Part shown: in pieces, positions 1-64,000 of the stretch
How positions within the stretch are numbered: the stretch's first letter is position 1
How the letters are laid out: each line of letters opens with the position of its first letter
DNA from: Strongyloides papillosus
Taxonomy: Eukaryota; Nematoda; Chromadorea; Rhabditida; Strongyloididae
DNA: 64,000 nt
Assembly (NCBI GenBank): GCA_005656395.1
Contig: SRSI01000053.1
Span: forward strand, 1 to 64,000
Direction: 5' to 3'
Notes under the pieces: generated by a model
The model's input: the letters and a program-made list of their open reading frames with translations, nothing else
Told to the model about the DNA's origin: nothing
The model's database searches: none
Translations under genes and position numbers: made by a program

Positions 1-3000
1 ACAACAAACATGAATGGACAATTCAGTACCGAAATTATTTAAATCATAGAATACTCAAGGAGTATCAGCATCAAGGTAACAATCAATGGAGTATAATAAC
101 TATGTTATGGAACAAAACTGGAATGCTTTTCGTTATAACAATACCGCTTTTCAGACAAATTACAGAACTGCACAATACAAGATTCTGCTGGATTTAAGTT
201 ATGATTTGAAAAATTTAAATTGACTATTGTAATGGCCCCACGACGTAGAGGTAGGTTTTTATTAATAATAAAAAATATTATATTAACTAACAACTAACAT
301 ATTAAAATATTTATTTATATAGCATTTTTCTTTCTGCCACACCCTCTCGGTGGGCAACACTATAGATAAGGCTAATGTAATAGATGATCAAAAGAAAAGA
401 AATCGTATTAAGTTACTAAATTGTAATTCCACCCAAATGCTAGTTGGGATTGATCCACCTCACTAATATAAATATATATTCATGATTTCTCTTATATCAC
501 ATTCATTGTTATATTATTAGTTATATAAATTCAAGTTAAATAAATACATACCTCAAAATTAACTATTGTTACATTGTGGAACCATAACAAATTTTGGATA
601 ATTTTCTTAGTGGTAGGACTTTACAGCTTTATCGTGTAGATTGTACATTACTATTGACTGTCGGATATGACATATAGAGAAGCGGTTAATTATACTGCAG
701 GAAAGTTGGATACTCCCATGAACAAAATGAGGCCAAATAAAGAAAGCTTAAGATTTTTTAAGAAGGCTGATAATTTGGAAAAACATTTTACGGCATTTTT
801 AAAAAAACGGTAGCAACATGTTGCATTCCGATGCCGACAATATTGGGAAATACAATAGTTGGACGAAAAATAATTCATCGCACGCACTACAAAAATGTGA
901 ACATTTTTTTCAAGCACTGATGAAAATGGAATTTCCGTATACTCTGCCAAGAAAAGTAGGTGAGCAATTAGAACCGTATACCAGTAAATTGACGTTGTTG
1001 GAAATCAAGAACAGAGTAGGTGAGTTAATTTTGCACGAAAGAGAACACCTTGGACGTTGGTAACGACAGGATAGTATGACTTCTAGTCATTGTAAGCCAG
1101 GTGTATATAAAAACATGCAAAATTAACTACTAAGCAAAAGCAAATTCATTTCTTAAATACTGGTTTATTATGTTGTATTTCTCAAGCATCCATTACCCTG
1201 ATCAATGCAACATAAACATCTATTTCATAACATTACATTAACTTTGTTTTGATATTAAAAAATCTTTATAAAACATTAAATTTATTTTGTTTGATATTCA
1301 AAATCTTTAGAAGATCCGATAAATAGTTATATTCTTTATTTAAAATATTTCATGAAAAAATTACAACACAAATTAGAATGGAAAGGTAGCTCCTTATAAA
1401 AATTAACAATTATAATAAAACAATTGGCATTAATCAATTACAGTAAAGATGTAAAAGTTAGATCAAGAAAATAAATGAAATTGATGCTTAGTGCTTTCAA
1501 GTATACTTTTCAAATCACAAGAAATGAACTTATACTGATTTTTTAAAACGGTAATTTAAGATTATTACCGAATTGTTGGTAGCAAGTTAAGTCACCTACA
1601 AATCTCAACAAAAAATCATTTTATTTGAATAAAAGTTTGTGGAAACTATAACAATATATTTACTTATTTTACAATTAAAAAATCAAAAATTGTAATTTTT
1701 TATTAAAAATAAGTTTAATTAAGCATTTATTTTTCCCATTTTATAAATTAAGTTTAAAAGTCTGCATATCAATCTATTTACTTAAGTCTCTTTTATGATA
1801 TTTTTAGGTATTCCATAATTGTATGCTGAAAAGAATGGGAGCAGATCACGTCAAAATACCCATTAATCTTTGTGTTTATTAACTGCTTTACTAAATGTTT
1901 TACAAGGTTTTATCATTTTTCTAATATTCAATACCAAAGACTTTTCAAAATCATTGAAAAAGAGCATACTTTGTCAAATGTCAAGCTTCCAAAAAATAGT
2001 AATTCTGTTATTTTTATCTTTTATTTGAAACTTATTACAAAAAAAGATGGCAACTTTTTGTTCTTTATCCTGTTGAATTTTTTATTGCATCTGTGGCATA
2101 ACTGTTCACAGTTAGTAAGTATAATAGGCCGAATTTGAATCTTTGTCTTGAATCTAATGCTGTGTACTATCACTTATATTTTATAATCAGTTATAATCAA
2201 AATTTAAATTTAAAAGTAGTTTTTATAAATTAATAGCTTACAACTTCGTGTTTGATTCTTCTTTTTCGGAAGTCATGTCCACTATATTTACCTAGAAATA
2301 GTTTAAATATATTTTTTTTGTATTAAACTACTATCAAAAAATATGTTAAAAAAGTCTTGATATTTGTGTAATTTCTAAGGTAATCTAAATTTTTCCGTAA
2401 TAATTTATAAATCTAGGATAATTGCCCTAAGCAAAAGAAAAAATTATTAGTATTATTAGTTATTTTAAATTTTTTCTGAAAAGAAAATTAATTGTACCAT
2501 TACGTTTAAAAACTTGAAAAAAAATTCTTTAATTATTAAAAAATTGTTTAAAAGAGCAGATACCTATTTTTTTATCTCACTATAATTATTGTAATAACTT
2601 AATTCAATATTAAATTAATGAAATCCTATGAAATTATTCAAAAGTGTTCATAGATTGAAAGAAAATAATTAATTTATTTTTTAATTTAATAAAATGCCAT
2701 ATAATGTAGATAACTGATGTAAAATTGGATTATTTTTTTTAAATCAAAAATACTAGATTGAAATAACAAAAAGAAAACAACAAGATCTAAAATATTAAAA
2801 ATAACAATAAAACGTTATATTTTATTAATTATTCAAAAATTTTATTTCATTGGTTGTAATTTATGGAAGTATACTGATAATGTTTTGTTCAATTAACAAA
2901 TAAAAGTACAAAACAATTTAAATGTACATTTTTTTATTCTATAATATTGTGAAAAAAATTATTATATCAATATAGAATTTAAAAATTTCTAAACTATAAA

Positions 3001-3022
3001 ATTATTAAAATTATTTAATAAT
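1..3022. other. AT-rich region without a confident gene
   Basis: No convincing gene was found. Positions 1-1080 are less AT-rich and more complex than the rest. They contain a Gln/Asn/Tyr-rich open stretch from an ATG at 86 to a TGA near 224, and an 81-codon open frame at 818-1063. I recognise neither. They may be remnants of a mobile element or pieces of a gene lying outside the window. Positions 1100-3022 are low-complexity A+T DNA in which I see nothing. Confidence 0.4.
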
Positions 3023-4005
3023 ATGATTACTACTATAGATATAATACAACTTTTATATGAAATTCCATCACTAATTTTATTAATTATTTTTGTAATTCTT
3101 TTAACTAAAGAAATTGTATTTTGGGGAAATCCTATATACAACAATCAGTTTTTTCCATTTATTTTATTCAAGGGATATATTGATATTTTTACCGTATTTT
3201 CAACATTTATTTGTTCGCGTTGTGCAAAAATGAATATTTTTGGTTCATTGTATGAGAATAATAGAGCATTAGCATCGTTTTATTTTGCAACTGTGGGACT
3301 TAACTATACATCAATGTATTTAATAGCATTGATTACAAGTTTTAATAGATTTTTGGCCATTACTTATCCTTTGTTAATTGATAAATGGTTTTCAAAAACA
3401 AAAATCAAAGTATATATTTTTGTATCGTTTAATATTGGATTGGTATGTGGAATTGGATTTATTTTAATAGAACCATTTTACTTTTATTTTAAAGAAATCA
3501 GTGGATATTACATTACTTTTAAATCACCACAGGCACCATATCTTATAATGTGTTATACGATATGTATTTTATTTTCTATTGCAATATTCGCTGGAATTAT
3601 GAACATGATAACAATTTATAAACTGTTAAAATATTATAAAGGACTTAGAAATAAAAAAGTTTTAAAAGATTTCTCATTAATTATATATAGTATTTTAAAT
3701 TTTATATCTTTCTTACTTTTTTTTATTTATAATATGTCAAGAATTATTAATTTGTTAACTTTTCAAAGTGTTCTTGTTGAAATTATTGCAATAGAGGCTA
3801 TTTATTGGATTATAGATTTAGAAGTTTTTGGATTATTCTATGCCAGCTTATTTTTGAGGTAATTTTTTTTTCTTTAATTTTTTATAATTAAATTTTTTCA
3901 AGTACACCTCTGAAAAATTTAATATTATTAAAAAATTTCCATAATAGAATAAATAATGTAACTGTCAAAAATATTAATGTTCGCTCAAATAATTTTATTT
4001 GCTAA
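3023..4005 (+). CDS. Serpentine 7TM chemoreceptor (Srg/Srv-like), two exons
   Basis: A multi-pass membrane protein of the nematode serpentine receptor type, expected to act as a G-protein-coupled chemosensory receptor. Exon 1 (3023-3858) encodes hydrophobic segments spread over its whole length. At the end of TM3, residues 108-116 read NRFLAITYP, the usual replacement for DRY in this superfamily. The exon-1 frame closes at once on TAA (3860-3862), but the last bases are AG|GTAATT, a splice donor. A 44-bp intron (3859-3902, ending TTTTTTCAAG) leads to exon 2 (3903-4005), which restores a polar tail beginning STPLKNLILLKNF. The paralogue at 7795 has the same donor position and a matching tail, so I prefer the 312-residue spliced model to the 279-residue one. 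The exact Sr family is inferred from the TM3 motif. Confidence 0.8.
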
Positions 4006-4724
4006 GAATGTACAACAGTTATTGAAATTTTAATTTTTACTGTTAAAATTCGAAAAAAACATTGTTTTGATATTATATGAAAATTATAAATAAATATAAA
4101 GATTAGGACTGATGTTCTATTTCGATAAGAATTCAAAATTGAATTGATATTTCATATGAACGAAGCGAATATATCGATAATAAAATTACTTGAGAATAGT
4201 CAGATAATTATTCTCTACTAATAATGAAAAAACCTGGATATTACAATAATTCAAAGGGATAAACATCTTAAAAATCATAAAAATTTCAGTATGTATATGT
4301 AAGTAAGTTACCAACCTTTATTACTACGACTATGATCTTTCTTTCTTCCACCACGTTAAGAAGATATCAATTACATTCTTAAAATTGTATAGAACATTTT
4401 CAAAGAAAGGAACTGTGCATCAATTATTAATGAAGAAAATAACTAAATATATTTTTAACAACTATCTTGTTAACTTTTTTTTTGATGGAAAACGAATATT
4501 GGTAACAATTTGTCGGTACAGATATAAATTAATACAACAGTATATTAAAATTTTAAGTAAAAATTCAGAAGTCTGATGGCTAATAGATAATGAATATTCT
4601 TTTAATTTATTTATCATTTAAAATTACATTGAAATAAAGTTTAATGCCTTTAGATAATGTTTTAATATTTAAGTTTCCTGAATTTTTTAAAGTACAAATT
4701 TTGATTATTAAGTTTGAATTATAT
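4006..4724. other. Intergenic, nothing recognised
   Basis: A+T-rich DNA between the first receptor gene and the mariner relic. A 63-codon open frame at 4385-4576 shows no motif and is probably chance. Confidence 0.4.
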
Positions 4725-4726
4725 TA

Positions 4727-5636
4727 GGTTGAGGAATAAATAATGGCCGCAAATTCTTACCACAATTTTCCATTGTAAAAAATTATAATAAATAAATTTT
4801 AATTAAAACAGTCTTTATGTAGAAATGTAGGGGGACTTGCCCTGATAATATTTTGCATATTACCTTAATTTATAAATTAATTTTTAAAAAAGTTATGTCC
4901 AATTTTAAAAATGTTGTCAAAAAGAGAATTACGGGTAATTTTCTTACATGAGTTCAAATTTTGACGTAATAGAGTTGAAGCATATCGAAATATAGTAAAT
5001 GCAGAGGAGGAGGGGTCAACTTCTGAACGCTTTTTGTGTCGGTGGTTTGAGAAATTCCAAAGGGTTAATTTTGACCTCAATATTTAAGAGGGTAAAAGAG
5101 GACCCTTTACTACCAATACTCACAATTATTGGAAGATTGTCGAGCTAAATCTAAAGCAGTGACCAAGAGGGTTGAAATATATTGACGTGATCTTGAGAAA
5201 ATGAATGAAAAACTAAAAAAAAACCATCCGACTTTAAAAATAGGAATATTCCAATATTATAGAGTGACAAGATAAGATGCCATTTTTCAAAACTAGTATT
5301 AAAAAAACTTGGTGAATTGAAATATGAGGCTCTATCTCACCCTCCATACCCACCTGATCTCTTTCTTACAATTTCCAATTTGTTTGAGCATTTCGATGTA
5401 TTTTTTAAGGATAAATTGTTTAAGAATCAGGAGTCGTCAGAAAGCGATCTCAGTGACTTTTATTAAATTCAAAAGTCCTGAATCTTATAAAACGGGGATT
5501 TAAAAGCCGTTAAAACGTTGAGAAAAATGTGTAGATTCTAACGAGTATCATTTCGATAAATTTATTTAACATAAAATTAAATAAATTTTGCCTTAATTTA
5601 TTTTTTCTGTCTGCGGCCATTATTTATTCCTCAACT
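4727..5636 (+). mobile_element. Defective mariner transposon
   Basis: A Tc1/mariner-superfamily element with TA on both sides (4725-4726 and 5637-5638). Its inverted termini begin GGTTGAGGAATAAATAATGG at the left and AGTTGAGGAATAAATAATGG (reverse complement) at the right. Inside are fragments of a mariner transposase on the plus strand. Around 4910-5060 the translation resembles the N-terminal helix-turn-helix region (SKRELRVIFLHEFK, then ending WFEKFQR). Around 5300-5460 it resembles the C-terminal catalytic part (HPPYPPDLF, then FKNQESSESDLSDF). In-frame stops and frame changes interrupt it, and at 910 bp it is shorter than the usual ~1.3 kb, so it is internally deleted and non-coding. Confidence 0.85.
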
Positions 5637-5638
5637 TA

Positions 5639-7794
5639 ATATATTTGTTCTGATGTAAAAAAACTTTTTGATAATAAGTACTTTCTTTTCTTTGTCCTTT
5701 TTTTATGCTAGTTTAATTTTTATTTTTAAAATTGATATACAACATGATCTCTAATTAACAATAATCTCAAAAGTTCTTTTATTATCAAAACAGGTAATGT
5801 CTAAACTATTCTGAAGTTTCGAATCAGGAGATATAATTTATGTTTTTTTTATTATGTTTTTATTTAAATTAAAAAATGTGTTTACGTATGTCAACTCTTG
5901 TTTTTATGATATTTCTCAATAATTATTAAAAAAAATGCCTGTTTAATATATAACTTAATTTCTTTGTTATTAAATTATTAAAATTTTTATGTATTAATAA
6001 ATAATTTAAAAATAGTTACATAACAAAAACGGATATTAACTATACCCTGTAACTTTAATGAAGGTTATTTTTCTCGTTCTTTATTATTGTAAAACAATTG
6101 TTCTTTTATATTATTTTACTTCTAGTTAGTATATTTGAAGAAAATTTTCCCATTGAGCATTTGTACTTTTTATAAAAAATAACTCCTATATATGTTCTTT
6201 TATTATATATATAAAAATACCGTGATAAGAATCATACAATTAGCATATTTTTAAAAATCTTTATTTATTAAAACGCACTTTTTTGGATCACTCTTTGGAA
6301 ATATTATTTTTTCAGATTTTTGATTCTTAAAGAACTATTGTCTCTATGTGCAATATAGTACCTGTTATGAATAATTTCAATTAACAATGAATTAATTATT
6401 ATAAGTTGTTTTTTTCCATTTTGCATTAGTTTAATTCTATAAGTCATAAAAATATTTATTTAAAAATATAATAATTTTTAAAAACATTTTTGCAATGTAA
6501 AATAAGCTAAATATAACAGTAAGTAATTTAAAAAATATGATATATTAACATTTTAAACAATTTTAATTTTAAAACAAATAAAAAGTAAATCATATTACAT
6601 TATAATAAAGTAAAATATTTACTGATTTTTTTGTTAAATCCTACAGTAAATGTTTTAATAAAATTCACCTTAATTAAATCTTAATGAAGTTTGGATCTTT
6701 TAATTGAAAAAGATATTAAAATGAATGCTTCAGAAAAGAAAACAATTGTCACGTATTTTCTTAATAAAATTATTAAAAGCTAAATTTAAATCAAATAAAA
6801 AAATTAAGCTAATTATTACACATAAAACCAAATAACGCTAAAAATGCGTTATTCGAATAAATATGATTTTCGTTTTTACATATCTAATGAGTTATAATTA
6901 AAAAAACAACAAGCTTTCAATGTAATAATTTATTTTGCTTATACGTAGTAATTTTATAGAAAACTAATTATTTATTATTATAACTTTGAACCATATTTAG
7001 TAAGAGAATCATATAATGTTATCACTGTAAAAAAATAAATGTTGATACGGTTGTAAAGAAAATTTTGTTCATGTAGAACTTTTCACAAATAAAAGTCAAA
7101 AATCAAGTTGTAAAGGAATTTCAAAAAAATAAATAAATTTTGATTAGTAAAAATATTAATTTGGGTGTGAGTAACTTATTTAACTTTTGATATTTTAAAA
7201 TTTCATAGTTGATTATTTACTAATCAATATATATCTTAAACTGTAATAATTATTTTAAAACTTATTTTTTGTTATAATTTATACCACAATTTGAAAATAA
7301 ATTACTTTAAAGTTTTAAAAATTTTGATATTAAATATCTAAAAACAACCCTGAAATTCTATAATCAAAGAACTGTTTTAATCGAAAAGTAATTTATTAGT
7401 TTTGAAAAAAAACGGGTATTATTTTAAAATCATTAACATCTATTGTTTAAGCGTTTTTTTATATTATTCATCACATTAAAAACTAACATGATTACTATAG
7501 TGTAATTTTAAATTAAAAAACTATTTTTCAAAGAAGCTAATTTAAAACATAGAAATTATGACTAATAAGTGCGATATAAAGAATTTAACTGATTAGCATT
7601 ATTAAAAACTTAAATTACTTAATATTATTAAATAATAAAACTGTGTCTTATTTCACATTAATTCACATAACAAAAAGTACATTTTAATTTAAAATTTAAT
7701 ATAAATATATAGTTATATTACATAAAGGCTTTTCCTGAAAGTCTCATTCCTTTAAAATTGCTAAAATATTCTCTTTTTTTTAAATACTACTACA
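5639..7794. other. Intergenic, nothing recognised
   Basis: About 2.1 kb of very A+T-rich DNA between the mariner relic and the second receptor gene. I see no third receptor copy, no RNA gene and no structured repeat. Confidence 0.4.
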
Positions 7795-8766
7795 ATGATT
7801 ACTCTCATAGATGTCATACAACTTCTATATGAAATTCCGTCAACAATTTTATTAATTATCTTTGTATTTCTTTTAACAAGAGAAATAATATTTTACAAAA
7901 ACCCTATATATGATAACCAATTTTATCCGTTTATTTTATATAAGGGTTACATTGATATTTTGAATTATATTTCGACACTGTTTTGTTCCCGTGCAGCAAA
8001 AATGAATATTTTTGGATCACTATACAAGGATAACAAACTTTTAGCATCATATTATTATATCATAGTTGGAGCAACTTATACAGTAATGTACACAATTGCA
8101 TTTATTACAAGCTTTAATAGATTCATAGCCATTGTTTATCCTTTTTATATTGATAAATGGTTTTCAAAAACAAGAATCAAACTATATATTCTTATTACCA
8201 TGTGTATGGGTCTGCTGTATGGATTTGGTTTTCTTTATTTTAAACCTCATTATATTTATTTTCCTCCAATTAAGGGATATTATGTTGTTTTTGAATCCCA
8301 GAAAGCACCTTATTATGTAACATCTTATACACTATGCCTGATACTTCCAATTGCTGTCTGTTCGTTTATTATGAACATTGTAACTATTTATAAATTATCA
8401 AAATATTATAAAGAAAACAATGTAACAGGTTCTTTACATGATGTCTCGTTAATCATATATAGCATTTTGAGTTTTTCATGTTTTTCATTATTTTTTATAT
8501 ACAATATGTCTCGAGTGATTAACTTTATATTTATAAAAAGTGCAGATCTTGAAAATATGGCTAATTCTTTTATATACTGGATAATAGATCTCGAAATATT
8601 TGGATTATTTTATGCTGTTTTATTTTTGAGGTAGTTAAATTTTTTTTATTAAGATTTGAATTTATTTTTTAGTTCCCCATTAAGGAATTTAATTTTATTA
8701 AATAAAAATTTTTATGCTAGTGGAAATTCTGTAATGGTAGTAGTTGTTACGCGGAATAAGAAATGA
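7795..8766 (+). CDS. Serpentine 7TM chemoreceptor paralogue (Srg/Srv-like), two exons
   Basis: Paralogue of the receptor at 3023, in the same orientation and about 3.8 kb downstream, so a dispersed tandem duplication. Exon 1 (7795-8630) has the same length as its neighbour's and is alignable throughout: both start MIT.ID.IQLLYEIPS and both carry a TSFNRF[LI]AI.YP motif at the end of TM3. Exon 1 runs into TAG, but the AG|GTAGTT donor at 8631 and a TTTTTTAG acceptor at 8671-8672 define a 42-bp intron. Exon 2 (8673-8766) encodes a tail beginning SSPLRNLILLNKNF, matching the paralogue and typical of the cytoplasmic tail that follows TM7. The predicted protein is 309 residues. Expected role: chemosensory GPCR. 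Ligand and precise family are unknown. Confidence 0.8.
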
Positions 8767-9060
8767 ATGCTTTTTAATTTTTTAATCACTTTATTTTTCT
8801 TCATCAAAGAGAAAAAAGTTTAAAAAAACTATGTAGCATAATGAAATTCAAATTTTCCCGGATGCTATAAATTATTAATGTTATAATTAATGTATAATAA
8901 TGAATATATAATGTAGTCTTGACGACTTTAAAAAATTTTTTAAACTATAAATAATAATATTTTTTATTTTTATTAAATAAATTAAAGTTATATCTTTACT
9001 TTTTAAGTCTTCATTTTAGTTCACGTAGCTTACGCTTTTTTCACTCGAAGCATATTTAAA
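8767..9060. other. Intergenic, nothing recognised
   Basis: About 300 bp of A+T-rich DNA up to the TIR element; nothing recognised. Confidence 0.4.
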
Positions 9061-9284
9061 TACCCTAAAATCCCGTGTATAAGGCGCATCGTGTATAAGG
9101 CGCCTATGTAGTAAAAAATAAAAGTTTTGTACGGCGACACGTCAGGTCACCACTCGTCAGTATGGAGAGAGACAACAAGTTGACTCGGCTATTTTGCTTT
9201 TTTTGACATCTGTTTTAATACTACAATATATAACAATTTGGATCAAAATTACTTTGTATTATCACACCGCTAACGCGTAGTATT

Positions 9285-10835
9285 AAAAACGGGATTTTAC
9301 ATAAATGACGCTTTTCCGCGTCGTTTTTATAAAATCTTATATCTCCGAGGCGCATCGTAAAAGTGATATTAAAAATTTTTCTATTGTTATTTTTACTGAA
9401 AATTAAGTAATATACTTTTTTAAAAATTCAAAAATTTCAATTTTGAGGGTGTTTTTCACTTCAAAAAATACCTAAAAATGGCACTTTTTGGGACTTTACA
9501 GAGGTTACCACGAGATTTCAAAAAATATGAGATATATCTTTTTCGATTCCTAAACTTCTTATCTATAACATATTTTTTTTTCGAAGAACATTTTCTAACA
9601 GGGAAAAAAGTTATGAGGCAAAAAGTAAGTTTACCTCAAAAAGTACCAAATTTTTAATAATAAAGAACGAAAAAAATAGTTTTTACGTACTTTTTCCTAG
9701 TATTCTTATTTAATTTTAATTACTTAGTATATAAAAATAATAAAAGTTCAAAAATTTTGAAAATATTACCAACTTATAAAGTCATGGTAATTATTCGCTG
9801 TTCTCATTAAATAAAACATTTTTTTGCATTGTTTTGTGATATCAGAAGTTATTTAATGAAAAAAATTGAATAATTCTTAAGCCAAGCATATATACTTTTA
9901 ATTTCATGTTCACTGAAATAACAAGAAGTCCCATAATCACTAATAAATTCAACTAAATGATCAACCAAATATATGATATTTCGGTAATACAGAGAATTTT
10001 TTAGTTAAAGTTGAATGTTTGCAAAGATTCTTCAAACTTTAAATGTAGATATTCAAATCACTTTGTTAATTCATCAGTAATGCATAATTAGAACTTATAT
10101 AAAAAGTCCTAAGGCTTTTAAAAAGTTCATTTCTTCTTTTTGTTTGTGCATTAGCATATTTAAATTGAGACAGCTAGTTTTAAATCTTAATAAAGCAAAT
10201 TTTAATTTTCCAGGCATATTGAGATAGGTAAATAAATCAAATAGTTAAGAAAAATTAATTGTTTATGCCTTTATAGCTAACAATTGTTAGCATTTTTAGT
10301 CAAAAATCACTTTGTTTTGATAAAGAGCCTGTTGGCATTCTTTACATGTTTTTTGTTTGCTTTTTTTATTTGTTTGCATTCTTATAGAGTTTTATAATAT
10401 ATGTTTTTAATTGTTAATATTTTTTATAACATAAATAACTATTTTTTTATCATTTTTATCTTAAAATTTGGTACTTTTTGAGGTAAACTTACATTTTGCC
10501 TCATAACTTTTTTCTCTGTTAGAAAATGTTCTTCGAAAAAAAAATATTTTATAGATAAGAAGTTTAGGAATCGAAAGAGATCTATCTCATATTTTTTGAA
10601 ATCTCGTGTTAGCTCCTGTAAAGCCCCAAAAAGTGCCATTTTTGGGTATTTTTTGAGGTGAAAAACACCTTTAAAATTGGAATTTTTGAATTTTTAAAAA
10701 TGTATAATACCTAATTTTTAATAAAAATAACAATACAAAATGTTTTAATATCACTTTTACAATGCGCCCTAAAGTTATAAAAATGCGTCTCTACCCGCCA
10801 AAATGCACGAAAAAGCATAAAATCCGGTCATCTTA
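9285..10835. repeat. Nested foldback: ~380-bp inverted arms, ~770-bp loop
   Basis: Positions 9285-9681 and 10437-10835 are reverse complements with scattered mismatches. For example, gaagaacattttctaaca occurs near 9584 and its complement near 10520. Open frames in the arms (such as 10439-10639) are by-products of the repeat and are not annotated as genes. The pair lies wholly within the 9063-12046 element, so it is either that element's own internal structure or a second element nested in it. Confidence 0.75.
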
Positions 10836-10854
10836 CCGGTGTGTTATATATATT

Positions 10855-10971
10855 AGTGTATAGAAAAGCAAAATAGACAAGTTATAGTGTATAAAAAAGC
10901 AAAATAGACAAGTAACAGTGTATAAAAAAGCAGAATAGACAAGTAATAGTGCATAAAAAAGCAAAATAGAA
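10855..10971 (+). repeat. 31-bp minisatellite, about 3.8 copies
   Basis: The unit reads agtgtataaaaaagcaaaat then agacaagtaat, 31 bp in all. Three full copies and one truncated copy differ by one or two bases. It sits inside the 3-kb TIR element and shares the gcaaaatag word with that element's subterminal repeats. Confidence 0.85.
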
Positions 10972-12048
10972 GTATAAGATATTAATGTAATTTATAAATT
11001 GTTTTTTATAGTACTACTGAAATTATTAAATAAATTATAGTAAACAAAGTATAATTAATGAATATTTTAATAAAATTACATAAATTACTATACTGGAAAT
11101 ATTTTATATAACTTATTTTAAATTTACAATAGTGATAACAATAAAAATTACATTATAAGTACTAATAACAAGCATTTATTCCTATTTAATATAGTTCATG
11201 CATGATAGTAATTAAGAAACTCATTTTTTTCTGTTTAAATATTAATTTTTCAAATTCTAGTAAAAAAACATTTATGTTTTATGAAAAGATTTTATAATAT
11301 AAAAGTTTATAAATTTCAAGTATGTCCATAACTAATAATTAAAAAACTAATTTTACAAGTTTAATGGAAAATAATTATTTAGGACATGATTGTATATTTG
11401 TAAAACTAAAAAAAAATTGATAATAATTACAGTAATTTTAAACATAAAGGTTATTTTTAAACTCTATATACTAGGCAATTGCATTTTTGTAATTTTAATA
11501 ATAGTTATACTATAAAGGTAAAAATAAAAAAAATTTTATTGATATTACTGGTTATTGTTGTTTATTATCTTTATTATTACTCAAAATTATTTTTTATCAA
11601 TGATAAACTGATTAATACTTACTTCTAATAATGTATTCATAATACATTAATATATTTTTATCATAAAAAATTGCCATCTATGAAAGTTTGCATCATTTTT
11701 AAAATTTCATGTTATTGCATAATTCATATATAACAAAAGGTTATATATGTTAACAAGATAAGAAAATGTGCCATAACTATAAGATTAATATAGTTAAGAT
11801 ACATTATATTACAAAATACTCATTATTAATACACATTTTATCAATGTCGAAAAAAGCAAAATAGCCAGTGATGAGCTGACGGGCCGCCTTTTGTACTCTC
11901 GTGTGTTCTCTCTCATGGAAGTTTGTTTTTTTCGTACCAATTTTATAAGATAATTATGTGAAAATCATGTAAAATGAATGAATATTTGAGAGGGCGTTTG
12001 TCCAATCATGTAAAATTAAAAGCGCCTTATACACAGGATTTTAGGGTA

Positions 12049-12739
12049 ATTATTTTTTTTTCTATACAGGCGAAATTGAAGTTAAAGTATAATATTCCTA
12101 TAATAAAAAATAAGAAAATAAACTTTGTCTTCACTATAACTCTCTATAAACATAAAAGATTCCTTTGATTTAATAGCGAAAAGTGTGTTTTTTTTCACTA
12201 GTAGGCTAGAAAATTTTCAGTTTTTTTCTCATCAAAAGCGGCTAAAATATTCTTAAAAATACCTTTTTTGGGTCCTTTTCATCATAATTTTGTTACTCGT
12301 TTAACTTTTTTCAATGTTAATAAAATGAAGTAGTCGATAAATCATTTGAATGGTTAACATCTGAAATCGTGGATATACTTAATATTGTAGAGCTTGATTG
12401 TTAATTGACAAAGTTCTAGTGTAGATGATGGTTGTAATTAAAAAAAAATTTCCTAAACAAAATGCGTTGAAAAGTCAAGCAAAGCTAAATGGAAGCATGG
12501 TTTTCAACTAGTAATTTTTAAAATTTTTTAATTTCAAAATATTAATTTGTTTTGTTGCAAAAATTAGAATTTATGGTGTTTTTCAGTGGTAATTTAAAAA
12601 ACCTACTTTGAAGTTTACACATTCATACAAGTAACACGTTAGAAGAAAACCATTAAGATATGATGGCTTGACGATCATGATCTAAATTTACCTCATCCTC
12701 GCAATTTAGTCAAGGAAAATTAGTTTTAATAAAATAAAA
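12049..12739. repeat. Diverged dispersed repeat, also at ~28,890-29,260
   Basis: No gene. Stretches at 12,095-12,145 and 12,335-12,360 (with ataataaaaaataagaaaat, cactataactct and ataaatcatttgaa) have recognisable same-strand counterparts at 28,912-28,965 and 29,155-29,175. The similarity is weak and patchy, so family membership is tentative. Confidence 0.35.
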
Positions 12740-12954
12740 TGTCTTATTCACATTATGTTGTTTGGTGTAAATTTCCTCGGTAGCATACTTTGACACCTTC
12801 CGCGGTGACGGTTATCTATACTAGTAGAAAAATGTATTTGTGGCTAATAAAAGTCCATGAAACCATTACAATGCAATGTTTGCAGTTTGTAGAAGTAAAT
12901 TATTAAAAGAAGTTTTTTTGAAACTATATACCTCGACCGTTAAACATTAAGCCC
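12740..12954. repeat. Outer diverged zone of the inverted repeat, left
   Basis: Reverse complement of 40,412-40,650 at clearly lower identity than the adjacent arm. Shared blocks include atttcctcggt (12,766) and gctaataaaagt (12,843). The drop occurs sharply at 12,954/40,412. This indicates that the original inverted duplication was longer and that only the inner part has been kept homogeneous or was re-duplicated. Confidence 0.7.
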
Positions 12955-13519
12955 TATATGAAACCTATATATTCTGAAAGCCCTTGATATTCTCTACAAG
13001 AATATATCCATACCATATCAAAGTTTCTATACAATTTTCAAGTAATTTAATTTAAAGTTAATTAACCATCATTTTAAAATATTTTTGATCCTAAAAACTA
13101 ATTTTTAAAATTATTAGAACTCAAAAATTCTTTTAATACATATTACAGGCTATGTTAAATATGTTAATAGTAAAAAGTAAAGAAAAACTCCTTAAATAAT
13201 TTGTTTATATTAAAAAGAAGTTTACTTTTACATTAAAAAATGATAAAATACTTTGATTTTAGCATTAGAAAACTCTTCTAAATGCTAAAACACTGTTTTT
13301 TATATAAATAATGCAAATGCTAATATATGCATTTAAGGTATATAAAAACACATTTGAGATTTGTTTAACCCATAGCAAGAAATTCCTTTTTTTGCAAAGG
13401 AATAATAAAAATACGTGTAGTTAGAGCCTGATCTGATTGAAATATAAAAATATCAACTTAAAAAGTTTCATAATTAAAAGTTTTAATAGATTTTTCTCTA
13501 AACATTATCACTTTAAATA

Positions 13520-14397
13520 TTGGGTTGTCACATAAGTTCTGTCGTTTTTTTAATGTCAATTTCTATCATCAAAGAAATATAATTGCAATTAATAGAAATT
13601 TAAAATATTAGATAGTACCACATCTTAACTTTATAATTTGCATAACTACAATTTATTATACTATACATGCTACATTTTCATTTGCTAAACATTAATGTAG
13701 TCAGAAGTCATTTTTGACACTCTATTTTCTAGGATCTTCAACTAAGACATAAAACAACTGATGTATCTAAAAATTTATTTGGAGCATTGGGAAAGGTGTT
13801 GTAGATGTTAAAATGGTAAAAAGATTTTTCTCAAAGTTTAGAGATGAAGAAACGGTCTTGAAGATGAAGCATGCATTTCTTAGACTTCAACTTCTATTGA
13901 AGATTTTTTGAGATTCTATCAAACGCAAATTACTTTTTATGATCTATAATATTTGACATTATCAAAATTAAACAATAAAATTTCAAAAAAATTACAAAAT
14001 TCGAAAATTAATAAAAAAAAATTGTTCTTTCAATATGACGACATGAGACATTGAAGACTCGAAAAAATCTGAATGAAAGAATCTGTGAATTTCTCTAACA
14101 CTTAACATACTCTACTAGATGTGTCTTCATCTAGTTACTACCTACTCTCGCCTCTACATAACTTATTGGATGGTAAAAGTGTCAGTAAAGTTGATGAAGC
14201 AAATATTATTTTTTTTAAACTTTCTTCAATAAGATAAAGAAATTCTCCACGTCTAGAATCGATAAGGAATCTACTAAATGGAGACAAGTGGTGGATAATA
14301 ACAGATAATTATATTGTAAGTTAGATATATTTCTTATTCAAACTATAGCGTTCTAAAGTATCAGTAAAAAAATTACAGAAGTTTTGCAACAACCAAA
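13520..14397 (+). mobile_element. Defective mariner transposon (left arm)
   Basis: TA flanks lie at 13,518-13,519 and 14,398-14,399. The termini begin TTGGGTTGTCACATAAGTTC at the left and TTTGGTTGTTGCAAAACTTC (reverse complement) at the right. The plus strand contains mariner-transposase-like fragments: NLFGALGKGVVD then FFSKFRDEE near 13,770-13,860, and DGKSVSKVDEANIIFF then WIITDNYI near 14,170-14,320. Stops and frame changes interrupt them. At 878 bp it is deleted. It landed next to the remnant of a Thr-rich-gene paralogue at 14,399-14,522. Confidence 0.8.
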
Positions 14398-14398
14398 T

Positions 14399-14522
14399 AT
14401 TATTTTTTAAGATAGGTTAATCATTTTGAACTAAATTTAATGGTTCAGTGTCACCTCTTTTTACTTTTTTTTCATGTTCTTATTATTATTTAATATTATA
14501 CACTAAATAATAAATGCGTAGT
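14399..14522 (-). pseudogene. Fragment of a second Thr-rich gene copy, cut by mariner (left arm)
   Basis: On the minus strand this stretch aligns with the 5' part of the pseudogene at 15,527-16,427 (ctgaa..atcaaatttagttgaaaatg type sequence, then ttaaaaaataatatt). It stops abruptly at the mariner terminus. It contains an in-frame stop and is not coding. Confidence 0.55.
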
Positions 14523-15022
14523 AATAAATATTGTAAAAAACAACAATACTTTGTATTTGAAAATTTCATTCACTAAGAATTGTTAAAATAAACACAATTT
14601 ACAATGGTGTTAGTTTTTTTTTGTTTAATTGAATCATTGAAAACTTAGACAATTCTATACTTAATTATTGTCAAATGTTTTTATAATTAACAGAATACAC
14701 AATACTATGTTAAAACAATAATTTTTTATTCTCATTTTTATCTTTATTTGCATTACATATAATGTATTTATTACATAAAAACTTCATTTGGGAAATGTTA
14801 TGCTTTACTAATGCAACAATAGAAGTTAATGTTTTGCTTGTTTTATTCAAGGCTTAAAAACTCATAAATGTACAGTATCTTTGGAAAATTAAGTTAATTG
14901 TTGAAAACACTTTGCCTTAAATTACTCAAAAAAATAAATCAATAGAGCTATAAACAAGATAAAATAACAAAAACTAAAAATGAATGTATTTATTTGAATA
15001 GTAAACATTCAATAATGAAGCA

Positions 15023-15196
15023 TTAAGATCCATTCCTATTTCCCTGATTTGTATTTCCACCTGGATGACTTGCTCTAGTCTCCTTAAAAGTCGTTTTTGC
15101 ACCTTTTTTTTGTAGATTGTTGTCACATGATTTTGCTCCAAATACTGATAATGAGAGTACAGCAATTACAGCAAAGAAATAGATGTTGAAATTCAT
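15023..15196 (-). CDS. Small secreted peptide, left-arm copy
   Basis: A 57-residue open frame starting MNFNIYFFAVIAVLSLSVFG, a clear signal peptide of about 20 residues with predicted cleavage near residue 20. A short polar mature part follows, with one cysteine (residue 24), Lys/Asn-rich and ending GGNTNQGNRNGS. A start 36 bp further upstream is possible in frame, but it would place twelve polar residues ahead of the signal peptide, so the inner ATG is preferred. The right-arm copy differs by a single residue in the coding part (Gly here, Asp there, in KK[GD]AK). No family is recognised; secretion is the only supported property. Confidence 0.6.
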   Translation of the reverse strand: MNFNIYFFAVIAVLSLSVFGAKSCDNNLQKKGAKTTFKETRASHPGGNTNQGNRNGS

Positions 15197-15526
15197 TTTA
15201 AGTTTTTGAAAACTTTGAAAGTATGATATCAATGGAAAATTTCCCTAATTTATATAATTTTTAGATCATTATAAATGCGAATACTAATGAATGAAATTTT
15301 TTATGATAATTAAATTCATATAATTTGATATGGAAAATGAACACGTTTCTTAGTGGTACTGAAAATTATGTTAAATTAAAGCAAAATTTATGAATTTTTA
15401 TGATAATCCAAATTATTTTATAAATAAATAAAAAATGATTATATATGAAAAGTTCTTTTATTATTTATTATTCAAAGGCAATTAAAAATATAATATCGCA
15501 ACATAAAATATTCAGCTGGTCTCTTA

Positions 15527-16427
15527 TTATTCTTTCAAATTATCTGCAGTTTCATCAGACAATTTTCTCGATGGATCGAACATACAGCTAAGAGTAACAA
15601 TTAATTTAGTTTCACTAATTCCACGACCAATATAGTTACTTAATTTCGATATCATTTTCCGTATTCTCTATCTTTGAGTTTTTCTTCCATTGTACTTACA
15701 TCTTCATTATTTGAACTTAATTTCCAATGTTTCACAGCATCAAAAATTAGTAGTGAATTTAAGGGCAAATAATAATTTAATTGACCGTCAGTTTTTTTCA
15801 GGCGATGTAGTATTAGAAAAAACAAAAGAATTTGTGTAATTTTAAGCTTTCATAGTCAAAGTTTCATTAACAATATGTAGAATTCTACTGTGTTCTTTAC
15901 ATAATTCTTTAACATCATTTAAAGTCTATAAAATATTAATTTAAAAAAATAAATAAATTCCTTACTTTATTTATATATCTAATTAAATAATCAGATCTTG
16001 TTGTAGTGGTACTTGTTGTTGTAGACGTTGCAGTTGATGTTGGTTTTTTATTTGAAGATGTTTTAGTTGTAAATAGTCTGGTTGTAGTTTTTACTTGTGA
16101 AACTCTTCTTATTGTTCTTGTTTGTGGTCAATACATTCTCCGTGTGGTTTTCTTTATTGTTTTTTTACAGTTTTTTTAACTTTTTTTTGTCCACCACTTG
16201 CACTAGCTTGTCGTTTTTGTAGATAATTAGTTTCACTATTTTCAGTCAATAAATTAATCGTAGAATCTTGTCTAATATTATTTTTTAATGAGTAAGATGA
16301 ATCATTTTCAACTAAATTTGATAATTCAGTATCGCTACTTCTTATATTATTTTTGTATGCTTGATGTTGATAAAATAAAATAGATAAAATAATAAATGTG
16401 ATGTGACAACTGCCAAAGAGTGGTATT
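15527..16427 (-). pseudogene. Secreted Thr/Lys-rich protein pseudogene (left arm)
   Basis: Read on the minus strand, this holds a long coding-like stretch: a hydrophobic leader, then SNLVENDSSYSL, then NYLQKRQASASGGQKK, a Lys-rich segment, a Thr-rich segment (PTSTATSTTTSTTT), and after a 40-bp intron of GTAAGG...TATAG type a segment with NDVKELCKEHSR. The frame is broken by a one-base shift at the poly-A following the Lys-rich segment and by a TGA shortly after. The expected initiator position reads ATA, not ATG. The 3' part (GRGISETKLIVTLS, then DPSRKLSDETADNL) lies in another frame. The same lesions appear in the right arm. I cannot name a family. Confidence 0.5.
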
Positions 16428-17329
16428 TAATTTAAAATTTAAAAAAAACATTTATTGTTTCTTTTGTTTACTTAATATCGATAACTTTTTTTTTGATTAT
16501 TAGAAAGCAAATTTGTTTATTTTATTATAGGGAAGATGTAAAAAAAAAATAAAATTTCCTTATTAAAAAAATGTTGAACTATGAATTAAAAATACAAAAT
16601 AAGTAATTAAAAATATTACTAGAATTTTTTAATAGATTAAAATTATTTTACAAATTATATTTAATAATCATTTGAAAAAGCTTTGATGATTCACAGCTTG
16701 ACTTAGTACAAGGTTAAAGTCGTATTATTTTCTCCTACGTTGTTTACTTTGCATTTATTATATAAATACAAAGCTAATTTTTCATATGGACCACTTATTT
16801 TATCAATATTCTGCTATATTTGTACAAATAATAACTTTTTTTAAATACTGATTACTTTTATCAATAGTATTTTTTGGCAAAACAAAGAATATATTCTTAT
16901 ATACTTTCGTGCGTTGAATTCGAATACGATCGTTAAAATATATTAAAGTAACAAAAATTAATGTATTTGAATTGGCTACTTAAAGCATCACATATATAAA
17001 TTATTCCAGAAAGCAATAAAAATAAAAAAATTCTAATGTTAAGATATTTCTCATTAAAAAGTTTTTTATAATTTAATTTAATATTCATAGGAAATTATAA
17101 AAATTATGTATACCAGCTTTTATTTTAAAGAAAAATACAAAACGTTATAATTTCTAAGATAAGATTTACTAAAACTTATAACAATATTTTACAGTTTCGT
17201 AAATCATGAGAACATTTCAAACAGTATGATTTTTAATAAATTTAGATTACACTTTAAAAAAAATATGAGTAAATTAGAACATTTATTAAAAAAAGAATTA
17301 TAAAGTATTTAATTAATAAAGACAAAAAG

Positions 17330-17448
17330 ACTTACGCCACTAACAGTTCCCAGGAGGTCTCCCATCCAAGTACTAAGATAGCTCGCAACTGATTCACTTC
17401 GGAGATCGGACGGGATCCGGTGCACTCAGTAGGATATGAGCGTAAGAC
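17330..17448 (-). rRNA. 5S rRNA (left arm)
   Basis: A 119-nt 5S rRNA gene with complementary ends (GTCTTACG...CGTAAGT) and the conserved internal blocks ATCCCGTCCGATCTCCGAAG, TTAGTACTTGGATGGGAGAC and CTCCTGGGAA, which include the Pol III internal control region. A T run follows the 3' end. Identical to the right-arm copy at 35,919-36,037. It diverges from the SL RNA gene at 17,745, about 300 bp away. Confidence 0.95.
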
Positions 17449-17677
17449 ACTTAAATTGTTCTTTTACATGATTATTAACATATATATTTTATGATAAACT
17501 CTAGATCAAATAGGCTAATATATAAGAAAAATTTTATTATTATGATAAATAAATTTTTTAAACTTTAATAACTAAAAACTTATAATATTTATTTATATAA
17601 CAGTTATTTTTTTTGGAATTTTCTTTTAATACATTGACCTTATAATGTTATTATACATATACATTTATTCTCTATCA

Positions 17678-17712
17678 AAGTGACATAAACTTTATAAGTG
17701 AATGAAACGAAA
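17678..17712 (+). promoter_or_regulatory. Putative PSE-like block upstream of SL RNA (left arm)
   Basis: The block aagtgacataaactttataagtgaatgaaac-type sequence spans about -67 to -33 from the SL RNA 5' end. Close variants sit at the same distance from all SL and SL-like sequences in the window (19,885-19,930, 33,465-33,500, 35,655-35,689 and 41,112-41,150), while the surrounding DNA differs. Position and conservation match the proximal sequence element of nematode snRNA/SL genes; the assignment is inference. Confidence 0.65.
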
Positions 17713-17744
17713 TAGATGTAGGTTGGTATTTCTATAATATCGTT

Positions 17745-17838
17745 GGTTAAAAAACCCAGTTGAGGTAAAATTGAATTCTGAGTTTAATCCTTCAGTGTTC
17801 CAAATTTTGGGATGAAGCTAGAAATAGCTTCCAATTTT
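17745..17838 (+). ncRNA. Spliced-leader RNA (left arm)
   Basis: A spliced-leader donor RNA for trans-splicing. The 5' leader is GGTTAAAAAACCCAGTTGAG (20 nt), directly followed by a GTAAAA donor (17,765). An Sm-type site, CAAATTTTGGG, lies at 17,801-17,811, followed by a perfect 7-bp hairpin GAAGCTA..TAGCTTC at 17,815-17,832. The order of leader, donor, Sm site and hairpin is that of nematode SL RNAs, as is the divergent linkage to 5S rRNA. The leader is one or two bases shorter than the usual 22 nt. The 3' end is approximate. Confidence 0.85.
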
Positions 17839-18367
17839 AACTACCGAAATTTTGAATTTTTTTAGTTTCTTTTTGATATTGTTTATAATTCCTGTTTTTG
17901 GCATTTTTAAGTTTATAAATAATCGTAAAAATTATGTGTAAATTGCCTATTCATTCAAAACACCAATTTTTCAACTTGAATATTCTAAATAAAATATTAT
18001 GTAATTCAAACAAAAATTCGTAATATTTTTTCTATAATGTACAATTTTACAAGACTTTTAAAAGATATGCAGCTAATTAAATGTATCTATGTACATCTTT
18101 TCTGCCAAATTGTTAGGATATGTGTTTAATGAAAATAGAAATGGAATTTTTTGATCTAATCTTTATTTACATTTCTTAATATTTGAAGAACATTTACTAC
18201 TTTTTAAGTGATTTAACAATAAATAAGCTTACAAAAAAAAAACAAACAAATAATTTATTGTTCTTTAAATTAAAACATAATTACTATATATTAATTGAGT
18301 TGTTAAATTTAAAAAAAAAATTAGACCACGTGTATGAACGGAAAAATTGGTATTTCCAGGGGTACGC

Positions 18368-18439
18368 GCGTTTATGGTGTAATGGTCAGCATGGCCGCCT
18401 TCCAAGCGGCCGATTCGGGTTCGATTCCCGATAAACGCA
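18368..18439 (+). tRNA. tRNA-Gly(TCC), left arm
   Basis: A complete cloverleaf of 72 nt: acceptor GCGTTTA/TAAACGC, anticodon stem GCCGC/GCGGC with loop CTTCCAA (anticodon TCC), and T arm CGGGTTCGATTCCCG. Discriminator is A. No intron. It has a perfect twin at 34,928-34,999 in the other arm. Confidence 0.95.
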
Positions 18440-19373
18440 TCTACAAACTTTTTCACAAATACAATCGATGTATTTTGTTCGTTAAAATATATTTTTTTAA
18501 TTTTTTCCACTTTTATCAAGTCGTTCTTATGCAAGTTTTCTGTATATAAATATGTTATTTTATAAAGTAGTTAATTTTCTTAACCTCTATGATAATTTTA
18601 TGAGAAAATATATACAAAATTAACTTTTATAGAAACTTCAATTTATCTCCTGACATCTCTGTCAATATAGTCTTTTGTTTCAGGTTTTTTAAGTGTGAAA
18701 TAATTAGTAATCAAATTGTTATAGTATATAAATAAATTACTATCAATAAATTGTTTATTACCGAATTAATAAATGTGCGATTAATAGTCATCCAAAAAAA
18801 CACCTTTTTTTCTAAGAAAGTTTATTTAGGACAATTTTTAATTTTAAAAAAATGAACAAACTATACAAAGTTCTTAATAATAAAAAATCTTATTAATGAC
18901 AAAACTTGTTCAAATTAACTTAATGTAATTTTCTCATTTTGAAATATTCTGCTTTCACAAAACAACAGTAGTCGTAATTGAGAACTTTCTATTAGAATGA
19001 AGTTTGGCAATATCTTTCTTATTTTTATTAAAAATTTTCATTTTCTAGTGATTAATAAAAAAAGTTAATTTATTCACATTTTAACTTCATATAAACTTTT
19101 CTAGTAGGAATTTGTAGTGAATTTGATACTTTTTCATAACAGTAAAATGAAAGGAATTAATTGAAAGAGTGTGTAATATATCTCAATTCTTATTGCCAAT
19201 TCAATGATGTATAAATCCAAGTTTCTTGTGAAAACAGATTTATTATTATCGGAACAAGAAGATTTAAAAGGTTTTTTAATTAAATCTGTTATAAAATGGC
19301 AAACACAAAATCAAAATGTCATTTGCGGTTGACAAGCAAATTTTAAAAAATTGCAGATAAAAAAGCAATTAAA

Positions 19374-19398
19374 TCCAGTTTGATTACCGATAAACGCA
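19374..19398 (+). pseudogene. tRNA-Gly 3'-end remnant (left arm)
   Basis: The stretch ccagtttgattaccgataaa plus cgc resembles the T arm and 3' acceptor strand of the tRNA-Gly 1 kb upstream. The following ~130 bp also loosely resemble the DNA downstream of that gene. It is a truncated duplicate, mirrored at 33,970-33,992. Confidence 0.55.
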
Positions 19399-19789
19399 TC
19401 TATAATCTTATTATTAGATTAATTATGTACTTTATTGGTACATTGAAACTTATCGTTTTTCATGATTATAAAGTCGTTTGCGTACGAATGTTTTAATATT
19501 TACAGATATTTATTGACAATAATTATTATTTTTACTTCTTAAACGCTTATGTACTGAAATGTTTGAAAAAAATGCAAAAAAGCCCGAAAATGCGTGCTTG
19601 AAAATTTCCCAGGTGGTTTCTGGTATCTCTGGTAGTATAGTGGTGAGTATCCGCGCCTGTCACGTGCGAGAGGGTACACGTCAATCTTTCAAAAATTTTT
19701 GCCAAAAAACGCAATCTAGACGATTGTGTGATTTTTGACAAAAAATGCAATCTAGGATTTTATATAATAGTAATATACATACATAATAT

Positions 19790-19861
19790 ATACTACCATT
19801 ATACAAAATACCAAATTGCCCCAGCCTCAGTAACTAAAACCGAAACTGGGTTTTATAAACC
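19790..19861 (-). ncRNA. SL-RNA-like sequence within the tRNA-Asp element (left arm)
   Basis: On the minus strand this begins GGTTTATAAAACCCAGTTTC, continues GGTTTTAG, and has an Sm-like GGCAATTTGG near 19,811-19,820. The usual AG|GT donor is missing. The region below it forms a different A+T hairpin. The same upstream block as the real SL genes lies at 19,885-19,930. Either a decayed SL gene carried by the element or a promoter capture; function is unsupported. Confidence 0.6.
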
Positions 19862-20244
19862 AACGACATAATAAAAGTACCTACCCCACACCTATTTCAT
19901 TTCATTCACTTATAATTTTTATGTCACTTTAAATAAAATGAAAATGATTTAATAATGATTAATATATACATTTTTTCAATAAAATATAAAGTGATAAATT
20001 GTATAACTTATGAAAATATACTTTATTTTGATCATATTTGGTATAAGGAAAATTTTTTAAACACAAATTGTATTTAACAATAATAATTGTATTAGTGTTA
20101 CATATTTTTATTTAATATGAGTATTCTATTTTTCCAATGTACAAACATATTCAGTACATATATTAACAAAGAAATCGCTCTTAGAATTTTATAACCTTAA
20201 AATTGGTGTTTCAGTCTTAAAAAGTATATATTTCACAAGGATAA

Positions 20245-20690
20245 TAATTTTGTTATCATTATTACGATGTAGTAAAAAATCCGTACTTCAAATTGGTAAA
20301 ATCTAAAGTAAATATACTTGATATTTATATTTTATTAATAACTATCTTGCAAAATATCAAAAAATATCTTTTAGATTTATGACATTACTTTTGTTAACAT
20401 TATTTATGATGCAGTAAAAATCTTATATTTTCAGAATAGTAAAAATTTAGATTAATTTTGTTGTAATGTTTAAATTGAATAATAATCACCTTACAAAGTA
20501 AAAAATTGTTTTTATTTTAAATTAATACCATATTTTCTAGTTTAAAATAATTTTGCTAACGTTATTCATGACATAGTAAAAATCTATACTTCAGATTTGT
20601 AAAATCTAAAGTAATTATGTTTAGCAATTGAATTTTATTAACAATTTGCTTAATAATTAACAAAAATTTACTTACTTCTTAATTATTAAT
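20245..20690 (+). repeat. Degenerate ~150-bp tandem repeats inside the element
   Basis: Three related blocks begin near 20,250, 20,390 and 20,555. Each has a version of ttttgttaacattatttatg then atgcagtaaaaatct and, in two of them, aaaatctaaagta. A mirrored set lies in the right-arm element. Confidence 0.55.
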
Positions 20691-21839
20691 GAATACATAG
20701 ATTACCAACATAACATAAAATTTTTTTTATATTCCAAATGTTACTATATGAATTTAATTTACCAATAAAACAACAATAATATAAGTAATACATTAAGTCA
20801 TCAGAAAAATATTAAAAATTACATGTTTTCTTTGTTTATAATAGAAGAAATTTACATTAATCTTATATTTTATAACCATAATCCTGACACGAAATATGGT
20901 AAAAAATCACTGTGTGATTTTTGGCAAAAAACGCATTGTAAGATTGACGTGCTACCCGTGCGAGACCGGGGTTCGATTCCCCGCCAGAGAGTTTCTTTTC
21001 TATTTTGAACTCCTAAAAAAAGTTTGGGACATTTTAAACTTCAATTTTCCAACTTTTTTTTTGTACAAATTATGGTAAAAAATATCACTTATTTAATATT
21101 TTAGCAATATTTTTCGCACTTTTTAACGATATTTTACATCTTTTCTACTTAAAAATATTAAAATATATAGTATATGATTCAAAAAATACCAAAAAATATT
21201 ATGTACATTCATGGTAAAATTTTAGTTTTTATTATAGAAGATAACATTTAAGATTATTCTTTTATCATTATTCTTAATAATATTCCTATAAAAAACATTT
21301 AGAGCATGTTAAAATTATCTTCAATCATAAAATGTACCATATATTCAATATTTACAATCACATGTTTCAGATGTCCACCTTCAGTATCTTTATATATAAT
21401 CGTACTCTTCTCATTTAATGGATTATTCACATGTCACTTTTAAATCTATTAAATTTATCTTAATATTGTCATAAAATCAAATTCTTAATGACAATCCATT
21501 TAAATTTCATAATAATTGTTATCAAAATTTATTAAAATTCTTTTCAGTAATTTCATTATTTTAAAAAGTATGAGCAAAAAGATAATTTGTTGAAACCACA
21601 TTAATTTTCATTTAACAATTATTATACAAATATAACTTTTAATGATATTTCATAAACTTCTAAGACCAAAAACAACTGCTCACAACAAAAAGAATACTGA
21701 TCTTTGTAAATGTAGTAAATTAGTTCTTCAAATAAAATTTAACTTTTTTTTATTTGCGACTAATTTTATCGTAATTAATTAGCAAATAAAATTTAAAAGA
21801 TAATTAAAAAAATTATAAAAATAAGGTCCTATTTATCTC

Positions 21840-22690
21840 TGATTTTGTTTTCAACTTTTAACTTATGTTGTCTGTACAAAAAAATTTCAAAATACAAGAT
21901 TAGAGTTAAATTTTTTTATGAAATTACTTTCATGAAGTTCATTTTTTAACAAATAAACGTATTTTTGTTAATATTTTTAATAGTTTGAATTATAAGAAGT
22001 TATAATTACTTATGAAATTGCACTGTTTGTATTGTCTTTCAGGATAATCTTTAAAATAAAGTTATAAAACACTTTGCGATTTCGTTCATAGCAAAATATA
22101 ACTTTTAAATATTTTGACTTAAAAAAAATGTAAATACTAAAGTAACACTTTTTTAATTAACAATACTCCGTGTGGTTAAAAAAATTATTCCTTTCATTAT
22201 TATTACTATGGAATTTCTCAAATTATCATTGACAATGGGTTGTTTTAAAAAATGATTTTTGTTAAAAACGTTAACAACTTTATATGAAATTGACTTCTGA
22301 TAACGTACTTCATAAAATATTATTACAAGAACTTAGACTCCATTACGAGCAAAATATCATATAAAATATTAAGATTACATAAAAGTTAAAGTACTTCAAA
22401 AATGTCAAAAAATATATACTTTTGGAAAAAACACGGGAAAAATTATGCTCCAACTTCATATTTACTTCTTTTACAATATTCTTGTTGTTGTTTAATATTT
22501 TATTGCATTTTATGAAAAATTGTCAAAATGTGTCTCTTTTTTTCGCAAATGCTTTAAATAACAACTTTCTATTAAAAACCACATGAAATATAATTTTTTA
22601 GATTTTATTAAAATATCATTATTTGTTGCATTTTAAATATGATAAAATAAATTTTCTTATCTTCATTTTTCATGATCAAAGCATATTTTT
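21840..22690 (+). repeat. Upstream region of the peptide gene; diverged direct copy at 23,790-24,680
   Basis: This stretch precedes the CS-alpha-beta gene at 22,857. A diverged same-strand copy follows about 1.95 kb downstream: aatacaagattaga-type sequence occurs at 21,892 and 23,852, and aaaatatcatataaaa at 22,353 and 24,282. Confidence 0.6.
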
Positions 22691-22856
22691 AAATATTTTA
22701 TGTAAAAAAGCCGAAAAAACATTTAATTCAATATTATATAATTATTACATATTTATTATACAATTCTTTAAAGCTTTTTTCTCATTGTATATTCAATTTT
22801 AATAATATATAAGAAACCTTAAATATCTAAAATTACAACATTTGCTTTCTTAAGAA

Positions 22857-23078
22857 ATGAAGACTATTTATCTTATTTTGACTTTTGCTATTCTTTATAT
22901 CAACGCTGCTAAACAAAGAGTATTAGAACCTTTTTATATACAAATACAAGGTTATTGTGATAAAGACATATGTGTAAATGAATGTTACGGTGATAGTTAC
23001 GCACAATGCGTGGAGAATTGGACTTTTCTACTTATTTTTAAAAATGGTTTATGTAAATGTTATCCTCACCCAGATTAG
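22857..23078 (+). CDS. Six-cysteine CS-alpha-beta-like secreted peptide (left)
   Basis: A 73-residue precursor with signal peptide MKTIYLILTFAILYINA. The mature part has six cysteines spaced C-x4-C-x3-C-x7-C-x14-C-x-C, containing the CxxxC and CxC elements of the cysteine-stabilised alpha/beta fold shared by defensin-like and toxin-like peptides. Whether it is antimicrobial, a toxin or a signal cannot be told. The right-arm counterpart at 30,283 has an identical signal peptide over 17 residues but a strongly different mature part. A third member lies at 25,823. Start chosen because it opens the signal peptide and follows an A+T promoter conserved between arms. Confidence 0.8.
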   Translation: MKTIYLILTFAILYINAAKQRVLEPFYIQIQGYCDKDICVNECYGDSYAQCVENWTFLLIFKNGLCKCYPHPD

Positions 23079-23580
23079 GATTAAACTAACATTTTTTTAC
23101 TGTGATTACATTGTTTTGTGGGCAGTAAGAAAGATAATTTTTAAAAATTTTTTATCACTGATACTATATGAATAACTTCACAAAAACCTGAAAATAAAAT
23201 GGAATCTAAAACATTGGGCGTTGCAACAATATCATGAAAAATGCTTATGTATTATATATTTGTTCTTTTATAATATTTTAATGTGTATTTGCTCAATTGT
23301 ATCATATTCATTTTGTCATTAAATACTTTATATTTATATAACTTAATTATTATTATTAATTTAAAAAAAGATCGACTATTACGTAAGATTCATAATTTAT
23401 GGAATTTTAAAAGAGATATTTACAATCAATTAATTAACTCATATTCTTCATACAAAAATTTTACTTGGTCATATTTTAAAAAATTAAATCTTATTCGTAA
23501 AATCGGACATTCACTTTCTTTATAAGTTAATCACGATTTAAATAAATATTACTACTCATAGAAACTATATCTAACATAGT
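22909..23580 (+). repeat. Inner diverged zone of the inverted repeat, left
   Basis: Continues the inverted symmetry with 29,780-30,456 at lower identity. The 3' flank of the peptide gene (gtgattacattgttttgtgg and atgaaaaatgctta) is still easily aligned, whereas the mature-peptide codons are not. Confidence 0.75.
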
Positions 23581-25822
23581 TAAAAAATTTTACTATTTAT
23601 ATTAAGTATAAAAAATATTTATTAAAAATTGCATATATATAATATAGATATGATAATAACATTATGTACACACAAAAAAGAGGACAAAGGTTTGCTTAGA
23701 ATGTTATAAATTTATCCCACCTAATAAAATTTGAATTGCCTTGATTTATAAAAATAAAAGCAACAATTAATTAAAAGTTTATATTTTTCTATAATTTATT
23801 GTCAACTTAAATCTTATGTTGTTTTACACAATACATTTTAAGATACAAGATTAGAAGATATTTTTATGTATAATTTTAAACACATTCAAAAAAAGCATTT
23901 CTAACATATTACAGTAAATTTTTCAAACATGTTTCAATAGTTTGAAGGATAATAAAATATATTTTCCTTATGAAATTATACACTACTGATCGCCACAATT
24001 ATTTTCTAATGATTTTCAAGATTATCTATAAAAATTAAGTTAATGAAAGTTGTAATACATTATGTATTTTTGTTCGTAGTAAAAAATAACAGTTAAATAT
24101 TTTAATTTAGAAAAAAAGCAAATACTAAAATAACATTTTTAATTGGTGATAATTTTCGTAGTCAAATATTTATTCATTTTCATTATTATTGTTAGGAAAT
24201 TTTTTAACTTTGCATTAAATTGACTTTTAATAACGCAATTCATAAAATATTATAAAAAAGATCAGACTCTAATACGACCAAAATATCATATAAAACATCA
24301 AGATTAAATAAACTTTGTATTACTTCAAAGTGTAGAAAAAATAAATATATTTTCATAAAAACGGTAAAATTTGTAGGATATTATAATATTTTGCGTTCTT
24401 GAAACATTTAAGTTGTTGAAATTTTTAAAATTTGAATAAAATCTTATTTTTTTAAATAGGTTGGACATTTTATTGCATTTTATGAAAATTGACAAAATTT
24501 GTTTGTTTTTTGTGTTTACAATATTACATAAATAGTTTTGTGCATCTAATAAATGAATTCTTAATTTTTGTGGACTTACTTGAAAATTATCTTCTATTTT
24601 ATTGACTATTATATATTTAAAAATTGAATGATAATAAAATAGAACTTTTTATTGTACAGTAAAACGTTTAAAAAATTTAATTCATTTTTAAATTGTGATA
24701 TTTTAGCAATTCTTTTGACTTAGAAAGGACTCAAATCAATAGAAATTAAATCGTCCATCTTATTATATATAAAACTATTTTTTTAAATTATATATGAAAA
24801 AGACTATAAAATGATCTAAAATATTATTTGAAACAAATAATTTTATATTGTAGAAATAATTTCAAATAATGGTTAATGATTATTTTATCAGTAATAATTT
24901 TTTATTTATTTATGGTTTTCATTATAATCAAATTAATAACATAACTTTTTTTTTAAAAAAATATCTATTCTTTTTTACTTCTATGCACTATTTAAATCAT
25001 TAAACTTCATCTAATCTACGAAAAAGTTTACACCTTCATTCATTCGAAACATGATCGCGACCCTCCATTTGTTTTTATCTTTATCAAATGACTTAGATAC
25101 TCCAATTGTATGTTGTTTTATCAGTATAATTCACACTCAGTTTGATCACAATACTTTCTAAAAAGGTAATAAAGATGGATAGGATTAAATCCAATTTCAC
25201 TTAGGATAGCAAGAAAAAAAAGTAGTGTAAATGATTTTCATTTTTCAAAAAACAATGAAAATGGCTCTGAAACATTTCTAACGTTTTTGTGTATTCTAGA
25301 AATTGACTATGTAATAAGGAAAATAGCGTTTAAAATTATATAAAAACATAAAAAATAGTTATTATGACTTCAAATCTCCGTTCTTTTTTAACATAAAATA
25401 CTAAAAAATGTTTTTGACTAAGGAAGAATAAAATTACAAAATTGTTTTAAACAAAAATTGTATTAAACAAATAAATCTGTGGTCGAAAAAATTATAAGTC
25501 ATTTGATAGAGCCTAATAATAGATAAAAAATAAAAAGACAATTGATAAAAGTTGGTTATTTCTTTTAACATTGTTTTCATTCATAATAATTTTGATATGT
25601 CATATTATTATATTCTTAATTCGGTACAATATTATAAAAATGATTTATATTTGAAAAAAATAACTACATGAAAAATAATATATCAAAAAATAAATATTTT
25701 TTAATTTTAAAGATATTTTCATATAGTAGCAAACAGTGCTTTTAAAAGCTACAATTTTCTTTTTTATATTTCTGCAATTAATTTTAAATAGATTTAGTAA
25801 ACTTTTTGAAACAATGAAGGGT
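23581..25822. other. Core of the inverted repeat, left part
   Basis: Unique A+T-rich DNA. It includes the diverged direct repeat at 23,790-24,680 but no peptide gene at the place expected after that copy. Nothing else recognised. Confidence 0.4.
23790..24680 (+). repeat. Diverged direct copy of 21,840-22,690
   Basis: Same-strand similarity to the region upstream of the peptide gene at 22,857, with many substitutions and small gaps. The downstream coding part is absent, so this is the promoter half of a lost or never-complete gene duplicate. Confidence 0.55.
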
Positions 25823-26095
25823 TCAAATGCCTCCAGGTATTTGTGTCGAAGGATTGAAAAGTTCTTCTAAAGTAACCTTTTTACATAGACATTCAAGCTT
25901 TCTAGTTCTAGGATTGTCTTTTATTATATAATGGTTACAAATACCGAGCTTTAATTCTTTCATACATTTACCTTCACATTTTAATCGATCACATCTACCA
26001 ACTATAGTAACGCCTTCAAATACAACAGAGTTTGATCCATATGAGCCACAAGCGATAAAGAAACTAAGGAAAAAGATAATATAAATAGTTTTCAT
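25823..26095 (-). CDS. Six-cysteine CS-alpha-beta-like secreted peptide (core)
   Basis: A 90-residue precursor with an N-terminal hydrophobic signal (MKTIYIIFFLSFFIACGSYG) sharing MKTIY with the other two genes. The cysteine spacing C-x4-C-x3-C-x8-C-...-C-x-C is that of the arm copies, with a longer fourth loop and an extra C-terminal tail ending IPGGI. An additional Cys lies in the signal region. It is in the same orientation as the right copy. The mature sequence otherwise shares little with its relatives, indicating an older, fast-diverging family member. Function unknown. Confidence 0.72.
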   Translation of the reverse strand: MKTIYIIFFLSFFIACGSYGSNSVVFEGVTIVGRCDRLKCEGKCMKELKLGICNHYIIKDNPRTRKLECLCKKVTLEELFNPSTQIPGGI

Positions 26096-27054
26096 TTCTT
26101 TAAAATAAATGTTAATAAATTTAAGACGTTTATATAAATTTTATATAGTCATTAAAAATTAATATATAATTATAAAACATAATTAAAAATTGTATAATGG
26201 CGTGATAATATGAATGATTTTGATTTTTAGATTATGAATCTAATTTTATTTAAAAAAATATTTATAAAATTGTTTTGACTATTAATGATTTAATATATAA
26301 ATCATATTCGTTTAAATTCATAATAAAAATAAAGAATAATTATTAAATTCTTATTGTATAACAGCTAAAATTTTAAAATAATAAAATTTTATTCTATTTT
26401 GAATGACACCGAATGAACTAGCCTTTCTTTAAAAAAATATTGAAATTATTACAGAAAACACAACAATTTATCACAAAAGCAAAATAGTTGAAATTTTTAA
26501 CGTAATTCATATAACAGTAATTGAATATTCTGTCGGTAATAATGCATACATAAGATTATTAATTTTTATGATTACATTTCAGTATAATAATAAAACATTT
26601 TGAAACAAAATTTCATTCGATTTCTCTTTTTCATCCAATATTGTGTCCATGTATCACTTATTTTTTTCTATCTGCAAGATTTTAACAAAACATTCCCTGA
26701 AGACAATAAAAAATTCATTAATTTAAGAGTGCTATTAAATTCAAATACTAAAACCATGATATCACATTATAAAATAATAATTTAATAAATAAATTATCCT
26801 ATTTTATTAATTTTGATTAAATAATATTGGTGAAAAAAATATTAACATATTCAGTACCATTGAATTCCTATTTACATAAAAGGGATCCACGTAATATTAC
26901 AAAAGTAGTTCATTTTTTTTAAGAATGTAAGTAACAAAATTGAGTGATATAACTAATTTATTTAACAATTTATCGTTTATTTTCTATTCACATGACATTC
27001 TTAACTAAGTTTAATTACTTTGAATAAAAATAATAAAGAATTTTTTTTATTTCC
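26096..27054. other. Core of the inverted repeat, middle
   Basis: Contains the geometric centre of symmetry near 26,683, but no local palindrome is visible there. Nothing recognised. Confidence 0.4.
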
Positions 27055-27056
27055 TA

Positions 27057-28517
27057 CACTCAAAATTTTTTACCAACAAATTCAGTATGTAACGTTACAT
27101 ATTTTTGTAATAAAATTGGTAAAAATTACTTCAGTATGTTATTTACATACTGATGTCTTAAATTTCAAAAAAGTATGTAATATAGTTTTTACGTGAAAAA
27201 CACATATTAATATGTGTTTTTTTTTACTGTGATAATTTTACATACTAAATATGTGTTATAAATTTTTAAAATAAACACATATTTTTTCTTAATTAACTTT
27301 AATGTTTTAAGTCTAATTATCATAAATATTATTCATATTAATGTGCAAATCTAATTTTATTTTTGTAAAACTACAAACAATACAAAATAATTATTATGAA
27401 ATAAAAAAAGAAACATAAAGCTACAAATTAAAAACAAAACTACATTAACAGAAAACAAACAAAAATTGACTGGACACAAACTTCTTCAAGAATTTCTTAT
27501 TCTTAACTAGTGAAATTGAATCTGAAAGAAAAAGTAATATGAAGAAATAGAGCAAAACCTATCTTTTCCAAAAGATTGAATCTGAAGAGATGATTCCTAA
27601 GCTTATTATTGACAAATCTACACCTGAAAAAATATCGTTATATAAGAAAAAATATAATAAAACCTATCTTATTATCAGTTTGAATAGTGAAGATGCTCCT
27701 TGTTAATATAATTTATGAATTCAAATCTGAAAAATTTAGTTATTTAAGAACAAAAAGGTAAAACTTATCTCATTATCAAGTTAAATTGTAGTATATGTAA
27801 AAAAATCTGAAATATAAACATGGTTAATATATAATAAAAACTACTAAATCAGCATACCAATCACAAAATTTCTACTGGAAAAAGACAATACAATAAAAGG
27901 TAAATGATTACAATATAGTATTATGTCAGGGAAAAATATGTTATTTAATAACATAGGTAGACATAATGAAACAAAAACAACTATAAGAAGAATGATTGTA
28001 TTAAGACTATTTGGTAAAAAGATATACATTTTTAAATAACTTAAAGTATACATGTATTTATCATACTTCTAACAAGAGTCACTTAGTTTTTTGCTTGGAA
28101 ATGATACTTTTTACAACAAAGAACAATCATAGACATACTTCGTAATAAAAAAACATACTACACAATACAATATAAAAAGCACGGTATAAAGAAATCCTTT
28201 ACATTAGTTTAAAAATACTAATTACTGTTATAATAAATTTATAAATAAAAATTCTAAGCATTATACTATAAAATGGAAAACGATAATGAGACCTCCATGC
28301 ATGTATTTTTTATTCAACATCAAATTAGAAAGAGAGGTATTTGATCAAGAATTGAGGTAGAGTATATTTTTCTATAAAACATAATATGTATAGAAGTATG
28401 TAAATTACAGCAAAGTTCTAAAAAAAACATACTTGATATGTTAATTTATCTACCAGTATGTATATTACATACAAAATAAAATGTACATACGAAATATGTC
28501 AGCAAAAATCTTGAGTG
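27057..28517. mobile_element. TIR element with GTATGTAA-rich ends, in the core
   Basis: TA on both sides (27,055-27,056 and 28,518-28,519). Termini begin CACTCAAAATTTTT and, reverse-complemented, CACTCAAGATTTTT. The outer ~150-250 bp at both ends are packed with gtatgtaa/ttacatac words, several forming short palindromes such as cagtatgttatttacatact. 1,461 bp. No transposase frame. Probably a non-autonomous Tc1/mariner-like element. Confidence 0.7.
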
Positions 28518-28519
28518 TA

Positions 28520-29779
28520 TAAATCATGCCTATTTTTTTAAATAATACAATGTTGATCAATATATAAAATTTACAGTACCTTTTTATTTCATTTTACAAA
28601 AGTGTTTTTACCGGTAATATTTTTACCAAATTCATATTGAATTTAAAAAATATTGCAATTTTCTAACAAAAGTGAGTGCTTCTAATATTTAAATGATAAT
28701 TTTTTCTAAATATTAAAATTATATTTTTTGTGATTTTATGTTTAATATTTCAAACTTCTATAAGGTATATTAGATTAAATTAAGACAACGAATAATTTGT
28801 AATAAATTTAGTCAATTCATTATTTTTTATACACTATTTCTTGACACGTATAAAGGACAAAATTAATTTAATACTTTTAATAAATTTGCTAAAATTGTAT
28901 TGTCATTTCTCTATAATAAAAAGAAATAAGAAAAAATTTTGTCTTTACTATAACTCTTTTCAATTTTAAACAATTTTTATAAGTAAGTAGTTAAAAATAT
29001 GTTTTTTTTCTAACTTGAGGGGGAAAATGGGTCAAAAATGTTTTGAACGATAATTGATCGAGTTATTTTTAAAACCACCGTTTTTTTTGCCTGTTTTTCA
29101 TAGATTTGATCATGTAATAATGTTTTTTTTAAATAAATAGGATACGATGGTTTATATAAATCATTTGAAAGGTCAAATGCCAGAAAAGTACGAAAACACT
29201 AAATCTAAGATATTACTTATAAACCGACCAAGTTATTGACCAAAAAATAATAATAATGTTGGAAAAGAAAATTAAAAGTTAAATGGCTATAAATTAGTCA
29301 CAACTTGATGGAAACAAATAAAAAAAACCTGGTATATAGATCTAAAATCTTACCTAAAAAATAAAAGTCTGATGAAGTTTATAACTTAACTACGAAAGAA
29401 GTTATGTTAATTTGAATGACAACATTCTCGCTTTTATTCATTTTTTTTGTAAAAATCAATTTTGTTCCAGATATAATTTTTTTCAAACTTAATCAATTTT
29501 TATGATTAAATAGTCATTTTGTGTATTTTTTTTTCTAACAAAGAGGGAAAAAAGGTTTTTGAATGTTTTCGGCCTAAAGGGACTTTATTATGTTCAAAAA
29601 AACTGCTTTTTTGATAACTTATTTGAGTTTTGTCTTTAGAATAATTTTTGTAAAATTGAAATTTTTTGTTTTATAATTTATTTGAATAGTAAAAATTAGG
29701 AATAATAGAAAAATTTAATAAATTACTTTTTATTTTTTATACTTATTATAAATAATAAAATTATTAAACTATGTTAGAT
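28520..29779. other. Core of the inverted repeat, right part
   Basis: No gene. Positions 28,890-29,260 weakly match 12,060-12,400 in the same orientation (a dispersed repeat). Confidence 0.35.
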
Positions 29780-30456
29780 TTGGTTTCTATGAGTAGTAAT
29801 ATTTATTAAAATTGTGATAAACTCATAAAGAAAGTAAATGTCCGATTTTACGAATAAATAAGATTTCATTCTTTAAAATATGACAAAGTAAAGTTTTTTA
29901 TACCTACTTTTGCATGAAAAATATAATTTAATTGATTGATCGTAAAAAGTATTTTTAAAATTCCATAAATTATAAATCGTGCAAAATAGCCTATGTTTTT
30001 TTTTAAATTAACAATAATAATTAAGTTTTATAAATATAAAGTATTTAATGATAAAATGGTATAATAAAATTGAGAAAATACAAATTCATATAGTAAGAAA
30101 GAACAATTATATAATATATAAGCATTTTTCATGATATTATTGAAATTCTCAATGTTTTAAAATCCATTTTATTTTCAGGTATTTCTGAAGTTATTCATAT
30201 AGTATCACTGGTCAAAGTTTTCTAAAAAATATCTTTCTTCCTTTCCACAAAACAATGTAATCACAATGAAAAAATGCTAATTTTACCAATGATTTGGGGG
30301 AGAATAACATTCACATATACCTTTTTTAATAAATAACCATTCTCTCGTATTCGATATGCATTCTGCGGTCGGATCATCAAGACATTGAGTAACGCATATT
30401 TCTTTATCACAAAAATAATCTAATTCTTTTCTACGATACTTAAATGGTTCTTCAAC
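29780..30456 (-). repeat. Inner diverged zone of the inverted repeat, right
   Basis: Partner of 22,909-23,580. For example, aagaaagtaaatgtccgatt at 29,829 matches the complement near 23,500-23,520. Identity is clearly lower than in the arm proper. Confidence 0.75.
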
Positions 30457-30507
30457 AGCGTTGATATAAAGAATAGCAAAAGTCAAAATAAGATAAATAG
30501 TCTTCAT
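30283..30507 (-). CDS. Six-cysteine CS-alpha-beta-like secreted peptide (right)
   Basis: A 74-residue precursor. The signal peptide MKTIYLILTFAILYINA is identical to the left copy at protein and DNA level; the mature part keeps the six cysteines (C-x4-C-x3-C-x7-C-x14-C-x-C) but only about two fifths of the residues match. The 3' flank is better conserved than the mature codons, suggesting either diversifying selection or replacement of the 3' half by recombination. The signal peptide and six-cysteine pattern imply a secreted disulfide-rich peptide; role unknown. Confidence 0.8.
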   Translation of the reverse strand: MKTIYLILTFAILYINAVEEPFKYRRKELDYFCDKEICVTQCLDDPTAECISNTREWLFIKKGICECYSPPNHW

Positions 30508-32432
30508 TTCTTAAGAAAGCAAATGTTGTAATTTTAGATATTTAAGGTTTCTTATATATTATTAAAATTGAATATACAATGAGAAAAAAGCTTTAAAGAA
30601 TTGTATAATAAATATGTAATAATTATATAATATTGAATTAAATGTTTTTTCGGCTTTTTTACATAAAATATTTAAAAATATGCTTTGATCATGAAAAATG
30701 AAGATAAGAAAATTTATTTTATCATATTTAAAATGCAACAAATAATGATATTTTAATAAAATCTAAAAAATTATATTTCATGTGGTTTTTAATAGAAAAT
30801 TGTTATTTAAAGCATTTTCAAAAAAATGAGACACATTTTGACAATTTTTCATAAAATGCAATAAAATATTAAACAACAATAAGAATATTGTAAAAGAAGT
30901 AAATATGAAGTTGGAGCATAATTTTTCCCGTATTTTTTCCAAAAGTATATATTTTTTGACATTTTTGAAGTACTTTAACTTTTATGTAATCTTAATATTT
31001 TATATGATATTTTGCTCGTAATAAAGTCTAAGTTCTTGTAATAATATTTTATGAAGTACGTTATCAGAAGTCAATTTCATATAAAGTTGTTAACGTTTTT
31101 AACAAAAATCATTCTTTAAAACAACCCATTGTCAATAATAATTTGAGAAATTCCATAGTAATAATAATGAAAGGAATAATTTTTTTTAACCACACGGAGT
31201 ATTGTTAATTAAAAAAAATGTTACTTTAGTATTTACATTTTTTTAAGTCAAAATATTTAAAAGTTATATTTTAGCAATGAACGAAATCGCAAAGTGTTTT
31301 ATAACTTTATTTTAAAGATTATCCTGAAAGACAATACAAACAGTGCAATTTCATAAGTAATTATAACTTCTTATAATTCAAACTATTAAAAATATTAACA
31401 AAAATACGTTTATTTGTTAAAAAATGAACTTCATGAAAGTAATTTCATAAAAAAATTTAACTCTAATCTTGTATTTTGAAATTTTTTTGTACAGACAACA
31501 TAAGTTAAAAGTTGAAAACAAAATCAGAGATAAATAGGACCTTATTTTTATAATTTTTTTAATTATCTTTTAAATTTTATTTGCTAATTAATTACGATAA
31601 AATTAGTCGCAAATAAAAAAAAGTTAAATTTTATTTGAAGAACTAATTTACTACATTTACAAAGATCAGTATTCTTTTTGTTGTGAGCAGTTGTTTTTGG
31701 TCTTAGAAGTTTATGAAATATCATTAAAAGTTATATTTGTATAATAATTGTTAAATGAAAATTAATGTGGTTTCAACAAATTATCTTTTTGCTCATACTT
31801 TTTAAAATAATGAAATTACTGAAAAGAATTTTAATAAATTTTGATAACAATTATTATGAAATTTAAATGGATTGTCATTAAGAATTTGATTTTATGACAA
31901 TATTAAGATAAATTTAATAGATTTAAAAGTGACATGTGAATAATCCATTAAATGAGAAGAGTACGATTATATATAAAGATACTGAAGGTGGACATCTGAA
32001 ACATGTGATTGTAAATATTGAATATATGGTACATTTTATGATTGAAGATAATTTTAACATGCTCTAAATGTTTTTTATAGGAATATTATTAAGAATAATG
32101 ATAAAAGAATAATCTTAAATGTTATCTTCTATAATAAAAACTAAAATTTTACCATGAATGTACATAATATTTTTTGGTATTTTTTGAATCATATACTATA
32201 TATTTTAATATTTTTAAGTAGAAAAGATGTAAAATATCGTTAAAAAGTGCGAAAAATATTGCTAAAATATTAAATAAGTGATATTTTTTACCATAATTTG
32301 TACAAAAAAAAAGTTGGAAAATTGAAGTTTAAAATGTCCCAAACTTTTTTTAGGAGTTCAAAATAGAAAAGAAACTCTCTGGCGGGGAATCGAACCCCGG
32401 TCTCGCACGTGACAGGCGCGGATACTCACCAC

Positions 32433-33718
32433 GGTAGCACGTCAATCTTACAATGCGTTTTTTGCCAAAAATCACACAGTGATTTTTTACCATATTTCGT
32501 GTCAGGATTATGGTTATAAAATATAAGATTAATGTAAATTTCTTCTATTATAAACAAAGAAAACATGTAATTTTTAGTATTTTTTTGATGATTTAATGTA
32601 TTACTTATGTTATTGTTGTTTTATTGGTAAATTAAATTCATATAGTAACATTTAGAATATAAAAAAAATTTTATGTTATGTTGGTAATCTATGTATTCAT
32701 TAATAATTAAGATGTAAGTAAATTTTTGTTAATTATTAAGCAAATTGTTAATAAAATTCAATTGCTAAACATAATTACTTTAGATTTTACAAATCTGAAG
32801 TATAGATTTTTACTATGTCATGAATAACGTTAGCAAAATTATTTTAAACTAGAAAATATGGTATTAATTTAAAATAAAAACAATTTTTTACTTTGTAAGG
32901 TGATTATTATTCAATTTAAACATTACAACAAAATTAATCTAAATTTTTACTATTCTGAAAATATAAGATTTTTACTGCATCATAAATAATGTTAACAAAA
33001 GTAATGTCATAAATCTAAAAGATATTTTTTGATATTTTGCAAGATAGTTATTAATAAAATATAAATATCAAGTATATTTACTTTAGATTTTACCAATTTG
33101 AAGTACGGATTTTTTTACTACATCGTAATAATGATAACAAAATTATTATCCTTGTGAAATATATACTTTTTAAGACTGAAACACCAATTTTAAGGTTATA
33201 AAATTCTAAGAGCGATTTCTTTGTTAATATATGTACTGGATATGTTTGTACATTGGAAAAATAGAATACTCATATTAAATAAAAATATGTAACACTAATA
33301 CAATTATTATTGTTAAATACAATTTGTGTTTAAAAAATTTTCCTTATACCAAATATGATCAAAATAAAGTATATTTTCATAAGTTATACAATTTATCACT
33401 TTATATTTTATTGAAAAAATGTATATATTAATCATTATTAGATCATTTTCATTTTATTTAAAGTGACATAAAAATTATAAGTGAATGAAATGAAATAGGT
33501 GTGGGGTAGGTACTTTTACTATGTCGTTGGTTTATAAAACCCAGTTTCAGTTTTAGTTACTGAGGCTGGGGCAATTTGGTATTTTGTATAATGGTAGTAT
33601 ATATTATGTATATATATTACTATTATATAAAATCCTAGATTGCATTTTTTGTCAAAAATCACACAATCGTCTAGATTGCGTTTTTTGACAAAAATTTTTG
33701 AAAGATTGACGTGTACCC
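32433..33718 (-). mobile_element. 1,286-bp TIR element inside tRNA-Asp (right arm)
   Basis: Same element and same relative orientation to the tRNA as in the left arm. Ends read GGTAGCACGTCAATCTT on the plus strand at 32,433 and GGGTACACGTCAATCTT on the minus strand at 33,718. Flanked by actcaccac at 32,424-32,432 and 33,719-33,727. Interior nearly identical to the left copy, including SL-like unit and tandem repeats. Non-coding. Confidence 0.88.
33529..33600 (+). ncRNA. SL-RNA-like sequence within the tRNA-Asp element (right arm)
   Basis: Begins GGTTTATAAAACCCAGTTTC then AGTTTTAG, with Sm-like GGCAATTTGG near 33,571. Lacks a GT donor after the leader. Differs from the left-arm copy by CAG versus CGG at the leader end. 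PSE-like block at about 33,465-33,500. Confidence 0.6.
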
Positions 33719-33969
33719 ACTCACCACTATACTACCAGAGATACCAGAAACCACCTGGGAAATTTTCAAGCACGCATTTTCGGGCTTTTTTGCATTTTTT
33801 TCAAACATTTCAGTACATAAGCGTTTAAGAAGTAAAAATAATAATTATTGTCAATAAATATCTGTAAATATTAAAACATTCGTACGCAAACGACTTTATA
33901 ATCATGAAAAACGATAAGTTTCAATGTACCAATAAAGTACATAATTAATCTAATAATAAGATTATAGAT

Positions 33970-33992
33970 GCGTTTATCGGTAATCAAACTGG
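33970..33992 (-). pseudogene. tRNA-Gly 3'-end remnant (right arm)
   Basis: Mirror of 19,374-19,398: T arm and acceptor 3' strand of a tRNA-Gly-like gene, truncated. Confidence 0.55.
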
Positions 33993-34927
33993 ATTTAATT
34001 GCTTTTTTATCTGCAATTTTTTAAAATTTGCTTGTCAACCGCAAATGACATTTTGATTTTGTGTTTGCCATTTTATAACAGATTTAATTAAAAAACCTTT
34101 TAAATCTTCTTGTTCCGATAATAATAAATCTGTTTTCACAAGAAACTTGGATTTATACATCATTGAATTGGCAATAAGAATTGAGATATATTACACACTC
34201 TTTCAATTAATTCCTTTCATTTTACTGTTATGAAAAAGTATCAAATTCACTACAAATTCCTACTAGAAAAGTTTATATGAAGTTAAAATGTGAATAAATT
34301 AACTTTTTTTATTAATCACTAGAAAATGAAAATTTTTAATAAAAATAAGAAAGATATTGCCAAACTTCATTCTAATAGAAAGTTCTCAATTACGACTACT
34401 GTTGTTTTGTGAAAGCAGAATATTTCAAAATGAGAAAATTACATTAAGTTAATTTGAACAAGTTTTGTCATTAATAAGATTTTTTATTATTAAGAACTTT
34501 GTATAGTTTGTTCATTTTTTTAAAATTAAAAATTGTCCTAAATAAACTTTCTTAGAAAAAAAGGTGTTTTTTTGGATGACTATTAATCGCACATTTATTA
34601 ATTCGGTAATAAACAATTTATTGATAGTAATTTATTTATATACTATAACAATTTGATTACTAATTATTTCACACTTAAAAAACCTGAAACAAAAGACTAT
34701 ATTGACAGAGATGTCAGGAGATAAATTGAAGTTTCTATAAAAGTTAATTTTGTATATATTTTCTCATAAAATTATCATAGAGGTTAAGAAAATTAACTAC
34801 TTTATAAAATAACATATTTATATACAGAAAACTTGCATAAGAACGACTTGATAAAAGTGGAAAAAATTAAAAAAATATATTTTAACGAACAAAATACATC
34901 GATTGTATTTGTGAAAAAGTTTGTAGA

Positions 34928-34999
34928 TGCGTTTATCGGGAATCGAACCCGAATCGGCCGCTTGGAAGGCGGCCATGCTGACCATTACACCATAAACGC
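34928..34999 (-). tRNA. tRNA-Gly(TCC), right arm
   Basis: Perfect twin of 18,368-18,439, with complete 72-nt cloverleaf and anticodon TCC. Confidence 0.95.
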
Positions 35000-35528
35000 G
35001 CGTACCCCTGGAAATACCAATTTTTCCGTTCATACACGTGGTCTAATTTTTTTTTTAAATTTAACAACTCAATTAATATATAGTAATTATGTTTTAATTT
35101 AAAGAACAATAAATTATTTGTTTGTTTTTTTTTTGTAAGCTTATTTATTGTTAAATCACTTAAAAAGTAGTAAATGTTCTTCAAATATTAAGAAATGTAA
35201 ATAAAGATTAGATCAAAAAATTCCATTTCTATTTTCATTAAACACATATCCTAACAATTTGGCAGAAAAGATGTACATAGATACATTTAATTAGCTGCAT
35301 ATCTTTTAAAAGTCTTGTAAAATTGTACATTATAGAAAAAATATTACGAATTTTTGTTTGAATTACATAATATTTTATTTAGAATATTCAAGTTGAAAAA
35401 TTGGTGTTTTGAATGAATAGGCAATTTACACATAATTTTTACGATTATTTATAAACTTAAAAATGCCAAAAACAGGAATTATAAACAATATCAAAAAGAA
35501 ACTAAAAAAATTCAAAATTTCGGTAGTT

Positions 35529-35622
35529 AAAATTGGAAGCTATTTCTAGCTTCATCCCAAAATTTGGAACACTGAAGGATTAAACTCAGAATTCAATTTT
35601 ACCTCAACTGGGTTTTTTAACC
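35529..35622 (-). ncRNA. Spliced-leader RNA (right arm)
   Basis: Same as the left-arm SL RNA: leader GGTTAAAAAACCCAGTTGAG, GTAAAA donor, Sm-type CAAATTTTGGG and terminal hairpin GAAGCTA..TAGCTTC. PSE-like block at 35,655-35,689. Divergent from the 5S gene at 35,919. Confidence 0.85.
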
Positions 35623-35918
35623 AACGATATTATAGAAATACCAACCTACATCTATTTCGTTTCATTCACTTATAAAGTTTATGTCACTTTGATAGAGAAT
35701 AAATGTATATGTATAATAACATTATAAGGTCAATGTATTAAAAGAAAATTCCAAAAAAAATAACTGTTATATAAATAAATATTATAAGTTTTTAGTTATT
35801 AAAGTTTAAAAAATTTATTTATCATAATAATAAAATTTTTCTTATATATTAGCCTATTTGATCTAGAGTTTATCATAAAATATATATGTTAATAATCATG
35901 TAAAAGAACAATTTAAGT

Positions 35919-36037
35919 GTCTTACGCTCATATCCTACTGAGTGCACCGGATCCCGTCCGATCTCCGAAGTGAATCAGTTGCGAGCTATCTTAGTACTTG
36001 GATGGGAGACCTCCTGGGAACTGTTAGTGGCGTAAGT
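35919..36037 (+). rRNA. 5S rRNA (right arm)
   Basis: 119-nt 5S rRNA, identical to the left-arm copy, with intact internal control region and a 3' T run (cttttt). Confidence 0.95.
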
Positions 36038-36939
36038 CTTTTTGTCTTTATTAATTAAATACTTTATAATTCTTTTTTTAATAAATGTTCTAATTTACTC
36101 ATATTTTTTTTAAAGTGTAATCTAAATTTATTAAAAATCATACTGTTTGAAATGTTCTCATGATTTACGAAACTGTAAAATATTGTTATAAGTTTTAGTA
36201 AATCTTATCTTAGAAATTATAACGTTTTGTATTTTTCTTTAAAATAAAAGCTGGTATACATAATTTTTATAATTTCCTATGAATATTAAATTAAATTATA
36301 AAAAACTTTTTAATGAGAAATATCTTAACATTAGAATTTTTTTATTTTTATTGCTTTCTGGAATAATTTATATATGTGATGCTTTAAGTAGCCAATTCAA
36401 ATACATTAATTTTTGTTACTTTAATATATTTTAACGATCGTATTCGAATTCAACGCACGAAAGTATATAAGAATATATTCTTTGTTTTGCCAAAAAATAC
36501 TATTGATAAAAGTAATCAGTATTTAAAAAAAGTTATTATTTGTACAAATATAGCAGAATATTGATAAAATAAGTGGTCCATATGAAAAATTAGCTTTGTA
36601 TTTATATAATAAATGCAAAGTAAACAACGTAGGAGAAAATAATACGACTTTAACCTTGTACTAAGTCAAGCTGTGAATCATCAAAGCTTTTTCAAATGAT
36701 TATTAAATATAATTTGTAAAATAATTTTAATCTATTAAAAAATTCTAGTAATATTTTTAATTACTTATTTTGTATTTTTAATTCATAGTTCAACATTTTT
36801 TTAATAAGGAAATTTTATTTTTTTTTTACATCTTCCCTATAATAAAATAAACAAATTTGCTTTCTAATAATCAAAAAAAAAGTTATCGATATTAAGTAAA
36901 CAAAAGAAACAATAAATGTTTTTTTTAAATTTTAAATTA

Positions 36940-37840
36940 AATACCACTCTTTGGCAGTTGTCACATCACATTTATTATTTTATCTATTTTATTTTATCAA
37001 CATCAAGCATACAAAAATAATATAAGAAGTAGCGATACTGAATTATCAAATTTAGTTGAAAATGATTCATCTTACTCATTAAAAAATAATATTAGACAAG
37101 ATTCTACGATTAATTTATTGACTGAAAATAGTGAAACTAATTATCTACAAAAACGACAAGCTAGTGCAAGTGGTGGACAAAAAAAAGTTAAAAAAACTGT
37201 AAAAAAACAATAAAGAAAACCACACGGAGAATGTATTGACCACAAACAAGAACAATAAGAAGAGTTTCACAAGTAAAAACTACAACCAGACTATTTACAA
37301 CTAAAACATCTTCAAATAAAAAACCAACATCAACTGCAACGTCTACAACAACAAGTACCACTACAACAAGATCTGATTATTTAATTAGATATATAAATAA
37401 AGTAAGGAATTTATTTATTTTTTTAAATTAATATTTTATAGACTTTAAATGATGTTAAAGAATTATGTAAAGAACACAGTAGAATTCTACATATTGTTAA
37501 TGAAACTTTGACTATGAAAGCTTAAAATTACACAAATTCTTTTGTTTTTTCTAATACTACATCGCCTGAAAAAAACTGACGGTCAATTAAATTATTATTT
37601 GCCCTTAAATTCACTACTAATTTTTGATGCTGTGAAACATTGGAAATTAAGTTCAAATAATGAAGATGTAAGTACAATGGAAGAAAAACTCAAAGATAGA
37701 GAATACGGAAAATGATATCGAAATTAAGTAACTATATTGGTCGTGGAATTAGTGAAACTAAATTAATTGTTACTCTTAGCTGTATGTTCGATCCATCGAG
37801 AAAATTGTCTGATGAAACTGCAGATAATTTGAAAGAATAA
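36940..37840 (+). pseudogene. Secreted Thr/Lys-rich protein pseudogene (right arm)
   Basis: Mirror of 15,527-16,427. The leader reads FGSCHITFIILSILFY from an ATA, not ATG, codon. The frame continues through a Lys-rich run to a TAA caused by a one-base shift near 37,210; a TGA interrupts the next frame near 37,236. The Thr-rich part ends at a GTAAGG...TATAG intron (about 37,401-37,441). Downstream blocks lie in shifted frames, including one with GRGISETKLIVTLS. Lesions are shared with the left arm. Confidence 0.5.
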
Positions 37841-38170
37841 TAAGAGACCAGCTGAATATTTTATGTTGCGATATTATATTTTTAATTGCCTTTGAATAAT
37901 AAATAATAAAAGAACTTTTCATATATAATCATTTTTTATTTATTTATAAAATAATTTGGATTATCATAAAAATTCATAAATTTTGCTTTAATTTAACATA
38001 ATTTTCAGTACCACTAAGAAACGTGTTCATTTTCCATATCAAATTATATGAATTTAATTATCATAAAAAATTTCATTCATTAGTATTCGCATTTATAATG
38101 ATCTAAAAATTATATAAATTAGGGAAATTTTCCATTGATATCATACTTTCAAAGTTTTCAAAAACTTAAA

Positions 38171-38344
38171 ATGAATTTCAACATCTATTTCTTTGCTGTA
38201 ATTGCTGTACTCTCATTATCAGTATTTGGAGCAAAATCATGTGACAACAATCTACAAAAAAAAGATGCAAAAACGACTTTTAAGGAGACTAGAGCAAGTC
38301 ATCCAGGTGGAAATACAAATCAGGGAAATAGGAATGGATCTTAA
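38171..38344 (+). CDS. Small secreted peptide, right-arm copy
   Basis: 57 residues: signal peptide MNFNIYFFAVIAVLSLSVFG plus a short Lys/Asn/Gly-rich mature part. Differs from the left copy by Asp for Gly in KKDAK. The promoter and 3' flanks are nearly identical to the left arm. No family recognised. Confidence 0.6.
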   Translation: MNFNIYFFAVIAVLSLSVFGAKSCDNNLQKKDAKTTFKETRASHPGGNTNQGNRNGS

Positions 38345-38844
38345 TGCTTCATTATTGAATGTTTACTATTCAAATAAATACTTTCATTTTTAGTTTTTGT
38401 TATTTTATCTTGTTTATAGCTCTATTGATTTATTTTTTTGAGTAATTTAAGGCAAAGTGTTTTCAACAATTAACTTAATTTTCCAAAGATACTGTACATT
38501 TATGAGTTTTTAAGCCTTGAATAAAACAAGCAAAACATTAACTTCTATTGTTGCATTAGTAAAGCATAACATTTCCCAAATGAAGTTTTTATGTAATAAA
38601 TACATTATATGTAATGCAAATAAAGATAAAAATGAGAATAAAAAATTATTGTTTTAACATAGTATTGTGTATTCTGTTAATTATAAAAACATTTGACAAT
38701 AATTAAGTATAGAATTGTCTAAGTTTTCAATGATTCAATTAAACAAAAAAAAACTAACACCATTGTAAATTGTGTTTATTTTAACAATTCTTAGTGAATG
38801 AAATTTTCAAATACAAAGTATTGTTGTTTTTTACAATATTTATT

Positions 38845-38968
38845 ACTACGCATTTATTATTTAGTGTATAATATTAAATAATAATAAGAACATGAAAAAA
38901 AAGTAAAAAGAGGTGACACTGAACCATTAAATTTAGTTCAAAATGATTAACCTATCTTAAAAAATAAT
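38845..38968 (+). pseudogene. Fragment of a second Thr-rich gene copy, cut by mariner (right arm)
   Basis: Similar to 37,000-37,095: gacactgaaccattaaattt then agttcaaaatgatt, against gatactgaattatcaaattt then agttgaaaatgatt in the longer copy. Ends at the mariner terminus at 38,970. Contains an in-frame TAA. Confidence 0.55.
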
Positions 38969-38969
38969 A

Positions 38970-39846
38970 TTTGGTTGTTGCAAAACTTCTGTAATTTTTT
39001 TACTGATACTTTAGAACGCTATAGTTTGAATAAGAAATATATCTAACTTACAATATAATTATCTGTTATTATCCACCACTTGTCTCCATTTAGTAGATTC
39101 CTTCTCGATTCTAGACGTGGAGAATTTCTTTATCTTATTGAATAAAGTTTAAAAAAAATAATATTTGCTTCATCAACTTTACTGACACTTTTACCATCCT
39201 ATAAGTTATGTAGAGGCGAGAGTAGGTAGTAACTAGATGAAGACACATCTAGTAGAGTATGTTAAGTGTTAGAGAAATTCACAGATTCTTTCATTCAGAT
39301 TTTTTCGAGTCTTCAATGTCTCATGTCGTCATATTGAAAGAACAATTTTTTTTATTAATTTTCGAATTTTGTAATTTTTTGAGAATTTTCTTGTTTAATT
39401 TTGATAAGGTCAAATATTATAGATCATAAAAAGTAATTTGCGTTTGATAGAATCTCAAAAAATCTTCAATAGAAGTTGAAGCCTAAGAAATGCATGCTTC
39501 ATCTTCAAGACCGTTTCTTCATCTCTAAACTTTGAGAAAAATCTTTTTACCATTTTAACATCTACTACACCTTTCCCAATGCTCCAAATAAATTTTTAGA
39601 TACATCAGTTGTTTTATGTCTTAGTTGAAGATCCTAGAAAATAGAGTGTCAAAAATGACTTCTGACTACATTAATGTTTAGCAAATGAAAATGTAGCATG
39701 TATAGTATAATAAATTGTAGTTATGCAAATTATAAAGTTAAGATGTGGTACTATCTAATATTTTAAATTTCTATTAATTGCAATTATATTTCTTTGATGA
39801 TAGAAATTGACATTAAAAAAACGACAGAACTTATGTGACAACCCAA
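38970..39846 (-). mobile_element. Defective mariner transposon (right arm)
   Basis: Mirror of 13,520-14,397, with TIRs TTTGGTTGTTGCAAAACTTC and, on the other strand, TTGGGTTGTCACATAAGTTC, TA flanks and a decayed transposase. Confidence 0.8.
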
Positions 39847-40411
39847 TATTTAAAGTGATAATGTTTAGAGAAAAATCTATTAAAACTTTTAATTATGAAA
39901 CTTTTTAAGTTGATATTTTTATATTTCAATCAGATCAAGCTCTAACTACACGTATTTTTATTATTCCTTTGCAAAAAAAGGAATTTCTTGCTATGGGTTA
40001 AACAAATCTCAAATGTGTTTTTATATACCTTAAATGCATATATTAGCATTTGCATTATTTATATAAAAAACAGTGTTTTAGCATTTAGAAGAGTTTTCTA
40101 ATGCTAAAATCAAAGTATTTTATCATTTTTTAATGTAAAAGTAAACTTCTTTTTAATATAAACAAATTATTTAAGGAGTTTTTCTTTACTTTTTACTATT
40201 AACATATTTAACATAGCCTGTAATATGTATTAAAAGAATTTTTGAGTTCTAATAATTTTAAAAATTAGTTTTTAGGATCAAAAATATTTTAAAATGATGA
40301 TTAATTAACTTTAAATTAAATTACTTGAAAATTGTATAGAAACTTTGATATGATATGGATATATTCTTGTAGAGAATATCAAGGGCTTTCAGAATATATA
40401 GGTTTCATATA

Positions 40412-40650
40412 AGGTATTACAGTTAAATTCCAAGATATAAAGCTCTAAAAAAAACCTACATTTTTGGAAATTTGAAATTTTTTTTCAATAATCTACCTCT
40501 ACATAGTGCAAACTTTATGCTGTAAGGGTTTCATTAACTTTTATTAGCTACAATTAGGTATTCTATGAATTTAGAAAAACGTCGCTGCGGCAAGGGTCAA
40601 AGTATTTGACCGAGGAAATTAATACTAAACAACATAGTGTGCATAATAAT
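40412..40650. repeat. Outer diverged zone of the inverted repeat, right
   Basis: Partner of 12,740-12,954 at lower identity, directly followed by the third 5S/SL unit, which has no counterpart outside the left arm. Confidence 0.7.
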
Positions 40651-40748
40651 AAAAAAATTTTCATATATAAGAATATATGTTAACCTATTTGATTTAGAGT
40701 TTATCATAAAATATATATTATAATGTTCATTTAAAAAACAATTTTAAT

Positions 40749-40867
40749 GTCTTACGCTCATATCCTACTGAATGTACCAGATCCCGTCCGATCTCTGAAG
40801 TGAATCAGTTTCGAGCTATCTTAGTACTTGGTTGGGAGACCTCCTGGGAACCGTTAGTGGCGTAAGT
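40749..40867 (+). rRNA. 5S rRNA (third copy)
   Basis: 119 nt, complementary ends intact, with a handful of substitutions from the arm copies (for example GATCTCTGAAG, CAGTTTCGAGC and CTTGGTTGGGAGAC). Flanks on both sides, including a tagagtttatcataaaatat block upstream, resemble the arm units, so it is a duplicate of the whole 5S/SL unit. Likely functional, slightly diverged. Confidence 0.9.
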
Positions 40868-40997
40868 CTTTTTGTTTTTATATATTTTATAAATATTATT
40901 TTATAAAAATTAAAAATAAAATAATACATATTAATTATTTTATTAATATCATTAATTAACACATATAAATATTAAATAAAATGTTTTAAATTTATTA

Positions 40998-41085
40998 GAA
41001 GCTATTTCTAGCTTCATTCCAAAATTTTGAACGCTAAAGAATTAACTTCAGAATCCAATTTTACCTCAACTGGGTTTTTTAAACC
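40998..41085 (-). ncRNA. Spliced-leader RNA (third copy)
   Basis: Leader GGTTTAAAAAACCCAGTTGA then G (21 nt, one T more than the arm copies), GTAAAA donor, Sm-type AAAATTTTGGAA, terminal hairpin GAAGCTA..TAGCTTC at 40,998-41,015. PSE-like block at about 41,112-41,150. Here it lies 3' of and convergent to its 5S gene, 130 bp away, whereas in the arms the pair is divergent. Confidence 0.82.
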
Positions 41086-41422
41086 AACTGAATTGTTATA
41101 ATACCAGCCTATATTTCTTTCATTTCATTCGTTTACAATTTCTATGTCAGTTGATACGCAGCAAATGTATGTTTGTTTATGTTTTTCACTGTTTTCATGA
41201 AAATGCCCTAAAAACAACTATTTTATTAGTAATAGCAACATTTTTTGGAGTTCTTAGATATTACAATTTATGAGATTCATTTTTACATCTTTTAAAAAAA
41301 GACTTATATTTTGCATCATCAATAGTAATCATATAAAAGCCTATTTTAGTGTCTTGCTTTTATACAATTAAAGTGTAAAACTGTAGTTGACAATATCCAT
41401 TTTCTTTTGATATTTTTCACCC

Positions 41423-41472
41423 GTAGGTGACAATGTCTTGAATTTTTAGTAATATAAGACATTGTCATCTAC
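41423..41472. repeat. 17-bp inverted repeat upstream of the degenerate 5S
   Basis: GTAGGTGACAATGTCTT (41,423-41,439) faces AAGACATTGTCATCTAC (41,456-41,472), with one G:T-type mismatch and a 16-nt loop. A related word, gtagttgacaatatc, lies at 41,383. Function unknown; the rest of 41,086-41,483 shows nothing else. Confidence 0.7.
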
Positions 41473-41483
41473 AGTTGATGATC

Positions 41484-41600
41484 TGACTTTGAGCGTATCT
41501 TGCTGAATACATCGGATCTCATTTGATTTCCAAAGTGAATCAACTGTGAGCTACCTAATACTTGGATGGGAGAGCTCCTGGGAAACGTTAGTGGAGCAAA
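41484..41600 (+). pseudogene. Degenerate 5S rRNA
   Basis: Aligns with the other 5S genes over its length (ctgaatacatcggatctc, tacttggatgggagagctcc, tgggaaacgttagtgg), but the 5' and 3' ends no longer pair well (gactttgagcg versus gtggagcaaa) and the control region is mutated. Probably a pseudogene. Confidence 0.75.
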
Positions 41601-41858
41601 ATTTTTTATGTTTATTATTCAAAAATTTTTACTTATTATGTTTCAAATAATTTTTAAATTTGTTAATATTTTCTAAAGAATATTTCCACACGCTTCTAAA
41701 AAGTTGGAAATTTCTCTTTCCTCTTTTAAAATGGAATCGCAAATTTTTTTGATGTTCTTAAGAAGAAAAATTTAATAAATTTTAACTATTGGTAAAGTGT
41801 TTCTTTCTGTCGTTTTCCATTTCATTTGAAAACTATTTGATATTTGTACTTTCTAAGA

Positions 41859-42548
41859 ATGGATTTTCAAAATAGAGCAGGCGGTAAGACTGGTGGAGGT
41901 GGACAAGCTTCTTACTCTGAGGCTAATGTCGACAGGAGAGAAAGACTTCGCCAATTGGCTATGGAAATGATAGATCTATCAAAAGATCCATATTTTATGA
42001 AGAATCATCTTGGTAGTTATGAATGTAAACTTTGTTTAACACTACATAATAATGAAGGATCATACTTAGCACATACTCAAGGTAAAAAGCATCAACAAAA
42101 TTTGGCTAGGCGTGCAGCAAAAGACTCAGCTGATGCCCAACTTTTTATGCAACAACAATCTAATCAAGCAGCTAAACCAGAAGTAAGAAAATTTCAGAAA
42201 ATTGGTCATCCAGGATATAAAATTACAAAACAATTTGATCCATCAACAGGACAGTGTGGATTTTTATTTCAAATAGATTACCCTGATATAGGACAAGGAA
42301 TTATTCCAAGGCATCGTTTTATGTCAGCCTTTGAACAAAAGATAGAAGCTCCAGATAAGAAATGGCAATATCTTATATTTGCTGCTGAACCATATGAAAC
42401 AATAGCATTTAAATTGCCAAGTAAAGAAGTTGATAAGAACGAAGATCTTTTTTGGTATGATTGGAACGAGGATACAAAACAATTTTATTTTCAATTTGCC
42501 TTTAAACCTGATAAAGGGTTAACTTCATCTAATCTTGCTCCACAATGA
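41859..42548 (+). CDS. Splicing factor 3A subunit 2 (SF3A2/SF3a66)
   Basis: A core component of the U2 snRNP SF3a complex, acting in the nucleus during branch-site recognition. The 229-residue protein starts MDFQNRAGGKTGGGGQASYS, followed by an Arg-rich helix and a matrin-type C2H2 zinc finger with C56, C59, H72 and H78 in the YECKLCLTLHNNEGSY context that is nearly invariant in this family. The central region (GHPGYKITKQ, then FQIDYPDI) and the end (FYFQFAFKP) complete the conserved SF3A2 core. The C-terminal Pro-rich tail of vertebrate proteins is absent. Single exon. The ATG lies one base after a TTTCTAAG acceptor, consistent with trans-splicing. Housekeeping gene, intact. Confidence 0.95.
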   Translation: MDFQNRAGGKTGGGGQASYSEANVDRRERLRQLAMEMIDLSKDPYFMKNHLGSYECKLCLTLHNNEGSYLAHTQGKKHQQNLARRAAKDSADAQLFMQQQSNQAAKPEVRKFQKIGHPGYKITKQFDPSTGQCGFLFQIDYPDIGQGIIPRHRFMSAFEQKIEAPDKKWQYLIFAAEPYETIAFKLPSKEVDKNEDLFWYDWNEDTKQFYFQFAFKPDKGLTSSNLAPQ

Positions 42549-42755
42549 TTTGTATATATACAAATTTTTTTTATTCTCTTTTGTATATATTATTTTTTTT
42601 ACTTTAACTACATCTATACATGGGGTAGATAAAAATAAACTTTATTTTTACATATTAATATTACGATATTATTTTTACTAGTATGGTGTTTTTATTACAG
42701 TAGATAATTTTTCTTTATCTTTTCATTTGTTTTTTACTGAAGTATATTATTTAAT

Positions 42756-45118
42756 TTACATCATCATAAAAAGAATTACAACTGGAAGTGTTACAGCAGA
42801 CAAAAACAACCACATAAAAACACAATCTAGTCTTTCCGCAATTCTTACAAAACCATTAAATTCATGTTTTATCTTAGCATTTGTTAATTGATCACTACAT
42901 TCATGATCACAGAATTCACATTGATTACAATGAAGATAATCATCAAATCTCGATGACATCTTTTTCATTTTCCTTAATCTTATCCCATATATACTTTCTG
43001 GTTCTATTGACAGTGAGCCTTTTGGAAAGTATTCCTTCTCACCGTAATATTCTGTCTCCAATTTATCATTTATTAAACCATTCAGATCATCACTTTCAGA
43101 ATGCTTTAATGTTGTTTTACTTGAATTGATGCCATCATGTTCGACAAGAAGTTCTTTTGGTTTTGAGAGATCTTCTTTATAATGATTTGGTTGTATTGGA
43201 ATATCAGGATTTGGTTTTAACATAAATAATTTCATAATCCATTTAGGTGGTTGCTTACCATACCTACCTTTTCGATGAATTTTCATTACAACACCTGTTG
43301 TCATTGCTGCAAATGATACAGCAACCATATTAAAAAGAAAATAAGCAACCAGAAGAGGAACAGATGTGGAACTATGAGGAACTTTTTCACTAACAACCAA
43401 TGATAAGACAGCCATTGTTAAAATAGCTGTAACACCAAGAGTAAATCTTTCTTCCCTTTCTCCAGTTGTTGAGAAACGAGCAAAAAGACCAACTATACTA
43501 ATTGAACACATAACATATGATGGAAATGTTAATGTTACCATATAGAATAATGGTTTCCTTCTAACACTAATTTCATACTCAATCTGCGATACTAATATAC
43601 CTTCATGTTCATATTCACTTTTTTTAACATTAACATTTTGTAAATGCCATTCTTCATTTGGTGTGTAGTGTTCAAGAGAATGTTCCACATGTGGTAATAA
43701 ACGTATTTTCTCCCAACTATACGCCCAACTAGCAATCTAAAAGAAATATTTCAAAGAAATTATATAGTAAAAATGCGTAGGTTAATAATGTGAAAATAAG
43801 TATTAATTGCTTAAAGTAATTGTCTTTTGGAATTACTTTTATGATAATAAAAAAAATTACCTCTAAAGCACATCTTTGATCATCAAGTGGAAAATGCCTG
43901 ATGTTAATTTCACAGGATACCGTATATACAGCTGGATGTGAGCATTCTACAGTACCATTATGATACACAACGACTGGAGCTCTCACCTTTGAGAGGAGAT
44001 CTTCGTGATGCAGCCTAGAAGCCGATACCCTATATATATTGTTAACAAAACAAAAAAAGTTCAGAAATTATGTTAGATATTTCCTCTGGTTGCCTTTTTG
44101 CTTTATCAATGTATCATATTCAAATATGCTATCATTTTTGAATTATTCTCATAAGAAAATATTTAAAAGTGATTTGTGTTAACATGTCTTGTAAAGTTGT
44201 AACCAGAGGAATTATTTGACGATATTATAAAAAAGAAAGAGATAAAATAAAAATAGTTTAATAACAGATAACTCAATAATATTATAGAATACTTATTTGA
44301 TGGTTTTATGATTTATCCATTAATTTCTATGATAGTAAAAACAATAACTTTTAATGTGATTTTTTCTCTATTTTACAACAGAACATGCAACATTTTAATA
44401 ATGATATCATTTATCTTTAAAAAGTTTAATAACAAAATATCTATCATTATATAATATTTGATATATAGCGTAGCTCAGGCAGACTGATAACAATAACAAT
44501 AATTAAAAAGTAAATAAATATATACAAAGATAGAAGATAAAACAGAGGAATTTTAAAACTTACATATTAAAGATTATAATATCAGGCATCCATATAGCAT
44601 GCATTGGTAGCCATGTCTTATTAAGTCCCCCAAATTTACTTGGATCCCATGATAATGAAGGATCTACCCATTTCTGAAATTAAAGAATAATTTAATTATT
44701 TTTTGATTTAAAATAATTGGGAAATTAACCTCGTCTACATATACTAGTGCTGTCATTGTTTGCTTCAACTCATCAATTCCAAGAATATGGACTAATTCCA
44801 TTTCATAATGAACCTCTAGTCTACCATCTGGTGGGGCATGTGGATTATGAATAGCCATTAGATGTTCCGTCAACCGTTTTGAAGAACCATTGACATAGAC
44901 ATTGTGTAGTAATTTTTCTTCATCCTCCTTTGTATGGTGAACATTCTGTATTTGATCACTCAATACAGAAACCTTAAAAAAAACATAATCATTAAATGAC
45001 CGTTAACTCCAAGAAAAATTACCTTATCTCTATAATCTTCTTGTGTATATCTTGCATGTATAGTAATTAAAAACAAAACAATAATTATAGGTAAGGAATG
45101 GAAATAAATTTGTTTCAT
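42756..45118 (-). CDS. Cys-loop ligand-gated ion channel subunit, five exons
   Basis: A pentameric neurotransmitter-receptor subunit of the plasma membrane. Five exons: 45118-45023, 44972-44730, 44673-44564, 44029-43861 and 43736-42756, giving 532 residues. Residues 1-22 are a signal peptide. The Cys-loop is C189-x13-C203, with FPLDDQRC. TM1 lies at about 269-292, TM2 at 304-322 (LGVTAILTMAVLSLVV), TM3 at 331-357, then a long intracellular loop and TM4 near 507-531. A Glu precedes TM2, as in cation channels, and there is no Pro-Ala-Arg anion motif. The loop-C region has no vicinal Cys pair, so it is a non-alpha type. It is of the acetylcholine-receptor-like/lgc kind, but ligand and exact orthologue cannot be decided. 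All junctions are GT-AG and in frame. Confidence 0.88.
44081..44211. repeat. Small inverted repeat in the long channel intron
   Basis: TTCCTCTGGTT (44,081-44,091) and AACCAGAGGAA (44,201-44,211) bound a 131-bp segment inside the 534-bp intron of the channel gene, far longer than the other introns of 50-125 bp. Possibly a miniature insertion that lengthened the intron. Confidence 0.5.
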
Positions 45119-45804
45119 TACCAAATATTGTCAAAAAAGAAAAAATAAAGTAGAAGAAAAGTTATATCTTTTTATTCTGTTATTCTTACTAAAAATTATA
45201 AGTAAGTTAAAAGTTTCAACTTTTGTAATAGATAAAAAATAATTAAAAAAGGAACAAAAGTATAAATATATATAAATTTTTTTAATGCTAACAAATAACA
45301 GAAATTTATATGCGCGTACAATAAAAAGAAGTGAAAAGCAAAATTTAAGTAAAATTATATTAATAAAACTCCACCCTTGAGGAAAATGATATATTAGAGT
45401 TGGATTTGGAGATATATATTTATATGAAAAAGTATAAATAAAAATATATTTATTTATTTAATTGATATATATTGAAATTTTTATTGTCATTCTTTTTCTT
45501 TAACTAGGAAAAAAAAGATTTAGGAGAAATGTTTAATATTTTTTGATAAAAAATAATATTATCATTTTATATATGAAATATTTGAATATAATAGGTCTTC
45601 TTGGGGGAAAGAAAAATGATATATTGAATGATGAGATGATACAAGATGAGGAACGTTGTAAAATAAAGTTGTTTCTGAGGACTAAAAAAGTTTATAAAGC
45701 ACTTCTCCGTTTCTATTCCCTCACCAGAATATAATCGTAGTAGTTTTTCAATATTGTAATTTTTTAAAAAAAAATTAATTAAAATCATTCCTAATTTCAA
45801 ATTA
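45119..45804. other. Upstream region of the channel gene
   Basis: A+T-rich, no gene recognised. Presumably contains the promoter of the minus-strand channel gene. Confidence 0.35.
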
Positions 45805-46623
45805 TTAGTAAAAAAATTTAATTACTGATAAAAACATATTGCTGGGATTTTAAACTGAAATATATGAACAAAATCTAGATTTTAATGTTAAATAATAATT
45901 TATATATGTTATTTTATTTGACAAACTCAATCATAATAGTCTCCAAGTTCCTTAAAAACAGCATCAATCACGCAATATGAAGCAAATATTTTAAATTTTT
46001 TAAGATTAATAAATTATTACTCTAAAAAATGTTCAAAATGAATATTGCGTGAGTATTCATTTAGTAGAAAAAAATAAAAAGAATAATACGTATTTCCTTA
46101 TCTACTGATTAATGATAATATCAACTATTGTGTTAAAAATAAAATAAAATTTTTTTCTAACTTTTCCGTCATGCCCTCCCTCAGCATTAAATGGTATATA
46201 ACGATTATTATAGCTGTTGTATAATTTTTGGTGCATTAAATACATTTTTTAAAATATACATAAAAATTTAATATTAAAAAAATTTGTTTTTTTCTTAAAA
46301 AAATACAATTGCCATTGACATAAGTCAGTTGTAGATGAAAAATATCTTCTTTTTTTGTACTTTTTACCAAGTGAATATTAATGCGATTTCATTTTGGACA
46401 GTTTTTCTAGCGTAATAATTTATTAATCTAAAAAGATTCAAAATATTTGCTACATATTGCGCGATTGATGCTGGTTTCGAAAAATTTAAAGATTAGATTG
46501 TCAAACAACATAACAGATAAAAAATATAATTTTGAACAAAAATCATGATTTTGTACATATTTTTCAGTTTAAAGTTACAAAATATACTTTTTATTGCTGA
46601 TTAAACTTTTTTATTTACTATAA
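45805..46623. mobile_element. Foldback element, ~218-bp inverted arms
   Basis: 45,805-46,022 and 46,405-46,623 are inverted copies with moderate divergence. Shared blocks include gcatcaatcacgcaatat (left) against atattgcgcgattgatgc (right), and aactgaaatatatgaacaaa against its complement. The loop of ~380 bp is non-coding. A long-TIR, MITE-like element; the ends are approximate. Confidence 0.65.
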
Positions 46624-47618
46624 TGCTATTTATATAAATATATTTAATTAATTAACATATAAAAAAGAAAATATTAGAAAATGTTAATTTATTACATTCT
46701 AGGGGGGATATAACAGAAAAATATTTTTATTTTTAATTTCTTAAGTAGAACTTTAGAAAGTATATTTTCATACATTAGCAATGATGTAATAACATAAATA
46801 CTCGTTCTAATCAACTTTGCTTTGGGGGAGGACATAACGGAAAAGTACCGTTTATAAGTTTTGATAAAATAAATGGGATAATTAAAAAAGATTTATAATT
46901 GACAATAACCATAAATAGAGACGTCTTAATGTACAGAATTGATATGATGAGGAGAGTAAGTGCAAAAATAAGTATTGATGAAAGAAAGAAGTAATAAAAA
47001 TAGAAAATATATCATTTTTTTATTATTTTACATTTAATGAGACAATTGCTAATAGAAGATAAAAGTACACCTTTGAAGTATACATTAATATCCACCTGAA
47101 AGACAAAAAGCAAACTTTAATAAATCTCCTTTTTATTTTAAGTAGCAAACTTCATCATCATTGGTTAAAAAGAAAACAAGGTATATAAATTAAAATGATA
47201 TAATTTTGAAGAAAACCATTATAAAATATCTCTTAACTATAAATACTTACAATTTTCCTGATAAAATTTTCTTCCCTTTATATTATCTTTTTTGTGCTAT
47301 ATATTTCATTGTGATAATAAAGAAAAGTAATGAGAAATGTGATTAAGGTATATAATATTATGTTTTAATTTTATGAGTTTTCAATAAGTATGTTAAAAAG
47401 AATGAAGAGGAAAATTAGAAGAAGGCACTAAAATAATGAGTTATTTATTAAGGTAATTAAAAGGCCAATATTTTTAGTTGTTTTAATTTATATACTTAAA
47501 GATTAAATATGATATTGGACAAAGTATTATGATAAAGAAAATTATAATATATATTCAATGGTGTTTTGTATTTATTGAAAAATAGTATCACATTAGTACA
47601 AACTGCTTCTTATATTAA
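46624..47618. other. Intergenic, nothing recognised
   Basis: A+T-rich. A ggaggacataacggaaaagt word near 46,828 resembles, in complement, cttttccgtcatgccctcc near 46,163 inside the foldback loop. Nothing else seen. Confidence 0.35.
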
Positions 47619-49123
47619 TTATTTGTTATGAAGTGGAGTTTCCATAGGTTTAACATAATGACCTGTTAATAATTTATTATTAATAATAATTAAAGATTTT
47701 TTTGTATGATTACCTAATTTTAAATTAATACCCGGAACAAATGGATTAATTTCACTATCTCTTGGAACATATGAACTCTTATATACGACTTCATTATTTT
47801 TTATTAGTAAATCAAATCCATTAATTTCTGTTTCATTTCCTTGAAGTCTGTAATATAAAGAAACATTAATAAATAATATATTATCATAATAAATTACTTT
47901 TTTTCCATGTCTAAAACATCAAGCATATGATTAAGAATACGGTATTTCATTTCGAAGTCATCTTGACTACTTGGTGTTAATGACGGTGACGCATTAACCT
48001 CTAACAGCCATGCCTTTAAATTTTCATCCAAAAGAATATCATAACCATACAATTCAAAACAGTGTTTATCTTGGATCATTAGTTGTTGAACTGACCTGAG
48101 GGACGTTATAATAATATTACCAATATCATTTTTTATTTTTGTTACCTCATCAATACCATGAAGAGCCATTAAATAACGGAATAGCTTTTTCAAAGACCAT
48201 TTTAAACCTCTTTCAGGATCAAAATCACCGGCCGTCTTTGCTATAGCTACATTTGTTAAGTGAACATAGGCATTCTCGTGACTTGATAAATCATATTTTG
48301 AATGGCTGAATCTAGCAAAACCTTCTCTATGAACCCATACTGTTAGGGGACGAAACTAAAGATAATATTTTAAATATTGCATATATCTTACTTACCGTTC
48401 TAACGAGAACATAAAGACGAATGTCAAATTTTTTTCCTCCAATTAAATAGGGATGCTTAATGTACATCTGTGTTACATATGGTAATGCTTCTGAATCGGA
48501 TGCATAATCTCTCTGAAATAAATAAACTTTTGTGTCTATTGAAAAAATTGAAAACTCACCTTTTTCCATTCAGTAATTTCTTTTAACTTTTTAAATAAAA
48601 ATATACCTTTACCTTGTGCACCAGCAACAGGTTTCATAATCCAAATAGTACCGCTGTCATATTTCTTAAATTCTTCTACAAATATATGCCATTCTGATGG
48701 CAATACATAACTTTGGGGTACAAAATTTAAACATTTCTCAAGTTCAGGTATCTTTCTAGCTTTTTTTAAATTTTTTATTAAATTATCTTTTCTTGTCAAT
48801 TCATAATCATTCCTAAAATGGCATACCAATTGATTATCTTTAAATTTATGTTTATCAAAGTTTGTATTCATCCATTCCCTATTGACCCAATAAAAATTCC
48901 ATGAGTCATTTTGAACTGGGTAAAAATTTTTTCGATTCACAAGTACTTCATATATTGTATTCGATAAAGCACATTTCCAGTATATTTTGCCATCTCTAAA
49001 TTTTTTCATAATTATAGTAATTTGAAGAAAAAAATTTACTTACTTAATTTCATTTATTTTATCATTGCCAGATAAACTTAATTTCATTGATTTACTATTA
49101 TTGGTGGATGCCTTAGAAAACAT
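47619..49123 (-). CDS. Tubulin tyrosine ligase-like protein (TTLL9-like), five exons
   Basis: An ATP-grasp-fold enzyme that ligates amino acids (probably glutamate) to tubulin tails, typically in cilia. Exons 49123-49044, 48995-48560, 48512-48396, 48355-47898 and 47847-47619 join in frame to 439 residues; introns are 40-50 bp. Recognisable TTL motifs in order: FVPQSYVLPSEWHIF, WIMKPVAGAQGKGIFLFK (nucleotide-binding loop), IGGKKFDIRLYVLV, HLTNVAIAK, YGYDILLDENLKAWLLEVNA (catalytic Glu and Asn) and SPSLTPSSQDDFEMKYRIL. The order and the end of the domain resemble TTLL9 most, by recollection of the family; TTLL1 is the alternative. N-terminus short. The gene looks intact. Confidence 0.88.
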
Positions 49124-49810
49124 TCTTAAAAATATACATGTAAAAAGGTAAAATTAAAACTTTTTATCTTATATTCCTTATTTTTACAGCTGATTTAAAT
49201 TTTAACTTCAAATTACATGGTTCATTTATACTATATTTACTCTTTATGCTTTTACTTCATTCTAAAATCAAATCTTTAAGAAAATATAGTGTAGTTTGAT
49301 GAAAATTTTATCTTTTATTTAGTTTAATAATATATGTATATTTCTTTGAAATTAATTTATTGTATTTTAATTTTAGACTTTAGTTTATTATTACACAAAA
49401 TTTAGCTTTGATAAATAATGCCGTTTGATAAAAGAAACATCATTTAATATAATTTTTTTGTTTCTCCTCTTATCATAATATATTACAAAGTATTCCGACA
49501 AATCAATTAATTATTATTTAATTTTTTCAACTTTGAAATTATAATTATACAAATTTTTACACTCTTTTATTTAAATGCTTAAAAGATATTATAGAAAATA
49601 ATATTTTAAAACACTATTAATGATAATAAAATTGGTTTCACACTACAAAAATATCTGTTTCTTAGAAATGACAAATATCTAACAAAACAAGAAGTGTACG
49701 GTAACAAAAAAAGAAGCATAAAATTTCATATAAATTTTATTGTTTTAGTTTTATTATCTTGTTAATTATTTGGAAAAGTTTTAACCTATAAAATCTTTTA
49801 CATATATATA
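49124..49810. other. Intergenic between TTLL and phosphatase genes
   Basis: Both flanking genes are on the minus strand. A+T-rich, no gene or structured element recognised. Confidence 0.35.
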
Positions 49811-51055
49811 TTAAGTATTATTCTGTTGTTTAAAACAATTATCTTTAATAATTTTTTGTTGTTTCCTTATTAATGGATCCTTTTCTTTCTCTATTTTTGG
49901 ACATTTTATGGATATAGGAATAATGGAAGTTTTAGTAATATATACAACTCCAGCCAAATTTTTCATATCTTCATCATAATCACTGGCACTAAAAACTGTT
50001 ATAAGTTTACCATTATTAAACAATGCAAAACCAATTGGACAAACTTGATGACCCCTGATAATTAAATCTAAATTGAGTCGGGAACAAAAACTATCTAAAG
50101 CATTATTGCCAAACTTTATTGAGACACCACGATTGTTGTTAAATGTTACATCAGTTATCGTATCATCAGGATCAGCCCATAATAAATCACATGCTATACC
50201 AGTAACACTCGTCAATGGTCTACTGATATTTCTTATACAATCAAGAGTAACTATTTCATCCGACATCCCACCATGCATACACAATATTTTTCCACCAATA
50301 CAACCTGCTAATGGTAGATATCGAAAAATATCATTATACCTCATATATACATCCTCACCGAGGCATTCATCATCAAATCGTTCACTTAACTCCTCATAAA
50401 AACCATAAACTTTATTGATATGTTGTAATTCATGATTCCCACGTAAAAGGTGGACTTTATCTTTATATTTTAACTTTAGAAGAAATAATAAATTTATAAC
50501 TTCTATTGAATTATTTCCCCTATCAACATAATCACCCAAAAAAATATATTTCTGTTTCGCTGGCATTCCAAATTTTTTAAATATCCTCAGTAAATCAACT
50601 AACTGCCCATGAATATCACCACAAACAATTATAGGACCATCAGTTTCAACAAGTGTATTAATTGACTTAAAAACATCAATCATTTGTGATAAAATAAAAT
50701 CAATCTCATCGTAATAATAGAAAACAGCCAATTCTCTATTCCAGTTCATGTGTCTTTCAATTAATTTATCAACATTCTTGTGGCAAGCTTCTTTACATGT
50801 GTTCGGATTATACTTTTGTATCTTTAACAGTCTTAACGTTTCTTTCTCCATTTCAATGGCTTCCCTTTCCTCTTTAGTAAAAACTCTTTTCGTTTTATTA
50901 TTATCATTACAATTATTTACACCACTCATCTGTGGAGAATCCATATTTTCATTTTCACTTCTATTTGTTTTACTATCAAATATTTTTGATATTATAGCAC
51001 CAAAACCTTTTCTTTCCGATGCTGTTTTGTCATTTTCATCATATTTTTCACCCAT
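49811..51055 (-). CDS. PP1-like serine/threonine phosphatase with N-terminal extension
   Basis: A metallophosphatase of the PPP family: 414 residues in a single exon. All catalytic signatures are present: GDIHGQ (146-151), GDYVDRG (174-180), GNHE (206-209), HGG (261-263) and RGHQ (334-337), giving metal ligands D147, H149, D175, N207, H261 and H336. About 100 polar, Asn/Lys-rich residues precede the catalytic core. The otherwise near-invariant late motif (SAPNYCGEFDN type in PP1) is changed to SASDYDEDMKN, which alters the loop above the active site and probably toxin/inhibitor binding. Divergent, single-exon PP1 relatives are typical of nematodes, many germline- or sperm-expressed; that role is inference here. 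Confidence 0.9.
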   Translation of the reverse strand: MGEKYDENDKTASERKGFGAIISKIFDSKTNRSENENMDSPQMSGVNNCNDNNKTKRVFTKEEREAIEMEKETLRLLKIQKYNPNTCKEACHKNVDKLIERHMNWNRELAVFYYYDEIDFILSQMIDVFKSINTLVETDGPIIVCGDIHGQLVDLLRIFKKFGMPAKQKYIFLGDYVDRGNNSIEVINLLFLLKLKYKDKVHLLRGNHELQHINKVYGFYEELSERFDDECLGEDVYMRYNDIFRYLPLAGCIGGKILCMHGGMSDEIVTLDCIRNISRPLTSVTGIACDLLWADPDDTITDVTFNNNRGVSIKFGNNALDSFCSRLNLDLIIRGHQVCPIGFALFNNGKLITVFSASDYDEDMKNLAGVVYITKTSIIPISIKCPKIEKEKDPLIRKQQKIIKDNCFKQQNNT

Positions 51056-51454
51056 TACATGAAATTATCCTTGATTATCCTTTACAATGTAGAATATAAT
51101 GGTGAAGAGGAAAGGGCTTTAGAATTTTTAGATTCCAACCAAATGTACAACTTTTACTTATAACCATTTTTATATTCATAATTATCATATTTCATCAATA
51201 AAATTTAAATTTATATTAGATAAAAATATTGGAATGTTCAAATTTTGATTTAACAAAGAGGAGTGGTAAAAGAATATTTTCGATAAGATGATTATCAAAA
51301 AGTATTTATATAAAAATTTAAGAGATTAGAATCTTAAAACAATTGTATATCAAAATAATATAAAAATGCAACATATTCGTTTGTTGCATAAATTCTGATA
51401 TTTTTCAATGTAATATTCTATAATTAAAAAATTATGATTGAAAGTGATATAGAA
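51056..51454. other. Upstream region of the phosphatase gene
   Basis: A+T-rich DNA, presumably including the phosphatase promoter; nothing else recognised. Confidence 0.35.
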
Positions 51455-52063
51455 TTAGGTTATCATAATAATTTGATAGTACAATTTCTTAATTTTTGAT
51501 TTTCATGATAACAATTTTTTATATCATCTGAGTGTAATTTTCCTTTGCTAAAACATGTATGGATTTTTGAGTCATTTTTGATACTGTATGTTCTACGAGT
51601 TTCAAGTAAAACACAACGCAACTAAAGCTAATAAGAATTTAAACAAAGCATTGGAGAAGGGTTAATAAATGATGATATAGTGTAAAGATTGTTTTCAAAG
51701 TTTGGCATGGAGAAGCAAACCTTGAAGATGAAACAAACACATGTAAGTCTTCTGTTTCTTACGAAAAATTTTTAAAATCCAACAACGTGAAATAAATTTT
51801 TATGACCTCCTATGTAACATGGTATTAGAAAGTAAACAAGAAAATATAGAAAAAATGCTAAAGTAAATATTACCGTTTTCTTAAATACTTCATCAGAAAA
51901 GACAAAAAATTTTTGCGTTTAGAATCAATAAGATACCTAATAAATGGAGAAAAATTGTAAATAATAATAGACAATGTGTTGCAAATTAAATTAATTTGTT
52001 ATCGAAATTATAATGTTTTAATTTTTTATTAAAAAAATGACACAAATTATAATACAACCTAAT
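51455..52063 (+). mobile_element. Deleted mariner relic
   Basis: Ends carry TTAGGTTATCATAATAATTT at the left and TTAGGTTGTATTATAATTTG (reverse complement) at the right. Between them are mariner-like fragments: NLNKALEKG, then RLFSKFGMEK near 51,640-51,715, and a C-terminal-like end near 51,910-51,980. It resembles the relic in the inverted-repeat arms. About 610 bp remain; heavily deleted with stops. Confidence 0.65.
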
Positions 52064-52496
52064 AAAATTTTGATCAAAAGATAATATCACAAAAATTAAA
52101 TCTTGTAGGAAAAAGAATATACAATTAATGTACTTTTTATGAATGATTTTTTGGTTTTGTAATAATTCTATGTAACATTTTATTGTATTTGATAGATCAA
52201 AATAAATGGTTTTTTTTCTAATTTTCATAAAAATTGCTCTTGCCTCTAGTTTCGTAAATAATAATTATTAAGCAACAAAAATGGAAGGAGATTAATCTGA
52301 TGATGTTCAATAAAGATAACATATATTTTTTAAGAAATAATAAAAAAAATTAACTAATATAAATCGTTGTATGCCTAATTTAGTTACACATTTTTATATT
52401 TAACCAAAAAAATAGTTTAAATTTTATATAAATATAGATCTTTTTAATTTGATATATACTTTAATTTTCATAAAATAAGAAGGTACTATTATTAAC
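52064..52496. other. Intergenic, nothing recognised
   Basis: A+T-rich DNA upstream of the sulfotransferase-like gene. Confidence 0.35.
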
Positions 52497-53498
52497 ATGT
52501 TATGCTTAAAAAGAAGAAAAACTATAATTGAGTGCTTGAAAGTGTACATTATTTATTGTTCCTTATTTTTTATTGCCTTAGTTATATATCAAGGAAAGTT
52601 TTACTACACAGATTAAATATTTAATTAATTGTTACCCTAACACTCTAAATTTTTATTTATTTTAGATTTTTTTTTAAATCCACTCTTATTTAATATCGGT
52701 GATGGAAAACTACGTAATATAAGAAATTTCAATGCAGATTATAGAGTGGCACCAAATAACAAATTGATATATTGTATGAATACTAAAAGTATGTGTACAG
52801 TAATGGAAGAGTTAATGTGTCTATTATATGATCCAATAGAATATTTAAAGAAAAATATTTCAATAACTGATAGGATGTATTCTTCTATGACTTGTAGAAA
52901 TCCACCAGCTGTTCTTAATAATAGAAATAAGTTAAGACATTTTATCAATTATCCAAATGACAAATCATATAACTATCATATTATTGTTAGAGATCCTATT
53001 GATAGATTTTTAAGTGGTTTTGTTGATAAGTGTATTCGTGAAAGGATTAAAGATAATAATAAAATGAAAAATTGTTTTGGTTGTGGTTATGATATTGAAT
53101 GTTTCATTAATGAGATATATAGGAGAGCCAAAATATTCCATGATACAGGTGAATTACATCCATATACGATGGAAGATTTTCACTTTATGCCCCAATCATG
53201 GAAATGCTATTTGAATGAGGAGAAAGAAAAGTATAAAATTTTTTATTATACTAATAAAACAAAATTATATAGTGATTTAGATGATTATTACAAAAATGTT
53301 GGGGTACCAAGTTATTTGAGAGAAAAAATTCAACGTGATTTAAGGAGTAACTTCACTGAACACAAGACTTTTGATTCTCCAATAAGAACTTTGTTTGAAG
53401 ATTTCTTAAGATATGACAAGGAGTTAACGAAAAAATTAGTTAATCTTTATTATACTGATTATGTCATGTTTAATTTTACAATCCCAAAATTAGATTAA
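52497..53498 (+). CDS. Carbohydrate sulfotransferase-like protein (Golgi type II)
   Basis: Predicted to transfer sulfate from PAPS to a glycan in the Golgi lumen. Exon 1 from the ATG at 52,497 encodes a Lys/Arg-rich start and one membrane anchor (VYIIYCSLFFIALVIY). The catalytic part (about 52,666-53,498) has a 5'-phosphosulfate-type loop, NKLIYCMNTKSMCTV, and a 3'-phosphate-type motif, IIVRDPIDRFLSGF, followed by a Cys-rich segment (CFGCGYDIECF), as in the nematode branch of the Sulfotransfer_2 family. The joint is uncertain: the good donor AAA|GTTTTA (52,598) and acceptor TTTTAG (52,664-52,665) leave the frame off by one across a run of nine T. A weaker donor, GTTCCT at 52,558, restores the frame. 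A one-base homopolymer error is an alternative. Confidence 0.75.
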
Positions 53499-55492
53499 AT
53501 AATATATGACCTTTCACTTTTTTATATCTATTATTATATAATTCTATTGTTTGTTTTTTTTAAAATTTATATAATATAAAAAGATAAAACATATGTTTTT
53601 CCAAATAAACATTCATATGTGTATTATCTATGACAATTATTTTTCTTTATCATTAACATTTCACCTCACTCCCCAAATTAATTTTTATTTTCATTTTATC
53701 AAAAAGATTGAAATTAATTATTATTCTAAGGTAAAAAAAATAGCGTTAAAATATTTGACATCTGTAAAGATATATCTTTTGTGAATCATACTTTTGACAT
53801 TTTAAAGTAGAAATATAAAAAATTTTGATGGCTTTTGAAAAATTGTATATGTTATCTAGAGAAAGAAAATGAAAAAAAAAGATAGCGTAGGTTTAAAAGG
53901 TGCAGTTGTTTATAACTTGGTATATAAGAAAGAATAAACTTTGTTAATTTTGCAAAATCTTTTTTCTTAATTCTTTCACCCCCTTCTTCATTACATCTTT
54001 GTTACTTTTATTCTTCTAAGATTTAACTAATATTAATCTTATTAAATTTCTACCTGTTGATAGTTAAAAAAATTTCGTTTTTCATTTTTTAAAAATTTCC
54101 TTTTTCTGAAATAATATTGAAAGTATGTCATAATTATTAAAGCTGTTAGCTAAGATTATTTCACAATCTTCCTGTACAGATATCCTTTTTACCAATATAA
54201 AAAAATATTGAATAGGTTAAAAAAAGTGTGTATTAATACTATGTACTAATTAGTTAGAAAATTTAATCTATATCATGATATTTACAATAGATAAAAAATT
54301 ATGCTAACAAATATACCTCACAGAAAAAAATCAATTTAAAAACTTTTTAATAGAATATTTAATTTTTATTATACTATATTTATTATATACATATTCTTTT
54401 CTACAAAAAAATTTAGAAAAAAAATGATGATGATGTCTTGTAGGAGATAGTCTCTAAGAATAATATGTATTATACATTGTTGCTGGAGAAGAAAATGATG
54501 ATGATAGAGAAATTGAAAGGAAGAAAAGATGATAAAATATACTATGGAGAAAAAATAAGTTTTATTATTTTGTGATGATATAGTTGTAACATTTGACAAA
54601 TATATTTCTTTAATCTCTTCTCATCTTAATAATGTTCCTTCTTAAAATTATATATCATAAAAATCATTTACAATATACTTATATATATGTATATATTATT
54701 ATATATATTAAATGTATTTATTAATTTTCTTATTATTGTTAGAACAATTGTTGATTTCAATTATGTTTTATTATCAATAATATATATATCTCCCCTTAAC
54801 TGTTGAAAAATTTCCTCTGTCCACTATGAAAATCTCTTATAATAAATATATTATTTATAGTTTTATCTATATATCTTTTCTTAAATGATCTATGAAGAAA
54901 AAAAGAAAGAGTTACAACCAGATATATATAATATATATTTAATAAATCAGAAGCAGACTTCTTGTTGTCTTTTATTAACAAAAATTATTTATATGACTTT
55001 TTAACTTACACCAATATATAAATATATAATATACATATATAAAATCTCATTCTTGTGGAGGTGGAAAAGTTGAGGAAAACAGAAAAATTTAATATTTTGT
55101 CAAGATATATACATATATTATTATAACGATTGGGAGAGGAGTATATAGAGGGGAAAAATAGAAGAGAGTGATTTGATATAGCTAGCGGTGGTGTTTTAAT
55201 TGCGTTCAGATTTATATATTATATAGAAAAATATAACCTCTTTTTCGAAAATTTTATCACTAATGTTACTATCATATTAACGTCTTTAGTTTTAAAATTG
55301 AGGTGTTCCAAAAATTTTTATAATAAGATTCTTTTTGACATCAATTTTTTTTAATTTTAAATAGAACTTTTTATAATAATTTTATGACACTTGATTTTAT
55401 TAAATTTGATTTTTTTTATTTTATCTTTTGATCTTTTTTTATTGAATTTAATTTTAATCTATTTTTAGATTTCTTTCTATTTTAAATAAATT
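53499..55492. other. Intergenic, low complexity
   Basis: A+T-rich with AT dinucleotide-like stretches (54,670-54,720 and 55,010-55,050). A T-rich AG acceptor at 55,462-55,468 precedes the ADF/cofilin ATG. No gene recognised. Confidence 0.4.
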
Positions 55493-56002
55493 ATGGCATC
55501 CGGAGTTAAAGTTGATTCATCAGTCAAAACTGCTTATGATGAACTTCATAATAAGCATATGCATTCATTTCTAATCTTTAGAATCAGTGATGATGATACT
55601 ACAATTATTGTTGAGAAGAAAGGAGGTAAAGGAGCTCCATATTCCGAGTTTGTAGATGTAAGTAGATAATTATTAATATCAAAAAAATATTCAAAATTAT
55701 ATTTTTAGTCAATGAAAGATTGTGTTGGAAATGGTAAAGAATGCCGATATGCAGCTGTAGATGTTGAGGTTACCGTCCAAAGACAAGGAGCTGAAGGTGC
55801 TTCAAAATTATCAAAAATAGTCTTTATTCAATTTTGTCCTGATGATGCTCCAGTAAGAAGACGTATGCTTTACGCCTCATCTGTTCGTGCTCTCAAAGCA
55901 ACACTTGGTCTTGAATCTCTTATGCAAGTTCAGGCTTCTGATCTCTCAGACATTGATGAGAAAGCTATAAAACATGAATTGATGTCAAGTCAACGTCTTT
56001 AA
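55493..56002 (+). CDS. unc-60: Actin-depolymerising factor/cofilin (UNC-60B-like)
   Basis: Binds and severs actin filaments in the cytoplasm and in muscle. Exons 55,493-55,657 and 55,709-56,002 (51-bp intron) give 152 residues, the length of C. elegans UNC-60B as I recall it, with closely similar sequence: MASGVKVDSSVKTAYDELHN at the start, GKECRYAAVDVEVTVQRQGA in the middle and APVRRRMLYASSVRALKA in the actin-binding helix, ending in MSSQRL. In C. elegans the locus also makes an UNC-60A form from a shared first Met exon; here the Met is in the same exon as the following codons and no A-type exons are visible in the flanks. Confidence 0.93.
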
Positions 56003-57689
56003 ATATTTAAAGATAAGAATGAAAAAAAGTCAAAAGAAATTATTCTTTATTATATTTTTTATCTACTCATAACATGAAAACTATAAATTGAGACACGGGC
56101 TTTTGGTTTTTGACTTGAAAGATCCTATAAAAAAATTTTTATGCAGTGCCATTAAATGCCTTAATTTTTTTTCTACATTTTGTATTTTTGGTCCATCCAA
56201 TATATCCAAATAATATGTAATATTTAAGAAAAATATATATAATTGATGTCTTTTAAAGATATATAATATTAAACTAAATTTTAGTCCTTCTTTTATTATT
56301 ATATATTTTAAAAATAACGTTAATAAATTAAATATTTTATCCTTAAAAATTTTTCCTTGCTTTTACTTTGGTATTTTTACAATATCAATTTATAAATATT
56401 TTTCCTTTTGATTTTTTTAAATTATTCTTGTTGTTGTTTACTTTACCGGAAAAGGGATATCAAAATGGAGGAAAAGGGTAGTAAATTTCTCTACATGAGG
56501 TTGTCTTCAGTTTTAATATTTCTTTAAAATAGTTTGTGAAAAAATATAATAAAAATATGAGATAATAATAAATTTATAATGTATGACCATATTCATGTCA
56601 GTCTTTTTTTTCTATATACCTAGATTTCTTTTAATAGTTAATGATTGAGTAAGGATAAAAAATTTGACCTACTGGTATTTTTATATGGACCTAGGCATAT
56701 TTTTTCTACTTTTATCGTACTAAAATAACATTTTATTTAAATAATGTATAAGAAAATAACCTTTTTTTATACTTAATTCATGATGTATTAAGTAATTTAT
56801 TTGAGGAAGTAATTTTTTAATGAATGTAATGTTCTTTAAGCATTTCATATATGTCTATTATTTATTTTATGGCATTTTTTCGTATAAAATGGGAGCAATT
56901 GTTTATAAAAATTATTTATTTTATAGGAGCATTAAGAGAGTATAATACTATAAAAAAATTTTTATTATCCCATAGCTATTATTATTAGAATTATTATAAA
57001 GATTATTGATATTTTAAAAAATATATCAAATAACATACTACTATGATATCTTAGATAATTAAAAATAAATAGAAGAGTATAATATTCTACGTTATGACAA
57101 TTATTATCACATCATTCTCAACTACGTCCTCAACAACAATATATATAACTCCTTTTGTTGTCTGGGTTTTAGAACATAACACATAGAGATTTATTGGGTA
57201 TGCTTTAAATTTAATTTAACTATCTCTTCCTCTTTCAAAATATCCAGGGACAACAATCGATTCATGATAAAAATTGTCCTTATTTTCTTTCTTTAGAATA
57301 TTTTAATATTACACAATATATAAAATATATATCTCTATCTCAATAGGAACTCTTCCATCCATTATTACTATTTTTGAATAAACATTTAAATTGTACATTT
57401 CTATTTTTCATCTTTCTATAACAACCCTATTTCTATCAATTCTTTATATTAACATACAATTTTTTATCACATATGTTTATATCAACTACTTTTACGTCAT
57501 TACCATACATAGAAGTTTATCCATGTAAATGCATATAAAACTAATTATCATTTATAGACCATATATATAACATATACATATAATTTATTTAAAAGAAGGT
57601 AGGGATAAACTTTATTTTTTTTCTTTCCTTCTAATTAAAACCACCCATTTGTAAATGAAAAAGTAGGGAGTAACTTATAGAGGAGCAGC
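56003..57689. other. Intergenic, nothing recognised
   Basis: A+T-rich DNA downstream of the cofilin gene; no gene or repeat recognised. Confidence 0.35.
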
Positions 57690-58494
57690 ATGAAAAATCC
57701 TTCAGTAACCAGTTTAACCATTAGACGGCCTAGTGCACTCAAGAAGCAGATACCAATCTCAAGCATCCGGTCTTCAGGAAAACTTCCTGGTCCATTTTCA
57801 ACAAATATGAGACTTAAGGTGAGATTTCCACACCATTTTTCTTCAACAAATTATTTAATTTATTATTTTTTTTAAGAGTATCGAACATATAGGACTTAAT
57901 CTTGGGGCTGTAGACTTATCCACGGAACCTTTAATCACAGATTTAACAAAATATACACAAGAAGAATTGTCGGAATATAGGGCAGTTTTCAATATGTTTG
58001 ATGCAGGTATATTTAATTTTTTATTTTATTTAATTTTTGTACATATTTATATGTAATATTTATTAATATTTTTAATTTATTTTTTAGATCGTTCTGGAGC
58101 TATTGGCTTAGATGAGTTGGAAAAAGCTGTAAGGGATTTGGGTTTAGACCCAACAGTTGAGGATTTGAAAAAGATAATCGAAGAGGTAGATAAACGTGGC
58201 AACCAACAAATAGATTTTGATGAATTTTGTGAATTCATGGGTAAATTATCACACAAACAAAAAAGTTGGAATGACTTTATAAAAGAATGTTTCCAAGCTT
58301 TTGATGTCAGCGAGAGTGGTGGCATAACAAAAAAAGATTTCCATTATATAATGAAAGAATTCGGTGGAATACAAGACCATCAGTTAATTGATTCGATATT
58401 TAAGGAATATGACATCGATGGTGATAGAGTACTGGATTACGATGAATTTGTCTTTTTATGTAAAAATTATTTAACGGAAGAAGATATTGCCTAA
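57690..58494 (+). CDS. Calmodulin-like four-EF-hand protein
   Basis: A calcium-binding regulatory protein. Exons 57,690-57,818, 57,877-58,006 and 58,088-58,494 join in frame to 221 residues. A basic N-terminal extension of about 70 residues precedes four EF hands with loops at 85-96 (DADRSGAIGLDE), 121-132 (DKRGNQQIDFDE), 159-170 (DVSESGGITKKD) and 195-206 (DIDGDRVLDYDE). Loops 1 and 4 have the full set of acidic ligands; loop 2 has Arg at position 3; loop 3 ends in Asp instead of Glu, so calcium binding there may be weak or Mg-tuned. Longer than calmodulin (149), so a calmodulin-like (cal-type) protein; the exact orthologue is not clear. Confidence 0.88.
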
Positions 58495-61400
58495 GGATAA
58501 AAAAAGAAAAAGATATTTAAATCCACATTTCATATATCATATTAAATATCTGTTTTACTTTTTTCTTTCTATTTTGTCGTTTATTTCCTTTTATATATTT
58601 TATGTATGGATATGAAAGAAATATTAAAAAGAAAGAAAAAAACTACAATAAATTATTAATTTTCATCACAAAAAATTCATAATTAAATTATTTTTTTAAT
58701 GTTTATAACTTCTTATAACATACCATAATATTTTATAGTATTTTCTCTATATATTTAAAAGAAATAAAATAAGGAAACTCCAATTTTCATGTCTTTAATG
58801 GCCATTAAAAGGAAGAAAACATTTCTTGTAAATATGTAATCAAAGGCAATTAATTTGTATACAGAATTTTCCATGTACTTTTTGTTTTGGTATATTTTTT
58901 AGCACCAATGTATGCATAACTGGATATATTTTTATAAAAACACTGCTACTCTCAGTTTTTAAAAATAAAACATATTTTTTAGAAAATATTTTAGCAATTT
59001 TTTTTATATTTTTTAGTAAACAAAAGAAATAGAAATTCAAACTATCCCTCCTTTTTTGCGGTGTTTCCATCAAATTCTTTATAATGTTTGTTATTACTCT
59101 TTGCATCTAGTAAGAGTAATACAAATATATCTTTTAAAATATTTTAAACAACTTTAAAAGTAATATTTCACCAATGAAAAAAAAGGGGAAGATTCTTAAC
59201 ACCAAATTATTCTTATTCTCCATCTTACCCAAGTAACACATAAAAATACTCATAGAGTTATCAACCCACATGACAACAATGTATATCTTTTAATAGTTCC
59301 CCTCAAAGAAGTATGCACATACACCCATACATACACGCAAATTTAATTGCTATTTTACTCTTTCTATTTACATGAATATTCTTATATTTTATTTTTTTTT
59401 GCTACTTTATCAAAAATAATTTTTATTACAGAGTGATAGTTATGTTATAAAGTTTCAAATTAATAATTTTATTGGATATTATTCTTGGAAACTAATTTAT
59501 TCATTTATAATAAATATGTTATTACACTATCATTAAATATATATATGTTTATACACATATATTTTTGTTGGTTTAATTGTTCTCCTATCACACTTCAAAA
59601 TCGATAGGAAAGTGTGATATTTGATTTTGAAATATATTTATCTTAAAGTACAACATATTAAAATAAATATACTAATATCATATATTATTATTTGGTTAAT
59701 TAAACGTTTAATGTCAACCAAAAGTTAGCCAATTTCAAAAACAGGAATTGATATGGTTATTATACTTTTATTTCACCACTAATTTTTTTTGTTCATTCCT
59801 TTATTTGTTAAATAAATGAAAATGTGTATACAAATGTGTTTTATTGAGGAGACAAAAAAAAGAGAACGAGATAGATGATGACAGAGTGAAGATGATAATA
59901 TTATCGTTGAAGTATTTATAACTATACCATTTTAAAATATTTTTCTATTCTTTATTTTCTGTGATTATTTCTTAATTTTTAGTCAAACCTTTCTCCTAAA
60001 CATGGTTGATATTACATTTAATATCATTTTCTTTATGTCACAAAAATCTAAAACACATTCCTTTGGATAACGCCCCAAAATTGTTTCTCTTATCATGTTA
60101 AGATTATATCTTTAAAACATATATATGTATATAACCTATTCATTTCACAATATTTATTAATCATTCCCTCTATACCATTGAAATAACTAGATTTTTTCGT
60201 TACACCATACATATCTAATAAAACCGTTTGGAAATATTCTATACATTTAGAACATTCAAAGGTAATACAAAATATGTGAAAGTTTGTGCATTGTGATTAT
60301 ATATTTCGTAATAACCATTGTTTCTAAATGTAATCAAATTGCTCCTAATTATGGGGGACTTTTTAATGGATTTATTTGTGGTTAAAATGATTGATTAATG
60401 TTATTTCAAAATCTTTCATTATTTAGATTGCATTATTTATTATATTTTTAAAACTTTTTAAGCTGTAAAATCAACAGCATCAAAATAAAAAATAGCACTA
60501 ATTCCTATAACATCCTTATCAAACATTAATGCAAACAAATATTAAGATTAATTTTCTTCATAACATCATAAATCCTAGTGATATTTTGAAATTTAGTCCA
60601 ACATTTGGTGTAATATGTACAAAAAATCATTTCGGTAGAAATACCTTCGTGACTCCATAAATTATTGTACTTGTTATTCGTACATTGTAAAGAGTGAGAG
60701 AAATACACTATTCTTCTACATGACATACAAAATTTTAGTTTAGTTCTATTTAAACAAATGGATGAAGTGCAAGCTAATCACTATCAGAAAATGTTTTATA
60801 CTTTTTAATATTTTATCTAAAAACCAGGACCCATATTATTAGATTACTATACTATTGATAAATTTTCTTAATGATATTATGAAAATCCATTGTACGTATC
60901 ATTTCTGTGTGTGTGCAAAAAAAATTGCATTTATATTAGTACCGGTTTTCATGACATTAGGAACATTTAACAATTTATTCGTATTAGTACTTTCTTAAGC
61001 TTCCATCTTTTAAAACTCCTTTTGACATTTCTATTTATTTTTTAATTTCTCGTCTACATTTCGTAATGCTCTTAACATATATTTACAGTTCCTCCTGATG
61101 CATTCTTTTCATTCTCTTACGACATATCTACTTAAATATTGTCATTGTTATCTGTTATCTACTTGATTCCATAATATTTTTTGTTGTTTCCTTTCTCTCA
61201 ACATATCAATCTCCCTTATCAAAAAATCCATCACCATACATAACACCCATATCATATTCTTTGATATATTATATTATACATATATACGCATCATTATTTG
61301 GTTTATGGAAATTAGATTAAACAATAGAAAAATTTTTCATATTTAAATTTATATTATATTTAATTGGTGAAGTAAATATATTTATATATCTAGAACAAAT

Positions 61401-61751
61401 ATAACTTCAAACAATATATATAAATATTTTGTTGTAGGGGGAGGCATCATGTACATGTACATATATCTATCTCTTCATTTCTTTCTATTCATTATTTAAA
61501 AATGTTACACTCAACTTTTTTTGTTATTAATGTCTACTTTTACCGTATTCATGGTTTCGTGTCCTTGATCTCACGACGACTTTGGAGTTGTGCCACTATT
61601 AAGTAGCTTTTAATCATGGTTGTTTAAAATTAATTATAAATTTTTTAATTTTGTACTATTAAATTATTCTATTCATAGGTGAAATATAATTTATTTCAGA
61701 GTTTAATTCTCACATAGTAAGTCAGTCTAGTATTTTAAAGGCATATTTTGC
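58495..61751. other. Long intergenic region, nothing confident
   Basis: About 3.2 kb of A+T-rich DNA. A short imperfect hairpin (atcacactt at 59,586 and aagtgtgat at 59,610) lies within it. Open frames such as 60,526-60,726 show no motif. No gene called. Confidence 0.35.
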
Positions 61752-62068
61752 ATGTCCTTTGACTTTAACAGTTTTTCATCGTCTAAGTGTTTTATGTCAG
61801 ACAGCCAACATCAAGGTAAGATTATTTTCATATTTTATAAATAATTTATGATTACAAAAAATTAACATATAATAAATGGTTATTTATAGTGAGGTTGTCA
61901 AAAAAACGAGCAAAACTGAAGATCACTAGCAACGGTGGACTTCATAATTTTCAAGCTAACTGCAATACTTATATAGCAGGACAACGCATGCTTTGTCAAA
62001 ACTCCTCTAATACTGTTTGGCCTTCAACGTCTCATTTCCCAACAGAGATTTATCTCAAAATTCACTAA
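61752..62068 (+). CDS. Possible small two-exon protein gene
   Basis: An ATG at 61,752 opens a frame that reaches a good donor (CAAG|GTAAGA, 61,816). A 74-bp intron ends at TTATAG (61,889), and exon 2 (61,890-62,068) stays in phase for 59 further codons to TAA. The predicted protein is 80 residues, Ser-rich at the start (MSFDFNSFSSSK) with a basic middle (RLSKKRAKLKI). This stretch is less A+T-rich than its surroundings. I recognise no family. It lies 147 bp upstream of eIF5, so it could be an upstream gene of an operon-like pair or a spliced eIF5 5' leader. Confidence 0.4.
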
Positions 62069-62215
62069 TATCTGTATGTTTTATCAATCTTTTTTTTAAT
62101 TTTTTTTGTTGGTTTTTGACGCGTGTCATTTTAATGTATCTTTTTTTAGTGTAAGACCCCCCACCCCCAAAATTTGTCTTTTTTGCAATAGAAAAAGGAT
62201 TCAAGATATACCGAG

Positions 62216-63481
62216 ATGGCTAATAACGTTAATGTCAATCGTAATGTAGTGGATCCATACTACCGTTACAAGATGCCGAAGCTTCAAGCAAAAGTTGAAG
62301 GTAAAGGTAATGGGATCAAGACAGTCATAGCTAATATGGTTGAAATTGCTAAGGCTCTAGAGAGACCGCCAATGTATCCAACAAAGTATTTTGGTTGTGA
62401 ATTAGGAGCTCAAACCAATTTTGATACAAAGAATGACCGTTACATTGTCAATGGTGATCATGATGCAACAAAATTGCAAAATCTTCTCGATGGTTTCATC
62501 AGAAAGTTTGTTCTTTGTGCCAGTTGTGATAATCCAGAGACAACCTATTCAATTAAGAAGAATACAATTTATGCTAAATGTAAGGCGTGTGGTCATTCTT
62601 ATATTATAGATCCAAAGCACAAACTCTCAAGTTTTATTGTCAAAAATCCACCACCACAAAATAATGATGATGATAAGGATAGCAGCAAGAAAGAGAATAC
62701 CTCCCCAACTGAGGAGAAACAAAATGATTCATTTGATTTTGAGGACCCCAAAGCTGAGATTATTGAGGATGATGATGATTGGTGCCCAGTCGAGGAGGTA
62801 CAAGAGACCATTACTGCTGCAGTTGGCAAACTAGTTCTTGATAAGGATCTTGATAAACCAATTGAGGATAGACTCGATATGCTTTATCATTACTTATTAA
62901 AAGCCAAAGAGGATGGTACATTATCTGACTGGAGGATTATTGTTAATGAATCTGAACGTTTAGAGTTGAAAGTCAAAGCTCCTCTCCTTTTGTGTGATGT
63001 TATTTTTGATCAAGATATTTTAAAACAAATCTCTCAATACCGCATTTTACTTCTTGGATTTACAAGAAACGACAAAAAAGCTCAACGTTACCTTCTTGGT
63101 GGAATTGAGCAAGTTATTCATAAATATAAAGATGCTCTCCTTCCAAAGGCTGCCCATATATTAAAATGTCTTTATGATAATGATGTTTGTGAGGAAGAAG
63201 CAATCTTAGCATGGGCTGCTAAACCAAGTAGTAAATATGTTAAGAAAGAATTTTCCAAGGAAATTATTAATAAATGCGAACCAGTTATCAATTGGTTGAA
63301 GGAGGCTGAGGAGGAGAGTAGTGAAGAGGAATCCGATGGTGAGATTGAATTTGATGACCGTGCCCGTCAACTTGGTTCTGTTACTGTAGAAGTTAAAACT
63401 AATGGCCATAGCAAAGCTGCTCCAGAACCAATAACAGTTAAGAACGATGATGGTGAGGAATTGGACATTGATGATATTTAG
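62216..63481 (+). CDS. Translation initiation factor eIF5
   Basis: The GTPase-activating protein for eIF2 in start-codon recognition. 421 residues, single exon. The N-terminal domain starts VNVNRNVVDPYYRYKMPKLQ with the catalytic Arg at 17 (R15 in the human protein) and runs through EGKGNGIKTVIANM and YPTKYFGCELGAQT. A zinc ribbon uses C101, C104, C122 and C125. An acidic Ser/Lys linker follows at about 145-200. The C-terminal W2 (HEAT-like) domain lies at about 215-375 and ends in an acidic tail (EEAEEESSEEESDGEIEFDD). The ATG lies 24 bp after TTTTTTGCAATAG, a good trans- or cis-splice acceptor. Intact housekeeping gene. Confidence 0.96.
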   Translation: MANNVNVNRNVVDPYYRYKMPKLQAKVEGKGNGIKTVIANMVEIAKALERPPMYPTKYFGCELGAQTNFDTKNDRYIVNGDHDATKLQNLLDGFIRKFVLCASCDNPETTYSIKKNTIYAKCKACGHSYIIDPKHKLSSFIVKNPPPQNNDDDKDSSKKENTSPTEEKQNDSFDFEDPKAEIIEDDDDWCPVEEVQETITAAVGKLVLDKDLDKPIEDRLDMLYHYLLKAKEDGTLSDWRIIVNESERLELKVKAPLLLCDVIFDQDILKQISQYRILLLGFTRNDKKAQRYLLGGIEQVIHKYKDALLPKAAHILKCLYDNDVCEEEAILAWAAKPSSKYVKKEFSKEIINKCEPVINWLKEAEEESSEEESDGEIEFDDRARQLGSVTVEVKTNGHSKAAPEPITVKNDDGEELDIDDI

Positions 63482-64000
63482 AAATAACATTTTTTTTTAA
63501 TCTTTTTATGATATTCTGTGATTTTTCAAATAATTCCAATTTATTTTTTTTTATCATGTGTCGTGTGGCACATTAATATGACTACATCTATTCGGAATAT
63601 TTTAAATAAAATTTAATTGAAATTTTTTTGTTCTGTACTATGTATAGTTTTATAAAATTATTCGTTTAATAGATTTTTGGTGTGTGGGAATTTTTTGTTA
63701 TCTAAAAAGTAAATTAAAAATGATAATTGGAACATTAGAAATCATTAACAAGGAAGTAAAAGTTCACATAATGGTAAATTTCTGTTTTCCAAAATCTTAT
63801 TCCAGTATAAAGTGGAAATGAAATTTTTCTAATTATGCAGGAAATTTCAACTTTTATTTCTAGCAAATAAATATTATCAAAAACAAAAGAACATGTAATG
63901 ATGTATGTTTGTTACTTTTCACTTTTATTATTGCTCATTTAACATGACATGTGATGATATATTATTATTAAAAAAAATATAATGTAAGTGGGGAAAATAT
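63482..64000. other. Downstream of eIF5, nothing recognised
   Basis: 3' flank with AATAAA-like words near 63,604; otherwise A+T-rich without a gene. Confidence 0.4.

Follow-up and report, generated by a model that had tools for sequence, protein, structure and literature searches.

DNA transposons with terminal inverted repeats occupy tRNA genes and a 7SL RNA gene in the nematode Strongyloides papillosus

Results

Two interrupted tRNA-Asp genes in a palindrome

The window, that is, the whole 64,000-nucleotide stretch of Strongyloides papillosus DNA that we analysed, contains a palindrome, and each of its arms carries a tRNA-Asp gene that is interrupted by a transposon (Table 1). The first-pass annotation had described both genes as split by the same ~1,285-bp element in the same orientation, and this proved exact to the base; its breaks (after nt 46 of the tRNA in the left arm and after nt 23 in the right) and its two different 9-bp duplications were confirmed at their coordinates. 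When the element and one copy of the duplication are removed, the same 72-nt string is left in both arms, again as claimed, and ARAGORN calls the restored gene tRNA-Asp(GTC) in each. In both arms the element lies on the strand of the tRNA. The left-arm element, which belongs to the family that we call A, has 49 matches in the genome, pieces included (40 of 122 candidates scored).

Table 1. Features of the two interrupted tRNA-Asp genes and of the surrounding palindrome (positions in the window).
Feature	Position	Strand	Basis or remark
Outer left palindrome arm	13965..19648	.	nearly identical to inverted 33719-39402
tRNA-Asp(GTC) nt 1-46, left arm, 5' part	19626..19671	+	ARAGORN call on restored 72-nt gene
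Duplication CGTGCGAGA (9 bp), copy 1, tRNA nt 38-46, left arm	19663..19671	+	
Left-arm transposon copy, family A, 1285 bp, termini GGGTACACGTCAATCTT ... AAGATTGACGTGCTACC	19672..20956	+	genome matches, terminal inverted repeats
SL-like exon block GGTTTATAAAACCCAGTTT, left-arm copy	19843..19861	-	same string opens exon of host SL RNA genes L073 and L074
Conserved stretch upstream of SL block	19862..19929	-	alignable with L073 upstream region; limits by hand, approximate
tRNA-Asp nt 38-72, left arm, 3' part	20957..20991	+	duplication copy 2 = 20957-20965
tRNA-Asp nt 15-72, right arm, 3' part	32375..32432	-	duplication copy 2 = 32424-32432
Right-arm transposon copy, family A, 1286 bp	32433..33718	-	genome matches, copy-to-copy comparison
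SL-like exon block, right-arm copy	33529..33547	+	
Duplication GTGGTGAGT, copy 1, tRNA nt 15-23, right arm	33719..33727	-	
tRNA-Asp(GTC) nt 1-23, right arm, 5' part	33719..33741	-	ARAGORN call on restored gene
Outer right palindrome arm	33719..39402	.	pairs with inverted 13965-19648

The longest ungapped pair of arms spans 5,684 bp and is printed as 100% complementary; this figure is rounded, because within 14001-15500 a global alignment of the arms shows 5 substitutions plus 1 gap column; 15501-19500 and 21001-22000 are free of differences. Kilobases of identity between arms on a short contig (C67, 68,338 bp) would also be expected if the palindrome were a head-to-head join of two haplotypes, in which case the insertions would be alleles and not arm paralogues. 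However, such a join explains neither the two insertion points nor the genome-wide pattern described below, and the fold-back of a single read would not account for two different positions, each with its own duplication, so we regard an assembly origin as distinctly unlikely; a haplotype join would make both copies alleles, yet the insertions would remain two and independent.

Origin of the two copies

Between the left and right copies there are 12 substitutions and 1 indel, and the arm DNA that flanks them is identical. The right-arm copy has 0/1286 differences from a copy located in a tRNA-Thr gene (C3:2518862-2520147); the left-arm copy is nearest to two copies on C1, in tRNA-Phe and 7SL genes (2 and 3 substitutions away, respectively). 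With their nearest relatives on C3 and C1, respectively, the arm copies are independent, recent arrivals. Two histories had been offered in the first-pass annotation, and only that of two separate hits is supported. The other, excision with local re-insertion, would have one ancestral tRNA-Asp insertion shifted by 23 nt in one arm; it would account for the element family, strand and gene that both arms share, but with the copies so divergent inside identical arms, and with the closest kin of each copy elsewhere, we find it scarcely credible. The double hit in tRNA-Asp is two separate events within a much larger pattern.

Insertions across the genome

The first-pass annotation had also suggested that tRNA genes are the target of the element, with entry inside the transcribed region, to be checked by an end-sequence search and a count of Pol III genes among the copies found. 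In the host genome (58.2 Mb), the 3' ends of elements were located from the end sequence alone; this gave 65 ends (vs 0 for a reversed-pattern control), and all 65 were re-located in the extracted DNA. A paired 5' end was found for 51 of the 65, and 39 of the 51 pairs are flanked by a 9-bp duplication with at most one mismatch (36 exact, 3 with 1 mismatch). Removal of the element restores a tRNA gene (ARAGORN, with introns) in 35 of these 39 copies, representing 16 amino-acid types, and one more copy, a member of family A, is located in a 7SL/SRP RNA gene (RF00017, 145.6 bits). Pol III genes (tRNA or 7SL) therefore host 36 of the 39 duplication-flanked copies, when <1 tRNA insertion is expected among them by chance; the share of tRNA genes in the genome is about 0.06-0.45%, and the probability of at least 35 of 39 insertions in tRNA genes is <1e-77 even with all 3,467 first-look tRNA candidates counted as genes. 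The suggested targeting is borne out, although the target class is wider than tRNA. Apart from one insertion in 7SL, these elements are found almost exclusively within tRNA genes, and such a pattern has seldom been reported for DNA transposons.

The Pol III-gene habit is common to at least four related families: A (~1285 bp), A' (~1146 bp), B (~965 bp) and C (~710 bp). Restored tRNAs were obtained for 16/18 copies of A, 4/4 of A', 6/6 of B and 9/10 of C, and for 0/1 of a 2.2-kb type, D. Family A alone is found in Phe, Asp, Thr, Ser, Trp, Ile, Arg, Pro and Asn tRNAs as well as in 7SL, at differing nucleotides; the duplication in 7SL falls at about nt 17-25 (hand count), the stretch that is hit most in tRNAs.

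No Pol III gene was recognised at the target of 3 of the 39 duplication-flanked copies. Two of these targets (C3_103017 and C17_13617) resemble each other; their A/B boxes score 13 and 14, values that are not exceptional (equalled or exceeded by 79 and 19 of 600 random 160-mers, respectively). Among all 65 3' ends, 15 are without a tool-supported Pol III flank, including 5 that are marginal or degraded and 3 with tRNA pieces seen by eye only. The 9-bp duplication is absent from 12 of the 51 end pairs, and 5 of these 12 have a tRNA on the 3' side only.

A search for B boxes gave 655 matches vs 238 in the control, an excess of 417 in a count that takes in interrupted genes and misses odd ones; with roughly 50 supported tRNA-gene hits, the ratio of hits to the ~400 excess matches is a rough one. 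We propose that tRNA-Asp was hit twice as a member of a small, strongly preferred set of targets (~400 genes) and that the palindrome is nothing special. Survivor bias, that is, wide insertion with persistence only in redundant tRNA genes, could draw on the multi-copy nature of tRNA genes and on this B-box excess; however, neutral insertions in the abundant AT-rich non-coding DNA should persist at least equally, yet all but 3 of the 39 duplication-flanked copies are in Pol III genes, and recent, nearly identical copies follow the same pattern, so we judge it very improbable.

Insertion position and sequence preference

In the 35 restored tRNAs the insertions are concentrated around the A box, and the T-arm/B box is free of them; 0/33 insertion centres lie beyond nt 47 (p = 1.2e-6 if uniform). 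All 35 are within the gene, one (Cys) at its very start. The duplications range over nt 0-47 and also into the intron of Ile-TAT, they occur on both strands, and those in the anticodon arm share little sequence. Neither a strand bias (22/34, p = 0.12) nor a link between strand and position (p = 0.08) was significant.

These positions bear on whether the transposase could recognise the conserved A-box/D-arm DNA itself, with tolerance, and not Pol III proteins. Many of the duplications include part of the conserved D-arm (GTTGGTTAG or similar), the 7SL site is close to what we take to be the A-box region of that gene, and some preference above chance is present: the 32 distinct sites contain 3.67 bits over 33 columns vs 2.54 at random positions in the same tRNAs (p = 0.002), with the strongest preference for a pyrimidine at position 9 of the duplication. 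However, 3.67 bits could by no means single out ~400 genes in 58 Mb, so this is a weak local preference only; recognition of a fixed site, as has been proposed for Dada, would yield one position, in contrast to the spread of the duplications over the gene, its intron and both strands and the dissimilar sites in the anticodon arm. We therefore consider direct reading of the DNA unlikely.

Element structure and the search for a transposase

The terminal inverted repeats are imperfect and ~20 bp long, with 13-18/20 ungapped matches in all 50 of the elements examined; the termini of four elements were aligned with gaps. The end-pair pattern of the elements is GGGTNCACGT...ACGTGNNACC.

An autonomous copy was sought by 5' and 3' end patterns, by MULE and Merlin domains and by open frames in the long copies; the copies read yielded no transposase. 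C10:1577266-1580107 and C3:2483716-2496116 were partly read, and the reading covered copies other than the 5' ends without a 3' partner (C3:1648996, C5:2044337, C8:2038897 and C71:49331). Several long copies hold nested insertions instead: an R2-like retrotransposon in L015 and, by a matching ORF, in L060, and an RTE-like retrotransposon (label by eye) in L023.

The genome has 25 matches to the MULE domain (PF10551), 22 of them above cut-off, and 0/25 lie between matched element ends (coordinates compared by hand). Of two neighbouring MULE loci that were read, one (L072) has different, candidate ends, and in the other (L071) no ends were detected. Merlin elements have an IS1595-type transposase and an 8-9-bp duplication; of the 11 Merlin-type matches (PF12762) in the genome, 7 have internal stop codons and, by hand comparison, 0/11 lie between matched element ends.

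A spliced-leader piece in the element

Both arm copies carry a spliced-leader (SL)-like exon block. In the left-arm copy its string is the one that opens the exon of host SL RNA genes L073 and L074, and the conserved stretch upstream of it is putatively promoter-like. The Rfam SL1 model matches the host SL genes over its full length and below cut-off (24.8 and 19 bits vs 75; E 0.046 and 0.89), and it is absent among the matches inside elements (E up to 5). With a little less than even confidence, we suggest a three-level nest: a DNA transposon guided by the Pol III machinery in general, as Ty1/Ty3 are among retrotransposons but with entry within the gene at the A box, may carry a captured SL piece (promoter-like region plus the first 19 exon nucleotides), and an R2-like retrotransposon specific for the SL exon would in turn land in this piece. 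All three levels would be targeted mobile elements built on multicopy RNA genes.

Discussion

The explanation that we consider probable is that a recently active, apparently non-autonomous TIR transposon is guided to Pol III genes and is mobilised by a MULE-type transposase in trans. Because no transposase-bearing copy was found among those read, we infer superfamily and mechanism indirectly: the 9-bp duplication, the imperfect ~20-bp inverted ends and the 25 genomic MULE-domain matches point to a transposase of the MULE (Mutator-like) type. Supplied in trans, it would make a 9-bp staggered cut and insert the element close to the A box of Pol III genes that have their promoter within the gene; the target would be found by contact with the bound Pol III machinery (TFIIIC on the A box/B box, or an A-box-bound assembly) and not by the reading of one target sequence.

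A family whose hits fall in the same promoter region of 7SL and of tRNAs of many isotypes, with little preference for particular letters, allows a test of whether a DDE transposase can take Pol III factors as its guide. The insertions are natural tags in tRNA genes and a possible driver of the loss and rearrangement of these genes, and the elements are a possible route for the spread of spliced-leader gene pieces.

Comparison with known systems

The Ty1, Ty3 and TRE retrotransposons insert beside tRNA genes; the elements described here are, in contrast, TIR DNA elements inside the gene body. A Pol III-targeted retrotransposon was rejected as their identity: reverse transcriptase occurs only in the nested insertions, and the 35 restored insertions are within the gene. 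What they have in common is that Pol III genes are chosen as a class, with many isotypes; this is also the habit of Ty1/Ty3 and of the Dictyostelium TRE/DGLT elements, probably through protein contact (for these elements see PMC5911963, a review, and PMC9012585). Pokey, a piggyBac element, has 28S rDNA as its target and is also found in other places (PMC3706591, PMC8869645). It is, like the elements here, a DNA transposon that prefers a multicopy RNA gene, but its target is the one 28S rRNA gene and theirs are many Pol III genes.

Plant MULEs are known with long terminal repeats, which are missing here, and no MULE transposase was found between the ends of the present elements. The 9-bp duplication and imperfect ~20-bp terminal repeats are like those of MULEs, for example Mutyl of Yarrowia, with imperfect 22-bp TIRs and a 9-bp duplication (PMC5014426). 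Our literature search brought up no obvious report of MULEs aimed at Pol III genes.

The closest comparison in target is Dada, whose DNA transposons sit within genes for tRNAs and other small RNAs (Kojima and Jurka 2013 PMC3706591; Kojima 2022 PMC8869645). Dada elements have a transposase with DDE and a DxxH motif, a 6-7-bp duplication and subterminal, not terminal, inverted repeats (U6 and U1 families), and complete copies are 4.7-11 kb; each lineage uses one site in one tRNA type, or in a few that share target letters, and recognition of primary sequence is proposed (PMC3706591; PMC8869645). The elements here resemble Dada in where they enter tRNA genes, about the A box (nt 8-13) and the anticodon, in their internally deleted copies and in having some copies without a duplication or with mixed flanks. 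They differ in the 9-bp duplication (39/51 pairs), in the terminal inverted repeats (50/50 elements) and in the use by one family of many isotypes and 7SL, at scattered positions and on both strands with weak preference; on these three grounds we reject membership in Dada. Dada is the main known case of DNA transposons that target small RNA genes, with recognition of a fixed sequence proposed; the elements of S. papillosus instead hit many tRNA isotypes and 7SL.

Two insertions in the palindrome arms

The first-pass annotation described one transposon inserted at two positions in the tRNA-Asp(GTC) genes of the two palindrome arms (the window is C67:1-64000; host genome 58.2 Mb, 79 contigs). 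Its positions and letters for both split genes are correct: when the element and one duplication copy are taken out, the left and right arms give an identical 72-nt gene. No whole copy of this tRNA-Asp was found among the fetched loci. The window also holds two whole tRNA-Gly(TCC) genes, and full-length 5S rRNA matches lie in or beside the arms.

Among 17 full-length family A copies compared, the right-arm element is identical to C3_2520147, a copy in tRNA-Thr, and the left-arm element differs at two positions from C1_1762016 (tRNA-Phe) and at three from C1_1782896 (7SL, the SRP RNA). The two arm elements are 12 substitutions and one gap apart, yet the arms, compared with each other, have no differences over 15501-19500 and over 21001-22000. 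Because the closest copies differ, the arm copies diverge and the adjoining arms do not, the arm copies are, as judged from their sequences, most likely separate, recent arrivals from different sub-lineages; this supports two separate hits, with the nearest kin on other contigs. Local hopping is strongly disfavoured by these close relatives on other contigs and by the undiverged flanks, and so, given the divergence of the elements, is shared descent, which had already been ruled out from the window.

Coordinates of the features (L003, L015 and L071 are fetched loci)
Feature	Position	Strand	Remarks
Left-arm element	19672-20956		duplication CGTGCGAGA, tRNA-Asp nt 38-46
Right-arm element	33718-32433	-	duplication GTGGTGAGT, tRNA-Asp nt 15-23
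SL-like block, left-arm copy	19843-19861	-	
SL-like block, right-arm copy	33529-33547	+	
5S rRNA	17329-17447	-	
5S rRNA	35920-36038	+	
5S rRNA	40750-40868	+	
5S rRNA	41487-41602	+	weak
tRNA-Gly(TCC)	18368-18439		whole
tRNA-Gly(TCC)	34928-34999		whole
7SL/SRP RNA gene	L003:2782-3084		broken near 5' end by family A copy
R2-like retrotransposon	L015:1362-5393	-	1,343-aa ORF
MULE ORF	L071:709-3644	-	MULE transposase and Ulp1-type protease (PF02902) domains; near tRNA-Asn gene

Targets across the genome

We searched the whole genome with patterns for the element ends that ignore the flanking DNA; this gave 65 3' ends (≤3 mismatches; reversed control, 0), all re-located in fetched DNA, and 63 5' ends (control, 0). 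Each 3' end was paired preferably with a 5' end repeating the first 9 bases of the 3' flank, otherwise with the nearest; by this first rule 51 of the 65 were paired and 14 were not. A 9-bp duplication is present in 39 of the 51 pairs (36 exact, three with one mismatch) and absent in 12.

Listing these 9-bp-flanked copies bears out the suggested tRNA targeting: a tRNA is restored (ARAGORN, introns allowed) at 35 of 39, and a 36th, C1_1782896, lies inside a 7SL gene (RF00017, 145.6 bits; duplication at about nt 17-25 by hand count). The restored tRNAs represent 16 amino-acid types (Asp 5; Thr and Ile, 4 each; Ser and Trp, 3 each; Asn, Arg, Met, Pro and Gly, 2 each; Phe, Val, Lys, Tyr, Cys and Ala, 1 each). 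In tRNA-Cys the element entered right at the gene start (duplication nt 0-8), and one side keeps the complete tRNA; exact whole copies exist in the fetched loci for 10 of 34 restored tRNAs, counting for Cys its own copy. No RNA gene was recognised at the targets of C3_103017, C17_13617 and C8_2084444 (3/39); the first two (loci L051 and L019) have blocks in common, GCTTCTGnAGTTTAGTT...GAGTTCT, and are possibly a tRNA-derived repeat or a novel Pol III gene.

A first look gave 3,467 tRNA candidates, of which 63 were scored. The B-box pattern has 655 matches vs 238 in the reversed control; the excess of 417 points to roughly 400 tRNA genes or gene fragments in the genome. Even with all 3,467 candidates counted as genes, 0.17 of 39 hits are expected by chance (P(≥35) < 1e-77).

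Position within the gene

Duplications range from nt 0 to nt 57 in the 34 genes called with incomplete handling of introns, the highest position falling in the Ile-TAT intron. The corrected duplication centres (n = 33) have medians at nt 19 for opposite-strand (22) and nt 27 for same-strand insertions (11), and none lies past nt 47 (p = 1.2e-6 if uniform). On the usual placement of these parts in a tRNA gene, insertions centre on the A box and D arm, and none falls in the T arm with its B box. The sequence around the cut shows a weak preference, most marked for a pyrimidine at position 9 of the duplication: 33 columns at 32 distinct sites hold 3.67 bits, vs 2.54 for random positions taken from these genes (p = 0.002).

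Flanks of all 65 ends, and copies without a duplication

In a flank test with a small tRNA library, which left out each copy's own restored gene except a typed tRNA-Tyr entry and whole tRNAs adjoining the element, 46 of all 65 ends have a tRNA piece at the junction vs 10 of 400 random positions in the same loci; the C8_2209703 match is weak (E 0.004). ARAGORN adds C14_87243 and C14_1091613, and cmscan adds C10_1627292 (34.7 bits), so that 50 of 65 ends, the 7SL copy included, have a Pol III-gene flank by tool. The other 15 are C3_103017, C17_13617, C17_51646, C8_2084444, C8_2134215, C9_1049085 (cmscan 26.7 bits, under the cut-off of 29), C10_1577266, C10_1614581, C10_1651424, C57_139661 and five marginal or degraded ends (C4_1354999, C19_112718, C25_354113, C33_507323, C33_527102); by eye only, C9_1049085, C10_1614581 and C57_139661 are next to tRNA pieces.

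Three of the 12 duplication-free copies have parts of two different tRNAs, one per side: C42_172649 (L065; Gly and Val), C57_69942 (L066; Gly and Thr) and C5_865915 (L020; Glu and Tyr). Another five have one at their 3' side and none at the 5' side (C5_844268, C5_1272092, C10_1594952, C14_105644, C78_6991), and that of C5_1272092 and C10_1594952 is complete or nearly so and just adjacent; four have none on either side in the tool-based test. Such patterns would follow from recombination between copies or from one-sided insertion; if the mixed flanks come from recombination, tRNA-borne elements may perhaps rearrange chromosomes.

Anatomy and the spliced leader piece

Family A elements are ~1285 bp long, those of A' ~1146 bp, of B ~965 bp and of C ~710 bp; these families and an older 2.2-kb type all have terminal inverted repeats of ~20 bp that are imperfect and vary slightly, GGGTNCACGT...ACGTGNNACC. 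None of the copies read shows a transposase; several of the longer ones contain nested elements.

The families have a spliced leader (SL)-like string, GGTTTATAAAACCCAGTTT, on the minus strand, in most cases 159-173 bp from the 5' end. The genome holds 73 sites with this string, 66 of them exact and seven with a single mismatch (control, 0). An element 5' end precedes 54 of these sites (at 159-173 bp in 50 cases); the other 19 lie elsewhere and include a run of eight on C24 with a ~5.5-kb period. Nine of the 63 5' ends are without the string: in four cases an insertion lies within or close to it, in one the contig end cuts the element off, and the remaining four ends are weak matches to the end pattern. 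Across the first 420 bp of 46 elements, no 20-bp window is more conserved than the SL block (0.990 vs median 0.845).

At two outside sites that we read, L073 and L074, the string runs on as GAG|GTAATT and then CAAAATTTTGGAA, a pattern that fits a nematode SL RNA gene, with what we take to be exon, splice donor and Sm-like site. Rfam SL1 matches both over its full length, under the cut-off. The spacing also agrees with the Strongyloides ratti SL1 variants that PMC1657053 describes. The transposon families carry an SL exon piece and a promoter-like upstream region; the elements are alignable upstream of the exon with L073 but not with L074. Their splice-donor side is altered, and therefore a functional SL RNA is not implied.

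An R2-like retrotransposon sits in the SL block (repeat GGTTTTATA), and families A, B and C all have it at this one position; both junctions are visible in L015 (A) and L037 (B, about 200-bp insert), and one in L060 (C, same ORF start). The L015 ORF has a reverse transcriptase domain (RVT_1, E 3.8e-22); it matches five solved chains, of which three bear the name R2 protein, one is called RNA-directed DNA polymerase and one reverse transcriptase-like protein. L052 has a related but different retrotransposon at this site, with one junction. The L015 element looks like an SL-exon-targeted retrotransposon, presumably of the NeSL kind, inserting into the SL piece within the transposon.

Mechanism and relation to known elements

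The elements choose Pol III genes with internal promoters, insert with a 9-bp stagger near the A box, and have done so independently and recently. Isotype, strand and exact position all vary, and the non-tRNA 7SL gene is struck at a matching place, so the guide for insertion is probably the Pol III machinery and not a fixed sequence. The 9-bp duplication and the many Mutator-like (MULE) domains in the genome suggest a MULE-like enzyme; the filing as MULE is tentative and draws on two structural features, the duplication and the terminal inverted repeats. A Merlin-type enzyme (IS1595-type group), with 11 such domains in the genome, is a possible alternative. For a MULE in L072 the candidate 9-bp duplication lies in AT-rich DNA and outside tRNA, so a duplication of this length is not in itself a sign of tRNA targeting. 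At the MULE ORF in L071, element ends were looked for and none was found.

Our literature search noticed no described DNA-transposon group in tRNA genes apart from Dada. We do not file the elements as Dada because they differ from it, on the accounts in PMC3706591 and PMC8869645, in duplication length, terminal repeats and target breadth. Some Dada lineages can use several tRNA types with common target letters, according to the 2022 paper (PMC8869645), and Dada copies with mixed flanks, like those here, are also described in PMC3706591.
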